Assembly: GCA_026645935.1 (NCBI GenBank)
Contig: JAPKMP010000008.1
Location: 62,001 to 126,000 of the forward strand
Source of the DNA: Candidatus Villigracilaceae bacterium
GTDB lineage: Bacteria; Chloroflexota; Anaerolineae; Anaerolineales; Villigracilaceae
DNA length: 64,000 bases
Direction: 5' to 3'
In this document: positions 1-64,000 of the stretch, in pieces
Layout: each line of letters starts with the position of its first letter
How positions within the stretch are numbered: the first letter of the stretch is position 1
Made by a program: the position numbers and the translations under genes
Notes under the pieces: generated by a model
The model's database searches: none
What the model was told of the DNA's origin: nothing
Seen by the model: the letters and a program-made list of their open reading frames with translations, nothing else

Positions 1-259
1 CGTTCGCACCGGAAAAGACCAATATGTCTTCAGGCTTGGTTGTCGAATACATTCCTGCGATCTCCGATCGCAAAGCGGGGCTGCCTAACGATTCAGTGTA
101 CCCCAGCCAATGCCTTTGGAATTTATCCGCCGCGCCATCTTCGAGGGCAAGCAACTCCGAAATCGACATGGATTCACAATCCGAGGAGCAAAGCAGGAAT
201 TCGGTGTTAAATTCGTATCTTGCGAAATAACGTTCGAGTTTGAAAGGGGAGAGTAGCAT
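1..259 (-). CDS. PLP-dependent aminotransferase class I/II, N-terminal part (runs off window)
   Basis: This is the first 86 codons of a gene that continues beyond the left edge. The translated N-terminus contains the stretch GYTESLGSPALRSEIAGMY followed by a DILVFSGAN segment, the typical substrate-domain start of fold-type I aminotransferases, where the chain enters the large PLP domain. The catalytic lysine would lie outside the window, so the substrate cannot be named. The ATG at 259 is preceded by AAAAGG about seven bases upstream, and an in-frame stop lies just upstream of that. It follows the DinB gene by 69 bp on the same strand and may be the last gene of a four-gene run that starts at 3232. 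Confidence 0.75.
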   Translation of the reverse strand, partial: MLLSPFKLERYFARYEFNTEFLLCSSDCESMSISELLALEDGAADKFQRHWLGYTESLGSPALRSEIAGMYSTTKPEDILVFSGAN

Positions 260-328
260 AATAACCTTTTCGACCGCAAAGGGTCATCAAGAGCACAAAG
301 CAAAACCCCAGCGACACTTTGTGACGAT

Positions 329-799
329 TTATTTCAAAGCCCGCTTCGCATCCCGATAATGAAGTTGATTGTGCAGGTATAACATCTTCACCATTTCGCG
401 AATGACCGTTTCGCCCAGGAATGGATGCCGCCCCTTGATCTCCAAATCCGAATCCTTCAGTCCGCTTACCCACTGCACAGACTCGGCGCGGGTTTGTTTG
501 TATTGTTCGATCAGTTCAGCAGGAGACAAATCTTTTGTTTTTTCCTGCTGCGCGGCGTTGTAGCGGTCGATGGAGAAATCAACCGAGGATCCTTCGCCCG
601 TGGTGCGAATGCGTTCGAAAAGTCGGATCAGTCCGCGCTCTGAGGTGACAAAATGCGAAAGCACATTGCGGATGCTCCACGTGGTCCCTTCGGTGTATAC
701 ATCAGCATTCCATTGAGCTTCGTTCAATCCTGCAAAGAATGCCGTCATGCGTTCGCCTTCGGTTTTAAGTTTTTCGGCAAGTTCTGGAATTTCAGACAT
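329..799 (-). CDS. DinB family putative metal-dependent protein
   Basis: 156-residue protein of the DinB/YfiT four-helix-bundle superfamily, whose members bind a divalent metal through three histidines and often act in thiol transfer or stress responses. A histidine in the LSHF segment near residue 47 and an HxxxH pair near the C-terminus (LHNQLHY) give the usual triad. The open frame extends 33 codons further upstream, but the ATG at 799 has a good GGAG site about six bases ahead and the family does not have the extension. It lies 34 bp after the GT-C gene on the same strand. The substrate is unknown. Confidence 0.8.
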   Translation of the reverse strand: MSEIPELAEKLKTEGERMTAFFAGLNEAQWNADVYTEGTTWSIRNVLSHFVTSERGLIRLFERIRTTGEGSSVDFSIDRYNAAQQEKTKDLSPAELIEQYKQTRAESVQWVSGLKDSDLEIKGRHPFLGETVIREMVKMLYLHNQLHYRDAKRALK

Positions 800-833
800 C
801 CGTTTCTCCTGATAATTTTTCCAACACCAAGGG

Positions 834-2462
834 TTATGGTCCGGGAAATTTTGCGTAATTGATCGAGCGTTTTCCCGTTGTCGGGTAGTAATAATCACGA
901 AACTCAGAAATGCGCTTCACCAAACGTTCGCTATCCTCGAAATCAGGGCGCACATAATAATAATGTGTATCGTACGGACTGTCGCCAAACACGGAGGCGA
1001 GAACATAACCGTTGTCTTCTGCGTACGTTTTGAGCAGAATGGTCATGCTGAACCAGCGCTGGGCAAGATTGGCTTCGGTCAACCGGGGCGGCACGAGCGG
1101 CGAATAATAATCATGGAACATGATGATATGCGGCTTGTTACTGTTGAGATATTCCGCAGTTAAACCATTATGGGCAATAAACTGGTCATTCAATCCCCAC
1201 GTATCGATCGCATCCCAGCCCGAATAATACGGGATCAAGCCCGCCTCGGTCGTTGCGATCAAATAGCCTTTGCCGCGGAAGTCGGACAGCATCTGCGCCA
1301 TCTCCAACCTTCCATCACGCTCGTAGGGTCGGTCACAGGATTGTTGATGCAAGGCGAGGAAGCAATTCTGGAACCATGAATAATAGACGATGCCTCCCGC
1401 AACGCTCATCAATGCGACGATGTACGCGGCTCTTTCCCGGGCTCGAATTTGATTCAGCGCTTCGAGCCTGGGATACCCGATCAGCGGAATCCACGACATC
1501 AGCGCAATGGGCACGATCGCATATTGAAATCGCGCGCCGTAGTTCATCTCGTCGGAGATCAAGCCGAACGCCGCCGCAAAGCCAAGGATGGGCACAAGAT
1601 ACGCGATGGCGGTTTTTGTCGTTTCCCTGGAACGGAAAGAAATGATGTAAGCAAGTGCCATCGGGAGGCACAATCGCAGGGCATTCAGCAGTGAAGAATT
1701 GAAGGTAGCCCAATCCCAGCCTTCCTCCCCCTTCTTGTAGAATGGATTGGGCAAGGGATAACCGAAATAGTCCCAACGCCAGAGGAAGTAAAAGCCGCCT
1801 AATGTGAGAAAAACCGCGCCAAAGACAAAAATAATGGAAAGAGAGTTATTCAGTCCGCGCATGAGGACGATGGAAAGCAAAATCAACGAGGCAAGGATGA
1901 CGCCTTCAGGACGGATCAATCCCATGACGAGACCGTTCAGGGCGAAAGCGAGGGAAAGCCACCAGCGGGGTTGCGGTTTTTTCATTAGAATCAAGCCCAA
2001 GGTCCAGGTGGAGGCGGCGGCGAGAGCAAAGAAAGGCGTCCCGAAGTAGGCGGATACATAGGAGAGTCCAGTTCCAACAGCAAAATAAAGTCCACTGATA
2101 AAAGACGCGGGAATACCGCCGTTATGGATGCGGCGATTTGTCCAATAGATGATGAGTACCGTAAGTAAATGAGAAGCGAAGCCAATGCCGCGCACGGACT
2201 GACCAACCGTGAGCCCGAGCTTGATCAAACCAGCCGACGCGGCCATAAAAAGAAAATCTGTGGCGCCGTCAACCGGTGGTTCACCAATATTCCAAACAAT
2301 GCCATGTCCGGCTGCGAGGTGCTGCGCATACCTCATAAGCATCGCTGCGTCTTCAAAAGGTGGAATGGCAAAATCGATGAAGTTGAACGCATAATAAACG
2401 ACGGAGACGAATAAAAGTACGGAGAAGATGATGTCTGGAAGGAGTTTTTTTTTGGGAGACAT
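834..2462 (-). CDS. GT-C type membrane glycosyltransferase-like protein
   Basis: 542-residue polytopic membrane protein with roughly ten hydrophobic segments in the first 380 residues and a soluble C-terminal part. The first extracytoplasmic loop carries FEDAAMLMRYAQHLAAGHG followed by NIGEPPVDGATDFLF. This matches the acidic-pair plus RYA-LA-G-G loop of GT-C enzymes related to mycobacterial arabinofuranosyltransferase AftB and ArnT, which use polyprenyl-phosphate sugars. One residue of the usual DD pair is E. The C-terminal domain (EAGLIPYYSG, DTWGLND) is also typical of this group. The sugar and acceptor cannot be told from sequence. A TTG at 2483 is an alternative start; neither start has a clear ribosome binding site. 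Confidence 0.7.
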   Translation of the reverse strand: MSPKKKLLPDIIFSVLLFVSVVYYAFNFIDFAIPPFEDAAMLMRYAQHLAAGHGIVWNIGEPPVDGATDFLFMAASAGLIKLGLTVGQSVRGIGFASHLLTVLIIYWTNRRIHNGGIPASFISGLYFAVGTGLSYVSAYFGTPFFALAAASTWTLGLILMKKPQPRWWLSLAFALNGLVMGLIRPEGVILASLILLSIVLMRGLNNSLSIIFVFGAVFLTLGGFYFLWRWDYFGYPLPNPFYKKGEEGWDWATFNSSLLNALRLCLPMALAYIISFRSRETTKTAIAYLVPILGFAAAFGLISDEMNYGARFQYAIVPIALMSWIPLIGYPRLEALNQIRARERAAYIVALMSVAGGIVYYSWFQNCFLALHQQSCDRPYERDGRLEMAQMLSDFRGKGYLIATTEAGLIPYYSGWDAIDTWGLNDQFIAHNGLTAEYLNSNKPHIIMFHDYYSPLVPPRLTEANLAQRWFSMTILLKTYAEDNGYVLASVFGDSPYDTHYYYVRPDFEDSERLVKRISEFRDYYYPTTGKRSINYAKFPGP

Positions 2463-2515
2463 TGGGGATTGGCGAATAGTCAATGGAGATCGCGGATGGA
2501 TTTGTTTTTTGATCG

Positions 2516-3232
2516 TTAGATCAATGAATAACCGCCGTCGACGACGATGGTTTGACCGGTAATATACTCGTTCTTTATGAGAAATTCGAGTGCCGATGTG
2601 ATCTCATCCAGCGTGGCAGCCCGTTTTAAAGGAAGCCTTTTCACCAAAAGTTCCCATTGCTCAGGGGTGACGAACCCGCCAGGAAGGACAAGCCCAGGCG
2701 CAATGGCGTTGACGCGAACCTTCGGCGCAAAGGCGCGCGCAAGGGTTTTTGTTAGCGACTCCAACCCCGCCTTGCTGACGGAGTAGGATGGGTATCGAGT
2801 CCACGGTTTTTGGGCGCCAACATCCGAAATATTTACGATCAATCCGCCGTCTTTCATGCGTTTGACAGCATGCCGGGCGATCAGGAATGGCGCACGAAGG
2901 TTTAGGTCCAGGGCGGCGTTCCATTCCTGCAATTCAAGATCGAGCGGGCTCCCCACAGGCATTACCGCAGCCGAATTTACCACAACCTTCAAAGGAGCGT
3001 GAAATTCATCCACCAGTGAATAAAGAAAATCGATTTTTTCGGGCAGAGTCAAATCGGCGCGAATCGGAAGACAGTCCACGCCCAAAGATCGAATTTCATC
3101 GACGGTCTGTTCCGCTTCAACCACAGACCCGCGATAATGCAGTGCAATCGAATATCCCATACGGGCAAGAGTCATCGCAAAGGCTTTGCCGAGGCGGTGA
3201 GCGGAACCGGTCACTAGGGCAAGTGAAGACAT
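2516..3232 (-). CDS. SDR family oxidoreductase (pteridine-reductase/FabG-like)
   Basis: 238-residue classical short-chain dehydrogenase. The cofactor motif at the N-terminus is TGSAHRLG; an arginine in this position is typical of pteridine-reductase-like SDRs that use NADPH. The structural motif is NSAAVM, the catalytic serine sits in NISDVG, the catalytic pair is YSVSK, and the C-terminus ends VDGGYSLI. Length is normal for the family. Reduction of a pterin or of an acyl ketone are both possible, and the genome context does not decide. The ATG lies only six bases after a TACAAT box, so the message may be leaderless. Confidence 0.85.
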   Translation of the reverse strand: MSSLALVTGSAHRLGKAFAMTLARMGYSIALHYRGSVVEAEQTVDEIRSLGVDCLPIRADLTLPEKIDFLYSLVDEFHAPLKVVVNSAAVMPVGSPLDLELQEWNAALDLNLRAPFLIARHAVKRMKDGGLIVNISDVGAQKPWTRYPSYSVSKAGLESLTKTLARAFAPKVRVNAIAPGLVLPGGFVTPEQWELLVKRLPLKRAATLDEITSALEFLIKNEYITGQTIVVDGGYSLI

Positions 3233-3238
3233 GAGTAA

Positions 3239-3244
3239 ATTGTA
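3239..3244 (-). promoter_or_regulatory. Putative -10 box for the SDR gene (leaderless arrangement)
   Basis: TACAAT on the minus strand ends six bases before the ATG at 3232, and there is no Shine-Dalgarno sequence between them. No good -35 element is visible at the usual spacing, so the call rests on the -10 box and its position. Confidence 0.35.
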
Positions 3245-3309
3245 ACGGAATTTTCATCCTTTACCCATTGAGGTTTCCAGTATCATTGCTCATCTTAAAA
3301 GGAGCGTAT

Positions 3310-3972
3310 ATGGAAAACCAACAAGTTACCCAATCTCAAACACCATCAGGTTCGAAGCGCGGCTGGCTGATTGCAGGTGTACTTATCCTGGCATGCTGCT
3401 GCCTGACAGTAATAAGCGCCGGGGCGGCCGGTGTATTTTTTACCCTTTCGCCATCAGCTGTTGAAATATCGGGTCTTTCCGCCCCAAGCATGAATGCGCT
3501 GGTGACTGCGCAAGACTTGAACACCCTATCCGCGCCGATTTTCATCATCAAGTGGGAACTGGTTGGCGAAACGCCCGGCGAGCATCGAATCTGCCGGGAG
3601 TTCACAGGGGTAAGCGAGAGCGCCACACCTAATGTCCACTTGAATTGTATCTATAACGCAGCCCCCGGCTCGACCTTCGACGGTATCATTGAGTCGTTTT
3701 TTCAAAGCGGGCAACTCTATGCAGACGAACAAGCCGTTCCGTCCAGATTAAGTATCCCCTATGAGCATGCCATCTACGTGGGCACTCATCCCAATGCACA
3801 TGTTCTGATCGACCTGCTGGTACTCAAAGACGGGCGCTTGTACTGGTCGAGTGTCACTATGATGAGACCCGCAGGCGCTGAGCCGATCGCCACTTATCAG
3901 GAGTATTACGAAGGATCAGTGGATGTATTCCTGTATGAGGTCATTAAACTCAATATGAGCAAAATGCCTTAA
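3310..3972 (+). CDS. Membrane-anchored protein of unknown function
   Basis: 220 residues that I do not recognise as a family. A short polar N-terminus (about 20 residues, Gln/Thr/Ser-rich) is followed by one strong transmembrane segment (about residues 22-45) that includes a triple cysteine, and then by an exported soluble domain of about 170 residues. Two cysteines in that domain (ICREF and LNCIY) could form a disulfide. The start is the ATG preceded by AAAGGAG; an in-frame TTG further upstream is less likely. It is followed by a hairpin and by tRNA-Arg. The gene stands alone, transcribed away from the SDR gene. Confidence 0.7.
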   Translation: MENQQVTQSQTPSGSKRGWLIAGVLILACCCLTVISAGAAGVFFTLSPSAVEISGLSAPSMNALVTAQDLNTLSAPIFIIKWELVGETPGEHRICREFTGVSESATPNVHLNCIYNAAPGSTFDGIIESFFQSGQLYADEQAVPSRLSIPYEHAIYVGTHPNAHVLIDLLVLKDGRLYWSSVTMMRPAGAEPIATYQEYYEGSVDVFLYEVIKLNMSKMP

Positions 3973-3984
3973 CTATATAAAATT

Positions 3985-4017
3985 CCCGGAGAGGCTGAAG
4001 GTCCAAGCCTCTCCGGG
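3985..4017. terminator. Strong inverted repeat after the 3310-3972 gene
   Basis: Perfect 12-bp stem (CCCGGAGAGGCT with AGCCTCTCCGGG) around a nine-base loop, starting 12 bases after the stop codon. There is no T-run after it, so termination is inferred from stem strength and position. The repeat overlaps the region where a -35 element for the tRNA would be expected. Confidence 0.6.
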
Positions 4018-4026
4018 AGAATCAGG

Positions 4027-4032
4027 TATAAT
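4027..4032 (+). promoter_or_regulatory. -10 box of the tRNA-Arg promoter
   Basis: A perfect TATAAT lies nine bases before the first base of the tRNA, the usual distance for initiation just upstream of the mature 5' end. The -35 region is taken up by the preceding hairpin and no consensus hexamer is visible. Confidence 0.55.
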
Positions 4033-4041
4033 CGCGGCCAC

Positions 4042-4114
4042 GCCCCAGTAGCTCAATGGATAGAGCGGCTGACTTCGGATCAGTAGGTTGTGGGTTCGAC
4101 TCCTGCCTGGGGCG
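4042..4114 (+). tRNA. tRNA-Arg (anticodon TCG)
   Basis: 73-base tRNA with all four arms readable. The acceptor stem GCCCCAG pairs with CTGGGGC, the D-arm is GCTC/GAGC, and the anticodon stem GCTGA/TCAGT encloses loop CTTCGGA with anticodon TCG. The T-arm contains TTCGACT, and the discriminator base is G. CCA is not encoded. It reads CGN arginine codons. The 3' end is partly duplicated about 65 bases downstream. Confidence 0.95.
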
Positions 4115-4123
4115 CCTGTTGTT
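4095..4123 (+). repeat. Direct repeat copy 1 (tRNA-Arg 3' end plus flank)
   Basis: Copy 1 of a short direct repeat. It starts at the T-loop TTCGACTCC of tRNA-Arg and runs nine bases past the tRNA 3' end into CCTGTTGTT. It matches 4160-4186 except for one substitution and a two-base-shorter G tract. tRNA 3' ends are common attB sites for site-specific integrases. Confidence 0.6.
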
Positions 4124-4159
4124 TAATCAGCGGTTGGCTCCATAAGGTGATGAGATGGA

Positions 4160-4186
4160 TTCGGCTCCTGCCTTGCGCCTGTTGTT
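4160..4186 (+). repeat. Direct repeat copy 2, degraded tRNA-Arg 3' end (candidate att scar)
   Basis: TTCGGCTCCTGCC, then TTGCGCCTGTTGTT, repeats the tRNA-Arg 3' end and the bases after it. It has lost the ability to form the tRNA acceptor stem. It sits at the left edge of the AT-richer glycan region. No integrase gene is seen in the window, so integration is inferred, and a simple tandem duplication is the alternative. Confidence 0.5.
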
Positions 4187-4324
4187 AAACCCATCAGGGG
4201 ACGTAATCCTTATTCCTGCACGTCGTCACGTCTTCAGCCAGCTACGCACGCCCGACATGCACTGCAAGTGATAATCCAAATTCCCGGTCCGAGTAAATAA
4301 GAATTGACTACCCAAGAAACACAA

Positions 4325-5230
4325 CTAAAGCAGGCGTTCATCAATCATATCCAAAATTTTGGCGTCTTTGCGAATATCGAATTTTCTTCCAAAAAGACAT
4401 TCGCTGGACGCAATCCCTTCAAAATTCCCGGTTGTCAGGATATCCGGGTGACCTTCACCCCCTTTTACTTCATCCCACAGAATATATCGCAAGTCTTTAT
4501 TGACGGTATTATTTTTGTACTCAGAGTTCATCAAAACCGTTTGAAAGTAGGTCTCGCCAGAATGGTACGTTTTTTTCAGGAACTCGATAAGAATTCGCCC
4601 GTTTTCTGAATGAGCCTGCTGGTGAAGATACTCAACGCAATCCCTTGTCAGGGTCCACCAAAAGGACCCTTTGTGGAGCAATAATCCGTTAGGCAGAGGT
4701 GGTCGTTTAGGTACAAAAGGGGAAATCAATACGTCCAGTAAGGCGGTCAACAGCTTGTTTCGCCCGCCTCGATGAGGATACCAAAAATGTCGGCTTCCTA
4801 CCCAGAAATGGTGCGGTACAATTCTATGTAAGTAATCACCTTCTTTTTCGGTAAAAGGAATATATTCAACAAGCTGCCTACCTTTATATTTCTCCAAGGT
4901 CTGGCAAATCACCTCATGCGACTTAAGGGGGTAGCACTGCCCGCTAAGGAGGAAAGCGTAATCGTATTCTAGTTTTTCCTTAGTAATGGTATCTATTGCA
5001 TTCAAAGCGGCCTGCACAACACCAAAATCACCCCATCTAACAACTGTGCGTTTGGCAAAATAACAGTTGGGCTGATCCTTCAATGCCGAAAAAATCTCCA
5101 TAAAATATCTGGGATCGCTGGTTGTCGATATGTGGATAACAAAACTTACTCCCTCCTTGTTGAGTCGGTTAATAAGACGAAGGGTTTGCTCTTGGTTCGT
5201 GTGAGCCAGAATAATGTAGACGATTCTCAT
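4325..5230 (-). CDS. Beta-1,6-N-acetylglucosaminyltransferase-like GT14 (Branch domain)
   Basis: 301-residue protein of the GT14 / core-2 I-branching family. The N-terminus MRIVYIILAH starts a Rossmann-like domain, and LLSGQCYPLKS near residue 95 is the conserved signature of this family. FWWTLTRDCVEYL and the ETYFQTVLMNS segment further on match the acceptor half. It probably adds a sugar, often GlcNAc or xylose in this family, to a surface glycan; GT14 enzymes need no DXD metal motif. It is the last gene of the minus-strand operon that starts at 10496. A paralogue lies at 10952-11884 on the other strand. Confidence 0.85.
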   Translation of the reverse strand: MRIVYIILAHTNQEQTLRLINRLNKEGVSFVIHISTTSDPRYFMEIFSALKDQPNCYFAKRTVVRWGDFGVVQAALNAIDTITKEKLEYDYAFLLSGQCYPLKSHEVICQTLEKYKGRQLVEYIPFTEKEGDYLHRIVPHHFWVGSRHFWYPHRGGRNKLLTALLDVLISPFVPKRPPLPNGLLLHKGSFWWTLTRDCVEYLHQQAHSENGRILIEFLKKTYHSGETYFQTVLMNSEYKNNTVNKDLRYILWDEVKGGEGHPDILTTGNFEGIASSECLFGRKFDIRKDAKILDMIDERLL

Positions 5231-5245
5231 GGATAAGGCATCCTT

Positions 5246-5899
5246 TTATAGAGCAATCTTATATGCATAAAATCCCTCGGCATATTTCCCCGGACTCCTG
5301 GCTTCCATGCCGCGAAGCCTCATTAGGCCTTTGAACACGTCGTCATTAAACCAATGCCTCTCCCGCTGAGAGACAAAGACCTCGCGTAAAAAATGCATCT
5401 TCTTTGACGCCATTGCCTCATCAAGACAAACATAATAATTCGGTCGACCGAGATCCCCATCATATTTCGGGATTTCATATTCTAAAATCAAATGGTCCCT
5501 GAAGGTGTTCCAAGTCAACTCTTCGATCAATCGGTGATCCTGATGCCGATCATTCCGATAATGAGTAAAGATCAGGTCGGGTGAGACCTGATTTTTCAAT
5601 TCTTCAAAAAAATCCTTAATCACGGCGCCGTTGTAGGGGTAATACCCATCGCGGAAGCCTTTGATAAAAATCTGCTTCTCCACCGCCCCGGACAGGAAAA
5701 GATCGGCGCTCTTCCGAGCCTCCTCTGCCCTGGGACCATCTGCCCCGAAAACAACCCAAAATACACGCAATTGAGGGAATTCGTCGATTAGCCGAAGAAT
5801 TGTTCCACCACATCCAATTTCAATGTCGTCGCTATGCGCTCCTAGAAAAAGGATACTGAATGGAAGCGCTTTCGGTTTATCGAAAATAGTCCTGAGCAT
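5246..5899 (-). CDS. PIG-L family deacetylase
   Basis: 217-residue LmbE/PIG-L-like zinc deacetylase. The metal motif AHSDDIEIGCGGT near the N-terminus corresponds to the family AHPDDE motif with P to S and E to I changes, keeping the two aspartates and the first histidine. The second metal segment is HYRNDRHQDH near residue 120. Family members remove N-acetyl groups from GlcNAc-containing substrates such as GlcNAc-PI, mycothiol precursors and bacillithiol precursors. Between a nucleotidyltransferase and a GT14 gene, it probably acts on a sugar nucleotide or nascent glycan. An upstream TTG at 5917 is an alternative start. Confidence 0.85.
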   Translation of the reverse strand: MLRTIFDKPKALPFSILFLGAHSDDIEIGCGGTILRLIDEFPQLRVFWVVFGADGPRAEEARKSADLFLSGAVEKQIFIKGFRDGYYPYNGAVIKDFFEELKNQVSPDLIFTHYRNDRHQDHRLIEELTWNTFRDHLILEYEIPKYDGDLGRPNYYVCLDEAMASKKMHFLREVFVSQRERHWFNDDVFKGLMRLRGMEARSPGKYAEGFYAYKIAL

Positions 5900-5934
5900 A
5901 ATCTTCTTTGTTTGCAAAAGGCGATCGGTACCCG

Positions 5935-6774
5935 CTAGCGATCGCTTCTCCGTCTGCCGCCTGAAGGATAGATAATATCCGCTTGTCGATGATTAAGGAC
6001 ATCATTCCATACCATCCAGGGCGTGATACCGTTCTGGTACATGTCATCAAAAGCCTTCTTATCCTTCATTGTATCAATACAGCCCCAAAAACCCCGGTTT
6101 TTGTAACCGATAATTTGACTGTTATCAATTAGACGGAAAAAAGGTTCTGTCTCAAGTATCCCGTCCCCTTCCATAAAGTTGAATACTTCTTTCTTGAACG
6201 CAAAAAAACCGCCGTTAATCCAAAGGTCCGAGTCTGCAATCGGGATTATATCCTTGACACTGTCATCGGCGTTGAACCTCACGGCATGAAACGACTGAGG
6301 CGGCTTTACGCAAAGGAAGCTCGCAACTTTATTCTTTTGGCGGAAGTTTTCCAAATAGGCGTTGAGATCAAGATCAGAGAGACCGTCAGCATAGTTCGCC
6401 AAAAAGACATCCTCCCCTTCCAGGAGATCTTTGACCGCCAACAACCGCTGACCCACATTCGTATTCAGACCGGTTTCCACAAATGAGATCGTCCAATCCT
6501 CAATATCGTGATTGAAAAGGCGAATGTCCCTGCCTCCTTTCCCGTAAACAAAATCGTTTGACATACATTCGTTATAATCAAGAAAAAATCTCTTGATAAC
6601 GTTGCCCTTATAACCGAGGCAGAGAATAAAATCCTTATGACCATAGTGGGCATAATAGCGCATAAGGTGCCAGATCAATGGGCGATAGCCGATCTCGATC
6701 ATCGGCTTCGGAACCGTCTCCGTATACACTCCCAGCCGGGTTCCCAACCCTCCGCAAAACAATACGACCTTCAT
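5935..6774 (-). CDS. Sugar-1-phosphate nucleotidyltransferase (glucose-1-phosphate cytidylyltransferase-like)
   Basis: 279-residue nucleotidyltransferase. The signature FCGGLGTRLG is at residues 6-15, followed by the conserved lysine in PKPMIEIG. The metal-binding aspartate lies in NYADGLSDLDL. The length and the GYKGNVIKRFF, YGKGGRDI and WINGGFF segments resemble RfbF/DdhA, which make CDP-glucose from CTP and glucose-1-phosphate; other nucleotide or sugar choices cannot be excluded. The matching CDP-glucose 4,6-dehydratase is not obvious in the window. The ATG at 6774 has GGAGG six bases ahead, better than the TTG two codons upstream. Confidence 0.8.
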   Translation of the reverse strand: MKVVLFCGGLGTRLGVYTETVPKPMIEIGYRPLIWHLMRYYAHYGHKDFILCLGYKGNVIKRFFLDYNECMSNDFVYGKGGRDIRLFNHDIEDWTISFVETGLNTNVGQRLLAVKDLLEGEDVFLANYADGLSDLDLNAYLENFRQKNKVASFLCVKPPQSFHAVRFNADDSVKDIIPIADSDLWINGGFFAFKKEVFNFMEGDGILETEPFFRLIDNSQIIGYKNRGFWGCIDTMKDKKAFDDMYQNGITPWMVWNDVLNHRQADIIYPSGGRRRSDR

Positions 6775-6898
6775 CTCCAACCTCCAAGTATCTGTTTATC
6801 GAACCCAGAAGAATATCCTTTGACAGCGGGATCATGCCTTAGAAGGGATTTAACCGATAAACCATTCATCATGTCATCCTATCTCTCTTTGAAGCGTA

Positions 6899-8203
6899 TC
6901 AGGCGTGCTTCAGATTTGCTTCCGTTAATAGTCCGTGACCAGCCAATTTCGACGTAGCCTCATTAATGTAGGAGAAGGGTAAGCCCGAACGTTCCGCAAT
7001 ATCCAAAAGTGAAAAGTTGCCGTCTGAAAAATTCAGCACCCACAGCAGGGCGAGCTCATAGAGATTCGCATCCCTTTTACCTCCGAACATACTATATAAC
7101 CCTCTCCTCCCCAATTGAGGTTCGCATTTGGGGTTGGTATTCAGGTATTTTTTGTTATGCTCGACAACATCGATCACCGCCATGTATTTCGAATAGGAAT
7201 CGGCCAGGCTGTCTGCCTTAACGAAATCCAAATTATCGGCGGAGGTATGGTACTCAGGGAAGCGCCCATGAGGGGTACGCGAGAGGCTCCCCATGGGCAG
7301 ATTGAAACCGGGAGAGCTGTATTGGCGTTCGTCATAACCGTAGGGTGAAAATTCGAGGATACCGTAATCCTGCCCGGAATGCTTCAATACATGCTCTACA
7401 GTTTTATCAATCTCGGCATCGCCTCGCCGAGTCTTCTTGTAGTGCATTTTTCCCGGGTCACCCACACATGCGACTACTAGACCGTGTTTTATTTTTGATA
7501 GCTTTTCTTCATTGCGGCCGAGCCATGTTATGGAACCTATTGTGCTGGGAATGAATAAAAAGCGATAAGAATATCTGAGCTGCATTTTGGTCAGCACCTT
7601 GGCAAGATAGGTAGTCAGGACCAAACCAGAAAGATTATCGTTGCAAAGGGAGGGGTGGCAGGTGTGTGTGGAAATCAGGAATTCGTTATCCTCTTCCCCT
7701 TGAAGGAAGTACTCGCCATAGGTAAGGTATCCGTCTTCGAGGGATGAATCAATAAAAACATCGTATTCTGCATCCATCAGGCTTTTCAGTTGACGGTGGG
7801 CTAGACAAAACCCCCATTCCTCCCTGTAATATGAGTTTCGATGAGGCACCCAGTCTTCGTGTTCTGGTAATGAAAATAGATGTTCCTTTAACTCTGTCAA
7901 CTTCACTTTCCGGTTGATGGGTGTGCTGTAATTTAGAACATGCAGATTTAAGTTTTGAAAATCGACAATCTTTTCGCCTTTGGCGTTCTTGATGTAGGCA
8001 TCGCGGATGTTCCATTCCTTCGGGACAACCCAGTCGAAAACGTGCGTGCCAGAGGGTACTTCATACACATTTAGGGGAATATGCTTTGCCAATATTTGCA
8101 GAGTCTCCCGCACACCATCCCCGGTAATGCTTCTGCAAATCGGGTAAAGTTCTTCCATGAGTTGATACATTTCCGTACCGATAGAATTAAAACGATTAAC
8201 CAT
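6899..8203 (-). CDS. DUF4910 aminopeptidase-like protein
   Basis: 434 residues matching DUF4910 proteins, which have an M28-like zinc peptidase fold plus a C-terminal winged helix. The likely metal site includes HTCHPSLCNDNLSG, with a second cluster near YHTSADNLDF. The segment FIPSTIGSITWL is typical of the family. The last 60 residues (DIAERSGLPFSYINEA) look like a winged helix. The function of the family is not established. In this operon it sits between a C-methyltransferase and a nucleotidyltransferase, so cleavage of an amide on a modified sugar is more likely than general proteolysis; that is inference. The ATG at 8203 lies just after the stop of the upstream gene. Confidence 0.8.
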   Translation of the reverse strand: MVNRFNSIGTEMYQLMEELYPICRSITGDGVRETLQILAKHIPLNVYEVPSGTHVFDWVVPKEWNIRDAYIKNAKGEKIVDFQNLNLHVLNYSTPINRKVKLTELKEHLFSLPEHEDWVPHRNSYYREEWGFCLAHRQLKSLMDAEYDVFIDSSLEDGYLTYGEYFLQGEEDNEFLISTHTCHPSLCNDNLSGLVLTTYLAKVLTKMQLRYSYRFLFIPSTIGSITWLGRNEEKLSKIKHGLVVACVGDPGKMHYKKTRRGDAEIDKTVEHVLKHSGQDYGILEFSPYGYDERQYSSPGFNLPMGSLSRTPHGRFPEYHTSADNLDFVKADSLADSYSKYMAVIDVVEHNKKYLNTNPKCEPQLGRRGLYSMFGGKRDANLYELALLWVLNFSDGNFSLLDIAERSGLPFSYINEATSKLAGHGLLTEANLKHA

Positions 8204-8210
8204 TTTGAAA

Positions 8211-9458
8211 TTAACCGACAACTTCGACTTCAGGAATGGGAATGACAAACTTCCCTCCCCATTCACGAATATAAGCCATTTGTGACATGATCTCGTCTTT
8301 GAGATTCCAAGGCAGGATCAATACATAAACCGGTTTTGTCTCGCGTATCTTTTCCACCGGATAGATCGGGATGTGGGTTCCGGGCAGGAATTTACCCTGC
8401 TTATACGGATTGCGGTCAACGGTGTATTCGAGAAAATCGGTTCGAATGCCGCAATAATTCAGCAGGGTATTACCTTTACCAGGCGCGCCATACCCAGCGA
8501 TTGTTTTGCCTGCACGCCGGGCTTCGATCAAAAAATCAAGAAGTTTCCGTTTGGTCTCTTTTACCTGCTCTCCGAAGGCGGCGTACGTCTCCAGGTTCAT
8601 AAAGCCGGCGCTGATTTCTCTCGCGTGCAATTCGCGCGCCCTTTCACTAACCAGAAGCGAATCGTTTTCGACATGGCGCGCATATATCCGGAGAGAGCCA
8701 CCATGCGAGGGAAGTTCCTCTACATCGAATAAAGTCAACCCATGCGCCGAAAATATCTTTTCCGTGGAAATAAAACTGAAATAGGAGAAATGCTCGTGGT
8801 AGATCGTGTCGAACTGATTTTCCTCCATTAATCGCATCAAGTGAGGGAATTCGATGGTGATGACGCCGCCGGGCTTGAGAAGGGTCTTCAGCCCTGCGAC
8901 AAAATCATTGATATCAGGGACCTGGGCCAGCACGTTATTTCCAGTAATCAGGTCTGCCATACTGCCTTTAGATCGCAAATGCCGGGCTAGTCCCAACCCG
9001 AAGAATTCTGTCAACGTGGGAACGCCTCTCTCTACGGCGACTTTGGCGACATTTTTAGCGGGCTCTATGCCAAGCACTGGAACCTTTTCTTCCACAAAGT
9101 ATTGGAGCAAATAGCCGTCATTGCTGGCAACTTCGACGACAAAACTTTCCCGCCCCAAATTGAAGCGCTCTATCATAAGCCGGGTGTATTCCTTGGCATG
9201 CTTGAGCCAGGTATCCGCGTAAGAGGAGAAATAGGCATATTCTGTGAAAATATCCTCCGGGCTGACATACTCCTCCAATTGAACGAGGAAACAGTTCCCG
9301 CATACGAATACATGCAGAGGATAGAACGGTTCCATCTGGTTGAGTTCACCTGGACCAAGAACACTCTGACACAACGGTGACTTGCCCAAATCCACGAAGG
9401 TGAAGCGGAGGGGATGTCCGCAGAAACGACATTTGCTCGAGTTATTCGTCTGATTCAT
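8211..9458 (-). CDS. SAM-dependent sugar C-methyltransferase (NovU/TylCIII type)
   Basis: 415-residue three-domain methyltransferase. The N-terminal zinc-binding domain has CRFCG at about residue 10 and CGNC near residue 53. The SAM-binding core has VVEVASNDGYLL and GNNVLAQVPD, and is followed by FEHF-like IYHEHFSYFS, the catalytic HEHF motif of sugar C-methyltransferases. The C-terminal domain (YGAPGKGNTLLNYCG) is the Methyltransf_14 part. Characterised relatives methylate C-3 or C-5 of NDP-4-keto-deoxysugars. Its ATG directly follows the stop codon of the upstream SDR (TAAATG), so the two genes are translationally coupled. Confidence 0.88.
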   Translation of the reverse strand: MNQTNNSSKCRFCGHPLRFTFVDLGKSPLCQSVLGPGELNQMEPFYPLHVFVCGNCFLVQLEEYVSPEDIFTEYAYFSSYADTWLKHAKEYTRLMIERFNLGRESFVVEVASNDGYLLQYFVEEKVPVLGIEPAKNVAKVAVERGVPTLTEFFGLGLARHLRSKGSMADLITGNNVLAQVPDINDFVAGLKTLLKPGGVITIEFPHLMRLMEENQFDTIYHEHFSYFSFISTEKIFSAHGLTLFDVEELPSHGGSLRIYARHVENDSLLVSERARELHAREISAGFMNLETYAAFGEQVKETKRKLLDFLIEARRAGKTIAGYGAPGKGNTLLNYCGIRTDFLEYTVDRNPYKQGKFLPGTHIPIYPVEKIRETKPVYVLILPWNLKDEIMSQMAYIREWGGKFVIPIPEVEVVG

Positions 9459-10496
9459 TTAGGCTTCAACCTTCGTCCAACGCAGGGTTGAGTCCAGCGA
9501 ACCGCTGCTCAACAATTGTTTGATATGGTCGATGCGCTTGTATTTCGGACCTTCGAACTCATCCAGTTTCAAATCCACTTGACGGTAGGCTTCGTAGAGT
9601 TCCTGCGCGCCTTTTCGGGCATCCCATTGCGGCTGGAACTCGGGCAATTTTTCGGAAATCTTGGTAAAGTCCACGCGGTAGGTACGCTTGTCGGGACCGG
9701 CATCCTGCGCGTACTCGATCTCACAGCCTGGCACGGTCTCCTTGACGATGTCCGCCAGGTCGCGGATGCGGTAATTCTGGTCGTTGCGCCCAACGTTGAA
9801 GGCCTGATTATGGATGATCTCGCGCGGGGCGTTGAGGGCGGCGATGAAAGCGCGGGAAATATCCTCGATATGGATGATCGGTCGCCAAGGCGTGCCATCG
9901 CTTTTGATGAACACCTTGCCTGTGGAATACGCCCACGCCACAAGGTTGTTCAACACGATATCGAAGCGCAAACGCGGCGAGACGCCGTATGCCGTGGCAT
10001 TGCGTAAAAAGACGGGGCTGAAGTTGTCGTCCGCCAACTGCGCCACATCGCGTTCGACAAACACCTTCGACTCGCCATACGGCGTTACGGGATTGAACTC
10101 CGCCTCCTCGGTCAACATGCGGTCATCCGCCGCCGCACCGTAGGTACTGCACGACGATGAGAAGATGTAACGCGGCACGCCGACCTGATTGGCAAGTTTC
10201 GCCAGTTTGACCGATGCGTGGTAATTGATGTCGTAAGTCAGAGCAGGATTCAAGTTGCCAAGCGGATCATTCGACAACGCCGCCAGATGCATCACAGCAT
10301 CGAACCCTTCCAAATCAGCCACGTCAATATCCCGAATGTCTTTCCGCATCGCCCCGACTTTCGGCATGCCACCACCAAATGTGCAGCGCTCGTAAAGGTC
10401 GCTGTCCAGCCCCATGACTTCGTGCCCATCGGCTTGCAGCATTGGGACAAGAACTGTGCCGATGTAGCCTCTATGACCCGTTACCAGTATTTTCAT
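9459..10496 (-). CDS. NAD-dependent epimerase/dehydratase (extended SDR)
   Basis: 345-residue extended SDR acting on nucleotide sugars. The N-terminal glycine motif is TGHRGYIG, the serine region is FSSSCSTYG, the catalytic pair is in YGESK, and the substrate-side segment HIEDISRAF is typical. It could be a 4-epimerase, a 4-reductase or a dehydratase; sequence alone does not decide, and it does not look like a clear RfbG 4,6-dehydratase. It is the first gene of the six-gene minus-strand operon down to 4325. The ATG at 10496 has GGAG six bases ahead; a longer frame upstream lacks such a site. Confidence 0.85.
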   Translation of the reverse strand: MKILVTGHRGYIGTVLVPMLQADGHEVMGLDSDLYERCTFGGGMPKVGAMRKDIRDIDVADLEGFDAVMHLAALSNDPLGNLNPALTYDINYHASVKLAKLANQVGVPRYIFSSSCSTYGAAADDRMLTEEAEFNPVTPYGESKVFVERDVAQLADDNFSPVFLRNATAYGVSPRLRFDIVLNNLVAWAYSTGKVFIKSDGTPWRPIIHIEDISRAFIAALNAPREIIHNQAFNVGRNDQNYRIRDLADIVKETVPGCEIEYAQDAGPDKRTYRVDFTKISEKLPEFQPQWDARKGAQELYEAYRQVDLKLDEFEGPKYKRIDHIKQLLSSGSLDSTLRWTKVEA

Positions 10497-10590
10497 TTTT
10501 TGCTCCAACTTTCGTTTTTCGTTATGCACAAATTTCCTTTGTCATTTACGAACCAAGAGAACCGCATCCACCCACGACGGGCCTTACCAT

Positions 10591-10596
10591 ATTATA
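10591..10596 (-). promoter_or_regulatory. -10 box of the sugar-modification operon
   Basis: TATAAT on the minus strand. No strong -35 hexamer is visible 16-18 bases upstream. It would give a leader of about 88 bases. Confidence 0.4.
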
Positions 10597-10773
10597 TCTT
10601 TTCTGTATCATCTAAAGTGACTAACAAGCCTTGACTGAACTTTTCTTTTTATGACGCCAAGCCAGACTCCCTCACATGAAATTCTGCATATTTCAAAAGG
10701 ATTCTGTAATTATACGCGCAAGCTACATGGAGAGCAAGAAAGGGATTTAACCCTGCGTGCCGCTTTTATTTCG

Positions 10774-10782
10774 TGCTATAAT
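10774..10782 (+). promoter_or_regulatory. Extended -10 promoter for the GT14 gene at 10952
   Basis: TGC directly followed by TATAAT. An extended -10 element can work without a good -35. Transcription from here would give a leader of roughly 160 bases with the inverted repeat at 10796-10860. Confidence 0.45.
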
Positions 10783-10951
10783 CACATTCACGTCTCGGGT
10801 ATCCCCAATGGCAGAATAATAAATATCGCACCCAATCGATGCGCGCCCGGGGAATACCCGAAGATGCCATTGTTTGCACACCTAATTCCTGCATTTAAAC
10901 TTCTCGAATGTCCTTTACAGGCCTGTCGAAAACTAATTCCATGGAACGTTG

Positions 10952-11884
10952 ATGAGACTTGCTTATATTATCGTATCGCATTTTAATTTGGAGCAAACCC
11001 TGCGGTTATTCAACAGATTGAACCATAAACAATCCTATTTTGTGTTTCACATTTCAAAAAAATGCGAACCGCATTATTACGAAAAGCTTCGCGAGGCACT
11101 CAAGGGTCACGAAAATTGCATTTTTTCAAAACGCAGCAATGTCATATGGGGCGAATTCAGCCTTGTCCAGGCTGTGCTAAATTCAATCGACACACTAATT
11201 GAAAGCAATGTTGACTTCGAATACGCCTTTCTCCTTAGCGGACAGTGCTACCCCATAAAATCGCGCGAGCAAATAGTTCAAACATTGAGTATCAACCGGG
11301 GAAAGCAGTATTTGGAGATCATTCCGTTCAGCGAACTAAATCATATCAGTCACTGGATGGAAACATATCATGTCTGGGTGGGAAAGAGGCATTTTTTACA
11401 TCCGAATCAACGATCAGACAACTTATTAATCGCTATATATAATTTCATTTTTTCTCTCTTCATCTCGAAAAATCGAAAGTTGCCGGAGAACTTCGTACCC
11501 TATAAGGGATCAACTTGGTGGGCTCTTACCAAGGATTGCATCGAGTTTTTACACCGGCAGCATCACTCACCAGACGGGAAAAAAATCATCAAATATTACA
11601 AGCATACATGGCATCCAGCGGAATTATATATTCAGACCGTTCTAATGAATTCAGCATACAGAGAAAGCATCATCAATAACGACTTAAGATTTATCCTCTG
11701 GCCGGAAAAAGACGAAGGTCATCCAAATATACTAACCGAAGCCAACTACAAAGATATAATATCAAGCGATCGTCTCTTCGCACGAAAATTCGATCCTCAG
11801 ATTGATGCGACGATTTTGGATTTAATCGATAAGAAAATAGCAGGTCTGAATACTTTGGAATCGGGGCTTGGGGGATCCGGTTAA
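10952..11884 (+). CDS. Beta-1,6-N-acetylglucosaminyltransferase-like GT14 (Branch domain), paralogue
   Basis: 310-residue GT14 protein. It shares with the protein at 4325-5230 the MRxxYII start, LLSGQCYP near residue 95, the VWVGKRHF/FWVGSRHF segment, the STWWALTKDC segment and the EGHPNILT stretch near the end, so the two are clear paralogues. It presumably adds a branch sugar to the same or a related glycan. Codon use is more AT-rich than in the minus-strand copy. The ATG at 10952 is preferred; an in-frame TTG lies one codon upstream. It is the first of the plus-strand run of glycan genes. Confidence 0.83.
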   Translation: MRLAYIIVSHFNLEQTLRLFNRLNHKQSYFVFHISKKCEPHYYEKLREALKGHENCIFSKRSNVIWGEFSLVQAVLNSIDTLIESNVDFEYAFLLSGQCYPIKSREQIVQTLSINRGKQYLEIIPFSELNHISHWMETYHVWVGKRHFLHPNQRSDNLLIAIYNFIFSLFISKNRKLPENFVPYKGSTWWALTKDCIEFLHRQHHSPDGKKIIKYYKHTWHPAELYIQTVLMNSAYRESIINNDLRFILWPEKDEGHPNILTEANYKDIISSDRLFARKFDPQIDATILDLIDKKIAGLNTLESGLGGSG

Positions 11885-11919
11885 TAATATTAATATTTAC
11901 AATTTTTCTTGAGGTATGA

Positions 11920-13362
11920 ATGAGGAAACAGAGGAATATTGAAATTCGTCCCCATTTCTTGATTGTTGGCCTAGTTTTATTGGGGATTATGCTTCAATCT
12001 TGTCAGACGAGCCAAATTACGCCCTCACCAAAGCCAGATCCTCAATCCACGCCTGTTCCCGACACAGGATACATATATTATGTCGATGGTCAACTTGGTT
12101 CTGATGCATATCCAGGTACGCAATCCAAACCCTGGCTCACGATCGGAAAAGCAGCCAGCACAATGCCAGAGGGCAGCACAGCCATCGTGCTCGAAGGTCA
12201 TTACCCCGAACGCGTGTACGTCTCACAACCCAACCTGACCTTTCAAGCCCAGGGTGAAGTCCTTATGCAGGGATTTTCGATCCAGGCAGATCACACAACC
12301 ATCACTGGCTTTACGATTGTGTCACTAACCGATGATGTACCGACCGGTATCGGCATCGATGTTCCAAAAGCAGGTTTTTGCATCATAGAAAACAATCGAT
12401 TCCTTTTCAACACATGGGGCGGCCTCCGCTTAATGGGCAGCCTAAACGACCCAGACGCCTCCCACGATTGCATTGTCCGTGATAATGTCTTCTTTCGCAA
12501 CGCGCTATATGCCGCCGAAATCATGGGGCAAAACCACCTGATCGAAAACAATGATGTGTCACACACCATCCAGCACCACCCCTGCTCCAGTTCCACTGCA
12601 CCCTGGCTTGATGCGGACGCCTTTCGCTTCCATGGCAGCGGGCATACCTTCCGCGGCAACTACATCCATGACATGACCTATGGACGCAAGGGCTTTGACA
12701 CCGCCTCTTGCAATCTCGAAACCCTGGGGGACCTGAGCATGGATTTCGTCTCCAACTCGCATATCGATTGTTTTCAGACCTATGACGGAGAGAGGATCGC
12801 CGGGCATGATATGCTGTTCGAAGCCAACCGCTGTGAATTGCCGCCAGCCAATGATTGGGTAGATGACTTCGGGGCAAAGGCGTTTCAATCTTCAGGCGAT
12901 GCCTACAATTTGACTTTCCAAAATAACTTGGTCGTTGCGGATTTTCTCTCGCTCTTTCTTGATGGTTGTCATGACATCACGATCGCCCATAACACTTTCA
13001 TTGGTTCCGGAGATTTTCATGCGCAGGGATTAAAGTTCGAAAATTGTACTGGAAATATTCTTATTAAGAACAATGTGTTGTACAAGCAGGAGAATGGCAT
13101 AGGGCACATTTGGAACATCAACACGCCGGTGAATGCAGGTTTCAACTGTATCTATCGCGAAAATGGCTCACCCTCTAGGCTCGCCGACCCCGGCGATGTC
13201 TGGGACATAGACCCGCAACTGGACAGTAATCATCGTTTATTACCCAATTCTCCCTGTATTGATGCCGGTACAGATATGGGTATCACGACCGACTTCGATG
13301 GCAATCCCAGGCCACAGGGGGCAGGGGTTGATATTGGTGCCTTTGAATTCGCTATCCAGTAA
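11920..13362 (+). CDS. Lipoprotein with right-handed beta-helix (choice-of-anchor Q type)
   Basis: 480 residues. The N-terminus has a hydrophobic segment ending in a lipobox (MLQSC, cysteine near residue 28), then a proline-rich linker. The body carries imperfect repeats typical of right-handed parallel beta-helix proteins (NosD/pectate-lyase-like): DGQLGSDAYPGTQSKPW at the start of the domain, and IENNRF, VRDNVFF, FEANRC and FQNNLV rungs. The C-terminal segment SPCIDAGTDMG...DIGAFEF is the choice-of-anchor Q signature. Such proteins often bind or cleave polysaccharides outside the cell; no catalytic residues can be assigned. The start has GAGG five bases ahead. Confidence 0.8.
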   Translation: MRKQRNIEIRPHFLIVGLVLLGIMLQSCQTSQITPSPKPDPQSTPVPDTGYIYYVDGQLGSDAYPGTQSKPWLTIGKAASTMPEGSTAIVLEGHYPERVYVSQPNLTFQAQGEVLMQGFSIQADHTTITGFTIVSLTDDVPTGIGIDVPKAGFCIIENNRFLFNTWGGLRLMGSLNDPDASHDCIVRDNVFFRNALYAAEIMGQNHLIENNDVSHTIQHHPCSSSTAPWLDADAFRFHGSGHTFRGNYIHDMTYGRKGFDTASCNLETLGDLSMDFVSNSHIDCFQTYDGERIAGHDMLFEANRCELPPANDWVDDFGAKAFQSSGDAYNLTFQNNLVVADFLSLFLDGCHDITIAHNTFIGSGDFHAQGLKFENCTGNILIKNNVLYKQENGIGHIWNINTPVNAGFNCIYRENGSPSRLADPGDVWDIDPQLDSNHRLLPNSPCIDAGTDMGITTDFDGNPRPQGAGVDIGAFEFAIQ

Positions 13363-14287
13363 AAAAATAAAGATTGATTGTAGAAATGGCAAATACCATG
13401 AACAGATAATTCTTACCGCAGGGCTACATGAAAAAAATTCTCATCCACAGTGTTGACTGCACAACTCTGCAGATTTGGTAAACTTCAGCACCTCACCGGA
13501 TCCAAAGTCACTGAGATCCAGTTATTGCATAGCCTTGGCTTCAGTGTTGCCCGTGTTTGGCGCAGGATTCAAGCGGTTTTATAATGCCGGCAAGTTAAGG
13601 CATTAGTATGAATATATAGTGCGGTGCGCTCGCCATAATCGGGCAATTTCTCCAAAATAGTAAGAAATATCCTAATCAAGAGTTCCAGTTGAACCTTGCG
13701 TCGGACAAGCCGTTTTTGGTTTGAGAAAGGCTAATTTCCAAAATTGCTGGGCGTCAGCATCTTTAAACGCAGGTTAGACCAAATAGCCGATTTGTTCCCG
13801 ACCTTATTTCTCCGATTAGGGGTAATTATTGATGAACGTGTTCATTCAGAAAGGTTTTTCCTGCTGCCAAAATCATTTATCGCATCGACAAGGTAAATGA
13901 CTGCCAGCCGATTAACAGAAGTCTAATGGAATGAGGAATGCCGACAGGAACACAAGAAGTAATAAATATTGTTAGGGAAAAACCGCTTTGTTACCGGTTA
14001 TATCAAATTAGAACCAGCCTTCCAGATCAACGCCTAAACCTGGGAGTACATGTTTCCTATGAGAAGCACGAGACCAGTTACCTAAAGCTTTATTGATTTT
14101 CCTTTCCCAATCGAGCTTTATCGACCTCTTTGTCAGTTGCCGTAGTACCAGAAAAATATGAGGGCTTTTCACCAAGAGCTCGTTTTACACATCCTGATAT
14201 TACCGTACCATGGCAAATCCTAATAACCTATTATTACGTGAGTTCCAACAAAAACTTGCTAGTGTATAATCAAAGAAGGAGACAGTC
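13363..14287. other. Gene-poor spacer of about 925 bp, probably decayed DNA
   Basis: No intact gene is seen on either strand. Between about 13455 and 13585 a plus-strand frame reads FGKLQHLTGSKVTEIQLLHS and then VARVWRRIQAVL before a stop. It looks like part of a former protein, possibly a transposase, but I cannot assign a family. The last 25 bases hold a TATAAT (14265-14270) and a GGAG site for the next gene. The rest is AT-rich and stop-dense. Confidence 0.4.
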
Positions 14288-15049
14288 GTGCAACCAATAA
14301 AAAACTATATTAAGCGCTCTCCCCTGTATGGGTTCATCAAGTGGTATCGAGTAAAAAAGGAGGCTATACTATGGACGGCTCACGACCAAATAATGTTGGA
14401 TTTCTATTCACTGTTCATTTCCCGCGGCGCACTTTGTTTCGACGTAGGCGCGAACACTGGCAACAGAGTAAAAATCTTTCTCAAATTACAAGCCAATGTC
14501 ATAGCTATCGAACCTCAAAATGAATGCGTAAACATACTCAGAACGGGTTACGGGAACAATAAGCATCTAACGATAATTCAAAAGGCGATTGGAGAATCAG
14601 AGGGTGAAGCCGAAATAATGATAAGCAACGCCAGATCCATTTCATCACTGTCCCAAGAGTGGGTGGAAGCCGTTAGAAAGAGCGGGAGATTTAGCGAGTA
14701 TAGTTGGAACATGAAACAAATCGTTCCATTGACCACACTCGATAGGTTGATAGAGCAATATGGAACACCATCTTTTATCAAAATTGATGTTGAAGGTTTT
14801 GAATATCAAGTTATAAAGGGGTTATCCCAACCTGTGAAGGCGCTTTCTCTAGAGTTCACTCCAGAATTCATCGAGTCTACGTTCAAGTGCTTTAATCACC
14901 TTCAACGACTTGGTGATATTCAATTAAATTATTCATTAGGGGAGACCATGCAATTCGTTTTGGCGAAATGGGTGACTCCGAAGGAAATGGTTGGGATTCT
15001 TTCAAGGCTCAGAGAAGTTGGAGACGTGTATATAAGATTCGCATCATAG
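14288..15049 (+). CDS. FkbM family methyltransferase
   Basis: 253-residue SAM-dependent methyltransferase of the FkbM family. The SAM-binding motif is CFDVGANTGNRV near residue 55, with the acidic ribose-binding residue in AIEPQNE. The conserved TTLDRL and FIKIDVEGFE segments follow near residues 150 and 165; the latter is diagnostic for the family. FkbM proteins O-methylate hydroxyls on secondary metabolites and surface glycans. It begins with GTG, supported by AAGGAG six bases upstream and by TATAAT at 14265-14270. It stands between two gene-poor spacers in the glycan region. Confidence 0.85.
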   Translation: MQPIKNYIKRSPLYGFIKWYRVKKEAILWTAHDQIMLDFYSLFISRGALCFDVGANTGNRVKIFLKLQANVIAIEPQNECVNILRTGYGNNKHLTIIQKAIGESEGEAEIMISNARSISSLSQEWVEAVRKSGRFSEYSWNMKQIVPLTTLDRLIEQYGTPSFIKIDVEGFEYQVIKGLSQPVKALSLEFTPEFIESTFKCFNHLQRLGDIQLNYSLGETMQFVLAKWVTPKEMVGILSRLREVGDVYIRFAS

Positions 15050-15736
15050 TGCCAAAGGCATACTACAATTGCAGGATCGCGTAAAACGAGGTAACCGGAG
15101 CAAGTTAGGATAAGACAAGCAAAAATACGAATATTTCTGAATATCAAACCCGATCAGTCTGGAAACGGGTCCAAAATTATCGCAGATTGGTGGGGATTAT
15201 TAGGAAAAATCATTACCACGTCTAAGTGCAGTCGTAGCAAATCTGAGTGATTGACGGGTGCAAGCGAGAATAAAACAATTGAAGAACGAACTTTCATTAA
15301 AGAAGAGTACAACCGATTGAGTTGCAGTATGCATATTTTTAAAAGTGGAGAAAGGATTTCGGTCAGTAGAAACGAGAACGTTGCGCCGTTTCTTTCAAGT
15401 CTGCCCCTTCTGCCAAGCGAGCCGGTGAGTTATAAGAGAATTTGTCGGGGAGCTTTAACAGTCTATTGCGGATAGTGCAAGCGCAAGCCTATAATCATTG
15501 CCGGGCGACTCAGGGTGAGCAAGAGGGCTTACTTGTTTTGGCCAAGCCCTGAAATTGCTGGATGCGGGGCATGGTGAAATAACCAACTCCTTTGACGAAC
15601 ATCAAAATTGTAACTTTATCAAAAGCTATAGCAACACAACCAAACTTTTCACCCATCGTTTATACAACGATCTCGATATTACGACCTTAGTAGTTGAGAC
15701 ATTTCACAAATAGCTCTTCGCAAGTATAATTAAAGT
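15050..15736. other. Gene-poor spacer of about 690 bp
   Basis: No supported gene on either strand; a 74-codon frame at 15251-15475 has no family features. AT-rich and stop-dense, like the spacer at 13363-14287, and likely the remains of deleted genes or mobile DNA. The right end carries the promoter of the next gene. Confidence 0.4.
15703..15730 (+). promoter_or_regulatory. Promoter of the GT4 gene at 15737 (leaderless)
   Basis: TTCACA (5 of 6 match to TTGACA), a 16-base spacer, and a perfect TATAAT ending at 15730. The ATG follows after six bases and there is no ribosome binding site, so the transcript would start at or next to the start codon. Confidence 0.6.
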
Positions 15737-16939
15737 ATGGATGCAAAAATAGGCTCCATTCCGCCTGCTCCTCACATAGCCTGGATTTATTGCGGCAGCC
15801 TCAAAGAAGCCTTGGACGCCGCCACTTTTCTTTCCACTACTCATGAGTTAAGAAAAATGGGATGGAAGGTCACACTTATCGCAGTTGGCCATCCTGGCCA
15901 AACTTTGATTCGCGATGTAGAAGTCTGCAACATTTCTAGGCCGGAGGTATATATGATCCGTCAGGCCATTTTTCATTGGCGCGTAGCAATAAAACTTTTT
16001 CGGCAACTCGAGACAACCGACATCCTGCTATTTCACGAACTGTCCGCGCCCTGGCTTCTGTTATTCCTGGCGTTCTTAAAGATTGGGGGAAGAAAACGTC
16101 CCTTGTTTATAATGGACACGCGCACCTTACCCATGGAGCCTGAAGATAAAGCATCCTGGAAAGAGCGGCTTAGAGGGGCATTTTCGCTTCAGATGAACGT
16201 TCTGGCCAATAGATTCTTTGACGGAAGAACAGCGATCACAAACCGGATGGCTGAGTCTTTGAAAATTCCACCGGAAAAACTATGGGGAGTCTGGCCATCA
16301 GGTGTTCAACTGGAAATCTTCTTGCAGACGACTCGGCGCAGGGATTTTTTACAACCTGATGAGCCCATCCATATCATTTACATCGGCTCTGTGTACCATG
16401 AGAGGAATTTATTGCCGCTTGCCAAAGCAGTGACGGAAGCCAATGCCGAGAAACATGTATTTACCTTTTCGATCGTCGGCGATGGAAATGCCCGATCTGA
16501 GTTGGAGGACTATTCAAGGGAAAAGGGAAGATTTGTTCACATTTATCAGCCCGTACCGCACGAGGAGATCCCTGTCTTATTATCCAAAGCCCATATAGGC
16601 GTACTGCCATTTCCCGATGAGGAGAAGTTTCGTGTCAGCAGTCCAATCAAGTTATTCGAATACATGGCAGCAGGAATGCCCGTTTTGGCAACCAAGATCG
16701 TATGTCATACAGACGTGATTGAAAATAACGATATCGCGTTCTGGGCTGAAAGTGCAGACCAGGATAGTTTGCTTAATGCTTTGAACCGGATAACAGAGAA
16801 TCGTGAAAAGCTTGCAGAAATGGGCAGACGCGCGGCTAGTCTCGCTCAAAGGTGGACATGGCAATCATCCGCTGACAAGCTTAAACGCGCAATCGAATAT
16901 GGTTTAAATGAGAATAGACCAAATCAAAAAGTTGTATAA
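15737..16939 (+). CDS. Glycosyltransferase family 4 (GT-B)
   Basis: 400-residue GT-B glycosyltransferase. The N-terminal acceptor domain ends near residue 200. The C-terminal donor domain has IYIGSVYHERNLLPL, a FSIVGDGNARSELEDY segment, and the conserved SPIKLFEYMAAGMPVLAT motif, whose glutamate contacts the nucleotide sugar. It probably extends a lipid-linked repeat on the cytoplasmic face of the membrane. The sugar is unknown. It starts directly after a strong promoter without a Shine-Dalgarno sequence. Confidence 0.85.
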   Translation: MDAKIGSIPPAPHIAWIYCGSLKEALDAATFLSTTHELRKMGWKVTLIAVGHPGQTLIRDVEVCNISRPEVYMIRQAIFHWRVAIKLFRQLETTDILLFHELSAPWLLLFLAFLKIGGRKRPLFIMDTRTLPMEPEDKASWKERLRGAFSLQMNVLANRFFDGRTAITNRMAESLKIPPEKLWGVWPSGVQLEIFLQTTRRRDFLQPDEPIHIIYIGSVYHERNLLPLAKAVTEANAEKHVFTFSIVGDGNARSELEDYSREKGRFVHIYQPVPHEEIPVLLSKAHIGVLPFPDEEKFRVSSPIKLFEYMAAGMPVLATKIVCHTDVIENNDIAFWAESADQDSLLNALNRITENREKLAEMGRRAASLAQRWTWQSSADKLKRAIEYGLNENRPNQKVV

Positions 16940-16998
16940 TACCGGGCATTTAAATTTTTTCTCCGCGGTCGACCTGACATATAGGCATATCTAATAAT

Positions 16999-17964
16999 AT
17001 GAAAGATAATATCAGCGTTCTGATTGTTACGAATACCTACCCATCTGAAGCCAGACCGGGCGAAACCCCCAGCATAAAGGACCAAGTCGAGGGACTTAAA
17101 AAATTGGGGGTATCCGTTGATGTTCTTTATATTGATGGCAGCCGAAAGATCAATTATCTTATCGGCGCGCTGAAGATTTTTTTACTCTCGTTCACGCCCA
17201 AAAAATACGATCTTGTCCACGCTTTTTACGGATATACTGGTTTATTGGCAAAACTTCAAAATAAGTATCCGGTGGTTGTCACTTTTTTAGGTTCTGACCT
17301 TTTGAGTTCGGACCTATTGAGTAAAAATGAGAGTTGGATTGGTAAATATGCCGCTCGCATAGCAAATGGCGTGATTGTAATGACGGAAGAGATGAAAAAT
17401 GCGTCAAATCGTTCAGACGCCTGGATAATCCCTTTCGGCGCTAATACAGATATCTTCAAGCCCTATCCCGCAACTCTGGCCAGGGCGGAATTGAATCTGC
17501 CGCACGACAAGAAGCTAGTTCTGTTTCCGTGGAAGCCAACGCGACCCGAAAAAAGATATTGGATCGCGCAGGAAGTGGTTAGATTGCTCGGATCCAATTA
17601 TGATGTCGAGCTATTGACAATATTCAATAAGCCCCGTGAAATTATTGCCAAGTATATGAGCGCCTGCGATGTTATGCTGCTTACGTCAGAGCATGAAGGG
17701 TCTCCCTTGGCAGTTCGAGAGTCTTTGGCCTGTAAGCTACCTGTAGTTTCTGTTGATGTCGGTGATGTTCGGAAAGTAGTGGAGACAAATAGGGGTGGGT
17801 ATATTGCTTCCGATGAAGCAGAAGATATTGCCGAGAAGGTCTCCTGGGTGTTCGAGCGAAGGGAAAGTTTCTTCAATCGTCCTTCAGAATTCCAAAATTC
17901 CGAGGATACTTCTCAAGAAGTTTTATCATTTTACAAAAGGCTGGGTTTTGGAAGTAAAAAGTGA
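16999..17964 (+). CDS. Glycosyltransferase family 4 (GT-B), short form
   Basis: 321-residue GT-B glycosyltransferase, shorter than the usual 370-400. The N-terminal domain has VTNTYPSEARPGETPSI and HAFYGYTG, and the acceptor half carries TFLGSDLL. The donor domain has TSEHEGSPLAVRESLACKLP, the E-x7-E type motif of GT4. Retaining sugar transfer to a lipid-linked intermediate is the likely role. It follows the previous GT4 gene by 59 bp on the same strand and may share its promoter. Confidence 0.83.
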   Translation: MKDNISVLIVTNTYPSEARPGETPSIKDQVEGLKKLGVSVDVLYIDGSRKINYLIGALKIFLLSFTPKKYDLVHAFYGYTGLLAKLQNKYPVVVTFLGSDLLSSDLLSKNESWIGKYAARIANGVIVMTEEMKNASNRSDAWIIPFGANTDIFKPYPATLARAELNLPHDKKLVLFPWKPTRPEKRYWIAQEVVRLLGSNYDVELLTIFNKPREIIAKYMSACDVMLLTSEHEGSPLAVRESLACKLPVVSVDVGDVRKVVETNRGGYIASDEAEDIAEKVSWVFERRESFFNRPSEFQNSEDTSQEVLSFYKRLGFGSKK

Positions 17965-18251
17965 TGTGTGTCTACACTGCATGATTACCGCAGTTTAGAT
18001 AAGTTTCCGCTAAGTGGCGTCTTCATATTTAATTACAGACTCGCACTTAACAGCTATGACAAAGCGCTGCACGGACATTGAATTCTGTCTATCTACCCAT
18101 CGATAACATTTTGTGATCAACCCGGCAACAATAAGAAGGCAACAGAAGAGTAGTTGTTATCAACCTGAATCGCAGAGAATTTTTATCAATTTCGGGAATA
18201 ACCGTCGACGAAAACGAAGCGCAACCCAGACGAAAATTAAGGAGTTATTAG

Positions 18252-20144
18252 ATGTGCGGTATCTGTGGCATTTATTCGAAAAAGGTAAACCAAGAAATCA
18301 GTCCGAATCTTCAATCCGCCATGCTTTGGGCGATCCGACATCGAGGACCCGACGATCAGGGATCCCTTACCGAACAAAATATCTTCTTAGGCATGCGCCG
18401 TCTGAGCATAATCGATCTCGATGGCGGTCATCAACCGATGTCGAACGAAGATGGGAGCATTTGGATCGTGTTTAATGGCGAAATCTATAATTACAAGGAT
18501 TTGCGCGCGACGCTTTCCGCCAAAGGGCACGTTTTTCGCACCCAATCGGATACAGAGACGATTATTCATGCGTATGAAGAGTGGGGAATAGACGGCTTTG
18601 CCAGACTTAATGGTATGTATGGATTTGCGTTATGGGATCGTAAGCGGAAAGAACTCGTACTCGCACGTGATCCCTTTGGGGTCAAACCCCTATACTATTT
18701 TGAACAACATGATCGTTTTGTTTTTGGTTCTGAAATCAAAGCCATCCTGGTAGATCCCGATGTGCCCCGCAGTGTGGATTCGGCTGCCCTCGACCAATTT
18801 TTGACATTTTCTTTTGTGCCCTCCCCACGCACTCTGTTTGAAGGCATTAAAAAGGTTCCGCCAGGATATGCTCTTTGCGTCACCCCAGAGGGCTCACGAA
18901 AAGTCAGGTTTTACCGGCCGAAAATTACCACGCCAACAATGAGCGGACCTGAATGGCTGGAAGCGTTGCAAGATGGGATCGAGAAAGCAATAGTTCGACA
19001 AATGGTGGCAGATGTCCCTGTCGGTGTGATGTTGAGCGGCGGGATAGATTCTGCAACCGTGGCAATGTTAGCAAGAATACATTCCGGGCAACCGATTCAT
19101 TCATTCACCGTCGGTTTCAGTGGAGACTTTAAGAAAAACGAGTTGGCGCAGGGCAGACGTAGTGCCGAACTCATCGGCACTACCCATCATGAGGTGATCA
19201 TCTCTGCCAATGATTTTATGGAGTTTTTACCGAAGGCAATATGGTATCTGGACGAGCCGATCGCAAGCCCGGCATCCCTACCGACTTATTGGGTCAGCAA
19301 GCTTGCTCGTGAATATGTAAAAGTGGTTCTAACCGGGCAAGGAGCCGACGAACCCTTTGCCGGTTATGCACGTCACCTGGGTGCATATTACGGGAGATGG
19401 TTCCGCATGGCTCCGGAATTTGTGCGGAAACGGTTTATCTCCCCGTTCATTAATAGATTACCCAGAACGGAAAGGTTTAAACGAGCCGTTCGCACTCTCG
19501 ATATCTCGGACCCGGTAACACGCCTTACCCAGATATACCATATCTTTGAAAGCGAATTGAAGCAGCGATTGTACCGTTCTGAGCTGCTCGATGAAATTGA
19601 TACAAATTTTGAACCTATCGTCCGTGAATGGTGGGAGGATGCTAAACATCTTAGTGAACTTAACCAAATGGCTTATGTGGATGCACGCTTTTCCTTAGCG
19701 GATAATTTATTGCTATATGGAGATAAAATGGCAATGGCTGCTTCTTTGGAAGCCCGTGTGCCTTTTTTGGATCTTGACCTAATGTTGTTGGTGGAAGGCA
19801 TGCCTGCAAAATATAAAATTCGCGGTCTCACTCAAAAGTATCTCCTTAAAAAGGCTGTTGCAAAATGGCTGCCTCCTGAGATCATCCAACGAAAAAAGAT
19901 TGGGTTCGAAACCCCTGTGGATCAATGGTTTGGGGGAGAATTGCGAAGTTACCTGTCCGATTTGCTGTTGCGGCACGGCTCAGGCTGCAGTTTATTTTTC
20001 AACCTGAAAGAATTGGAAAGAATGATCACTGATCATACCAATAAGCACCGCGATTATCAGCGGCACCTTTTCAGCTTGATAACATTTGAATTGTGGTATC
20101 AAACCTTTATTGTCAACCCGATCCCTACCACCGATTATAGATAA
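18252..20144 (+). CDS. asnB: Asparagine synthase (glutamine-hydrolysing) family amidotransferase
   Basis: 630-residue AsnB-type enzyme. The sequence begins MCGICGIY, so Cys2 is the glutaminase nucleophile after Met removal. The N-terminal glutaminase domain has RRLSIIDL and FNGEIYNY. The C-terminal synthetase domain has the ATP pyrophosphatase loop LSGGIDSATV near residue 260, and TGQGADEPFAGYA. In a glycan cluster, AsnB homologues often amidate uronic-acid carboxyls of surface polysaccharides rather than make free asparagine; the nearby genes for a diacetamido-uronic acid fit that, but it is inference. GGAG lies eight bases before the ATG. Confidence 0.9.
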   Translation: MCGICGIYSKKVNQEISPNLQSAMLWAIRHRGPDDQGSLTEQNIFLGMRRLSIIDLDGGHQPMSNEDGSIWIVFNGEIYNYKDLRATLSAKGHVFRTQSDTETIIHAYEEWGIDGFARLNGMYGFALWDRKRKELVLARDPFGVKPLYYFEQHDRFVFGSEIKAILVDPDVPRSVDSAALDQFLTFSFVPSPRTLFEGIKKVPPGYALCVTPEGSRKVRFYRPKITTPTMSGPEWLEALQDGIEKAIVRQMVADVPVGVMLSGGIDSATVAMLARIHSGQPIHSFTVGFSGDFKKNELAQGRRSAELIGTTHHEVIISANDFMEFLPKAIWYLDEPIASPASLPTYWVSKLAREYVKVVLTGQGADEPFAGYARHLGAYYGRWFRMAPEFVRKRFISPFINRLPRTERFKRAVRTLDISDPVTRLTQIYHIFESELKQRLYRSELLDEIDTNFEPIVREWWEDAKHLSELNQMAYVDARFSLADNLLLYGDKMAMAASLEARVPFLDLDLMLLVEGMPAKYKIRGLTQKYLLKKAVAKWLPPEIIQRKKIGFETPVDQWFGGELRSYLSDLLLRHGSGCSLFFNLKELERMITDHTNKHRDYQRHLFSLITFELWYQTFIVNPIPTTDYR

Positions 20145-20462
20145 GCACCATGTATGAAAATCCTCCTGGCGGACAGATTGTCTCAATCTTCCTTCATCCT
20201 ATTAAAGGTCTGTGCTATCACAATCAAACTAATCACACAGATACCAAAGTATCGGTTATACCGCTGCCCTCGCCAAGTGACGAAAAAAAGGCGTGCATAT
20301 CGCCTCTTGTGAAATAGCAGGTCTTGCAGATAAGGTCCCTGGATGTTCAAGTACAAGGATGGCGTGTTTAATAGTCCTTTAAATATCATAATACTAAGGA
20401 TTTTATCCAAGGTTTATAATCTTTTTTGAAGAATAGTGTTTTTCACTAAGCAGAGGTGATTT
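20145..20462 (+). other. Intergenic region with promoter elements for the next GT4 gene
   Basis: 318 bases with no supported gene. A TATAAT at 20415-20420 and AGAGGTGA just before the GTG at 20463 serve the next gene. No clear terminator hairpin is seen after asnB. Confidence 0.4.
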
Positions 20463-21695
20463 GTGGTCAATCTAGGTAATCATAATAACTATGATAAGTT
20501 CCGGTTAAGTGGGGTACGCGTTTGTGTAATTGTGAATCAGATCTATTATACGGATCCGCGCGTAATGAGTTATGCCAACATGCTGGCGCAAGCAGGCGCC
20601 GAGGTTGACGTGATTGCGTCGAAGTACTCCGATCGAAATGACCCTAACCAACACCCTAATATAAGGGTTTATGCTACGCCGAGTGCAAGAAAATACAGAG
20701 ATGGACTCGGGTATCTGTCCAATTATATTCTCTCGACCATTTTTCTTGTATTATATGCTTCTTGGATGTATTTCAAGCGCAGGTATCAGATTATCCATGT
20801 AAATAATATGCCTGATACGCTCATTCTGGCTGCTCTTGTCCCTAAAATTTTAGGCGCGAGGGTTATTCTTGATATTCACGACCCCATGCCGAACGTTTTT
20901 ATGTCAAAATACGGCATGGGACCTGAACATGCTGTTGTTCGATTCTTCAAGATCCAGGAAAAAATCTCAGCCGGTCTTTCAGATGAAGTTATAACAGCAA
21001 ATCCAATTTTTAAGGAGTTGCTATCTCAAAGAGGAGTTCCGTCCGAAAAAATTCTCGTGATTAATAACATCCCAAATCCTAAACTTTTCAATCGGCAGAA
21101 TATCGAAAATGAACATTACAAGTCTTCCGGTAAATTCATTCTTATTTTTCCTGGAACCATCGCCCCTCGATACTGTCTTGATATTGCCATTAAAGCCCTG
21201 CCGAAACTGGTTAAGTCGATTCCCAATATTCAACTCAAAATCATTGGAAAACACTCACAACATGCTGAAGAACTCGCTGCTTTGGGATCCGAACTTAATG
21301 TCACAGAATATATAAATTTTGTCCCCTTCATGCCAACGGACCAGATAGCATCAGAGATCGCCAGAGCAGACGTTGGCATATACACCGCCCTGCCCGATCC
21401 CCATATGAGCTTTGCCATGCCGGGAAAAGTCCTCGAATTTGCCACTATTGGCATTCCGGTCGTCGCCAGCCGCCTGCCCATATTGGAAGCATTTTTTGAT
21501 AATCGCTCAATCTTATTCTTTACTCCAGGAAATGTGGACGAATTCTGCGACCATATCCTAAACCTATATCATTCACCCGTTTTGCAACAAAGTCTTGTTG
21601 AAAATGCAAATAAAATGTTCACGTATAAATACTCTTGGGAAAAAGAATTTGATCAGTACCTTACTCTGATCCATAAACTTACTTTCTCCACTTAA
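20463..21695 (+). CDS. Glycosyltransferase family 4 (GT-B)
   Basis: 410-residue GT-B enzyme. The acceptor half has DPRVMSYANMLAQAGAEVDV and a hydrophobic stretch near residue 75-100 that may dock on the membrane, followed by VNNMPD and LDIHDPMP. The donor half has FPGTIAPRYCLDIAIKALP, and the nucleotide-sugar motif region is FAMPGKVLEFATIGIPV. This arrangement resembles membrane-associated GTs that extend undecaprenyl-linked sugars. The start is GTG, supported by AGAGGTGA, with a TATAAT about 40 bases upstream. The sugar is unknown. Confidence 0.83.
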   Translation: MVNLGNHNNYDKFRLSGVRVCVIVNQIYYTDPRVMSYANMLAQAGAEVDVIASKYSDRNDPNQHPNIRVYATPSARKYRDGLGYLSNYILSTIFLVLYASWMYFKRRYQIIHVNNMPDTLILAALVPKILGARVILDIHDPMPNVFMSKYGMGPEHAVVRFFKIQEKISAGLSDEVITANPIFKELLSQRGVPSEKILVINNIPNPKLFNRQNIENEHYKSSGKFILIFPGTIAPRYCLDIAIKALPKLVKSIPNIQLKIIGKHSQHAEELAALGSELNVTEYINFVPFMPTDQIASEIARADVGIYTALPDPHMSFAMPGKVLEFATIGIPVVASRLPILEAFFDNRSILFFTPGNVDEFCDHILNLYHSPVLQQSLVENANKMFTYKYSWEKEFDQYLTLIHKLTFST

Positions 21696-21799
21696 GGTGC
21701 AGATTCAACTTGAATGTGCAACCCTTAAGGTTACCAATGGGTAAACTGGGAATAGGGTTATGCTCCTTCAAGAACCAAGTCTAAGGCGCATATGGAGTA

Positions 21800-22040
21800 T
21801 GACGAGGACCTTTCACCACCTTACTCAGGTCCAACGATACCAGGTTTACGCATTATAAAAGACCCAACAAATTATGACTGGAACATAAAAGTGATTGGTG
21901 TTCACAAGTCGAGTGTCAGTGGTGAACTGAAGCGCAATAGAGGTCATCGTGGTTATCGTGCGCAATAAGCTCATAAAGTAGCAGCCAACTGCAAACACAG
22001 AGCGTTTCCCGGGGTCAGCAACGACTCGGATGTCTCAAGG
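21800..22040 (+). pseudogene. IS30-family transposase remnant (N-terminal part)
   Basis: Reading across stops and one frame shift gives FHHLTQVQRYQVYAL, then VIGVHKSSVSGELKRNRG and HRGYRAQ. These match the conserved helix-turn-helix start of IS30 transposases (LT..QR..I..L, the GVHKSTISREL helix, and the RNRG-RGYR tail). Three or more stop codons and the lost middle and C-terminal DDE region make it non-functional. No clear terminal inverted repeats are visible. Confidence 0.75.
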
Positions 22041-22429
22041 TATTGACTTCTTCGTCGGGCTTAAACTTTTGTTATGTTCGGTATTGTTTTCCGTCATAAT
22101 AAGCCAAGTAGCAATAGCCTGTTTCTGTTTCACTCGTACGGCTGAACTTCAAACACCTTTCATAATACACTAAAGGCCGCCCGGTCCAGTTTCGACCGAT
22201 CAAACGGAACATCCCATGTCCAATGCGGTTCGATTCGATGCGCCGGGAGATAATGCGGAACAGTAATAGAAATACCGAATTTGTCCACCAGGTTAAGCAA
22301 CTCAAATCTCCATCAGAGTTATCTCCCATTCGGAATGATTAAGTTCCCAGCTTTTTCAATCCATGTTGTAGAGTCCATGTTTTTTCAAGGACCCCGGCTA
22401 TCCACTAAAGAGTTTACGTTCATTGGCAG
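22041..22429. other. Gene-poor stretch after the IS30 remnant
   Basis: About 390 bases without a supported gene. An 85-codon minus-strand frame (22072-22329) has no recognisable domain or good start and probably arises by chance. The DNA may be further decayed mobile-element sequence. Confidence 0.35.
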
Positions 22430-23641
22430 TTATGCACGCTTTTGACCGGTTATTTCTTTATAAAGTTGCATATGCCCTTGTGCAATCATATCCCAATCAT
22501 AACTGTTGACGGCTAGGGCGCGGGCCTGGCGGGTTATTTGGAGCCATTTTTGTTTGTCTTTCAGAAGCGTGAGGACACGGCCGGCGAAGAGTTCAGGTGT
22601 ATCAGCAATAAAAAGGTGTTCCCCATTCTTAACAGCGAGTCCTTCGCAGCCAACGGTCGTGGTGACTACCGGGCGGCCTAACGCCATGGCTTCGAGAATC
22701 TTGAGGCGAGTGCCACCCCCTGCCCGTAATGGAATTACGCAAATCACGCTGTCCCTGTAATAAGGAATTAGATCTTCCACTTGACCTGTAACATGGATTC
22801 CGCCACCTTCAAGTCCTGTCACCTCCGGGCTGGGATCTCTGCCCACAATCCAAAACTCGATATTTGGATCCTCCATTTTGATTTTCGGGTAAATGTCCCT
22901 GCAAAAGTATGTTACCGCATCGATATTGGGACGATACCCCATTGTACCTACAAAAAGCAGCCTGAATGTTTTATCGGGAAAAGGCAGCGGGGTGTAAGAT
23001 TGGGTATCTACACCGTTGGGTAAAACAGTGATCTTCAAGGAAGGGTTGACGTTCAGCAAGAGAGCTTCATCGGAATGGGACATGGCAATACAACGTCCGA
23101 ACCGTTGGGCTTGACGGGGTTCCCAGCGCCGCATCAGGCGTCCATGGAGCCATAAACGCATCCTGCGAGCACGTTTCGGTTCCACCCGGCTTAATCTTTC
23201 ATGCTTGTGAAAGTTCACATCGTGAAAGGTCAGGATTGCCCTCGAACGAAGGGATTTGGGCAGATAATCCAAATAAATACTCATATGCGAGTCTTCAATC
23301 TGAATGATGTCAAATTCAACCCGGGAAATCAATGCAAGTATTTTATCAACAAGCTCCTTGGACTCATACGCCCGCAAATCGGGAGGGGCGCCTCTAATAA
23401 AATACCGCATCGCTTTCCACGGATTCTCAAGCGCCCCCTGATTATAAGAAGGCACAACAATTACTTCCCTGCAAATTGAATAAAGATGATCCAAATCAGT
23501 CAGCTTTTCATATTCGGGAATAAATGTGACAAGCCATACATCATGCTCCTTCGCAATCCGATAAAGGAGGTTATATACACGCAAACGGAATCCGGAATTT
23601 GGCGGGTATGGAACATTGGTGGAGAGAAGCAAAATACGCAT
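22430..23641 (-). CDS. Glycosyltransferase family 4 (GT-B)
   Basis: 403-residue GT-B glycosyltransferase. The N-terminus MRILLLSTNVPYPPNSG is the usual first strand and loop, and IQIEDSHM and LTFHDVNFHKHERL lie in the acceptor half. The donor half has LFVGTMGYRPNIDAV, and GGGTRLKILEAMALGRPV is the conserved motif with the catalytic-site glutamate. Relatives occur in exopolysaccharide and PEP-CTERM-linked clusters. It is the last gene of the minus-strand export operon that starts at 30430. Confidence 0.85.
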   Translation of the reverse strand: MRILLLSTNVPYPPNSGFRLRVYNLLYRIAKEHDVWLVTFIPEYEKLTDLDHLYSICREVIVVPSYNQGALENPWKAMRYFIRGAPPDLRAYESKELVDKILALISRVEFDIIQIEDSHMSIYLDYLPKSLRSRAILTFHDVNFHKHERLSRVEPKRARRMRLWLHGRLMRRWEPRQAQRFGRCIAMSHSDEALLLNVNPSLKITVLPNGVDTQSYTPLPFPDKTFRLLFVGTMGYRPNIDAVTYFCRDIYPKIKMEDPNIEFWIVGRDPSPEVTGLEGGGIHVTGQVEDLIPYYRDSVICVIPLRAGGGTRLKILEAMALGRPVVTTTVGCEGLAVKNGEHLFIADTPELFAGRVLTLLKDKQKWLQITRQARALAVNSYDWDMIAQGHMQLYKEITGQKRA

Positions 23642-23825
23642 GAATTCCAATGACTACTTTCACATAGAAGTGAAATCCGTAACAATCCAACTACATTGAG
23701 AAGTCCTCTTTCGGAGCCGAAATATCAAAACTGTCATCCCAAGTAGGGTTTTCGAAATTCGACACCATACTCGAACCGATGAAACCTAATCGGCATTCGT
23801 GTATATTGAATCTTTGATCCTTCCC

Positions 23826-25316
23826 TTACCGGACTTTTAGCGCACCGGGAAGTTTGCCTCGGAGTTTTGACCAAAGTATAGACACTTCACCATAGAGAAT
23901 CGTCATATCCCGAGACGTAATCACAGATAGAATAAAACTCATGGGGATGTAGAGAAGCAACAAAAAAACTGCTGACAGAATGGCGCCTGGATTCCACAAT
24001 AGAAATGAGGTAAAAAGCAAACCAAAAACAAAGAGTAGCTTTATAGAGGCGATAAGGTTTGGAGAGATGCCTTTCCTTCTTAAGAAAAATATGTTAACAG
24101 GCAAGGCGATGAGGTTTCCAGAAACATAAATGATCGCTGCGCCGATATACCCTAAAATCGGAAGGATGGTTAGGTTTCCAACAAGGCTGATAATCGACCT
24201 CATTATGCTTATATACAGGGGTTTGTCCGGTTCTCCGATGGCAACCAGGGAGTATCCGAGAGTATTTTCAACCATCTCCAGAGTTAGTCCGATCATTAAC
24301 AAAACCAATGCCCAGTAACTTGCGAGGTATTCTTCTGAAAAGAGAAGGACAATAATATTTTTTCCGAAGAACGCAATTATTAATGCAGCGAATGCTGCCA
24401 GGAATGTGATCAAACGGATTGAATTGTTAAGGAGATAATCTGTTTTTTCCTTTTTTTCAGTGGCATGGATGTTGGCGCTGAGAGGAAAATAAACCGAGAT
24501 GAACACGGAGTACAATTGCATCAGGCTGTCGGGAATTTTTTTGGCAATATCATAAAATGCAACCCCGCGAGCACCCAGGATCGAACCAACAATCAGGGTA
24601 TCTAGTCTGGAAATTGCAAAACCGAAAATAAACTGCACTTGCAATGGGAATCCAAATTTCAACATTTCTTTCAAAAGCGCGACATTAAACTCCCATCTAT
24701 GTTCGAAACGAATGGCGCGAAAAGCCAGAAAACTAAAGAAAGCCTGTGAGGCGACCTTGGCCATGATCAACCCCCAAAATCCAAGCCGATATACAACGAC
24801 AAAAAGAATCAACAGAACAAGTTCAACCACTTCCGAGATAAACTCGATCAGCCCAATCGCCCTAAACTCGAATCTTCCACGCAAAATAGATTCGAATAAC
24901 TGGGTGAAACTGAGCACCAAAAACACCAATGGTGTTGCCTTGAATATGTCCGTTGTTGATGCGCTATCAAGAAAACCTGCAATTAAGGGCTGAAAGGTTA
25001 CAATGGATATTCCTACCACAAGAACAACTATGACTCTGAAATGAAAGACGGTATTAATTAGCGTCGTTTTGTAGCTTTCCTCTTCGTTACTAGCTAAATA
25101 TTTTGGGATAACCAAGCCAAGACCAAAACTCAAAAAATGTGCGAGGAAATTGCTAAAGAGCATAACGAGCACATATATCCCATAAGCATCCGTTGTCAGG
25201 TAGCGTGTTGCGAGCATGACGCTGACGAGGCCAAGTACAATCGCGGATACCCGCGCACCGCCTATAAAAAAGGTACCGGAGAAAAAGTGTGAAATTATTG
25301 ACTTATTTGTCGACAT
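23826..25316 (-). CDS. Oligosaccharide flippase family protein (Wzx-like)
   Basis: 496-residue integral membrane protein with 12-14 hydrophobic segments, in the MATE/MVF-like polysaccharide-transport superfamily. The start of the chain (FFSGTFFIGGARVSAIVLGL, then TRYLTTDAYGIYVL) and the later RLDTLIVGSILGARGVAFYD segment are typical of Wzx-type flippases that move undecaprenyl-PP-linked repeats across the membrane. It lies between an O-antigen-ligase-like gene and a GT4 gene, as expected for a Wzx/Wzy-type pathway. Confidence 0.87.
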   Translation of the reverse strand: MSTNKSIISHFFSGTFFIGGARVSAIVLGLVSVMLATRYLTTDAYGIYVLVMLFSNFLAHFLSFGLGLVIPKYLASNEEESYKTTLINTVFHFRVIVVLVVGISIVTFQPLIAGFLDSASTTDIFKATPLVFLVLSFTQLFESILRGRFEFRAIGLIEFISEVVELVLLILFVVVYRLGFWGLIMAKVASQAFFSFLAFRAIRFEHRWEFNVALLKEMLKFGFPLQVQFIFGFAISRLDTLIVGSILGARGVAFYDIAKKIPDSLMQLYSVFISVYFPLSANIHATEKKEKTDYLLNNSIRLITFLAAFAALIIAFFGKNIIVLLFSEEYLASYWALVLLMIGLTLEMVENTLGYSLVAIGEPDKPLYISIMRSIISLVGNLTILPILGYIGAAIIYVSGNLIALPVNIFFLRRKGISPNLIASIKLLFVFGLLFTSFLLWNPGAILSAVFLLLLYIPMSFILSVITSRDMTILYGEVSILWSKLRGKLPGALKVR

Positions 25317-25338
25317 TAATATATTTATTCCCTAGCTG

Positions 25339-26799
25339 TTACACATCCGATTGCGAAATCGAGCGAATCGAAAGTTCGTTCAGTCCCATCAGTGTGGCTG
25401 TTATCGGGGTCCAATATCCTTCGGAGATCAACGGTTCCACCGAGTTGCCCATAAGCATTCCGACAATCGCCAGAGTGAAACCCAGCACATAAGCCTTATT
25501 GGGCGCGACGCGCCAATACTTAAAGCCTCTGAAAATTACTGTCATCATCATTCCCATCATCGCCAAGAAGCCGATCCCCCCCGTGCGCACCAGCAGCCAG
25601 TAAAACCCATTATGGATCCAACCTCTGCCATCAAAGCCACTCCAGTCCCTACCCGGAATAAAGGGTCGATATAAGGTACCCAGCCCTATTCCTATAAAAG
25701 GGTGTGAGACGAATTGGCGTGAAGCATAATAATTCTCGAAGTCTCTCCAACGCAAACTCGATTCTGGGTCTTCATAGGTTTCCTCACGGAACAGCGAAAA
25801 CATTCTATCAGCGGAGCTTGCTATCAGGTCGGGACCGGTAGAACCTGTGTAGTTCGAGACAAAATAGAGGACTACAAACATGACAGCAAATGCAGAGAAC
25901 CCTCTGATCAGGATACGTTGTATCTCCCTTCGATTGCTAACTAAAAGCATGATCAAAAAGATAACCACGAGCGCTGCCCATAGATGGCGTTTGAACGTGA
26001 GCAGGACGCCAATACCGGATAAAACCATGGAGATCGTCAGGATAAAGTTGCCCGAGTATTTATTATCAAAAAACCAAATGGAACAAGTTATCACAAAAAC
26101 GAAAAATACGGTCGGGTAACCCGGCGGAATAATTCGTGTGACCCCGGAAAAACTAGTCCCCTCAGTGTACAATACTTCAACACGCCCAGGAAGGAAAGGC
26201 AGGGCCGCACCAGTGAAATATTGAATCACCATAACAATTGAAACAACCCACGCAAATGCAATGACCATCCCATGCATCAGCCTTATTTGCCTATCGGTTT
26301 TAACAAGATTTGTAACTGCAAAGAAAAGCAGGAGATGAAGAATTTCTCGTGCCGGACCCAACATGCTATTCAAGGTGGCAGTTCCCCTTATCATTGCAAT
26401 GAATGTAGAAACAAGAGCAACCACAATAAAAACCAATAAGGGGATGTCCAGCGGGGTACGGACAAGTTTTGCCTCTAGGCGGGTTAACAACTCCCAGCCG
26501 ATCAAGAAGAACAGCGTAAACAATATGATGTCGGTTAGGTAAATATGCCCAATTCCTATGGATACCCCTGGATTTGCATCCGTAGCTATCAACGTCGATG
26601 TAAGCGCAATATAACCAAGAATCCCCCAGACCGGGTTTTTCAAAACGAGTTTCACCGATAGCACAATGGAAATAGCCAGAATAACAATACCCGGTGTAGA
26701 AAATACAATAGCCATGCCCAAGAGCAGACCGATAACAATCGAGATGCCTAGCATTAAGAAAATGTATCGAAATTGATCAGAAGGAGGGTTTGCAAGCAT
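25339..26799 (-). CDS. O-antigen ligase/polymerase family membrane protein (WaaL/Wzy-like)
   Basis: 486-residue polytopic protein with about 12 transmembrane segments. The large periplasmic loop near residues 330-410 ends in IGIGLGTLYRPF and WIHNGFYWLLVRTGGIGFLA, the H-N-x-x-x-x-L-x-x-G pattern of the Wzy_C domain. Such proteins either polymerise lipid-linked repeats or ligate the polymer to an acceptor, and sequence does not separate the two. No second Wzy candidate is seen in the window, so the polymerase role is likelier here. It sits directly upstream of the flippase on the minus strand. Confidence 0.85.
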   Translation of the reverse strand: MLANPPSDQFRYIFLMLGISIVIGLLLGMAIVFSTPGIVILAISIVLSVKLVLKNPVWGILGYIALTSTLIATDANPGVSIGIGHIYLTDIILFTLFFLIGWELLTRLEAKLVRTPLDIPLLVFIVVALVSTFIAMIRGTATLNSMLGPAREILHLLLFFAVTNLVKTDRQIRLMHGMVIAFAWVVSIVMVIQYFTGAALPFLPGRVEVLYTEGTSFSGVTRIIPPGYPTVFFVFVITCSIWFFDNKYSGNFILTISMVLSGIGVLLTFKRHLWAALVVIFLIMLLVSNRREIQRILIRGFSAFAVMFVVLYFVSNYTGSTGPDLIASSADRMFSLFREETYEDPESSLRWRDFENYYASRQFVSHPFIGIGLGTLYRPFIPGRDWSGFDGRGWIHNGFYWLLVRTGGIGFLAMMGMMMTVIFRGFKYWRVAPNKAYVLGFTLAIVGMLMGNSVEPLISEGYWTPITATLMGLNELSIRSISQSDV

Positions 26800-26925
26800 A
26801 TTTATTCTACTCTCGGTAGTCGCACAATATTAAATCAATATATTGAAGATGTCGCCTGTGTGCATCGCAGCCGCTTGTGTCATTCGACCGAGTCATAAGA
26901 CCCTTTGATCGCGTTGAAGATATTC

Positions 26926-26959
26926 GGGGATTGCACCATTGCAGGATGGCGCAATCCCC
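26926..26959 (-). terminator. Stem-loop between the BcsB-like gene and the ligase/polymerase gene
   Basis: GGGGATTGCACCAT pairs with ATGGCGCAATCCCC (one G-T type mismatch) over a six-base loop, 27 bases after the stop of the BcsB-like gene. There is no T-run, so it could be a partial terminator or a processing/stability element inside the operon. Confidence 0.5.
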
Positions 26960-26986
26960 GCCATTACGATCAAGCTTGCATACATA

Positions 26987-29260
26987 CTACATGCGGGAGC
27001 GCTTCTGTAAAAACGATCTGATCGCCAGGATGACAATGATCAAAACGATAAGACCAATCCCGATCATCATCGCTGATGGTATCCAATCTCGATTGTGAGA
27101 TGGCGATGTATTTTGAGAATCCGGTTCAGGAGTCACATTTATGCTGACATCCGGTGTTTCTTCCGCCGAGGGGGGGATGCCTGAAATCGGGAATACTCGC
27201 GTATCAGAAGCCAAGATTTGGAGTCCATTGACAATTACGAAATTTCCAGAAATCTGGGAACGCAGGGCAGCATCGGTCATGGCCGCCACAGCCCAAATCT
27301 CACCTTGAGTGGAATTACCCAACAGCGCAATAATGACATTCTCGGGGTTCCAGGGCGAAACCATCAACTCGATATAACCTAAAGGCACATCCACCGGGAT
27401 ATCAAAGATCACCCTGAGATTGCCTTCAACGGCGCTGTCGCTGCCCGTCTCAAAAGGAACCGGCAGAACCCGACTAATCTCATCGACAACAGGCAATTGA
27501 CTCGGCCTGCCAATCAAAATTACATTGTAATCCTTGCGACGATCTTCAGGGAAATCATCTCCATAGAAAGCGGATAACGTGACAATTGGTGGGTTTGCTT
27601 CGGATGCCAGGTATGATGCGATTTTCACCGCACCACGCCAGCCTTCGAGATCATTCTCTGGCAAGACAAATGCCGTGCTGTTCAATTCAAAATCAAAGAT
27701 AAACGGCGCTGGGTAATCCGCCAAGTTAACCGCGGTGCTTATATCTGTCTGTTTTTGGATCAAAGGAACACTCAGCACCGAATCATCCCAAATGTTTATC
27801 CAAAAACCCCGAGTTTCGGGCGGGGTACAAACGTCCTCTGGGTATATGTATGCTTGAACTTCCAGCCGATTGACACCCGGTACGACGGCTGATTGCGGAA
27901 TATCTATCTTAACCTGGTTTATTGCGTTTTTGGCAGTTTCGGGATCGAATCGAACACTTCCGATCGGAACACCGTTCAACATCAAGATAATTCCTGACTG
28001 ATCGAAATCCATCAAAGCTGAATGACCATAAGCAAGCTGAAAATAAGCGTTATCTGAAACCGTCCAACCGAGCGGGACCTGGAATCCATAAGTTTCCACA
28101 TTAAAACCCCTGAACGTGAACATTCTGTTCGCATATCCCATACTGGAAAGGGTTCGTGTTTCGGAAGTGGAAGCAGTCAGCAGGGTTGCTTGAGGCGGTT
28201 TGACATCCTCGACAACAGCCAGGTTCATGAAACGATGAGGGAGAATAATACCCGTACTTAGTGCCTGGGCAGCCTTGATCACACCCGCGTCAGAATTCCC
28301 CGACACGATAACAACAACACTGGAAACATTCCACGGCGAATTGATCACCTGGATCACGCCCGCATCTGCGACCCCGGCTAAAACTTGGAACTTATCGCCA
28401 GTCGGAGGAGCAGGCAAGCCCAGGTTTTCCAGGATAGTGAAGGCAGACGGCTTGCCAACCAGGATCAAATGATTCGATGCTTGTTGTTCCGGTGTCAATG
28501 CGCTCACCGTCGTTGCATCGATCGGCAAATCATTTCCACTGATATTACCCAGCCCCCCTGCCACAGTTAATGCAGCCTGTAATTCAGCCGCTGAAGGTTG
28601 ATTTGGAAGCACGATCAGGGCAGATTCTTGCACGAAGGTACCTTGATACAATATCTTTGGAAGGTCGACGATATCTGGCGAAGGTGCAACAATACGATGT
28701 GGCAGGGAAAAATATGATGTTGGATGTATCAGCAAGCTGAAATCCTGATCGACATAACAAAAGTCACCAGCATCAAGCTCCGCATAAAACGCCATGCGCC
28801 CATCGGAAAGATTGGACGTAAAGGCCCCTAAAGGGATCTGTAAAACCGCTTGGACATTGCCGTTTTCATTCAGATTCAGGACACCGAGTACTATATCATT
28901 AAAGTAAATGGTCAAAGTGCCGCCTCCGGCCGCCAACGGATATCCAAACTCGGATGAGAAAATCCTGTTCTGGCTGACCGTCATATCCAAGTGGAGTTCC
29001 GCACCAGTCGATAACTCCCATGAATTTGGAATTGCGAAAGTAAAATAGGCTGAATCAAAGGGTCCTGAAAGAGGAATATCACCTTCCTGAAAGATCCTGA
29101 AGGGCACCTCGGTTGCATCCATACTGATCACATCCTCGGTAGGCGTCACCTGAACCAAGGGGGACTCCAACCTTTGAGCGTCAACTGAGATGAACTGGCT
29201 AAACAACAAACCTGAAGACAAAATCACCAATAATGTAAGTCTTGTTAACTTCTTACTCAT
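26987..29260 (-). CDS. BcsB-like cellulose synthase regulatory-subunit family protein
   Basis: 757 residues matching the BcsB family. There is a signal peptide (about residues 1-28), two repeats of a carbohydrate-binding-like domain plus a ferredoxin-like domain (FTFAIPNSWEL near 70 and FQVPLGWTVSDNAYFQLAY near 395), a proline/serine-rich linker, and one C-terminal transmembrane helix (about 727-750) with a basic tail. BcsB normally sits in the periplasm, contacts the catalytic subunit BcsA and guides the glucan out. No BcsA-like synthase is present in the window, so it may serve the polymer made here or a synthase coded elsewhere. It is 36 bp downstream of the Wzz-GGDEF gene. Confidence 0.8.
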   Translation of the reverse strand: MSKKLTRLTLLVILSSGLLFSQFISVDAQRLESPLVQVTPTEDVISMDATEVPFRIFQEGDIPLSGPFDSAYFTFAIPNSWELSTGAELHLDMTVSQNRIFSSEFGYPLAAGGGTLTIYFNDIVLGVLNLNENGNVQAVLQIPLGAFTSNLSDGRMAFYAELDAGDFCYVDQDFSLLIHPTSYFSLPHRIVAPSPDIVDLPKILYQGTFVQESALIVLPNQPSAAELQAALTVAGGLGNISGNDLPIDATTVSALTPEQQASNHLILVGKPSAFTILENLGLPAPPTGDKFQVLAGVADAGVIQVINSPWNVSSVVVIVSGNSDAGVIKAAQALSTGIILPHRFMNLAVVEDVKPPQATLLTASTSETRTLSSMGYANRMFTFRGFNVETYGFQVPLGWTVSDNAYFQLAYGHSALMDFDQSGIILMLNGVPIGSVRFDPETAKNAINQVKIDIPQSAVVPGVNRLEVQAYIYPEDVCTPPETRGFWINIWDDSVLSVPLIQKQTDISTAVNLADYPAPFIFDFELNSTAFVLPENDLEGWRGAVKIASYLASEANPPIVTLSAFYGDDFPEDRRKDYNVILIGRPSQLPVVDEISRVLPVPFETGSDSAVEGNLRVIFDIPVDVPLGYIELMVSPWNPENVIIALLGNSTQGEIWAVAAMTDAALRSQISGNFVIVNGLQILASDTRVFPISGIPPSAEETPDVSINVTPEPDSQNTSPSHNRDWIPSAMMIGIGLIVLIIVILAIRSFLQKRSRM

Positions 29261-29296
29261 GGTTTCTCCTTGTATATATCAAATGCCACGTGCTAC

Positions 29297-30430
29297 CTAT
29301 TTCTGCACCTCAGTATTCCAAAATGGGTTTTTTATTTCCCACACGTAGACGGGGGCTGCTTTGTCTTTGCGCGCATTTTCCAGAGCCCCAACAGCTTTCT
29401 CCAATAATTCCTCAGGAGTAATGTTTAAACTATACTCAGCACCACCGATATAAGGTCTAAGGTCAATTGACAAATCCAAGTGCCGTAAAATTACCGGGAA
29501 GGAAAGCATTGTAGATATGCGATTGAATATCCCTTTGGCCGCAGGTCCCGGCGTTTTGGGAAGAATGACAAGAAAGCTGTTGTTGCTCCAACGCCCAATA
29601 ATATCGTGGCCCCGCAGTTCATTTTGTAGCGTAGTTGTGACCTGTCTTAAGATATTCTGATACCCGGCTGTTGGAAGGGTGTCTTCAAGATCAATCAACC
29701 CCCCCAGCTCTATAACCCCTGCAGACAAAACACCCTCTGGGTTTTGCGTCAGTTCATCTTCCAAAATCTTTTTAATGGTGCGGTGGTTATACACACCTGT
29801 AATGGGATCAACCTGGAAGCGGCGACGATACGCGTCAAATGAGGTCATTAGTTGATCCCGAACGATGGCCAACACGCCGCCAAGCAACAAACCTATACCA
29901 AAGGCTAAAACCGAATCGCGGATCGGCTGCGGACTCTCGGGTACATCCGGGGGACGCGCCTCATCCAAAAAGTCGAAGCGATAAAAATCATTCAAAAGCG
30001 ATGTAAATATTATTGCTTGATTCCCAATGGAATTTGCCAACTCAGCGGTAATTTCAGGGTTTGGTCCAGTTACGCTCAATTCGATGACACTGGAGTTTGG
30101 AAGCACTTGAACTTCATAGGCATAATCTTCCATTTCTTTCTGGGTACGACCGATATTATTCAGAGCATCCAGGTAGATTCGATCACTTTTCATTACCTCC
30201 ATATATGTGGTAATCACCGTTTGGTTACCTAATATATCCAATCCCCACAATCCCAAATCGGGACTGCCGGGTAAAACATTTTTTGGATTAAGGATAAAAC
30301 GCGCCACCGCCTTATATTGTGGAGTAACAACATAGGAAGCACCAAGCGCCGCCACCACAGCTACCAATGCTGTCAGCAAGATCACCCACCAACCACGTTT
30401 CAACATCTGTAAATACAAGCGAATTTCCAT
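29297..30430 (-). CDS. Wzz-type chain-length protein fused to a degenerate GGDEF domain
   Basis: 377 residues with an unusual fusion. Residues 1-195 are a Wzz/Wzc N-terminal domain: basic start, transmembrane helix at about 14-36, periplasmic part, a proline-rich segment (PPDVPESPQP), and a second helix at about 170-191. Residues 205-355 are a cytoplasmic GGDEF-like domain beginning DPITGVYNHR. The active-site GGDEF position reads SNNSF (282-286), so cyclase activity is very unlikely. The I-site RxxD is kept as RGHD (273-276), so c-di-GMP could still bind. The usual BY-kinase domain is absent. AGGAGG lies eight bases before the ATG. It is the first gene of the export operon (Wzz-GGDEF, BcsB-like, ligase/polymerase, flippase, GT4). 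Confidence 0.85.
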   Translation of the reverse strand: MEIRLYLQMLKRGWWVILLTALVAVVAALGASYVVTPQYKAVARFILNPKNVLPGSPDLGLWGLDILGNQTVITTYMEVMKSDRIYLDALNNIGRTQKEMEDYAYEVQVLPNSSVIELSVTGPNPEITAELANSIGNQAIIFTSLLNDFYRFDFLDEARPPDVPESPQPIRDSVLAFGIGLLLGGVLAIVRDQLMTSFDAYRRRFQVDPITGVYNHRTIKKILEDELTQNPEGVLSAGVIELGGLIDLEDTLPTAGYQNILRQVTTTLQNELRGHDIIGRWSNNSFLVILPKTPGPAAKGIFNRISTMLSFPVILRHLDLSIDLRPYIGGAEYSLNITPEELLEKAVGALENARKDKAAPVYVWEIKNPFWNTEVQK

Positions 30431-30677
30431 AACGAGAACCTCCTAGACCAGTTTTCGATTTCAATCCGGACAGGATTTATAAGTAAAGAAGACAACCCTG
30501 GCAGATTTCTCATTCAGGGTGTTTTCCTCCAGACCAAAGTTGAACCAACTCATGATAAGGATAACCAACCGGGTGGTACTGACAATCTTCCTTAGTATGT
30601 ATGGAAGCATCCATGCGTCCAGCTAAGCCACTTGACTCTACCATAATTTAGTCCTTTTCTGGAAGCTGTTATAAAAT

Positions 30678-31400
30678 TTAAAATAGATTAGCAATGGTAT
30701 CGATGCAGGTTTGTAAATTGGCAAAAGTCAGAAAGTGAAGGCTGCAAATGGATTCAGGTAACCTTTCGAAATCATGAGCCAATCGGCAAAAACGAGCTAC
30801 CCACCCAAAACTACAATCGCCAAACCATCGTCTGGATAGAAAATCAAATTCTTTCATGAATTCTGGTATTTTTGCAACAACCAAGTCAATCCCGGCTGCC
30901 CGATCATCTTGTTTGAATCCATCACCTATGTTGTCTTTATCACCATGAGAAATTTTGAGCTGAGTCTTGCGTTGCTAACTGTATGACGTCTGCCAATTCC
31001 TTCATGGGTGCGCGTTGTTGATCGTTTTCCGGCGTGGCATGTGCAGCCAGCAATAATACATTTGCGTCTACCGCAAGAAGGAATTTGTTGCATTTTCGCT
31101 ACTTGCGGGAGTGGATTGGGAGGTGCGGCCATCGAGGATCGCTGCCTGAAGCAGCTCATTCTTACCTATTGCTGATCGGATCAAATTTCGTAAGCCATGA
31201 ATCATGGCCAATACATCAGCCTCAATCCAAAGAGATGAACTTGTTGATAGATGGCGTACCTGGCTGGTAAGTCATGGGCGCACTGCCAAGAATCTATTCT
31301 CTTCAAAATCAAAAGGAGCAATAAATGCCCATCCTTAACCATTACACGGAACATGCTTCTGTTAACATTTGTCGAGACTATTTGCGCCCATCCGCCGAGA
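30678..31400 (-). pseudogene. IS5-family transposase remnant
   Basis: Minus-strand fragments in shifting frames match an IS5-group transposase in the right order: CAHDLPARYAIYQQ (the CQWR-LP-DFPPW-TVY region), AAILDGRTSQSTP (the AAILDSRTVQSTPE region), LAAHATPENDQQRA (the DTLG-LLA-HVTPAN-QDR region), and RRWFGDCSFGWVARFCRL followed by AHDFERLPES (the [25 protein letters not shown] C-terminus). At least four frame shifts or stops break it. The catalytic E of the C-terminal ERTF motif reads D (GDCS). No terminal repeats are identified. Confidence 0.8.
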
Positions 31401-31424
31401 GTGTGGTCGCATTTTCAGGTTATT

Positions 31425-31883
31425 GGGTTCAACGGCATTAGTGTTGATGGTGCGGTGACAGGCAGGGCTAGCAAGGCAGCGATCGCCTGCTGTTGAGTTT
31501 TGAAGACATTTCCGTCTTATTTGGCATGGATAAGGAGTAAAACTCAAAATCTGCGAATGTTGGAGTGCCTCAAACCCTCAGCCTTTGCGCCAAGTTCGGG
31601 ATCGGCGATATTGGGCAGGGCAGAAAAAAAAGTCTTGATTGTATCTACACGAAATATTGATGGCGATGAAAGCTGCGGCACTCATACCTACGTTTCCGGT
31701 CCGGACAATGATGCCGAAAAGAAATTGCAGATTGCACACAAGCATTGGGCAATTGAAAATAAGTTACGTTTAGCGCTGGATGTGGAATCGAACGAAGATC
31801 GAGGCGGTGTTCGGAAATATCAGAAGCCTGAATATCCCTCTGCCTGGAGACAGATTGCGCACAATTTATTCAGCCAGGAATAA
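31425..31883 (+). pseudogene. ISAs1-family transposase remnant
   Basis: Plus-strand fragments match an ISAs1 transposase: NGISVDGAVTGRASKAAIA (the core aspartate segment, normally IAIDGKTLRGS-D---KAAIH), then after an internal deletion HKHWAIENKLRLALDV, SNEDRGGVRKYQKPE and RQIAHNLFSQE (the C-terminal HW-IEN-LHWVLDV---ED-S-IR block). It lies back to back with the IS5 remnant. The frame from 31500 is open, but the DNA-binding part and the middle are missing. Confidence 0.75.
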
Positions 31884-32157
31884 ACTTTCAGCGGCGGTAC
31901 CCACGCCAAACCAACCCAAGCTGCCCGAAATGGCCAAGTCCGTCTCAATTTCGTCGCCATGGTAAATGAGATTCAATTATCTTGTTCCAACTTTTTCATA
32001 ATGGCTTGACAAGACCGTTTTTTTGCACGTGGATTCGACGAAAGGCACGGAATCCTTCATAAAAAAGACAGAAATTCCATCCGATCCGTGAAATCCGTGT
32101 ACCCAAACTTTTAATTTTTGTTTCTTGGGAAAGCCATGATTACTTTGTTTGTGCTAA
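31884..32157. other. Spacer between the ISAs1 remnant and the response-regulator promoter
   Basis: About 270 bases with no gene or clear repeat. The region 30431-30677 on the other side of the IS remnants is likewise empty apart from the ribosome binding site of the Wzz-GGDEF gene. Confidence 0.3.
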
Positions 32158-32186
32158 TTGTAAGGTATTCTGGTTTGTGTTATTAT
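32158..32186 (+). promoter_or_regulatory. Promoter of the response-regulator gene
   Basis: TTGTAA, a 17-base spacer and TATTAT. Initiation would fall near 32193, downstream of an in-frame TTG at 32118, which rules that start out and supports the TTG at 32226 with GGGAG eight bases ahead. Confidence 0.5.
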
Positions 32187-32225
32187 TCTGGCGCAGAGTT
32201 ATACTATTTCTCTGGGAGAAATCTT

Positions 32226-32933
32226 TTGGGAAAAATCATTTTATTGATCGATGACGATCAGGATGTAGGGCGGCTGGTGGAAGTCATCCTCAGTCCCATG
32301 GGTTTTACAGTCTATCAGGCATTTACCGGGTTGGATGGGTTGCGAAGATCGTACGAACTTCATCCCGACCTTGTGATTCTGGATGTCATGATGCCTGACC
32401 TGAACGGCTTCGATGTCTGTATCCGATTACGAGAAATGTCCAGTGTACCTATACTAATGTTGACTGCCTACTCCAATGAGAAGGAAATGTTGCGCGGTTT
32501 TAGCGTTGGAGTGGACGACTTTGTAAAAAAACCCTTCAATAAGAATGAGTTGGAAGCCCGAGTTCGGGCTTTGCTACGCCGATCCACCTCCCGCGAATCA
32601 TCATCTTCCCATCCATACATCCATGCTTACGAAGATCCGATTTTGGCGATTGATCTTTCGTTGCAAACCGTAAAAATCAAGGGCAAGGTTGTTGAATTGA
32701 CGCCCCGGGAATATAGCCTTTTAGCTTATTTGGTCCGCCAGCAGGGTAAAATTGTCTCGAAACGCGAATTAGCTAGGGAAGTTTGGGGCGATCAGACACC
32801 TTCAGGCATATCAAACACTTCACTTTATGTGTTCTACCTTCGTAAAAAAATACAGGATGGGGAACACGGGCATCGGTATATACAGACCCAATGGGGTCGC
32901 GGCTACTGGTTTGAACCGCGTGAAGAAAAGTAA
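32226..32933 (+). CDS. OmpR/PhoB-family response regulator
   Basis: 235-residue two-domain regulator. The receiver domain has the acidic pair in LIDDDQD (D9-D11), the phospho-acceptor aspartate D53 in LVILDVMMP, T80 in MLTAYS and K102 in VKKPF. The C-terminal winged helix carries LTPREYSLLAYLVRQQG and the recognition-region segment SNTSLYVFYLRKKI. No histidine kinase lies next to it, so it is an orphan in this window. It may control the glycan genes on either side, which is inferred from position only. The TTG start is chosen from the promoter and Shine-Dalgarno positions. Confidence 0.88.
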   Translation: MGKIILLIDDDQDVGRLVEVILSPMGFTVYQAFTGLDGLRRSYELHPDLVILDVMMPDLNGFDVCIRLREMSSVPILMLTAYSNEKEMLRGFSVGVDDFVKKPFNKNELEARVRALLRRSTSRESSSSHPYIHAYEDPILAIDLSLQTVKIKGKVVELTPREYSLLAYLVRQQGKIVSKRELAREVWGDQTPSGISNTSLYVFYLRKKIQDGEHGHRYIQTQWGRGYWFEPREEK

Positions 32934-33307
32934 AAGCTCGCAGGCGGGGTTAAACGAAAATCAAATAAAAATCAAAAACTTTTAAAAAATTTATCCACTA
33001 TTATTCTGAAAACCCTATGGTTGGCCGTAGTCCCTAATTAGGCAGGCAGCGCGTATTCAACCGCCACGTAGGCAGAAGTCAAGATAAAGCATGCTTATGC
33101 CTACCGCCGCGGAATCTCGTCAGGAAACCTCGAATACCTTTCCCAATCGCGGCACTGCCTTAGCGGAACAAGAACGCAAAATTATTAATTGTGGCTGGTA
33201 GCAGAAATCATCATGGTCGCGCAGCGTTCTTTCACTATAGCGCGATTCTTGCAATTCAGATGAATTTATTTCCAGGTTTACAGACAAGCAACTTGGGCTA
33301 ATCATCA
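32934..33307. other. Intergenic region before the sugar transferase
   Basis: 374 bases with no supported gene. The first part is AT-rich. A perfect palindrome AAGCATGCTT near 33090 could be a regulator site, but nothing links it to the response regulator. No strong terminator or promoter is visible. Confidence 0.3.
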
Positions 33308-34114
33308 ATGGAACCAAAGTATGTATTTTTTTCTAATCATGAGCTTGTCAAAAGGATAAATAGAATGCAGGATCAAATGGACTTAAAGCGAGTAAATGAG
33401 CCCGGTTTAAATTTGGCTGCGCTTCTACGTGAGGGATATGTCATTCACTATTTCGTCAAACGAACTTTTGATATTTTGATCGCCGGAAGTTTATTAATTT
33501 TCTTGCTGCCGGTCATGGGGGCGATAGCCCTCCTCATCTATTTATATTCCCCTGGTCCGATATTTTTCAAACAGGAACGGGTTGGAGCAAAGCGGGTTCG
33601 ACGTGGCAACGTCTTTTATTGGGAACGCGCAAATTTCATCCTGTACAAGTTTCGCACCATGAAGGTCAATGGAGATGAGTCTGTTCATCGGGCCTACGTG
33701 CAAGCTTTGATCCAGCATGATCATGATACAATCAGGGAGATCCAAGGAGAGAAATCACTGGTTCGAAAACTTATAAACGATCCGCGCATTTTCCTGCCGG
33801 GCAAGTACCTGAGAAAATTCAGCCTTGATGAGCTTCCCCAGCTTTGGAATGTGTTACGAGGTGATATGAGCATGATCGGACCCCGTCCGGCTCTACCCTA
33901 CGAAGTCGAGGTTTACAAACCCTGGCATTTACAACGATTGGAAGCCCAACCTGGAATTTCAGGGCTACAACAGGTTACTGCTCGCTGTACAGCAGATTTT
34001 GACGAACAGGTTAAACTTGATATTGAATATATTAAACAACCGTCGATCTGGCTGGATTTAAAAATCGCGCTGAAGACCCCTTTAATAATATTATCAACCA
34101 AAGGAGCAGGATAA
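33308..34114 (+). CDS. Undecaprenyl-phosphate sugar phosphotransferase (bacterial sugar transferase family)
   Basis: 268-residue monotopic phosphoglycosyl transferase. After an N-terminal region of about 45 residues there is one hydrophobic membrane hairpin (KRTFDILIAGSLLIFLLP). The catalytic domain follows, with SPGPIFFKQERVG, FRTMKVN, the Asp-Glu pair in FSLDELPQLWNVLRGD, and MSMIGPRPALP. This enzyme class starts a repeat by moving a sugar phosphate from a UDP-sugar onto undecaprenyl phosphate. It lacks the extra N-terminal domain of WbaP/WcaJ, so it is close to the PglC-type core. An internal ATG at 33365 has a better AAGGA site and could be the true start. Confidence 0.88.
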   Translation: MEPKYVFFSNHELVKRINRMQDQMDLKRVNEPGLNLAALLREGYVIHYFVKRTFDILIAGSLLIFLLPVMGAIALLIYLYSPGPIFFKQERVGAKRVRRGNVFYWERANFILYKFRTMKVNGDESVHRAYVQALIQHDHDTIREIQGEKSLVRKLINDPRIFLPGKYLRKFSLDELPQLWNVLRGDMSMIGPRPALPYEVEVYKPWHLQRLEAQPGISGLQQVTARCTADFDEQVKLDIEYIKQPSIWLDLKIALKTPLIILSTKGAG

Positions 34115-34138
34115 CATCGCAGTAAAGGAGAAAACGCT

Positions 34139-35188
34139 ATGAAGACTGTCAAGGTGGGCGTAATCGGTTTTGGATATTGGGGTCCAAATCTGGCTCGAAA
34201 TTTCTTCGATTTGCCCTCGGCAGAACTTGTTGCCATTGCCGATCTTAAGGAAGATCGTTTACAACGGGCTCGCTCCTTTTATCCGGAGGTTCGCACAACT
34301 ACGAATTATATGGATTTGTTCAATATGGATTTGGATGCGGTTGTCGTTTCCGTTCCTCCAGCTTTACATTATCCTATTGCAAAACATTGCCTGGAAAACG
34401 GTTTGCATGTGCTAATCGAAAAACCAATGACGCAAAGCAGTGAACATGCTGAAGAGTTGATCCGCAAGGCTGAATCCAAGGAATTGGTACTCATGGTCGG
34501 TCATACCTTTGTGTACAATTCTGCGGTTGTCGCGTTGAAAAAATTCATTGACAGCGGGGAACTTGGAGATATTTATTATATAGATACGGCCAGATTGAAT
34601 CTCGGGCTGTTTCAACGCGATTCGAACGTTCTTTGGGATCTCGCCCCGCACGACATATCCATATTGTTGTTTCTTCTTGGACAGGACCCTGTATCGATAA
34701 GTGCATATGGCGCACCGTGTGTGATTGATAATATTTTCGATGTCGCCTATTTAAATCTTATTTTTCCAAATCAGGTACCAGCCCATATCCATGTTTCATG
34801 GCTCGACCCCTGCAAAGTACGCCGGATTACTGTAGTTGGCAGTAAAAAGATGATCGTTTTCAATGATGTGGAGAATGAGCAAAAGCTCAAGATTTATGAT
34901 AAAGGTGTAGATGCCCCGGAGTATACCGATGGTTTCGGTGAATTTCACTGGAATTATCGATCGGGAGATATACTCATTCCAAAGATTCGGGTGTCCGAGC
35001 CATTGCGACAGGAATGTCATCATTTTCTCGACAGTATTATTAATAAGACCCGGCCAGAGAGCGATGGTCATAACGGGTTAAGGGTCGTAAAAATCATTGA
35101 GGCGGCAGAGAATTCACTACGAAACCAATCATCCAAGGAGATCTTTGCATGGGATACCCTGAATATGCCCGCATTGCGCCAGATGTGA
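34139..35188 (+). CDS. Gfo/Idh/MocA family oxidoreductase (WlbA/WbpB-like)
   Basis: 349-residue NAD-dependent oxidoreductase. The dinucleotide motif is [13 protein letters not shown], and the catalytic lysine lies in LIEKPMT near residue 98. The second half has [16 protein letters not shown], with the histidine that usually acts in catalysis. Followed by a hexapeptide acetyltransferase and a DegT aminotransferase, it fits the 3-dehydrogenase that oxidises UDP-GlcNAc-uronic acid at C-3 in the pathway to 2,3-diacetamido-2,3-dideoxy-glucuronic acid. AAAGGAG precedes the ATG. The last 40 bases overlap the next gene. Confidence 0.87.
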
Positions 35189-35622
35189 AACTTGGACGGG
35201 ATGTAAAAATATACGCTTTCGTCAATCTGTACGGCTGTGAAATTGACGATGAAAGCCGTGTCGGCGCGTTTGTTGAGATTCAAAAAGGGGTAAAAATTGG
35301 CAAGCGAGTGAAAGTTTCCAGCCATACCTTCATTTGTGAAGGTGTGACAGTCGAAGACGAGGTTTTTATCGGGCACGGCGTCATGTTTATCAACGATAAA
35401 TATCCCCACGCCACCACCGAGACGGGCGGGCTTCAAACGGAGGCCGATTGGGTCTGTATTCCTACTCGTATTCGAAAACGCGCTTCCATTGGGAGCAATG
35501 CAACCATCCTCTGCGGCGTAACTGTTGGGGAAGGAGCGCTGGTAGGGGCGGGGAGTGTCGTGACCCGGGATGTCCCTGCAGGGACAGTCGTCGCTGGAAA
35601 CCCCGCGCGTGTTATTAGATAA
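35149..35622 (+). CDS. Left-handed beta-helix N-acetyltransferase (WbpD-like)
   Basis: 157-residue acyltransferase made of hexapeptide repeats (for example [19 protein letters not shown] and [17 protein letters not shown]), ending in the typical [11 protein letters not shown]. The conserved histidine and the loop with [11 protein letters not shown] match WbpD/WlbB enzymes, which acetylate the 3-amino group of a UDP-2-acetamido-3-amino-uronic acid. The gene overlaps the preceding oxidoreductase by 40 bases; AAGGAG eight bases before the ATG supports this start. Confidence 0.87.
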
Positions 35623-35749
35623 AAATCCTGATTATCTTATCTGATTCTGTTTGATTTTTTTGGCAAAAGCCCGCATCCGACCGCGTTTTTTCAGCTTCCC
35701 AAAACCAAAGTGTAAGGCAATTATTTAAAAAACCATAAAGCGAGGAACG

Positions 35750-36877
35750 ATGAACACCATTCCATTGATAGACCTTTCCCTTCAGCATAAGCAACTCCGT
35801 AACGAAATCACCAGCACTGTCCAAGAAGTTATTGACAGGGGCGATTTTATTCTTGGGCAGGATGTTGCCAAGTTCGAGGAAGAGTTTGCCGAGTATTGCG
35901 GCGTTAAGTACGCCATTGGCGTGGATAACGGTCTTTCCGCCCTAGAACTTAGCCTTCGCGCATTTGGCATCGGACCGGGGCATGAAGTGATTTTGCCAGC
36001 GCATACTTTTACTGCAACCGCTGCCGCAGTCACCTTTGTCGGAGCAACACCTGTCTTTGTTGACGTCAATCTTGAAACATATACCATCGATGTTCATAAG
36101 ATCGAAGAAGCGATCACACCCCGCACAAAAGCCATTCTTCCCGTTCATCTTTACGGCCTTCCGGCAGATATGAATGTTGTGCTAGGAATTGCCGAAAAAT
36201 ACAACCTGGTTGTCGTCGAAGATGCTTGCCAGGCTCACGGCGCGATGTATAAAGGGCACCGCATTGGTGGGATCGGCAATGCCACTGGATTTAGTTTCTA
36301 TCCTACCAAAAACCTCGGTGCATGCGGCGATGCGGGGATCGTCACGACGAACGATGCGAATGCAGCTGAAAAGATTCGCGCACTACGAAATTGCGGGCAA
36401 CGCGTAAAAAATATCCATGAAGAACACCCGTTCAATCATCGCCTCGATAATCTCCAGGCTGCCATCCTGAGAATAAAGCTGAAGTATCTCGATCAATGGA
36501 TCGCGTCGCGGCGGAAACTTGCCGAAATCTACAACACGCTGTTCGCGGATACCAATTTGGAAAGACCGGTGGAACTACCCGGTTATCAACATGTTTACCA
36601 TCTCTATGTAATTCGTACGCAAAACAGGGATGCCATGCAGGCCGCCCTGAAGGAGCGCGGGATTGGCACTGCAATACATTATCCAACCCCGGTTCACCTT
36701 CAACCGTACTATTTGAAAGATGGTAAGCCCCAGTACTCCTGCCCTGTTTCGGAAAAACTGGTGGGTGAAATATTATCATTACCCATGTATCCCGAATTAA
36801 CAGAGGAACAGGTTTCTGTGGTTGCTTCTGAGATCAAATCTTTGGAAGCAAAGGCGCAGTATATGAATTTTCAGTGA
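35750..36877 (+). CDS. DegT/DnrJ/EryC1/StrS aminotransferase (WbpE-like)
   Basis: 375-residue PLP-dependent sugar aminotransferase. The N-terminus has IPLIDLSLQHKQL. The cofactor region has VEDACQAHGAMYKG, with the PLP-contacting aspartate, and the Schiff-base lysine lies in SFYPTKNLGACGD near residue 185. GVDNGLSALELSLRAFGIG and the C-terminal TAIHYPTPVHLQPYY are also typical. Next to the WbpB-like and WbpD-like genes it should install the 3-amino group of a UDP-2-acetamido-3-amino-uronic acid. The required UDP-GlcNAc 6-dehydrogenase is not in the window. Confidence 0.9.
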   Translation: MNTIPLIDLSLQHKQLRNEITSTVQEVIDRGDFILGQDVAKFEEEFAEYCGVKYAIGVDNGLSALELSLRAFGIGPGHEVILPAHTFTATAAAVTFVGATPVFVDVNLETYTIDVHKIEEAITPRTKAILPVHLYGLPADMNVVLGIAEKYNLVVVEDACQAHGAMYKGHRIGGIGNATGFSFYPTKNLGACGDAGIVTTNDANAAEKIRALRNCGQRVKNIHEEHPFNHRLDNLQAAILRIKLKYLDQWIASRRKLAEIYNTLFADTNLERPVELPGYQHVYHLYVIRTQNRDAMQAALKERGIGTAIHYPTPVHLQPYYLKDGKPQYSCPVSEKLVGEILSLPMYPELTEEQVSVVASEIKSLEAKAQYMNFQ

Positions 36878-37136
36878 AAAGTCGCACATCGCCACGAGTC
36901 AGCAATAACCGGCATGTTGTCCGCGACGTATAAAATAAGGAACAGCTGCCGAACTGAGAATCGATTTGATTAACATGGGCGGGGCATGGTATAAACCGAA
37001 GTTGCTCGTAACGATTTCATTATACGCCGGGCATTTTCAGGGATCTTACTTCCCTACAAAAATATTTTAGAAGTTTGAGCGTTCTTTAAATTGTTATTCT
37101 GGAAATAATAAATATCAACAAGTTTACAATAACAAT

Positions 37137-37170
37137 CACGGCTCGATTTTGAGTTGGTAATCGAGCCGTG
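37137..37170. terminator. Terminator-like stem-loop between convergent genes
   Basis: Perfect 12-bp inverted repeat (CACGGCTCGATT with AATCGAGCCGTG) around a ten-base loop. It lies between the convergent aminotransferase and ABC permease genes and could stop transcription from both sides. The rest of 36878-37202 is empty. Confidence 0.65.
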
Positions 37171-37202
37171 AGAGCTTTTAGGAGAGAGGGAAATGATAGC
37201 AG

Positions 37203-37988
37203 TTACGCCGATGCTCCGGAGTAATTCCTCAAGCCAAGCCTCCAGATGACCCTCGTAATGGTCGCCAAAACCGCCGTTAGGGCGAGGGCGCCAAGCCAGG
37301 ATTGGAGAGACAGGCGTCCAGTCAGGGCGGAGGCGGGTACGGTCACGGCGAAGGCGACAGGGACAAGAAAGGTCAAGCCGTATCTCAGCCAGTTTGGGTA
37401 GATATCCACGGGCCAGCGACCGGCGGCATAGAGACCTTCGAACAGGTTGGCAATCTCATGCACGCGCACAAACCAGAACGCGGCGGATGTGATGACAAGC
37501 CAGAAGCAATACACCATTATGGCGCCCATGACCAGCGTCGAGGTAAACCCAAGCGAAGACCAAAAATCCACGCGCCAGCCAAGCTGAGACATTGCGACGA
37601 TTAAAACGATCGTCCCGATGATGACGTCTGTGTTTTGCCAAAGGCGATACTCGCGCACACTTGCCAATAACTGCGCGTCGGCGGGTTTGGTCAGGATGTA
37701 ATCGAGAGTCCCTTCGCGAATTTCGTCCATGAGCCGTTCCATGTTCGGCTGGATCGCTGAGCGAATAATGCCGCCAGTGATGGTGAAAACGCCCATCACG
37801 GCAAGCAAATCCGCCTTGCCCCAGCCGCCGAGCTCATTGACCTGGTTGAAGACAAGGTTCAAGCCGATCAGGCCAGTGGCGAGCGCAATGAAGGTTTGGA
37901 GAATCTGGATATAGAGATTAGCGCGGTATTGGAATTCGTTCATGATCCCGATCCGCAGGTAGTTGAAAGCCAGTTTAAATCCCTGCAT
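37203..37988 (-). CDS. ABC-2 family transporter permease (second subunit)
   Basis: 261-residue membrane protein with six hydrophobic segments, of the ABC-2 permease group related to DUF990. The conserved cytoplasmic segment MDEIREGTLDYILTKPADAQ lies near residue 85, and NLFEGLYAAGRWPVDIYP near residue 180. The upstream extension of the open frame overlaps the previous gene and lacks family similarity; GGGAGG four bases before the ATG at 37988 fixes the start. With the adjacent permease and the ATPase it forms a heteromeric exporter of unknown cargo. Confidence 0.85.
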   Translation of the reverse strand: MQGFKLAFNYLRIGIMNEFQYRANLYIQILQTFIALATGLIGLNLVFNQVNELGGWGKADLLAVMGVFTITGGIIRSAIQPNMERLMDEIREGTLDYILTKPADAQLLASVREYRLWQNTDVIIGTIVLIVAMSQLGWRVDFWSSLGFTSTLVMGAIMVYCFWLVITSAAFWFVRVHEIANLFEGLYAAGRWPVDIYPNWLRYGLTFLVPVAFAVTVPASALTGRLSLQSWLGALALTAVLATITRVIWRLGLRNYSGASA

Positions 37989-37990
37989 GA

Positions 37991-38794
37991 TTAACCTCCC
38001 ACCGCCGAAAAGCGGCGAATGGCGATCTTCCAAATCTGACTGACGAAAACCGCGCCAAAGAAAACCCATACGAACTGCATTCCCAAGCCGATGAACAAGT
38101 CGTTGACAGACATGTTCCCCACCAGCACTTCGATGGGATAGCCAAACGCCCAGCGGAACGGAAAGAACCACGCCGCCCTCTGCACCCAATCAGGCATGAG
38201 CGAAAGAGGCACGAGGCGGCCGGAGAGGATCAGCTCCGCGGCAAAATACAACTCGAACAAGGCGCTGACGCGCGTCGTCCAAAATGTGACCATGCCGAGC
38301 AGCGACAAGGTGACGGTGCGAATCAGGTACGCCATCCATATCGCTACAAAAAATATCACGCCGTCGAGGAGGGTCGGATTCAGGTCCGGCTTGAAAATGA
38401 GCGAAAGCACGAGCGCCAGGGGAATCCACAGGATGATCATGACAACCTTCCAACCGGCAAAGAACGCAACATCTTCATGCAAGGGATGCATCGGACGAAG
38501 AAGCGACATCGAAAGCCTTCCCTGGCGGATGCGCCATTCCCAACCGTAGGGCGTAAAGGCGATGTTCATCTGGCGCACGAGCGTCCATACGATGTAATAA
38601 GCGGCAAGCGAGCCGGGAGTATACCCACCCACCGACCCCCCCTGCTGTTCGGCGACCGCAGACCAAACCACCATGTAGATGACCGGTTCGGCAAGCATGC
38701 CGATCATATAAAAATAATTGGCGATGGGATACTGCCACTGCTCGAGGACCGAAACCCTCATCATGGACGTGTAAAAATCGAAATAGCGTTTCAT
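37991..38794 (-). CDS. ABC-2 family transporter permease (first subunit)
   Basis: 267-residue permease of the same group as its downstream neighbour. The first hydrophobic segment is followed by YYIVWTLVRQMNIAFTPYGWEWRIRQGRLSM, and RPMHPLHEDVAFF matches the coupling-helix region seen in the partner as LTKPADAQ. Six transmembrane segments are visible. Its ATG overlaps the ATPase stop codon by four bases, and its stop lies two bases before the start of the second permease, so the three genes are translationally coupled. Confidence 0.85.
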   Translation of the reverse strand: MKRYFDFYTSMMRVSVLEQWQYPIANYFYMIGMLAEPVIYMVVWSAVAEQQGGSVGGYTPGSLAAYYIVWTLVRQMNIAFTPYGWEWRIRQGRLSMSLLRPMHPLHEDVAFFAGWKVVMIILWIPLALVLSLIFKPDLNPTLLDGVIFFVAIWMAYLIRTVTLSLLGMVTFWTTRVSALFELYFAAELILSGRLVPLSLMPDWVQRAAWFFPFRWAFGYPIEVLVGNMSVNDLFIGLGMQFVWVFFGAVFVSQIWKIAIRRFSAVGG

Positions 38795-39777
38795 TCGAGC
38801 GCCTCCTTCCTGACCGCGAAGACGGATTCGATCACATCTTCGATGGGCGCGGCCTCGACGGTGAGGTCATCAACGGATAGTTCAGTGAGCAGGCGGGACG
38901 TGACCGCCGAGGTCTTTTCCTTGGGAACGCGCATCATCACTCTGGACCCGTCAATGGATACCACATCCCCGTATTGGCTCAAGTCTGCGGCGGGATTATC
39001 GAGCGTAAAGCCAACAGTCTTGAAGGCGGAGAATTTTTCGACCAATGCGGCAAGGTCGCCGTCAAAAAGTAATCGACCATGATGAATGACGATGACCCGC
39101 CTGCAAAGGGCTTCCACATCGGCCATGTAGTGGCTGGTGAGCAGGACCGTCGCGCCGTAGCGTTTGTTGTATTCCGCCACGAACGAACGGATGCGCTTTT
39201 GCATCGTCACATCGAGACCCAGAGTCGGCTCATCGAGGAAGAGAATCTTCGGTTTGTGCAGCAATGCGCCTACGAATTCCATCTTCATGCGCTCGCCCAA
39301 TGAAAGATTCCGGACGGGTTTTTGCACAAGGTCTCTCAACTCGAGCAATTCCACGAACTCATCGCGGGTGCGCTTGAATTCATCCGTCGGGATGCTGTAG
39401 ATGGCACGCTGCAGGTCGAACGAGTCGAGAGCGGGCAGATCCCACGAAAGCTGGTTGCGATTGCCCATCACCAGCGTGATCTGACGCAGGTAATCGTGGT
39501 TGCGTTTGGCAGGTTCGTAACCCAACACAGACAGCCCGCCGGATGTGGGATGCAAGAGTCCGCTGAGCATTTTGAGCGTGGTGGTCTTTCCAGCCCCGTT
39601 CGGCCCGAGAAAACCTACGACTTCGCCGGGCTGGATGTCGAACGAGATTTCATCCACGGCTTTGACGGTCTTGTACGTGCGTTTGAAGAGCCCTTTCGCG
39701 GCGGCTTTCAGGCCCGCTTCACGCTCGGGGACCTGATAATGTTTTGCCAGTTTCGAGATCGAAATGACAGAGGGCAT
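38791..39777 (-). CDS. ABC transporter ATP-binding protein
   Basis: 328-residue nucleotide-binding protein of the ABC-2 exporter group. Walker A is GPNGAGKTT near residue 64, the signature is LSLGERMKME, Walker B is ILFLDEPTLGLD, and the switch histidine is in LLTSHYM. The chain begins with a long insert (about residues 10-40) before the first strand, usual for this subgroup. A C-terminal domain of about 80 residues follows. The ATG at 39777 has GGAG six bases ahead; the longer upstream frame runs through the leader ORF and terminator and is not real. Confidence 0.92.
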   Translation of the reverse strand: MPSVISISKLAKHYQVPEREAGLKAAAKGLFKRTYKTVKAVDEISFDIQPGEVVGFLGPNGAGKTTTLKMLSGLLHPTSGGLSVLGYEPAKRNHDYLRQITLVMGNRNQLSWDLPALDSFDLQRAIYSIPTDEFKRTRDEFVELLELRDLVQKPVRNLSLGERMKMEFVGALLHKPKILFLDEPTLGLDVTMQKRIRSFVAEYNKRYGATVLLTSHYMADVEALCRRVIVIHHGRLLFDGDLAALVEKFSAFKTVGFTLDNPAADLSQYGDVVSIDGSRVMMRVPKEKTSAVTSRLLTELSVDDLTVEAAPIEDVIESVFAVRKEALE

Positions 39778-39841
39778 GGATATCTCCTGATAAATTTTTT
39801 GCTCTTGGTCTTTTTGAATTAATTGTCCGCCCGGCGGCAAT

Positions 39842-39873
39842 AAAAAAACCGCAGGGCATCGGCGCGCCTGCGG
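39842..39873 (-). terminator. Intrinsic terminator between the leader ORF and the ABC operon
   Basis: On the minus strand CCGCAGG pairs with CCTGCGG across an 11-base loop, followed by seven T residues. This is a classical intrinsic terminator. It begins about 20 bases after the stop of the 20-codon ORF and ends 64 bases before the ABC ATPase start, so the exporter is expressed only by read-through unless it has another promoter. Confidence 0.8.
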
Positions 39874-39893
39874 ATGGAAAACCTGGGATTTAA

Positions 39894-39956
39894 TTACACA
39901 ATCAGCCAGCTGGGAGGCACGCAAAAATCTACCTGGTTGTTTCCTATGATTGCCAT
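39894..39956 (-). CDS. 20-residue leader peptide or tiny protein upstream of the ABC operon
   Basis: An ORF of 20 codons (starting MAIIGNNQVDF and ending PPSWLIV, with one cysteine and a Pro-Pro pair) has an unusually good Shine-Dalgarno sequence, AAAGGAGG, eight bases before the ATG. It sits between a good promoter (39995-40023) and an intrinsic terminator (39842-39873). The first bases of the Shine-Dalgarno region (GGAGGCAC) are exactly complementary to GTGCCTCC in codons 13-15. The layout is that of a regulatory leader peptide; a small exported or modified peptide is the alternative. No similarity is recognised. Confidence 0.6.
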   Translation of the reverse strand: MAIIGNNQVDFCVPPSWLIV

Positions 39957-39994
39957 TCGAAGTGCCTCCTTTCAGATTAGAATTGAACGGGCAG

Positions 39995-40023
39995 AGTTTA
40001 TCACAGGCAAAAACGATATGCAA
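39995..40023 (-). promoter_or_regulatory. Promoter of the leader ORF/ABC transporter operon
   Basis: On the minus strand TTGCAT, an exactly 17-base spacer, and TAAACT. Initiation would fall near 39988, giving about 32 bases before the leader ORF. Confidence 0.6.
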
Positions 40024-40101
40024 GAATGAATTTCGAAAACCAGGATTCGAAAGTCTCACGACTTTCGAGCAAAATCAGGAGATTTTGCCACCCGGAGTGA
40101 A

Positions 40102-40602
40102 ATGAACAAACAGGAACTCGAACAGGAACTGGAAGAAACTCGCCGTCGCTTTACCGAACTGGTGAATTCGATCCCCGAGCGAGATTATCCCCTGCCCACC
40201 CATAACCCCGAATGGACGGTGAGCGATATTCTTCATCATATTACACTGGGTCCGCGGGCGATCGCGCTGGAAATCTGGCTGATCGTCCATGCGCGGAAAT
40301 TGTTCGGCTTCGTGATGGGTCATTTCCCGTCGCGGATTTTCAATTCGATCAATGCGTGGTTTGGACATAGAAAAAGACGAATCACCCGTCAAGGGTTGCT
40401 CAAGGCTTACGGTAAGGCACATTCCGTTATATTGTCCGGGTTGAGGCGGACGCGGGAGGAGGACCTGCTCAAATCGGTTGTATACCCTGTGGAGTTCGTC
40501 TCTGATCTTGCGGGGGAGGTCACACCTGAGCGTCTCTTCCGCTATGTGACCGGGCATTTCGAGATGCATGAACGTCAGTTGAGGCGGGATTCTCTGGTAT
40601 AA
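40102..40602 (+). CDS. DinB family protein
   Basis: 166-residue DinB-like four-helix-bundle protein. WTVSDILHHITLG near residue 40 carries the first metal-ligand histidine, and HFEMHERQL near the C-terminus is the HxxxH pair. A hydrophobic stretch around residues 55-70 (ALEIWLIVHARKLFG) is longer than usual. Substrate and role are unknown. The last codons overlap the extended -10 element of the rpsO promoter. The gene is divergent from the ABC leader region. Confidence 0.8.
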   Translation: MNKQELEQELEETRRRFTELVNSIPERDYPLPTHNPEWTVSDILHHITLGPRAIALEIWLIVHARKLFGFVMGHFPSRIFNSINAWFGHRKRRITRQGLLKAYGKAHSVILSGLRRTREEDLLKSVVYPVEFVSDLAGEVTPERLFRYVTGHFEMHERQLRRDSLV

Positions 40603-40603
40603 T
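40595..40603 (+). promoter_or_regulatory. Extended -10 promoter for rpsO
   Basis: TGG followed directly by a perfect TATAAT, overlapping the stop region of the DinB gene. It gives an rpsO leader of about 95 bases. Confidence 0.6.
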
Positions 40604-40703
40604 CTCTCGCCGTGACTGGTCCTGCCCTGCGGTGGGTCCTCTTTAGAGGATGAGCTGCGGACATGGAGACCTGCATAGTTTTTAGAAAGGAGACGCATAC
40701 GTC
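40604..40703 (+). ncRNA. rpsO 5' leader with stem-loops (possible S15 autoregulatory element)
   Basis: About 100 bases between the rpsO promoter and start. A short hairpin (GTCCTC, loop TTTA, GAGGAT) is nested between CTGCGG repeats, and GAAAGGAG precedes the ATG. S15 leaders in several phyla bind S15 and repress translation. The structure here is suggestive only; it was not matched to a known S15 leader class. Confidence 0.35.
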
Positions 40704-40976
40704 ATGCCGCTCGCAAAGGAAATTAAAACGAAGGCGATCACAGATTTTCACCGCCACGACAAGGATACCGGCTCGCCCGAGGTCCAAGTCGCAATTTTGA
40801 CCACCCGCATCAATCAATTGACCGAGCATTTGCGCAATAACAAGCAGGATCAATCCTGCCGGCGCGGATTGCTCAAACTGGTGGGGCAACGCCGCCGCTT
40901 GCTCACCTATCTGCGCCAGAGCAATTACCAGGCGTACCTTAGTGTGACCGATCGTTTGCAATTACGCCGCAAGTAG
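40704..40976 (+). CDS. rpsO: 30S ribosomal protein S15
   Basis: 90-residue S15. It has the conserved TGSPEVQVAILTTRINQLTEHL and HxxD-type core (FHRHDKDTGS), and the C-terminal RRRLLTYLRQSNYQAYL helix. It binds the central domain of 16S rRNA at an early step of 30S assembly. Length and sequence are normal. The gene order rpsO-pnp is widely conserved in bacteria, with an intrinsic terminator between the two here. Confidence 0.97.
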   Translation: MPLAKEIKTKAITDFHRHDKDTGSPEVQVAILTTRINQLTEHLRNNKQDQSCRRGLLKLVGQRRRLLTYLRQSNYQAYLSVTDRLQLRRK

Positions 40977-40984
40977 TAATCTGA

Positions 40985-41020
40985 GACCTGACAGGTTTTT
41001 GGAAACCTGTCAGGTCTTTA
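40985..41020 (+). terminator. Intrinsic terminator after rpsO
   Basis: Perfect 14-bp stem (GACCTGACAGGTTT with AAACCTGTCAGGTC), a four-base loop, then TTTAT. It separates rpsO from pnp. Confidence 0.85.
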
Positions 41021-41152
41021 TGTGTAACCCGCAGTCAGGAATTGAACAGCGCGAATGACGCAAGGCGTCATTCCCACTCTTCAGTCCCTGACCCGAGGCG
41101 GGATATGTAAGGGGCGGATCGCAATCTGCCCTGATTTAGGAGACAATCAAAT
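41021..41152 (+). promoter_or_regulatory. pnp 5' leader with two hairpins
   Basis: The leader contains a perfect hairpin (GAATGACGC, loop AAG, GCGTCATTC) and a second imperfect one (GGGGCGGAT with ATCTGCCCT), then AGGAGA before the pnp ATG. In E. coli the pnp leader is cut by RNase III and repressed by PNPase; a similar feedback here is inferred from structure and position only. Confidence 0.4.
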
Positions 41153-43420
41153 ATGAAATCCGAAGGTAAACGTTATTCGACCGTCGTTGGCAACAAGACG
41201 GTGACCATCGAAACGGGCCGCCTCGCCGGGCAGGCTGGCGGCGCGCTTACGCTGGGGATCGATGAAGCGATCGTGTTCGCATCCGCCACGATGGGCGGCG
41301 TGCGCGAAGGCATCGACTTCTTCCCCTTGAGCGTTGAATACGAAGAAAGGCTTTACGCGGGAGGAAAGATCCCCGGCTCTTTCTTCCGCCGGGAGGGACG
41401 CGCCTCCACAGAGTCGATCCTCACTGCGAGATTGACCGACCGGCCTCTGCGTCCACTCTTTCAGGATGGCATGCGCAATGAAGTGCAGGTCATCATGTAC
41501 TCTTTTTCGTCCGACGGCGTGAATCCGTTGGATATCCTCGCCATCAACGCCGCCTCCACCGCGATCATGATCTCAGACATCCCATGGGGCGGACCTGTCG
41601 GAGCCGTACGCGTGGGACGGGTGAATGGCGAATTCGTCATCAACCCGACGTTTGCCGAACTGGACGCCTCCGACCTCGATCTGAGAATCGCCGGCACGAA
41701 GGACGCCATCCTCATGGTAGAATGCGGCGCGATCGAAATCCCCGAGGATGTGATGGCGGCCGCGTTGGATCTGGGGCATAAATCGATCCAGCCAATCATC
41801 GAATTACAAATGCAAATGGCAGCTGAGATCGGCAAGCCCAAACGCGAAGTAAAACTTTATCTCCCGAGCGAAGAGATCAAGAAGAAGGTTTTCGACCGTG
41901 TCAGCGGAGCGATGAATGAATTGCTCGACAAGCCGCTCGCCAAAGTCGAATTCTATTCCGGCATGACCGCGATCAAGGAAACTGCCGAAGTTGAATTTTG
42001 CTCCGTGCCCGAGGGCGGCAACCCGGCCGACTACATGCCCGTCAACGAATTCCGCGAGGCATTCGAACTGGCAGAGCAGGCTGTCGTTCGCGAACGGATC
42101 TTGAGCATGGGCAAGCGACCGGATGGCCGTCAGCCAACCGAGATCCGCCCGATCTGGTGTGACGTAAACGTCTCACCGCGCGCGCACGGAACAGGCTTGT
42201 TCACAAGAGGCGAGACACAAATTCTTTCCTTTGCCACGCTCGGCACCCTCGGCGAAGCGCAGGAGTTGGATAACCTATCCCCCAACGACACAAAGCGTTA
42301 CATGCATCATTACAACTTCCCGCCGTTCTCCACCGGAGAGGTCAAACCTCTTCGAGGCCAGAGCAGGCGCGAGGTCGGGCATGGGGCGTTGGCAGAACGG
42401 GCGCTGGAACCGATCCTCCCGAATGAAGAAACCTTCCCGTACGCCATCCGCGTCGTGTCCGAGGCGTTGTCCTCCAACGGCTCGACTTCGATGGGATCGG
42501 TCTGCGGTTCCACCCTGGCGCTGATGGATGCCGGCGTGCCAATCAAGGCTCCCGTTTCCGGCGTGGCGATGGGACTTATCACAGATGATTCAGGCAGATA
42601 CCAAATCCTGACCGATATTCAAGGAACCGAAGACCATCTCGGCGATATGGATTTCAAAGTTGCCGGCACATCCGCTGGCATCACCGCCCTGCAGATGGAC
42701 ATCAAGATCTCCGGCTTGAGCGCACAGATGATGAAGGAAGCGCTCGAACAGGCTCGCGTGGCAAGAATGTCCATCATGGAGAAAATGCTTGCAGTCCTGC
42801 CCGAACCGCGCAAAGAACTAAAACCGCACGCGCCGCGCATCATCACGGTGAAAATACCGGTGGACAAGATCGGCGCGTTGATCGGACCGGGCGGAAAGAA
42901 CATCCGTGCATTGCAGGATGAAACCGGCGTGAAGATCGACATCGAAGAAGACGGCACCGTATATATCGCCTCGACGGACAGCGCGGGAGCAAAGATCGCG
43001 CAGGAACGCATCGAAGCGATGGGCGAGTCGGCGGTGCCGGGCAACATCTATACAGGTAAGGTTGTGCGTATCGAAGCCTTCGGCGCGTTCGTGAACATCC
43101 TGCCCGGAGTCGACGGACTTGCGCATATCTCCCAACTCGACAGCGACCGTGTGGAAAAAGTGGAGGACGTGTGCGTGCTCGGCGATGAACTTACCGTAAT
43201 GGTCACAGACATCGACCCGCAAGGCAAGATTCGTCTATCCCGCCAGGCTGTGCTCGAAGGCTGGACTCTTGAAGAAGCCCGCGAAAAAGACAAGGGCGGC
43301 GGTGGCCGCAACGGCGGAGGACGGGGCGATAGGGGTGGTCCGCCAAGACGCGGCGGAGACCGGGGCGGGCGAGGTGGTCCACGAGGCGGCGGTGATCGCG
43401 GCGGACGTGATCGAAGGTAA
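41153..43420 (+). CDS. pnp: Polynucleotide phosphorylase (polyribonucleotide nucleotidyltransferase)
   Basis: 755-residue PNPase that degrades RNA 3' to 5' with phosphate. It has two RNase PH domains; the first holds FFRREGRASTESILTARL and the second FTRGETQILSFATLG and the catalytic-side GSVCGSTLALMDAGVP region with a nearby DMDFKVAGTSAG. A KH domain (IGALIGPGGKNIRALQ, about residue 575) and an S1 domain (YTGKVVRIEAFGAFVNILPG) follow. The last 50 residues are an Arg-Gly-rich tail (repeats of GGRGG and GGDRGG type) not found in E. coli PNPase. TTAGGAGA lies upstream of the ATG. Confidence 0.97.
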   Translation: MKSEGKRYSTVVGNKTVTIETGRLAGQAGGALTLGIDEAIVFASATMGGVREGIDFFPLSVEYEERLYAGGKIPGSFFRREGRASTESILTARLTDRPLRPLFQDGMRNEVQVIMYSFSSDGVNPLDILAINAASTAIMISDIPWGGPVGAVRVGRVNGEFVINPTFAELDASDLDLRIAGTKDAILMVECGAIEIPEDVMAAALDLGHKSIQPIIELQMQMAAEIGKPKREVKLYLPSEEIKKKVFDRVSGAMNELLDKPLAKVEFYSGMTAIKETAEVEFCSVPEGGNPADYMPVNEFREAFELAEQAVVRERILSMGKRPDGRQPTEIRPIWCDVNVSPRAHGTGLFTRGETQILSFATLGTLGEAQELDNLSPNDTKRYMHHYNFPPFSTGEVKPLRGQSRREVGHGALAERALEPILPNEETFPYAIRVVSEALSSNGSTSMGSVCGSTLALMDAGVPIKAPVSGVAMGLITDDSGRYQILTDIQGTEDHLGDMDFKVAGTSAGITALQMDIKISGLSAQMMKEALEQARVARMSIMEKMLAVLPEPRKELKPHAPRIITVKIPVDKIGALIGPGGKNIRALQDETGVKIDIEEDGTVYIASTDSAGAKIAQERIEAMGESAVPGNIYTGKVVRIEAFGAFVNILPGVDGLAHISQLDSDRVEKVEDVCVLGDELTVMVTDIDPQGKIRLSRQAVLEGWTLEEAREKDKGGGGRNGGGRGDRGGPPRRGGDRGGRGGPRGGGDRGGRDRR

Positions 43421-43435
43421 ACAAGAATGAGTCAG

Positions 43436-43469
43436 AATCCCGAAGTTCGAATGAACTCCGGGATTTTTT
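43436..43469 (+). terminator. Intrinsic terminator after pnp
   Basis: AATCCCGAAGTTC pairs with GAACTCCGGGATT (one bulged or mismatched base) around GAAT, followed by six T residues. Confidence 0.8.
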
Positions 43470-43553
43470 ATTTCGAGACTTTTTATCCGATTCGGGGTTT
43501 TACCATGCATCGGCAATATCCAACTTATCAACCCCAAAACAGGAGAGTAAACC

Positions 43554-44441
43554 ATGCAAGAAAGCATAATTTCAAGTGTGATCCTCCCGCTGGCGATCGC
43601 CATCATCATGGTGACTCTGGGCATGACATTAACGGTTGCGGACTTTCGCCGCATCTTCGTGCAACCGAAACCGATCTTCATCGGTCTGTTCTGCCAGATG
43701 ATCCTGCTGCCGTTGCTTGGTTTCGCGGTGGCAGGAATTTTCGGCTTGACGGCGGTCTACGCCATCAGCCTGATCCTGCTGGCTGTCTCGCCAGACGGCG
43801 CAACGTCAAATCTCATCATCCACGCAGGGGACGGCGACCGCGCGCTCGGCATCACGTTGACCGCCATCACGAACATGCTGGCATTCCTCACGATTCCCTT
43901 CGGGCTGGGAATCGCGTATTCGCTGTATGGGACCGGCGCTTTGGACATCGATTTCCCGGTCGTGGATACGATGATCCAGGTCGCGGTCATCACCCTGATC
44001 CCCACATTGATCGGCATGGGCATCCGCCAGTGGAAACCGGAATTTGCCGAGAACAGCAAGCGCTGGTCGAAGACCTTCGCCACGGTCTTTCTTTTCCTCG
44101 TTATCCTCGCGCTCGTCGTCCAGAATTGGGATGTGATCGTCCGCGACGGTCCTCGTTTCGCTCCGGCATTCATTATCCTGAACATCGCCTCGCTGATCGT
44201 GGGATATTACGTCCCCAAATTTCTGGGAATCGACTACGTCCAATCCATGACCATCGCCATCGAGACCGGCCTGCAAAATTCGACGGTCTCCATCACGGTC
44301 GCGCTCACGCTGCTGAATAATAACGAAATGGCGATCATCCCCGGCTTGTACGCCATCTGGATGTACGTGACCGGCTTCGGGCTGGCATACTTCATGGCAA
44401 GACGCAATCCCACCCCAGCCGCGGAAAGTTCTCCGGCGTAA
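43554..44441 (+). CDS. Bile acid:sodium symporter family (BASS) transporter
   Basis: 295-residue membrane protein with nine to ten hydrophobic segments. The first half has VTLGMTLTVADFRRIFVQP and AVSPDGATSNLI, the second ETGLQNSTVSITVALTLL; these two crossover segments hold the sodium-binding residues in BASS proteins (ETGLQN is a signature). Substrates in bacteria include organic anions such as keto acids and pantoate, not bile acids as such. It lies between two intrinsic terminators and is probably a single-gene unit. Confidence 0.9.
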   Translation: MQESIISSVILPLAIAIIMVTLGMTLTVADFRRIFVQPKPIFIGLFCQMILLPLLGFAVAGIFGLTAVYAISLILLAVSPDGATSNLIIHAGDGDRALGITLTAITNMLAFLTIPFGLGIAYSLYGTGALDIDFPVVDTMIQVAVITLIPTLIGMGIRQWKPEFAENSKRWSKTFATVFLFLVILALVVQNWDVIVRDGPRFAPAFIILNIASLIVGYYVPKFLGIDYVQSMTIAIETGLQNSTVSITVALTLLNNNEMAIIPGLYAIWMYVTGFGLAYFMARRNPTPAAESSPA

Positions 44442-44462
44442 ACTCTATTGCATAAATCACAG

Positions 44463-44493
44463 AACGGACGGATATAAATTCCGTCCGTTTTTT
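44463..44493 (+). terminator. Intrinsic terminator after the BASS gene
   Basis: AACGGACGGA pairs with TCCGTCCGTT across a seven-base loop, followed by T residues. The next gene starts only 16 bases further on. Confidence 0.82.
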
Positions 44494-44508
44494 ATTGAAA
44501 GGAGCTGT

Positions 44509-44808
44509 ATGTACATTATCGTCTGGGAATATCAAGTCAAAAAAGATAAACTTGATGAGTTCATAAAAATCTATTCCGCGCATGGAGACTGGTCGGAGTT
44601 GTTCCGAAAAGCGCCCGGCTATCTTGGCACAGAGCTCATGCACGTTGAAAACGACCCGGAACGATATCTCACCATCGACCGATGGGATTCCAATGGGAGT
44701 TTTGAGGTATTTCTGTCCCGATGGGGTAAGGAGTATGGAGAATTGGATAAATTGTGCAAAGGGCTGACGGAGGACGAAAAATTGTTGGGGAAATTTTTTC
44801 AGGGATAA
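44509..44808 (+). CDS. Dimeric alpha-beta barrel protein (antibiotic-biosynthesis-monooxygenase-like)
   Basis: 99-residue small protein. The start MYIIVWEYQVKKDKLDEFI, the central PGYLGTELMHVENDP and the RYLTIDRWDSNGSFEVF segments are typical of the ABM/ferredoxin-like dimeric barrel fold, as in putative quinol monooxygenases and stress proteins. No cofactor is needed in the family, and the substrate cannot be told. GAAAGGAG lies six bases before the ATG. Confidence 0.75.
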   Translation: MYIIVWEYQVKKDKLDEFIKIYSAHGDWSELFRKAPGYLGTELMHVENDPERYLTIDRWDSNGSFEVFLSRWGKEYGELDKLCKGLTEDEKLLGKFFQG

Positions 44809-44850
44809 GCCTTTCGTTTGAGTAATTTTTCATGCTAAACTTCCCACGCC

Positions 44851-46092
44851 ATGACCAACATCAAAACCCTCTACTCCCGCTACCCCCGCCAATACTGGCT
44901 GATGATCCTCGGCATCGTCATCTCCACCGCGGGCGGGAGCATGGTCTGGCCTTTCATGCTCATCTACGCGGGTGGAAAATTGAGTTTACCGCTCAGCCAG
45001 GTTGCTTCCCTCATCTCCATCAACGCAGGCGTGGGTCTGTTCGCATCCTTTCTCGCAGGCTCCCTCGCCGATCGGATCGGGCGCAAAGCCGTAATGGTCG
45101 CAAGTCTCGCCATGATCGGGGTGGCGTACATCTTCATGGTCCAAGCCGAGACCTACACCCATTTCGCTGTCCTGATGGCCTTCATCGGCATGTCCAACCC
45201 GATGTATCAGGTCGGCGCGGATGCCATGCTCGCGGATATGATCCCCTCCCACCAACGGACCGACGCCTACTCCATCAACCGCATCGCCAACAACGCAGCC
45301 TTCGGCATCGGTCCAGCCGTCGGCGGATTTCTCGCCTCCACTTCCTACAGCCTCGCCTTCTACGGCGCAGCGATCGGATTCCTCGCCTACAGCCTGATCT
45401 GGATTCTTTTCGCGAGAGAAACGCTCCACGTCCCGCCTGAGGCGCGGGGGAACATCCACACCAGTTTCAAGCCGCAACCCGACTCCAACGGTTATCTGCG
45501 AGTCTTCAAGGATCGTTCATACATGGCGTTCGTCGCGCTCTTCGCGCTGGGCATGACCGCCCCATCCATCCTGTGGATTCTCATGCCCGTTTACGCCAAG
45601 ACCGGCTTCAATATCCCAGAGTCGCTTTACGGCTGGATTCCAACCACCAACGCCGCCATGTGCGTCTTCGTCCAGTATGCGGTCACGAATATCTCGCGCA
45701 AATATAAAACCCTGCCTGTGATCGCGGTCGGCATGTTCATCTATGCCCTCGGCGCGGGAAGCGTCGCGCTTGCGACCGGCTTTTGGGGTTTCTGGCTCAG
45801 CATGGTCATCCTGACCTTCGGCGAATTGACCATCGTGCCCACCGCCAGCAAATACGTCGCCGATATTTCGCCCGAAAATATGCGCGGGCGTTACATGTCG
45901 ATGTATTGGTTCGGCTGGGGTCTATCGCGGACCTTCGCCCCGCTCATCGGGGGCTGGCTGAACGATAATATTTCACCCAAGTCCATTTGGATCGGAGGTC
46001 TGCTCTTCGGGCTGACCAGCGTCCTCGGCTTGATCCTGCTCAACAAGTTTTCCCAACGCCCAAGCGACGCATCCCTCTCCGCCGCAAGTTGA
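44851..46092 (+). CDS. MFS transporter
   Basis: 413-residue major facilitator superfamily protein with 12 predicted transmembrane segments. The loop 2-3 motif is GSLADRIGRKAVMVASLAM, the classical MFS motif A form, and a long cytoplasmic loop (about residues 195-215) separates the halves. The C-terminal half has YVADISPENMRGRYMSMYW, often seen in drug:H+ antiporters of the DHA1 group. The substrate is unknown. The ATG lies nine bases after TGC-TAAACT (extended -10 type) and has no Shine-Dalgarno, so it may be leaderless. Confidence 0.9.
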   Translation: MTNIKTLYSRYPRQYWLMILGIVISTAGGSMVWPFMLIYAGGKLSLPLSQVASLISINAGVGLFASFLAGSLADRIGRKAVMVASLAMIGVAYIFMVQAETYTHFAVLMAFIGMSNPMYQVGADAMLADMIPSHQRTDAYSINRIANNAAFGIGPAVGGFLASTSYSLAFYGAAIGFLAYSLIWILFARETLHVPPEARGNIHTSFKPQPDSNGYLRVFKDRSYMAFVALFALGMTAPSILWILMPVYAKTGFNIPESLYGWIPTTNAAMCVFVQYAVTNISRKYKTLPVIAVGMFIYALGAGSVALATGFWGFWLSMVILTFGELTIVPTASKYVADISPENMRGRYMSMYWFGWGLSRTFAPLIGGWLNDNISPKSIWIGGLLFGLTSVLGLILLNKFSQRPSDASLSAAS

Positions 46093-46128
46093 TTCGAACC
46101 ACTTATTTTTCCCTATCCCTTATTCCCA

Positions 46129-46521
46129 ATGAATCAATCCCTTGCCCAAATTACCTATATCGTCCGCGATTACGACGAAGCCATCGAGTTCTTCATCAAC
46201 GCCTTGCAATTCGATCTTATCGAAGACACACCGCAGGAGGGCAAACGCTGGGTCGTCGTCAAACCGCGCGGTGGTGCAGGCGCATCCCTTCTGCTTGCGA
46301 AAGCTTCCACAGCCGAACAGACAGCCGCCATCGGGAATCAAACCGGCGGGCGCATCTTCCTCTTCCTACATACAGACGATTTTCAACGCGACCATGAACA
46401 TATGAAGGCGCATGGCGTACAATTCCTCGAAGAGCCGCGTCATGAAGATTACGGCATTGTTGCTGTGTTCAAGGATTTGTACGGGAATAAATGGGATCTT
46501 CTGGAGCCAAACCATGCGTGA
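46129..46521 (+). CDS. VOC family protein (glyoxalase/bleomycin-resistance superfamily)
   Basis: 130-residue single VOC module pair. The N-terminal beta-alpha-beta unit (QITYIVRDYDEAIEFFINAL) and the C-terminal segment FKDLYGNKWDLLEPN are typical; the latter includes a DxxGN motif near the last metal ligand. Metal-dependent isomerase, lyase or resistance activities are all possible. Its last eight bases overlap the start of the next gene. Confidence 0.82.
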   Translation: MNQSLAQITYIVRDYDEAIEFFINALQFDLIEDTPQEGKRWVVVKPRGGAGASLLLAKASTAEQTAAIGNQTGGRIFLFLHTDDFQRDHEHMKAHGVQFLEEPRHEDYGIVAVFKDLYGNKWDLLEPNHA

Positions 46522-47161
46522 TACGAAATTAATACTCATTGAGGGATTGCCCGGCGCTGGGAAGTCCACTACGACTAAATGGATCCATGATACGTTAACA
46601 GCCCACGGAATTGAATCGCAATTCTACCGGGAAGACGATGAGCCGCATCCCATCCCCTGCCTCGATTTTGACACGCAGGGGCTACCGAAAAAAGTCATCC
46701 CCTTATGGGAGAAATTTGCACTACAAGCCGGGGAGTCATCCGCCATAACGGTCATCGAGAGTCGCATCTGGCAGAACACGTGCCTATACATGTTGATGAG
46801 TGAAATCGATCGTGGAGAAATCATCGAGTTCGCGCACAAGGAAGAAGAAATCCTCGCCCCCCTTGCTCCGGTATTGATCCATCTTGATCAGAATGATACA
46901 AAAACCTCCCTCGAACGACTCCACCTCATGCGCGGCAAGGCATGGATGCTGTCCACAAAGGAGGAATTGCTGTCTTATCCTTGGTTCAAGAATCGCGGGT
47001 TGAATGATTTCGAAGGGTTGGTGAGTTTGTTCGAGGAGTGGCGCAGACTGTCTGGAAGGTTATATAATGACTGGCGCGGGCCGAAGATCAGAATTCTGGA
47101 CCCTTACACGGACTGGGAATCAAGCCTTGGACAGATAAAAGAATATTTGTTTTTGGAATAA
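46514..47161 (+). CDS. P-loop NTPase, nucleotide-kinase-like
   Basis: 215-residue P-loop protein. Walker A is EGLPGAGKSTTT near residue 10. The segment TVIESRIWQNTCLY may hold the Walker-B-side residues, and VLIHLDQND with RLHLMRGKAW resembles the lid region of small-molecule kinases of the thymidylate/shikimate kinase fold. The substrate is unknown; a role in modifying a small molecule or antibiotic is possible. The ATG at 46514 has TGGAG ten bases ahead and gives a coupled start with the VOC gene; the longer frame upstream is within that gene. Confidence 0.75.
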   Translation: MRDTKLILIEGLPGAGKSTTTKWIHDTLTAHGIESQFYREDDEPHPIPCLDFDTQGLPKKVIPLWEKFALQAGESSAITVIESRIWQNTCLYMLMSEIDRGEIIEFAHKEEEILAPLAPVLIHLDQNDTKTSLERLHLMRGKAWMLSTKEELLSYPWFKNRGLNDFEGLVSLFEEWRRLSGRLYNDWRGPKIRILDPYTDWESSLGQIKEYLFLE

Positions 47162-47165
47162 TAAA

Positions 47166-47771
47166 CTACCCATCCCCATACTTACCCAGCATCGCTACGA
47201 GCCTCTTCTTCACCCCCGCCCATTCATTATCCAAGATCGAATAGAAGACCGAATCGCGGATTCTCCCATCGGGCAGGATCATGTGTTTGCGCAGCACGCC
47301 CTCCTTCACTGCGCCGATGCGTTCGATGGCTTGTTGCGAGCGCACATTGAGCGAATCCGTTTTGATCTGCACTCGGATCGCCTTCAAGGTCTCGAAAGCG
47401 TGGGTCAGCAGCAAAAATTTACATTCCGTGTTGACCGCCGTGCGCTGGAAATCCAATCCATACCAGGTGCCGCCCACTTCCAATCCGCGGTTGGGCGAAT
47501 CGATATTTAAATAGCGGGTCGAGCCTGCGATACGCCCCGAAGCGAGGTCGATGACGGCGAAGGGAAGATCGGTCCCTTTTTCCTCGCGCGCGAGAAGATC
47601 GGTCACAAATCGGCGGAAATCCGTTTCGGCTTTCATCTCGCCGTACAACATATACTTCCAGAAATCCTGTCCCTTGCCTATCTCTGCCAACCCGGGGATA
47701 TGCTTTTCCCCCAGCGGCTCGAGGCGGACGTGCCTCCCCTGCAAGGTAACTCGCTTAATCCACTTGCTCAT
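47166..47771 (-). CDS. GNAT family N-acetyltransferase (RimJ/RimL-like)
   Basis: 201-residue acetyltransferase. The N-terminal VTLQGRHVRLEPLGEKHIPGL strand-helix and the later segment NTECKFLLLTHAFETLKAIRVQIKTDSLNVRSQQAIERIGA match RimJ/RimL-type GNATs, with the acetyl-CoA-binding helix and the N-x-x-S-Q-x-A-I-E-R-I-G ending. Target proteins or small molecules are unknown. GGGAG lies six bases before the ATG at 47771, and the ATG overlaps the stop codon of the upstream SRPBCC gene by four bases. Confidence 0.87.
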   Translation of the reverse strand: MSKWIKRVTLQGRHVRLEPLGEKHIPGLAEIGKGQDFWKYMLYGEMKAETDFRRFVTDLLAREEKGTDLPFAVIDLASGRIAGSTRYLNIDSPNRGLEVGGTWYGLDFQRTAVNTECKFLLLTHAFETLKAIRVQIKTDSLNVRSQQAIERIGAVKEGVLRKHMILPDGRIRDSVFYSILDNEWAGVKKRLVAMLGKYGDG

Positions 47772-48229
47772 TCCATACTCCCAAACAGTTCCGTGATCCT
47801 TTTTTGCCGGAAATCGAATATTTGCTGCAATCGTCTGCCCACCCAGAAGTCGTGGACGATGTCTCCCAGGAAACCGCACGGCAGGACGTAGGATATTTTG
47901 TCGGTCATCTTGACTCCGCCTGCCATCGCCCCGAAAATGTGTTCATGATGCCAAAGCCTGTACGGACCGATGCGCTGTTCGTCAACAAAATATTCCCGGT
48001 CCCGCACATGCGTGATCTCTGTCAGCCATAACGTGTGGACTCCGCGGACAAAATCCACGCGGTATTCGATCATCTGTCCTTCATACATTTTTTCATCCCC
48101 GCCCGCAACAATTTCAAAGTTCATATCCCCGGGTGTGATTGTGTTCAGATTGAGAGGGTCGCAAAAGAAATCCCAAACATCATTCAGCGTTCCGGGGATG
48201 TTCTGTTCGCGGTGCAGGTAATGGATCAT
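47768..48229 (-). CDS. SRPBCC family protein
   Basis: 153-residue START-like ligand-binding fold. The N-terminal VWDFFCDPLNLNTITPGDMNFEI and the middle MIEYRVDFVRGVHTLWLTEI and FVDEQRIGPYRLWHHEH segments are typical of the cell-division-inhibitor/ribosome-associated-toxin-like SRPBCC group often annotated next to epimerases. The ligand is unknown. The gene overlaps murE by four bases upstream and the GNAT gene by four bases downstream, forming a tight three-gene unit. Confidence 0.82.
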   Translation of the reverse strand: MIHYLHREQNIPGTLNDVWDFFCDPLNLNTITPGDMNFEIVAGGDEKMYEGQMIEYRVDFVRGVHTLWLTEITHVRDREYFVDEQRIGPYRLWHHEHIFGAMAGGVKMTDKISYVLPCGFLGDIVHDFWVGRRLQQIFDFRQKRITELFGSME

Positions 48230-49815
48230 CCCTTAAGCCATTCCTCTTCCATATTATCCTGTGTCGGCAAATAAGGCATCGCTGGTCCTTTTGCCCCAAG
48301 AAATTCCGCCAACGCGGCGCGCATCGCTGTGCGATCATCCCAGAGATATTCGGTCTTCCCAAAACACATGGACTGTTCATGCCCCTTGCCGCAAGACAGG
48401 ACAATATCCCCCTGCTGGGCGAGACGCAGCGCAAATTTGATGGCTTCGCCGCGATCCGCGACGCGCCAGAAGGTCTTGCCTTCCACCCCGCCTCTCGATC
48501 TTGCCCCTTCTGCCATTTCCTCGAGAATCCCATCCAAGGATTCGGTTCGAGGGTCTTCGGCGGTCAATACCGTCAAATCCGCCAATTCCGCCGAAGTTTC
48601 AGCCATCATCCGTCTTTTTTCCTTATCGCGTAAACCCGCCGAACCAAATACCGCAATGACCTTTTTTTCGGTCATCATCCGGCCGGCTTCGAGGGTAACT
48701 TTCAAGGCGTTGGGCGTATGGGCAAAATCAACAATGGCGGTGAAACCCTGTCCCATGTCTATGCGCTCCATTCTGCCTGGGATTCCTTCGAGTGACGCGA
48801 TTCCCTTCGCAGCTAGATTCGGATCGATTCCAAGCCCATGAATGGCGGCAGTCAGTGCGGCGAGGCAATTCGAGACGTTATAAGCCCCGACCAATCTGCT
48901 TGAAACGCCTACACGAAAGTCTTTGGCCGCGGCGGTGAATTGGATTCTCGAGGGGTTGAACCGGATTTCTTCGGCGCGCACATCCGCTCCCTCCCCCAAC
49001 CCATAGTTGATCTTTTTTGTTTTGATGAACCCATTCAGAAAGCCAAAGGATTTTTCGTCGTCGAAGTTGATCACTCCCAAACGCGGATTACCCTGGGTTT
49101 TTTCGCGTGTCCACTCGAGACTGCTGAAAAGCCTCGCCTTCGCTGCGCGGTAATTTTCATAGCCGCCGTGCTGGTCCATGTGCTCGTGCGTGATATTGGT
49201 CACCACGCCAATATCGAACTCGCAGGCATCCACGCGGTATTGCGCCCAGCCGTGCGATGTAGTCTCCAAAACAACATGAGTCAGCCCGGCGTCCACCATC
49301 CTCGCAAGATATGCCTGAACATCATGCGCGTCCGGCGTTGTGACGTGGAATCCCGTATCCAGCACTTCATCGCCGATCACCGCGTTGACGGTCGAGATCA
49401 TCCCGGCTTTGAGGTCCGCGGCGACCATTATCTTGTATAAAAGGTTACTCGTTGTGGTTTTGCCATCCGTGCCCGTCACGCCGATGACGGTCAGCTTGCG
49501 GGCGGGAAAGCCATGGAAGGCCGCGGCAAGCCAGGTCAGCGCGCGACGCGTGTCTTCGAGTCGCAGGTAAGGGACGGAGTGTCCGCCCATATCTTGTTCT
49601 CCGATCACCGCCGAGGCTCCGCGCGCGATCGCATCCTGAATGTAATCGTGGCCGTCCACTGTGCCGCCCTTCATAGCGACAAAGAGATATCCGGGCTTGA
49701 CCATACGGCTGTTAATTGCAATGCCTTCGACCGGGGCATCGGGAATGTCAGCAGGTCTGGTAAGCGGAAAATCGGCAAACAAACGGGAAAGGGGGACTTT
49801 ATCGTGTGTTGTCAT
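48226..49815 (-). CDS. murE: UDP-N-acetylmuramoyl-tripeptide synthetase (MurE)
   Basis: 529-residue Mur ligase. The N-terminal domain has INSRMVKPGYLFVAMKG, the ATP-binding loop is GVTGTDGKTTT at residues 112-122, and the middle domain has TPDAHDVQAYLARMV and NITHEHMDQHGGYENY. The C-terminal domain has the amino-acid-recognition motif as EDPRTE (about 420-425), where meso-DAP-adding enzymes have DNPR, and SCGKGHEQ near the end. It adds the third amino acid to UDP-MurNAc-Ala-Glu. Which diamino acid is used is uncertain from this motif. A terminator lies just upstream, so the start is the ATG at 49815 or a TTG four codons earlier. Confidence 0.92.
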   Translation of the reverse strand: MTTHDKVPLSRLFADFPLTRPADIPDAPVEGIAINSRMVKPGYLFVAMKGGTVDGHDYIQDAIARGASAVIGEQDMGGHSVPYLRLEDTRRALTWLAAAFHGFPARKLTVIGVTGTDGKTTTSNLLYKIMVAADLKAGMISTVNAVIGDEVLDTGFHVTTPDAHDVQAYLARMVDAGLTHVVLETTSHGWAQYRVDACEFDIGVVTNITHEHMDQHGGYENYRAAKARLFSSLEWTREKTQGNPRLGVINFDDEKSFGFLNGFIKTKKINYGLGEGADVRAEEIRFNPSRIQFTAAAKDFRVGVSSRLVGAYNVSNCLAALTAAIHGLGIDPNLAAKGIASLEGIPGRMERIDMGQGFTAIVDFAHTPNALKVTLEAGRMMTEKKVIAVFGSAGLRDKEKRRMMAETSAELADLTVLTAEDPRTESLDGILEEMAEGARSRGGVEGKTFWRVADRGEAIKFALRLAQQGDIVLSCGKGHEQSMCFGKTEYLWDDRTAMRAALAEFLGAKGPAMPYLPTQDNMEEEWLKG

Positions 49816-49828
49816 GGCATCAGGCAAT

Positions 49829-49868
49829 AAAAAAGGATTTTGGCTATTGTATCGCCAAAATCCTTTTC
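49829..49868 (-). terminator. Intrinsic terminator between the F420-reductase-like gene and murE
   Basis: AAGGATTTTGGC pairs with GCCAAAATCCTT across a nine-base loop, with T-rich flanks on both strands. On the minus strand it ends the transcript from the upstream genes 14 bases before the murE start. Confidence 0.8.
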
Positions 49869-49885
49869 AATGAGCCCGCGCAAGG

Positions 49886-50536
49886 TTAAGTCGATACGAC
49901 CTTGATGTTGAATCGATGCGAGCCGGTGGAGAGCCTCAGGCTGCGCCATAACAAGGAGTACATCTCGACCGCGCGGGAGGTGGTGATATCGCCGAGGTCG
50001 ATGATGTGCTTCCAATGGAACCAATCGTGCAGGATCTTGATCACCCGCGCCTTGGCGTCCGCGCTGTTGCCGCTGACGAAAATATCCGTCCGCTCCACAA
50101 GTTTGTCCGGGTCCACCATCACAGTGCAATAAACGGTGTTCAATGTCTTGACCACATAGGTTTCGGGGAACGCGCGCTGAATCTGCTCGCCGAGTGAATC
50201 GGTATTGCAGATGATAAGTTTCCAATGCTTTTCGTCGGAGTAATCCAGCGGGTTGGAGGTGTCGATCAGGATCTTGCCCCGCAGATATTTAGCGCCGGCC
50301 AAGTACAGCGCATCGAGCGTCGCCGAACCGAGCGTGCAATTGAAGATGATATCGCCAAACTCCGCCGCGTTGGCAAAGGTTCCAAAAAGCGCGTTATGCT
50401 TTTCCTCCTTCGCCCAAGCAACCGCTCTCGGATTGGCCTCCTCCCTTGAGCCTATCATTACATCGTGGCCCAACTGTACCAATTTCGAGCCGATCGTCCG
50501 CCCCACCTCTCCCGAACCCAATACTGCGATATTCAT
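49886..50536 (-). CDS. NADPH-dependent F420 reductase-like oxidoreductase
   Basis: 216-residue Rossmann-fold protein. The dinucleotide motif is VLGSGEVGRTIGSKLVQLGH, and SREEANP after the second strand suggests NADPH preference. The middle has IDTSNPLDYSD and VVKTLNTVYCTVMVDP, as in F420H2:NADP oxidoreductase-like (NpdG family) proteins. Without other F420 genes in the window, an F420 role is not proven; many relatives act on other substrates. It starts 40 bases after the V-type ATPase D gene, with GAGGTGA before the ATG, and may be the last gene of that transcript. Confidence 0.8.
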   Translation of the reverse strand: MNIAVLGSGEVGRTIGSKLVQLGHDVMIGSREEANPRAVAWAKEEKHNALFGTFANAAEFGDIIFNCTLGSATLDALYLAGAKYLRGKILIDTSNPLDYSDEKHWKLIICNTDSLGEQIQRAFPETYVVKTLNTVYCTVMVDPDKLVERTDIFVSGNSADAKARVIKILHDWFHWKHIIDLGDITTSRAVEMYSLLWRSLRLSTGSHRFNIKVVST

Positions 50537-50575
50537 GATGTCACCTCGAGTTTGTTTGACATTTCTTGAATTTGG

Positions 50576-51211
50576 CTAACCTTCAGCTTTCGCCTTGGTC
50601 ATCTTCGTTTTCAGCCATTTTAACCGAAAGGTTTCCTCGCGTTCGCGTTCTTCCAGGGAACTGACGATGAATTCGATCTGGTGCTTGTACTGCGGAATAA
50701 AGATGTGCTGGAGCGCGTTGACGCGCCGCTGGGTCTTGCGCAATTCGTTGGCAAGTCTCCACACCGCCGCGGTCAACATGGAAAGCTGCGGGATGCGCAA
50801 TAGAACCTCGCGAAATGCGTCGCTGGCTTCATCTAGCACCGCAGAGGTATCGCCGGGACTGTAGGGAAGTTTCGGCGGTTCGCCGCGCGCCTCGATCTGA
50901 GGGATTGCGACTCCCATCACGCCGCGCAGGCGCAGATGAACGTCCACGGTTTTATTGACCGCCAGCGACGCCCATTCCACATGGTCGGAACCCATGACGA
51001 GGCGCGCCTTTTCCATCGCATCGTAGGCGATATCAAGCAGCCGCCAGACCTCTTTTTGAAGTGCATCCGCCTCTTTCGCCACACGAACCAGTTCACCTGT
51101 CAGGGCTTCGCGCTTACGATCGAGAATCTCGTACCCTTCCTTCGCAAATCGCAATTCCTTCTTGAGGCGGATCAGGTTCGTGCGGGTGGGAGCAATATTA
51201 ATTTGAGGCAT
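50576..51211 (-). CDS. ntpD: V/A-type ATPase subunit D (central stalk)
   Basis: 211-residue coiled-coil subunit, the rotor shaft of V1 and counterpart of F-type gamma. The start [31 protein letters not shown] is the diagnostic N-terminal helix of subunit D, and the C-terminal [17 protein letters not shown] segment matches the second long helix. It is the last of nine V/A-ATPase genes and overlaps the B gene by 14 bases. Confidence 0.95.
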
Positions 51212-52625
51212 CGTCGCCCTTGTAGTATTGTGCGATCTCGTCGAGCGTGACGCGGGTCAATTCCTTCTTCGGGAGGATCGAAAGCAGTTTCCAGCCGATC
51301 TCGAGCGTCCGTTCGATGGAACGGTTTTCTGTGAAACTCTGGTTGACGAATTCCCTTTCGAAGGCGCGTCCGAACTTGAGGTATTTCTGGTCCACATCCG
51401 AAAGTTCCTCCTCGCCGATCACGGAAGCAAGAGCGCGCACATCCTGTGTGCGGGCATACGCCGCATATAGCTGCGCACCCCAGCGCGGATGATCGTCGCG
51501 CGTGCGGTTCTTGCCTATGCCATCCTTCATCAAACGCGAAAGGCTCGGCAGGACGGCAACGGGAGGATAGATACCGGCGAAATTAAGCTCGCGACCCAGC
51601 ACGATCTGCCCTTCTGTGATGTAACCGGTCAGGTCGGGCATTGGATGCGTGATGTCATCGTTCGGCATGGTCAGGATCGGGATTTGAGTGATCGAGCCCT
51701 TGCTCGTGCGGATGCGTCCGGTTCGTTCATACATCGACGCAAGGTCGCTGTAGAGATAACCGGGGTACCCTTTTCGGCTCGGCACTTCGCCGCGCACGTT
51801 CGATATCTGACGCAGGGCTTCGCCATAGTTGGTCATGTCGGTCAATACGACCAGAACATGTTTTTCGAGTTCGTAGGCAAGGTATTCCGCCAGCGTCAAT
51901 GCCGCGCGGGGAGTGACGATACGCTCGACCGGGGGATCATCCGCGAGATTAAGGAACATCGCCACCCGGGTGAGTGCTCCGCTTTCGGTGAACGAGCGGC
52001 GGAAGTAATCCGCCACATCGTTCTTTACGCCCATCGCGGCGAATACGATGGCGAATTCCTCTCCTTCGGTTGGCGGCGCTCCTGCAATCTTACCCAGAGT
52101 CGCCTGGCGCACGATCTGCGCTGCAAGTTGGTCGTGGGGCATGCCTGCGCCGGAGAACAATGGAAGTTTCTGCCCGCGCAAAAGTGTGTTCACACCGTCA
52201 ATCGTCGAAATCCCGGTTTGAATATAATCGCGCGGATAAATCCGCGCCGTTGGATTGATCGGCTGTCCGTTCACATCCATGTAGCGGTCGGTCAACGGTT
52301 CGGGACCGCCGTCGATGGGATTGCCCAAGCCGTCGAAGATGCGCCCGAGCATTTCATCCGCAACAGGGATATGCAGGGTGTTGCCCAGGAATCTCACACG
52401 GGTACCGTCAATCGAAAGACCGGTGGAACCGGCAAATGCCTGGATGACTGCGAAACCCTCACCCACTTCGAGCACGCGTCCGCGCCGTACCTGACCACGT
52501 GAATCCTGGATTTCAACGACTTCATCGTAGCTGACGTTCGCGCCGCCTTCGACCACCAAAATCGGTCCCTCGATGCGCCCGACGCCGAGAACTTCCTGGC
52601 CGCCTTGTACTGTTACTTCGCTCAT
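51198..52625 (-). CDS. ntpB: V/A-type ATPase subunit B (non-catalytic)
   Basis: 475-residue subunit B. It begins with the beta-barrel [15 protein letters not shown], and the middle has [36 protein letters not shown], where the P-loop is replaced (SGAGMPH), as expected in the non-catalytic subunit. [26 protein letters not shown] is typical. It alternates with subunit A in the V1 head. Its start overlaps the A stop codon by four bases. Confidence 0.96.
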
Positions 52626-54391
52626 GATCTGTACTCCGCATCCAATTGACCCATCTGCTGGTCAATCTGTTTTTGAATGTCGTCGAATTTGTGCATTTCC
52701 TCGTTCGTCACTGTCGACTTGGCTCGAATGATCGTATCCACAACGGGCAGGTCGTGGATCAAATTGATCGGCGCCCCCCGCCGGACGATCGCCATGCCGC
52801 GCTCGTGGAAGTACAGCACCAGTTCGAGCATACGGATCTGTTTTTCCACCGACGAGAACGCATCCACAGATTCGGTGGCATTCTGCTGCAGAATCCCTTC
52901 ACGGATGAGGCGGGTTGTTTCGAGTACCATGCGTTCCGTATAAGGAAGCGCATCGGGACCCACAAGTTTGACGATCTGGGAGAGGCGGCTTTCCTCGCTC
53001 AACAATTCCATGGCACGATTGCGCATGGAAAGCCAGTCCTTGCCGGTCTTTTCTCGCCACCAGAAAGCCACATCCTCGAGATATTCCGAGTAAGAGTCCA
53101 GCCAGTTGATGGCCGGGAAATGCCGCGCCGAGGCGAGGGATTTATCCAATGCCCAAAAACAGCGGATAAATCGCTTGGTATGTTGGGTTACGGGTTCGGA
53201 AAAGTCGCCGCCGGGAGGCGAAACCGCCCCGACGATCGAGACCGACCCTTGTGTGCCGTTGAGATTATTTACATAACCGGCACGCTCGTAAAACTCCGCG
53301 AGACGCCCGGCGAGATAGGCGGGATAACCCTCTTCCGCGGGCATTTCTTCAAGACGGCCCGATACTTCACGCAAGGCTTCCGCCCACCGGGATGTCGAGT
53401 CTGCCATCAACGCAACGTGATAGCCCATATCGCGATAATACTCGGCGATGGTGATCCCCGTATAAATGCTGGCTTCGCGCGCCGCAACGGGCATGTTGGA
53501 TGTATTCGCTATCAGCACGGTGCGTTCCATAAGAGGCCGACCCGTGCGCGGGTCGACAAGATGCGGGAATTCCTGCAGCACCTCTGTCATTTCGTTGCCG
53601 CGTTCTCCGCATCCGATATATACGATGATCTCGGCATCCGCCCATTTGGCAATGCTGTGCTGGGTGACGGTTTTTCCGGATCCGAAAGGACCGGGAATGC
53701 CCGCCGCGCCGCCTTTGGCGACCGGGAAGAATGTATCCAGTATCCGCTGACCGGTGATAAGAGGAATGTTCGCTCCGCGGCGGCTCACAAACGGCCGGGC
53801 CCGGCGGACGGGCCAACGCTGGAGCATCGTGACCGATTTTTCCTCCCTTCCCATTTTCACTTTTGCAATGACGTCTGTTACTGTGTATTCGCCGGATGCC
53901 GCAATCCAAGAGATCGTGCCGGAGTCGTCCGGATTGAGCATGATGCGGTGTTCGAATGTGTCCGTTTCCATCACAGCGCCGAGAACCGCGCCGCCTTTGA
54001 CTTCGTCACCGACCTTTACTTTGGGCGTAAATTTCCATTTTTTCTCGCGGCTGATCGAATCGAATCGGGCGCCGCGATTGATGAAGGAGCCCACCGCCTC
54101 CTCGATCAATGGAAGAGGCCGCTGAACACCGTCGTAAATGCTTTGGATCAATCCCGGGCCTAATTCCACCGAAAGCGGCAATCCCGTTCCAAAGATCGGC
54201 GCGCCGGTCTGCATGCCCGCCGTTTCTTCGTACACTTGAACCGTCATCTGGTCGCCTTTAAGACCGATCACTTCACCCACCAGGCGTTCGGTGCCTACTT
54301 CAACAAGTTCGAGCATACCCACATGACGGGAACCACGGGCGCGGACGACGGGTCCGCTGATCCAGGTTATCGTTCCGACTTGTTCGCTCAT
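52622..54391 (-). CDS. ntpA: V/A-type ATPase subunit A (catalytic)
   Basis: 589-residue catalytic subunit. After the N-terminal barrel comes the non-homologous insert (about residues 120-190) that marks V/A-type rather than F-type catalytic subunits. The P-loop is GPFGSGKT (234-241), followed by [12 protein letters not shown] with the catalytic glutamate region, then [28 protein letters not shown]. It hydrolyses or makes ATP in the V1 head. Both borders overlap their neighbours by four bases. Confidence 0.97.
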
Positions 54392-54999
54392 ACGTTTTCT
54401 CCCATCAACACTTTATACACAGAGGAACGCAGGGCGCTTTGCAAACGCTCCAGGCGGGTTTCAAGGGTGTTGTCAAAATACAGTTTGCCGCCTAAGGCGC
54501 TGACCACAACACCCGTCCCTTCATCGAGATTCCCACCGAAAGAAAATTTACCGTTCAATTCCTTCGACAGGTCGTCAAGTTTCAACACTGTGCGGGTCGC
54601 TTCATCCGTCCGGATTTCCGCCTGGTCCACCTTCAACTGGCTCAAGGCTTCACGCACCAGCATTTGGACAATGGCGTTGAAATCATTTCGATCTTTCACG
54701 TCGGCAAGTTTTTTCTTCGCCTCTTCGAAGACGTTGTTCAATATTTTTTCACGTTGTTCGAGCTGCATGGACCGCGCCTTGAGCTGGGCGGTCGCCAGGG
54801 ATTGACTGCGCAGACGGTCCGCATCTGCCTTGGCACGGTCAAGGACGACCTTACGTTCCGCCTCCGCCTGTTCCCGGGCACGATTGCGAATGGCATCAGC
54901 CTTTTCCTTCGCCTCCGCACGCAGCCTCTCGGCGTCCTCTCGCACCTCCACCATGATGGCGACCCCGAGCCGTTCGATATCTTCCGCTTCAGGTTTCAT
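54388..54999 (-). CDS. ntpE: V/A-type ATPase subunit E (peripheral stalk)
   Basis: 203-residue subunit E. The first 90 residues form a highly charged coiled coil (EDAERLRAEAKEKADAIRNR); the C-terminal globular part has LEQREKILNNVFEEAKKKL and DEGTGVVVSALGGKLYFDNTLETRL, the latter diagnostic for subunit E. With the small G/H subunit it forms the peripheral stalk that holds V1 against Vo. An in-frame TTG three codons upstream is an alternative start. Confidence 0.93.
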   Translation of the reverse strand: MKPEAEDIERLGVAIMVEVREDAERLRAEAKEKADAIRNRAREQAEAERKVVLDRAKADADRLRSQSLATAQLKARSMQLEQREKILNNVFEEAKKKLADVKDRNDFNAIVQMLVREALSQLKVDQAEIRTDEATRTVLKLDDLSKELNGKFSFGGNLDEGTGVVVSALGGKLYFDNTLETRLERLQSALRSSVYKVLMGENV

Positions 55000-55046
55000 A
55001 ACGCTCAATCCAATCTTATCCTTTGGTTTGGAACTTGCAGGAAGGC

Positions 55047-55352
55047 CTATAACTTGATGCCGATCGCCCGCAGGACGATGTCGCCAAGAGAAGCCTGTCC
55101 CTCCGGAACGCCGCCCCGCGATGGAATCTCCACCACCAATGGGATGGTGCTCCGCAGGTTCAGGTGTTCCATGCGAGCGGGGATCAATTCAGCCACATCC
55201 TGCGTGACAAGAACTATGCCGACTTCCTTGCTGGCTTGCGCCTCGTCCAATGCGCGGTTGGCTTCCTCGGCGGTGGAGGCGACGATTCCGCCCACTCCCG
55301 CAAGGGAGAAGCCCAACACCGCATCAGGATGACCGATGACCAGGATCTTCAT
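55047..55352 (-). CDS. ntpF: V/A-type ATPase subunit F (central stalk)
   Basis: 101-residue subunit F. MKILVIGHPDAVLGFSLAGV starts the CheY-like fold, and GIVLVTQDVAELIPARM and PLVVEIPSRGG are the conserved later segments. It binds subunit D in the rotor. Length is normal. Confidence 0.93.
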   Translation of the reverse strand: MKILVIGHPDAVLGFSLAGVGGIVASTAEEANRALDEAQASKEVGIVLVTQDVAELIPARMEHLNLRSTIPLVVEIPSRGGVPEGQASLGDIVLRAIGIKL

Positions 55353-55374
55353 AGGGCAATCCGGGTTTCCCCGA

Positions 55375-55806
55375 CTACGGAAGCACGAGGAAGGAGATGA
55401 TCAAGCCGTAGATGGCGATCCCTTCGGATAAGCCCACGAAGATCAAAGCGCGGCCGAAGGATTCAGGTTTTTCTGCAGTGGCGCCGACTGCCGCAGCGCC
55501 CGAACCGCCCACCGCAATGCCCGCGCCGATGCAAGCCAGACCCGTGGAAAGCGCCGCAGCGAGGGTCGCATATTGATCCACTGCCGCCTCCTGGGCTGCG
55601 CCTGCCGCAAGTACCGATGTTGGCGATGCAAACCAGACAACCGCCAGACCCGCAGCAAACAACCCGACCAGGAAATTAAATCCATTGAAGCCGTTCACAA
55701 GACGGGATACCGCCTGCGATGGGTTGGATTTACCGTTTTGAAGCAGATAAATCACTGCCGGAATCACCGGGACCAAACCGACCAGAACTGCAAAGACCAA
55801 GAACAT
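55375..55806 (-). CDS. ntpK: V/A-type ATPase subunit K (proteolipid, c-ring)
   Basis: 143-residue proteolipid with four hydrophobic helices. The first two (about 1-22 and 43-61) are not clearly c-like and are separated by a polar loop. The last two form a normal c-hairpin (ALSTGLACIGAGIAVGGSG, then GLSEGIAIYGLIISFL) with the ion-binding carboxylate E128. So there is one carboxylate per four helices, or a two-helix c-subunit with an extra N-terminal pair. GGAGAT lies six bases before the ATG. Confidence 0.9.
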   Translation of the reverse strand: MFLVFAVLVGLVPVIPAVIYLLQNGKSNPSQAVSRLVNGFNGFNFLVGLFAAGLAVVWFASPTSVLAAGAAQEAAVDQYATLAAALSTGLACIGAGIAVGGSGAAAVGATAEKPESFGRALIFVGLSEGIAIYGLIISFLVLP

Positions 55807-55887
55807 TTTTTATCTCCTTTTAGTTGGAATAATAGATTTATTCACACTCGTTAGCGACCAAGAAAGGCAGGTTCACCGGATCCAGGG

Positions 55888-57891
55888 TTAAGCCTCCTCC
55901 CGCGAGGGATTCAACTTCAACGGCTCGAACTGCAGACCGCCGCCGTGGAAGAACTTGCCGAGAATCTCGTAATAGTGCAAACGCATGGTCTGGATGCCGA
56001 CGATCAAGCCTTCGAAACCGATGATGAAGATATTGCCGAGCAGGATCGTGATCCAAAAGCCAATGTTGGGCTCCTCACCTGCAAGCGAGAAGATGGCGAG
56101 ACTCAAACCGCCGTGCGCAACGGCAAACGCGCCCACGCGAACAAAGGAAAGCGTGTTGCTCAGCATGCTGATGACGGATTCGAACAAGTCCATGAAGGAG
56201 GTCACGAGGAACATCATGAAACCACCGATGCCTTTCCCTTCGATCAGGGTGTGCCCTTCTACCATATTCCGGAAAAAGCCGCCAAACATCACGAACAGGG
56301 CGAAGACACCTGCCAGGGTGGTGAACGGAAGCGGGAGATTGCCGATCGCCACGGCGACTTTCGGAGCGATGGCGGTATCGCCAAGGAAACCGCCCAGCAG
56401 AGCCAGGAAACACAGGTAAAAGAGGAAAGCGGCAACGCCTGAATGCCCAAATAACAAATGCGCCCAATCCCTTGAGCGGAGGCTATTGAACATGCCGAGC
56501 AGAAAACCGATCGTCAATATGACGATCCCGGCGTCGATGGCAATGCTGAGGATGCCGAGAATGTTGTGAAGAGGGCTCATCCAGGTAGGCTCAAAGTGGA
56601 AGTGAAGATATTCCTCGACCAGATGACCCTCGAAGCCGAAGATGCTTCCGTACAAAAACCCAAATAACGCCGCAGACAGTCCGCAATACACGAGCAGCAA
56701 GCCAAGGCTTTGCATGCCTTTCATGAATATCCTCTTATGCATGAGGAAGCCAGCCAGCGCCATCACCAATCCCTGCCCCAGGTCGCCGAACATCGCGCCG
56801 TACAGCAGAGGGAAAGTGAACGCCATCAGCAGTGTCGGGTCGAGTTCGCTGTAGCTGGGATGCCCATAGGTACCCACCAGCATTTGAATGGGTTTCAACC
56901 ATTTGTTGTTAAACAACGCGACCGGGATATGCGAGGCATGACCGGATCGGGTCGTCGGAATGGACTCGATCAGAATCTCATTCGAGGCGTTCTTTAGCTT
57001 TTCGGTCAATTCCACAAGGTGCGCAGTCGGCACCCACCCCACGACGACGTATGTGTGGCGCAACTGCCCAAAACGCACAATAGCATCCGCCATGATGCGG
57101 CTGATGTGCGTATCCCAAAGCAGCTGCTGAAGTTCTGTTTTATGAGCCGAGGCCATTTTCGCGAGACTTGATTCGAGATCGGATATCCTCTTCTTTGTCG
57201 CTTCGATCTCCTGCTTGAGCAAAACGGTGATCTGTTCAGGGGTTCCACTAAACTCATCGGGCAGAGCCAACGGATTGAGATAGGCGCTTTTTGCCGCGCG
57301 CTCCAAAATATCAGAATTGCTTTTGGGTCCCAACAGCCAGACAACAGGTTTCTGAGGATCGTCCCGCAGGGTAAAGAACACATGCAGAACCCTCGAAAGG
57401 CTGGTCTGCAACCTGCCGATGTTCGCGGCGGGGATCACACCCAGGATGGAATGCATGTACGCGGACTGACGCAAGGCGCTCACTTCCACATTGACTTCGG
57501 AAATCGGCTCCAATTGTCGAAGTTGACTCTCCAGGAGTTCGAGCCGCTTCTTATCCGCCGATAACTGGTCGCTGGTCCCCTTGACTTCGTCTTCGATCCG
57601 GTCAAGCGACTGCCGGACGACATCCAGATCGGCAATGGATTCTGCATCGGCTTTGGCGGGATACTCCTCCGGCAAACCGAGGTTCTGAACCAAGGTCTGC
57701 ACGCGGCGTTCCATTGCGGAATAGGCGCCTGCCCTGTCCTGCCATCCGCTGGGACCCAGGTTTTCCACCCCCAAGTGCGCACTATCCACCTGATGAAAAA
57801 CGCTGTGTCCGCTCAAGACCTTGACGACAGCCATCAGGTCCTTGGATGGAACGATCAGCTCGAGTTCGGTCATTTCTCTCGGAAAGAACAT
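55888..57891 (-). CDS. ntpI: V/A-type ATPase subunit I (a-subunit)
   Basis: 667-residue stator membrane subunit. The N-terminal half (to about residue 340) is soluble and coiled-coil-rich (DRIEDEVKGTSDQLSADKKRL). The C-terminal half has about eight membrane segments, starting near TLLMAFTFPLLYGAMFGDLGQG, a strong signature of the family. The essential arginine for ion transfer is in SFVRVGAFAVAHGG near residue 590. It forms the ion half-channels against the K ring. Confidence 0.95.
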   Translation of the reverse strand: MFFPREMTELELIVPSKDLMAVVKVLSGHSVFHQVDSAHLGVENLGPSGWQDRAGAYSAMERRVQTLVQNLGLPEEYPAKADAESIADLDVVRQSLDRIEDEVKGTSDQLSADKKRLELLESQLRQLEPISEVNVEVSALRQSAYMHSILGVIPAANIGRLQTSLSRVLHVFFTLRDDPQKPVVWLLGPKSNSDILERAAKSAYLNPLALPDEFSGTPEQITVLLKQEIEATKKRISDLESSLAKMASAHKTELQQLLWDTHISRIMADAIVRFGQLRHTYVVVGWVPTAHLVELTEKLKNASNEILIESIPTTRSGHASHIPVALFNNKWLKPIQMLVGTYGHPSYSELDPTLLMAFTFPLLYGAMFGDLGQGLVMALAGFLMHKRIFMKGMQSLGLLLVYCGLSAALFGFLYGSIFGFEGHLVEEYLHFHFEPTWMSPLHNILGILSIAIDAGIVILTIGFLLGMFNSLRSRDWAHLLFGHSGVAAFLFYLCFLALLGGFLGDTAIAPKVAVAIGNLPLPFTTLAGVFALFVMFGGFFRNMVEGHTLIEGKGIGGFMMFLVTSFMDLFESVISMLSNTLSFVRVGAFAVAHGGLSLAIFSLAGEEPNIGFWITILLGNIFIIGFEGLIVGIQTMRLHYYEILGKFFHGGGLQFEPLKLNPSREEA

Positions 57892-57964
57892 AACATCTCC
57901 ATGTTTGGAAGTGATAAGTTACTCGTCACCAACCCTCACTTTTTGGGAAGGCGATATTTCCAGG

Positions 57965-59050
57965 TCATTGGATCATCTTTGTCTTCAGCAGCAATCCGCG
58001 GTATTCCTCCTCCGAAACCCCGGAGGATTTCGCTTCGATCAGGACGGTCAGGTCCTGGATTTCAAAATCGCTTAATATGAGGTACGCCAGCGGGATACCG
58101 ATATGGAATGGGTCGCCGATGAAAGCCGCCACACACTGCCGCATCACCTGGCGCTTGAGCTGCTGCTCCAATTTCGGCAAACCGGACTGGGGGTGTTCCA
58201 ACAGAGCATTCACATCGGGAATTCCCGGGTAGACACGCGAGACCGTGGCGGCAATATCCGAACCTGCCGCGATCGCGCGGACATCCTCGTCCTTGACGCG
58301 GAAGCCAAACGGCAGGGTGTAATTGATCAATTCCTCTTCTGAAAGCTTGTGATAGATCTTGTATCGAATCACCCACATCAAATTGTTCATATCGAGCAGG
58401 GAGCCGATGATCTTGACTCCCATTTCGCGGTCCTTGCCGGAGAGTTTCTTTGCTTCAGACCACAGCCTCCGCCAGTAATCCAGGTCAAGAGCCACTTCGA
58501 GGGGGAAGAGATTCTGCTCCGCGGAAAAACGTTTCATCGCGAAGGACATGGTCGCTTCGTACGGCGTACCATGCAGCAGGTCCACAGCGGAGGCGACGCT
58601 GCCCGATTCCACCATCGCCTGGGCGGGGATGGAGGCGGTCGACCCCAGAGGGAAGAGCACTTCGCGCACGCGATCCCATGCTGCGATTTCTGAATTCCAT
58701 GGAGCAACTGTTTGAATACTACGCAAGACAGCTTTTAAATTACCCACCTCGTAATAACGGAACATCTGCTTGATCAACGGACGGGTCTGTTCCGGAGACT
58801 GCTGGACGACGCTGGAATAGGAGTCTGCCAGCCTGTTCTTGATCTGAAGGATGACACGCCGCGGTGTCAGTTCGTTGTCTTTAAGTCCGGTGAGATATTT
58901 TCCATAAGGCGATGTCTTCAACGCGCCCACCAAGGACATGAAATCAGGTGAATCGCTCAGACGGATCATATCCTGCGGGGTGAACAAATAGGAATACATT
59001 GCCCGCACCCGGGTGCTGATCGCCGCGTAACCGGAAACGCCGCCCGCCAT
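57965..59050 (-). CDS. ntpC: V/A-type ATPase subunit C (d-type, rotor cap)
   Basis: 361-residue helical subunit that links the central stalk to the K ring. The N-terminal GGVSGYAAISTRVRAMYSYLFTPQDMIRL and the middle ALDLDYWRRLWSEAKKLSGKDREMGVKIIGSLLDMNNLMWVIRYK segments are typical. Its ATG lies three bases after the stop codon of the G/H gene. Confidence 0.92.
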   Translation of the reverse strand: MAGGVSGYAAISTRVRAMYSYLFTPQDMIRLSDSPDFMSLVGALKTSPYGKYLTGLKDNELTPRRVILQIKNRLADSYSSVVQQSPEQTRPLIKQMFRYYEVGNLKAVLRSIQTVAPWNSEIAAWDRVREVLFPLGSTASIPAQAMVESGSVASAVDLLHGTPYEATMSFAMKRFSAEQNLFPLEVALDLDYWRRLWSEAKKLSGKDREMGVKIIGSLLDMNNLMWVIRYKIYHKLSEEELINYTLPFGFRVKDEDVRAIAAGSDIAATVSRVYPGIPDVNALLEHPQSGLPKLEQQLKRQVMRQCVAAFIGDPFHIGIPLAYLILSDFEIQDLTVLIEAKSSGVSEEEYRGLLLKTKMIQ

Positions 59051-59053
59051 GAG

Positions 59054-59365
59054 TTACGCCCTGCCGATGACGCGATCGAGAACGAAGGCAACCGCCTTGT
59101 CGAAATTCTTCCTGGCAATCGCCTCAAACTCGCTGTTCTTGGCGGCGATCTCTGATGCCAGCTCATCCGAGGCATCCTGTGACTGCGCATCGGCGAGCAT
59201 TTTCCGCGCCTCCTCATGCGCATCGGCGACCGCCTTTGCAATTAGAGCCTGCGCCTCCTGCTCGGCCTTTACAGGGATCTCCTGCGCCTCGCGTTTGGCT
59301 TTTTCCTGCATTTCCTGCGCCTGTTTTTCGATCTCGAGCACCTGCTGAATGTGTTTCTCGTTCAT
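59054..59365 (-). CDS. ntpG: V/A-type ATPase subunit G/H (peripheral stalk coiled coil)
   Basis: 103-residue protein made almost wholly of a charged coiled coil with many Ala/Glu/Lys heptads (QAQEMQEKAKREAQEIPVKA) and a short ending FDKAVAFVLDRVIGR. Position and length fit the small stalk partner of subunit E. It is the first gene of the V/A-ATPase operon, with GAGGTGA seven bases before the ATG and a strong promoter about 45 bases upstream. Confidence 0.85.
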   Translation of the reverse strand: MNEKHIQQVLEIEKQAQEMQEKAKREAQEIPVKAEQEAQALIAKAVADAHEEARKMLADAQSQDASDELASEIAAKNSEFEAIARKNFDKAVAFVLDRVIGRA

Positions 59366-59411
59366 AACGGTGTCACCTCACTCAGGTCTATCGGGATGAT
59401 TAATGCCCGCT

Positions 59412-59440
59412 ATTGTAAAGTATTAAGACACGACAATCAA
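59412..59440 (-). promoter_or_regulatory. Promoter of the V/A-type ATPase operon
   Basis: On the minus strand TTGATT, an exactly 17-base spacer, and TACAAT. It lies between the two terminators that follow the Fo genes and the first V-type gene. Confidence 0.65.
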
Positions 59441-59486
59441 GGGCGGATTTCTCCAATGACGATTCTTATTGTGAAATCGTAAACAT

Positions 59487-59522
59487 GCGAAAAACGCTCC
59501 CATCCTGGGAGCGTTTTTCGCA
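59487..59522 (-). terminator. Terminator hairpin 2 after the Fo genes
   Basis: Perfect stem GCGAAAAACGCTCCCA with TGGGAGCGTTTTTCGC around a four-base loop. It is the second of two tandem hairpins that separate the Fo and V-type operons. Confidence 0.75.
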
Positions 59523-59530
59523 TTTATCAA

Positions 59531-59558
59531 AAGAGGGCTTTAATCGGAAAGCCCTCTT
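59531..59558 (-). terminator. Terminator hairpin 1 after the Fo genes
   Basis: AAGAGGGCTTT pairs with AAAGCCCTCTT across a six-base loop, starting seven bases after the stop of the b-delta gene. Confidence 0.72.
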
Positions 59559-59565
59559 TTCTATT

Positions 59566-60300
59566 TCATTTCAAGCTTTGACGCAGGCCTTCAAGTTTTC
59601 CGGCAACAGAGCCGTCCATGACCTTGTCACCCACTTTGATGACGAGCCCTCCCAGAATGGACGGATTGACGTGGAATACAACTTCCGTCGCGCCGACCTT
59701 GCTCGAAAGATCCTTCTTAACAACAGCTTTCTCGTCTTCAGTGAGCGAGAGCGCGCTCGTCACTTCGGCGGAATTGCCTTTGAAGTTGACATCGTCCAGC
59801 ACGACAATCTTCCCGGATTTCACCCCTGAGAAGAATTCATCAAGGAGCGCACGCTGTTTCTTTTCATCCAGCGCCTCCCCGACGAGTTTATTGGCGGCGG
59901 CAATTGCGAGCGCCGCCACCTGTCCGCGCAGATCGCCGAGGATGCGGTTGCGCTCCAATTCGGCTTCCGCGACCGCGGACTCCCGCGCCTGTGCGGCCTC
60001 CGCTTCAGCCGCAGCTTTTACATCCTTGCTGGCGACTGTGGCCCGTTCCGTGGCTTCGCGCACGGTCTTTCCCGCTTCAGCCTGCGCATCGGCAAGGATC
60101 TTAGCCGCCTGTTTTTCCGCGTCAGCCCTGGCTTCGGCAGCGACGCGCGCATCTTCCAAGCCTTGTGCGATCTTCTTCTTGCGGGTTTCCATCATATCCA
60201 GCATGGGTTTGTACACCCAGGCGTTCAACGTGAGGAACACGATGATGAACGCAATGATCTGGACGATGAGGAGACCAAGATTGATACCTAATGCTTCCAT
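59566..60300 (-). CDS. atpF: F-type ATP synthase b-delta fusion (delta part truncated)
   Basis: 244 residues. Residues 1-30 are the b-subunit membrane helix, and 31-155 the charged coiled coil (KKIAQGLEDARVAAEARADA). Residues about 165-244 match only the C-terminal domain of delta: SALSLTEDEKAVVKK, then NPSILGGLVIKVGDKVMDGS and AGKLEGLRQSLK. The N-terminal helical bundle of delta (about 105 residues, which binds the top of F1) is missing, and no separate atpH is present. Full b-delta fusions in mycobacteria are far longer (over 400 residues). It is the last gene of the Fo operon. GGAGA lies five bases before the ATG. Confidence 0.88.
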   Translation of the reverse strand: MEALGINLGLLIVQIIAFIIVFLTLNAWVYKPMLDMMETRKKKIAQGLEDARVAAEARADAEKQAAKILADAQAEAGKTVREATERATVASKDVKAAAEAEAAQARESAVAEAELERNRILGDLRGQVAALAIAAANKLVGEALDEKKQRALLDEFFSGVKSGKIVVLDDVNFKGNSAEVTSALSLTEDEKAVVKKDLSSKVGATEVVFHVNPSILGGLVIKVGDKVMDGSVAGKLEGLRQSLK

Positions 60301-60318
60301 CTGACTCTCCTATCCGCT

Positions 60319-60558
60319 TTATACGACCTTGAAGAGCATGAGGAACGCAATGACCAGACAGTAGATCGCGATCGCTTCGGAGAACGCAATCCCCAGGATC
60401 ATGTTGGTCAAGAGGTTTCCGTAAGTATCGGGGTTGCGAGCCATACCCGTAAGCGCGCCTTGCACGCTGAGCCCGATTCCCACGCCAGCGCCTGCGGCTC
60501 CGATCATCGCCAAGCCCGCGCCCACATAGCGCATCGCATCCAGAATGTTTCCTTCCAT
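60319..60558 (-). CDS. atpE: F-type ATP synthase subunit c
   Basis: 79-residue proteolipid with two helices. The first has GAAGAGVGIGLSVQGALTG, the polar loop is ARNPDTYGN, and the second carries the ion-binding glutamate E61 in GIAFSEAIAIYCLVIA. The residue after the glutamate is Ala, and the position equivalent to the sodium-ligand Gln of Na+-type rings is Ile, so a proton ring is expected. GGAGATT precedes the ATG. Confidence 0.95.
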   Translation of the reverse strand: MEGNILDAMRYVGAGLAMIGAAGAGVGIGLSVQGALTGMARNPDTYGNLLTNMILGIAFSEAIAIYCLVIAFLMLFKVV

Positions 60559-60588
60559 GTTTCAATCTCCTTAAGAATGGTTGATAAT

Positions 60589-61593
60589 TTAGATTTCGTG
60601 CGCCGCTTCCACATGAGAGTCTTCATGACCCTCATGCTCGCCGTGACCTTGCGTGGCTTGCGCCATGAACACCATGGTCAGCATACCGAATACGAACGCC
60701 TGAATGATACCGACAAACAATTCGAACATCATCACCATCGCCGGCAGGATCGAAATACGACCCAACAAACCCGCCACAATGGCCACCAATACGATGCCCG
60801 CAAACATGTTACCGAAGAGACGGAAGGCAAAGGAGAGAATCTTCGAGAGCTCCGAGATCAACTCCAGCAAGCCGACCAAAAAGTCCATCGCGCCAAAGAA
60901 CGGCACCTTGAACATCCGGCGCGTGTTGAAGAACTTGCTCAAATAACCAAGTCCCTGCGCGCGGAAGCCAATCACCTGGATCATCACCACAGAGATGATC
61001 GCCAGCGCGGCAGTGAAGTTCAGATCCACTGAAATACCACGCAGGAAGGGATAAATTACATAATGCCCTTCTTCGGCAGTCAGGAACATGCCTTGCACAG
61101 CATAACCGTGTTCGCCATGCGCTTCCTTGATGAGCCCAATGGACTCAAAGCCCGGCACCAGTTTCAACAGGTTCGCGAACAACACATAGATCATGATGGT
61201 TGCAAACCAGGGGAAGATCGCCCGCGCCCACTTGGCACCCGCAGAACCCTCGGTCAGGTTATAGAGCATCTCGACCAAAGCTTCCATAAGGTTGCCGATC
61301 CCGCTCGGTACCATATCCGTCTGCGCGCTCCGTTTAATGGAGCGGTTGGTGTAAAACGCAATCACAATCAGCAACACAAGCGTAATTGCCAAAGTGGGAA
61401 GCGTATTTACAAGATAGAACGAGCCAATCACCGGAAGGGTGAACAAAGGCTCATAACTCAGTTTTTCCGGGGCAACCACGATCTCAGGCTGAATGGGTAT
61501 AAAGATCCCACCAAGGATAAAGCCTGCGATCATGAGGACCAGGACGATCCACCGCCGCCAGGGGGTGCGTTTTTGGGTTTCCAAGCCCGCCAT
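60589..61593 (-). CDS. atpB: F-type ATP synthase subunit a
   Basis: 334-residue membrane subunit with five to six helices. The essential arginine R258 lies in SFAFRLFGNMFAG, and the last helix has FELFVGIIQAFVFGMLTMVF. An extra loop (about 155-180, EAHGEHGYAVQG) and a His/Glu-rich tail (GHGEHEGHEDSHVEAAHE) are additions to the E. coli form. It forms the proton path with the c-ring. It starts three bases after the atpI-like stop codon. Confidence 0.95.
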   Translation of the reverse strand: MAGLETQKRTPWRRWIVLVLMIAGFILGGIFIPIQPEIVVAPEKLSYEPLFTLPVIGSFYLVNTLPTLAITLVLLIVIAFYTNRSIKRSAQTDMVPSGIGNLMEALVEMLYNLTEGSAGAKWARAIFPWFATIMIYVLFANLLKLVPGFESIGLIKEAHGEHGYAVQGMFLTAEEGHYVIYPFLRGISVDLNFTAALAIISVVMIQVIGFRAQGLGYLSKFFNTRRMFKVPFFGAMDFLVGLLELISELSKILSFAFRLFGNMFAGIVLVAIVAGLLGRISILPAMVMMFELFVGIIQAFVFGMLTMVFMAQATQGHGEHEGHEDSHVEAAHEI

Positions 61594-61596
61594 TAC

Positions 61597-61866
61597 TTAT
61601 TCTTCCTTTTCTTTGGTCTCATATTTTTCTTGCAATTTTGCCAGCGTCCTGCGGGAAACAAACAACATCAGCAACACCGAGACAGGAATGCCTGCAAAGA
61701 GCAAAATCAGGGTAAAAACGGGCTTGGTATCGAACATACCATCGAGCCAGAGCCCGAGGAATACCGAAGCCATGATGACAACCAGGGTCAGACAACCGAC
61801 CTGCCCAATCATCACAACGAGCAGGGTATTTAGAATATAACGACCCTTTTGTTCCGATTGTGCCAT
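61597..61866 (-). CDS. atpI: AtpI/AtpZ-like small membrane protein
   Basis: 89 residues with two transmembrane helices (about 12-38 and 48-70) joined by a short loop with DGMFDTKPVFT, followed by a charged tail. Size, topology and place at the head of an atp operon fit AtpI/AtpZ, which helps c-ring assembly. There is no Shine-Dalgarno sequence; the ATG lies eight bases after a perfect TATAAT, so the message is probably leaderless. Confidence 0.8.
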   Translation of the reverse strand: MAQSEQKGRYILNTLLVVMIGQVGCLTLVVIMASVFLGLWLDGMFDTKPVFTLILLFAGIPVSVLLMLFVSRRTLAKLQEKYETKEKEE

Positions 61867-61874
61867 GTTGCACG

Positions 61875-61904
61875 ATTATAACTGACAGGTCAGACAATCG
61901 TCAA
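61875..61904 (-). promoter_or_regulatory. Strong promoter of the Fo operon (leaderless)
   Basis: On the minus strand TTGACG, an 18-base spacer and a perfect TATAAT. The first base of the atpI ATG is nine bases beyond the box, so transcription should start at or next to the start codon. It lies in the 56-bp gap after nuoN, so the Fo genes can be expressed apart from the nuo genes. Confidence 0.68.
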
Positions 61905-61922
61905 AGGCAAATTACGCAGCGA

Positions 61923-63371
61923 CTAGAACAGGTTGAACGCGCCTGCATCCGACCAGTTGAAGAAGGGCGCGAAGATCGTACCGATCAGGATAACGCCCAG
62001 AACCAATACCACCAAAGCAATCATGTAAGGTTGAGTCAGCGGGACAGGATGCCTGTCTTCGTCTTCATTCGGCAGGCGGTACAAGTATACAAATTTCAAG
62101 ACGTTCAGGTAATAGTACAAGCCGATGATCGAGTTGATGATCCCCACCACAACCAGCCAGATATAGTTTGCCTGGACGCCCGCAGCGAAGACCAATATTT
62201 TTGCGATAAATCCTCCGAAGGGAGGCATTCCCGCCAGGGAGAGAAATGCCGCCAGCATCATCAATCCGAGCAGAGGATTCCTTCGACTTAGACCGGCGTA
62301 TTCACGAATATCTTCGATGCCGGTGATCCGGCTGTATGCCATCACGATACCAAAGGCGAGCAGGTTCGTGGCTATATACGCTGCAAGGTAAAAGACAACA
62401 CTTGCCGCGCCGAATTGACTGAATCCCACCACCCCGATCAGCGCATACCCCGCGTGGGAGATGGAGGAATAGGCGAGCAGGCGTTTGATGTTCGTCTGCG
62501 GCAGAGCCAGCAAGTTGCCAACCGTCATGGACACCGCCGACAGTACCGCAAATGTCATCGTCCAGATTTGATCGAAACCAGGGAAAACGACAAAGAACAA
62601 TCGCAAAATGACCGCAAATCCCGCAGCCTTCGAAGCCGTGGAGAGAAAACCGGCGACGGGGGTCGGTGCGCCTTCGTACACATCCGGCGCCCAAAAATGA
62701 AAGGGAACAATGGAAACTTTGAAGCCCAGCCCAACGACCACAAGGGATACAATGCCAAAGCCGATCAAGGGCGGGATTTTACCGGACGCCAGCGCTCCCG
62801 CAATGCCGTACAAATCGGTCGTGCCCGAAAAACCGAACAGCAGACTGAAACCGTAAAGCATAATGGTGGATGCCAACGTGCCGTACAGGAAATACTTGAA
62901 ACCTGCCTCCGTGCTGCGTTCATCATCCAGAAGAAAACCGGATAACACATAAAGCGGAATGGAAGCGGTCTCAATGGAAAGATACAGCATGACCAGATCC
63001 GCAGAGGATGCCATCAGGTTCATGCCGATCAACGATGCGAGCAGCAGGAGATAGGCTTCGCCTCGTTTCCCCGCCCTGTCATGGTCCATCAACAGAAGCG
63101 CAGTTGCCGCCGCGGCGAACATGAAAAGCATTTTGAGGAAGAAGCCCAGCCAGTCGAATCGGATCATACCGCCCAAAGTCATCTCGGGGTCCCCGGGGCG
63201 ACCAGCCAACAAACAGATGATCATAGAGACGAACAAACCGCCTGCCGTGAGCCATCCGGCATTTCGGCGCTGTTCGCCCTTCCAGAACGGCTCGAAGACG
63301 AGGACCAAAAGCCCGATGGCCAGGATCAGGATCTCGGGAAGGATGGAGGCGAAGGTCTGTGTCGTAAACAT
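61923..63371 (-). CDS. nuoN: NADH-quinone oxidoreductase subunit N
   Basis: 482-residue antiporter-like complex I subunit with about 14 membrane helices. The conserved glutamate and lysine helices are seen in LYLSIETASIPLYVLSGFL and FKYFLYGTLASTIMLYG, and PFHFWAPDVYEGAPTPVAGF and KRLLAYSSISHAGYALIG hold the central proton-path residues. It is one of the three large proton-pumping subunits. Its start overlaps the nuoM stop codon by one base. Confidence 0.95.
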   Translation of the reverse strand: MFTTQTFASILPEILILAIGLLVLVFEPFWKGEQRRNAGWLTAGGLFVSMIICLLAGRPGDPEMTLGGMIRFDWLGFFLKMLFMFAAAATALLLMDHDRAGKRGEAYLLLLASLIGMNLMASSADLVMLYLSIETASIPLYVLSGFLLDDERSTEAGFKYFLYGTLASTIMLYGFSLLFGFSGTTDLYGIAGALASGKIPPLIGFGIVSLVVVGLGFKVSIVPFHFWAPDVYEGAPTPVAGFLSTASKAAGFAVILRLFFVVFPGFDQIWTMTFAVLSAVSMTVGNLLALPQTNIKRLLAYSSISHAGYALIGVVGFSQFGAASVVFYLAAYIATNLLAFGIVMAYSRITGIEDIREYAGLSRRNPLLGLMMLAAFLSLAGMPPFGGFIAKILVFAAGVQANYIWLVVVGIINSIIGLYYYLNVLKFVYLYRLPNEDEDRHPVPLTQPYMIALVVLVLGVILIGTIFAPFFNWSDAGAFNLF

Positions 63372-64000
63372 TATGCACCTCCCAAAAGAGCCATGATGTA
63401 TGTGACTCCCGATTCGATCATCGGCACCATGATGGAGGGAAAGACGCCAAGAGCAATCATGAACAGGCAGAGGGTCGAGATCGCGACCTTATCCATGACC
63501 GTGATGTCGCCCATGTGTCCCTGAAGATTTTCAGGCATCGGGGAGAAGAACACCTTGCGGATGTTCATCATGATGTACGCCGCTGTGATGACGATCGAAA
63601 TGGAACAGATGACCGCCACCAGCCATTGCTCCCGCCATACTCCCATGAATATCGGGAATTCGGCAACGAAGCCGGAGAAACCGGGCATGCCCATCGAGAC
63701 CAGACCGCCGATGATGAAGCCGATGGCGGCGAACGGCATCACTTTGACCATGCCGCCCAGTTCGGGAATCATGCGTGTGTGCGAGCGGTCATAGATCATT
63801 CCGGTCACAGCAAAGAAGAGAGCCGTCATCACACCGTGAGAGAACATCTGCACACCTGCGCCGAGCAAACCGGTTTCATTCAGTGTGGAGATGCCGAGCA
63901 TGACAAGTCCCATGTGCGATACAGAGGAAAAACCGATCATGTATTTCAAGTCAGTCTGTACAAAAGCGATGTACGCGCCATAAACGACCGCGATGCCTGC
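63371..64000 (-). CDS. nuoM: NADH-quinone oxidoreductase subunit M, C-terminal part (runs off window)
   Basis: The frame is open to the right edge and reads AVVYGAYIAFVQTDLKYMIGF, then SSVSHMGLVMLGISTLNE, the central lysine-helix and HMG segment of NuoM, followed by GGMVKVMPFAAIGFIIGGL and GMPGFSGFVAEFP. The N-terminal half lies outside the window. A TTG within the window is not the start. It belongs to the complex I operon ending with nuoN. Confidence 0.95.
   Translation of the reverse strand, partial: AGIAVVYGAYIAFVQTDLKYMIGFSSVSHMGLVMLGISTLNETGLLGAGVQMFSHGVMTALFFAVTGMIYDRSHTRMIPELGGMVKVMPFAAIGFIIGGLVSMGMPGFSGFVAEFPIFMGVWREQWLVAVICSISIVITAAYIMMNIRKVFFSPMPENLQGHMGDITVMDKVAISTLCLFMIALGVFPSIMVPMIESGVTYIMALLGGA

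Follow-up and report, generated by a model that had tools for sequence, protein, structure and literature searches.

In Wzc, phosphorylation of the BY-kinase domain drives the co-polymerase cycle, switching polymerisation or export. Wzc-type BY-kinase co-polymerases are laid out like the protein described here, with a Wzz domain, two transmembrane (TM) helices and a cytoplasmic regulatory domain in the same place, but their regulatory domain is a P-loop tyrosine kinase, whereas ours is a degenerate GGDEF domain (pseudo-GGDEF). Alg44, the co-polymerase of the alginate system, is not a Wzz. It is under c-di-GMP control and in that respect comparable to our protein, but the control runs through a PilZ domain (PMC8461298).

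Besides Alg44, several exopolysaccharide receptors for c-di-GMP that use a degenerate GGDEF domain are known, namely PelD, PssE, YdaK and BcsE. PelD of P. aeruginosa and B. cereus resembles our protein in being membrane-anchored and degenerate, in its RxxD motif and third arginine and in its exopolysaccharide locus, and it exerts post-translational control of exopolysaccharide (PMC8461298, PMC7112168). It differs in having four predicted TM helices and a GAF domain and in belonging to the Pel system (PMC8461298), whereas the anchor of the fusion is a Wzz co-polymerase. YdaK and PssE are nearer to the fusion in layout. YdaK, encoded in the EPS operon of B. subtilis, has four TM helices and a degenerate GGDEF domain with an I-site, and needs R202 (PMC7064775). 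In PssE of L. monocytogenes, likewise encoded in an EPS operon, the degenerate GGDEF motif reads DKDDA, the RxxD of the I-site stands five residues before it, and c-di-GMP is bound with a Kd of 0.79 uM (PMC4125290). Both differ from the fusion in being stand-alone receptors with no co-polymerase attached. BcsE of the cellulose system also binds c-di-GMP at the I-site of a degenerate GGDEF domain (PMC8461298).

Direct post-translational control by c-di-GMP is described for the cellulose, alginate, Pel and PNAG machines (PMC8461298), and the word Wzx has no occurrence in the text of that review. No Wzz-GGDEF fusion was found among the matches listed in the open-access literature searched, within the parts of those papers that were available. 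PMC5532660 and PMC3584217 have, in those parts, separate GGDEF proteins or mentions together with an ordinary Wzz kinase and no fusion, and the available part of PMC4443731 likewise yielded none. A receptor of this kind fused to Wzz would be new, as far as the open-access literature searched shows.

Layout of the fusion protein and its family

The gene lies in the window, by which we mean the whole stretch of 64,000 nucleotides that was analysed. The gene and the parts of its product are as follows.

29297..30430, minus strand: Wzz/degenerate-GGDEF fusion gene, 377 aa, ATG start
30161..30415, minus strand: Wzz domain PF02706, residues 6-90 (Pfam match and fold match of the model)
30329..30385, minus strand: TM helix 1, residues 16-34 (hydropathy)
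29861..29917, minus strand: TM helix 2, residues 172-190, preceded by a proline-rich stretch (hydropathy)
29360..29812, minus strand: degenerate GGDEF domain PF00990, residues 207-357 (Pfam, alignment, model)
29603..29614, minus strand: I-site RGHD, residues 273-276 (sequence and alignment)
29573..29587, minus strand: SNNSF in the GG[DE]EF position, residues 282-286 (sequence and alignment)
29519..29521, minus strand: R304, at a spacing near that of the third c-di-GMP-binding arginine of B. cereus PelD, R395

Both halves are recognised well above their Pfam cut-offs (PF02706, 43.2 bits against 25.5, E 5.1e-11; PF00990, 50.9 bits against 23.8, E 1.9e-13). The best NCBIfam match on the Wzz side is the CpsC-type TIGR01006, at 56.9 bits and below its cut-off of 296, and the Pfam scan found no BY-kinase domain in the protein. 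Arg and Lys residues flank the outer sides of both TM segments, so the C-terminal GGDEF-type domain is predicted to be cytoplasmic. The preliminary description, made from the DNA letters, had proposed a two-helix Wzz domain joined to a cytoplasmic GGDEF-like domain, with SNNSF in place of GGDEF and an RGHD motif at the correct distance from it. The Pfam matches, the two TM helices and the predicted side of the membrane agree with this, and RGHD lies five residues before SNNSF.

Structure models point the same way. Residues 190-372 modelled alone, with four alignment rows, gave a pLDDT of 85.9 and a pTM of 0.82. This model fits PleD with bound c-di-GMP (Z 24.4, rmsd 3.5, 180 residues aligned), and many other GGDEF domains match it too; PelD was absent among the best 50 structural matches listed, which excludes nothing. 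RGHD corresponds to model residues 84-87, in a turn that joins helix 65-82 to strand 88-93, its exposure being judged from this secondary structure alone. The full-length model, with three alignment rows, has a fair Wzz half and a poor GGDEF half (mean pLDDT 57.1). In the Wzz half, block means of pLDDT are 62-94, except at residues 1-10 (53) and 51-70 (41-42). Residues 1-196 fit Wzc 7nhr (Z 14.8, rmsd 4.0, 172 aligned), and the Wzc, KpsE and WzzE structures fit with Z from 14.8 to about 10.

The preliminary description had also likened the domain to PelD. The likeness holds for a dead active site beside a kept I-site and for the mechanism considered below; it fails for the GAF domain of PelD, for which the fusion has no room, the Pfam scan finding none and only 16 residues separating TM helix 2 from the GGDEF match. 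The PelD family PF16963 was not listed for the fusion at E up to 1, and HMMER misses B. cereus PelD as well (PMC7112168).

The combination of PF02706 with PF00990, for which a fusion search had been suggested, recurs in Chloroflexota genomes, where we collected 56 full-length fusions. Searched with the single protein at 1e-20, a genus and order sample of 41 genomes gave matches in 20, the window's own genome included. Two records of the GTDB collection also matched, labelled as Anaerolinea thermophila and Anaerolineae metagenome assemblies, and the assignment to Chloroflexota is based on these two. A 22-member profile found matches at 1e-25 in 42 of the 395 genomes that represent the class, several of them through the Wzz half alone, and at 1e-20 in 76 of 400 genomes of the phylum; by coordinates, the phylum set held 20 full-length fusions, eight of them outside the class, the other matches being halves. 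The 56 fusions comprise 48 from sampled loci, the window's own among them, and 8 from the phylum set, and they are not independent: six of these eight are near-identical and two genomes contribute two copies each. Together with six loci that have an unfused Wzz, four of which (L114-L117) were Wzz-only loci among the half-length matches, they make up 62 loci. Given the Pfam E-values and the same layout in 56 proteins, the fusion architecture is beyond chance.

Active site and I-site across the family

The intact GG[DE]EF motif occurs in 0/56 aligned fusions. Its first Gly is present in 6, its second Gly in 7, the fourth-position Glu (column 285) in 1 and the Phe in 51. The I-site is kept in most: R273 is found in 51/56 (Pro in 4 and His in 1 of the others), D276 in 56/56, R280 in 52/56 and R304 in 41/56, so that R304 is absent in 15. 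When the 160 columns of the domain are ranked by entropy, D276 comes 1st, D208 2nd, R280 3rd, R273 4th, F286 5th and R304 36th. Columns 241, 249, 258 and 282-285 (metal, base and other motif residues) rank from 68 to 152; we take them to be catalytic from an alignment with cyclases of the same genome and from the known residues of PleD. Retention of the I-site over 56 sequences against this drift of the active site favours a function for the I-site, and across so many relatives it suggests that c-di-GMP may control slime production directly.

The columns of R273 and D276 coincide in the alignment with R206 and D209 of DgcR, the residues of the I-site double mutant of PDB 6ZXB/6ZXC (PMC8041772). 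In B. cereus PelD, R363, D366 and R395 are each required for c-di-GMP binding (PMC7112168). The corresponding spacings are 3 and 31 in the fusion (R273, D276, R304) and 3 and 32 in that PelD. No arginine of a secondary I-site was identified in the fusion.

The five losses of R273 fall at two places on the tree. One is the L102-L105 clade, in which Pro replaces the arginine of the fused I-site and an adjoining second receptor retains RxxD. Beside this clade, with moderate support, sits L114, where the fused domain has been lost.

The exopolysaccharide locus, kinases and a second pseudo-GGDEF protein

The fusion gene stands among genes of a Wzx/Wzy-type pathway, and two further genes are divergent from it.

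26987..29260, minus strand: BcsB-like protein PF03170, 757 aa, hydrophobic segments 8-26 and 729-747; next downstream gene, 36 bp gap
25339..26799, minus strand: Wzy-type polymerase/ligase PF04932 (Pfam)
23826..25316, minus strand: Wzx-type flippase PF13440, PF01943 (Pfam)
22430..23650, minus strand: GT4-type glycosyltransferase (Pfam)
32118..32933, plus strand: OmpR-type response regulator, divergent from the fusion gene
33308..34114, plus strand: polyprenyl-phosphate sugar transferase PF02397 (Pfam), divergent from the fusion gene

Sugar transferases of the PF02397 family have the initiating role in Wzx/Wzy pathways. Clustering of ORFs in 48 loci placed a PF02397 protein in 28, a BcsB-like protein in 28, a Wzy-like in 26, a Wzx-like in 24 and a second pseudo-GGDEF protein in 20, and profiles run on the 62 loci found BcsB in 37; all these are lower bounds, since many loci stop short at a contig end or at the limit of the stretch taken. 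The midpoint of the BcsB-like gene lies within about 2 kb downstream of the fusion in 15 of the 48. The neighbour recalls cellulose systems, which have BcsB, but the window's genome has no BcsA over the cut-off (best 110.8 against 699 bits), and its BcsB-like protein sits in a Wzx/Wzy-type locus. Between the divergent genes, about 1.7 kb (30431-32117) hold a single ORF of at least 100 aa (127 aa, 31500-31883) and have no Rfam match; from 20000 to 38000, no riboswitch or other RNA was found (0 Rfam matches at E up to 1).

The preliminary description had the pseudo-GGDEF domain standing in for the usual tyrosine kinase. This holds for the window's own genome and locus, where none of seven BY-kinase-like matches passes the family cut-off (TIGR01007/Wzc; best 49.3 against 108 bits) and the fusion protein alone matches PF02706 at E up to 0.001. 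It does not extend to all other carriers: in 37 fusion genomes searched at E up to 1e-20, a BY-kinase turned up in 26 and none in 11, which rules out genome-wide replacement as a general rule. Among 45 carriers of the fused or unfused form, a kinase reaches 1e-20 in 34 and passes the cut-off in 31. These counts cover the carriers other than G013, G014, G058, G150, G218, G234 and G424, eight fusion genomes of the phylum set and two records of the GTDB collection. By their coordinates, a kinase and a fusion share a contig in G021 only, 1.3 Mb apart. With BY-kinases elsewhere in 26/37 fusion genomes, the kinase is replaced within the locus but not in every case throughout the genome; as far as tested, kinases and pseudo-GGDEF co-polymerases often share a genome but not a locus.

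A second pseudo-GGDEF membrane protein, YdaK-like in layout, was found in 35 of the 62 loci, which is a lower bound for the same reason as above, and often adjoins the PF02397 sugar transferase. In the example at L028:6570-7448 (plus strand), N-terminal hydrophobic segments are followed by a GGDEF-like domain (PF00990, 30.8 bits). RxxD is present in 30 of the 35 proteins and GG[DE]EF in none, the nearest being NGDEI in one. The window's genome lacks this protein, its single match (E 6.7e-5) falling on an ordinary cyclase. In the unfused-Wzz locus L116, the genes for this second protein and for the sugar transferase enclose one for a small protein with an apparent receiver and a TM helix (L116:8242-8898, minus strand).

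The two I-sites can be compared in the 31 fused loci that have both proteins. Both are kept in 22, only that of the fusion in 5, only that of the second protein in 4, and neither in 0/31. Mutual exclusion of the losses is suggestive only and not significant (Fisher p = 1). Where no second protein was found among the 56 fused loci, the I-site of the fusion is kept in 24 and lost in 1 (L100, HxxD). Of the six loci with an unfused Wzz, four have a second protein with RxxD; in the other two, both on short contigs, none was found.

A probable receptor within the co-polymerase and alternative readings

We consider it probable, though some way from certain, that the fusion is a c-di-GMP receptor built into a co-polymerase at the place where relatives have a tyrosine kinase. 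The protein would be a CpsC-like Wzz co-polymerase of a Wzx/Wzy-type exopolysaccharide pathway, its cytoplasmic end serving as the receptor; co-polymerases of this kind help determine how long exported sugar polymers grow. Having lost catalysis, the domain would use R273, D276 and R304 to hold c-di-GMP, which would probably sit there as an intercalated dimer. Binding at a domain that follows TM helix 2 could alter the packing of co-polymerase subunits or the choice of partner, for which Wzy, BcsB and a diguanylate cyclase are candidates, and the change would switch polymerisation or export in place of phosphorylation of a Wzc BY-kinase. By analogy with PelD, PssE and YdaK, c-di-GMP would activate and not inhibit. 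In DgcR, two GGDEF domains are bridged by dimeric c-di-GMP, which connects RxxD on one with the secondary site on the other (PMC8041772). Cross-links of c-di-GMP might tie neighbouring subunits together in the co-polymerase ring and so replace the Wzc phosphorylation cycle.

Next in standing, although we think it unlikely, is that the pseudo-GGDEF domain is a protein dock whose RxxD surface pairs with a partner, either an active diguanylate cyclase or the second pseudo-GGDEF protein, the role of c-di-GMP being secondary or local. The 31 loci in which both pseudo-GGDEF proteins occur fit such pairing, and the contact between YdaK and DgcK of B. subtilis requires the I-site residue R202 (PMC7064775). 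The same residue is needed for the response of YdaK to c-di-GMP, however (PMC7064775), so docking is not a clean alternative to a receptor, and the window's genome has no second pseudo-GGDEF protein to offer as a partner.

Less probable again, and in our judgement rather doubtful, is a structural remnant, a domain that merely oligomerises or stabilises the co-polymerase and whose I-site persists for folding or by inheritance. The GGDEF domains of the window's genome lend this some weight. Its 20 matches include the fusion itself and one slightly below the Pfam cut-off. RxxD is aligned in 11 of the 12 domains with GG[DE]E[FL], in all three SGDEF/TGDEF domains and in two (L136 and L137) of the four other degenerate domains (L134-L137), these two retaining it with no known link to EPS. 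RxxD being the norm in these cyclases, part of its retention in the fusions is inheritance; the ancestor carried an I-site, and retention alone is not rare. Conservation of D276, R280 and F286 extends to this genome's ordinary GGDEF domains and may reflect a structural role. In a tree built from the Wzz half, moreover, the unfused Wzz rows nest among the fused ones, with five changes of which at least three are forced by supported branches. This suggests repeated loss of the GGDEF-type domain, some of the placements being on long branches, and the domain is thus dispensable in some lineages. Against a remnant stand the persistence of R273 in 51/56 fusions while every catalytic column drifts, the RxxD retained by the second protein in L102-L105, where the fusion has lost R273, and the second proteins with RxxD in four of the six unfused-Wzz loci.

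The idea of a surviving cyclase, or of an enzyme whose unusual active site yields some other nucleotide, deserves hardly any credence: some GGDEF variants such as AGDEF are active (PMC3974145), but columns 241, 249, 258 and 282-285 are unconserved, Glu stands at 285 in 1/56, and the lack of GG[DE]EF in all 56 fusions led us to reject an active cyclase.

If the reading as a receptor fused to Wzz is true, it brings Wzx/Wzy pathways under direct c-di-GMP control, and the role of the cytoplasmic domain in co-polymerases becomes testable by swapping regulatory inputs. A wider proposal, which we offer tentatively and with less confidence than the receptor itself, is that in Chloroflexota c-di-GMP would supplant the tyrosine phosphorylation that cycles Wzz, with two exchangeable pseudo-GGDEF receptors, the Wzz fusion and the YdaK-like protein, of which at least one I-site is obligatory, and with Wzx/Wzy coupled to BcsB without a cellulose synthase. 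The receptor reading also bears on matrix making by filamentous Chloroflexi. The available part of PMC9942424, in which Wzz, c-di-GMP and GGDEF have no occurrence, discusses a role of these organisms in building sludge flocs and granules.

The messenger itself could be made by the 12 GGDEF domains with GG[DE]E[FL] in the window's genome. One of the degenerate domains of that genome, L136:1027-2016 on contig C39, belongs to a protein with an apparent receiver followed by a degenerate GGDEF domain that retains RPTD and has no GG[DE]EF; it is a further candidate c-di-GMP receptor.
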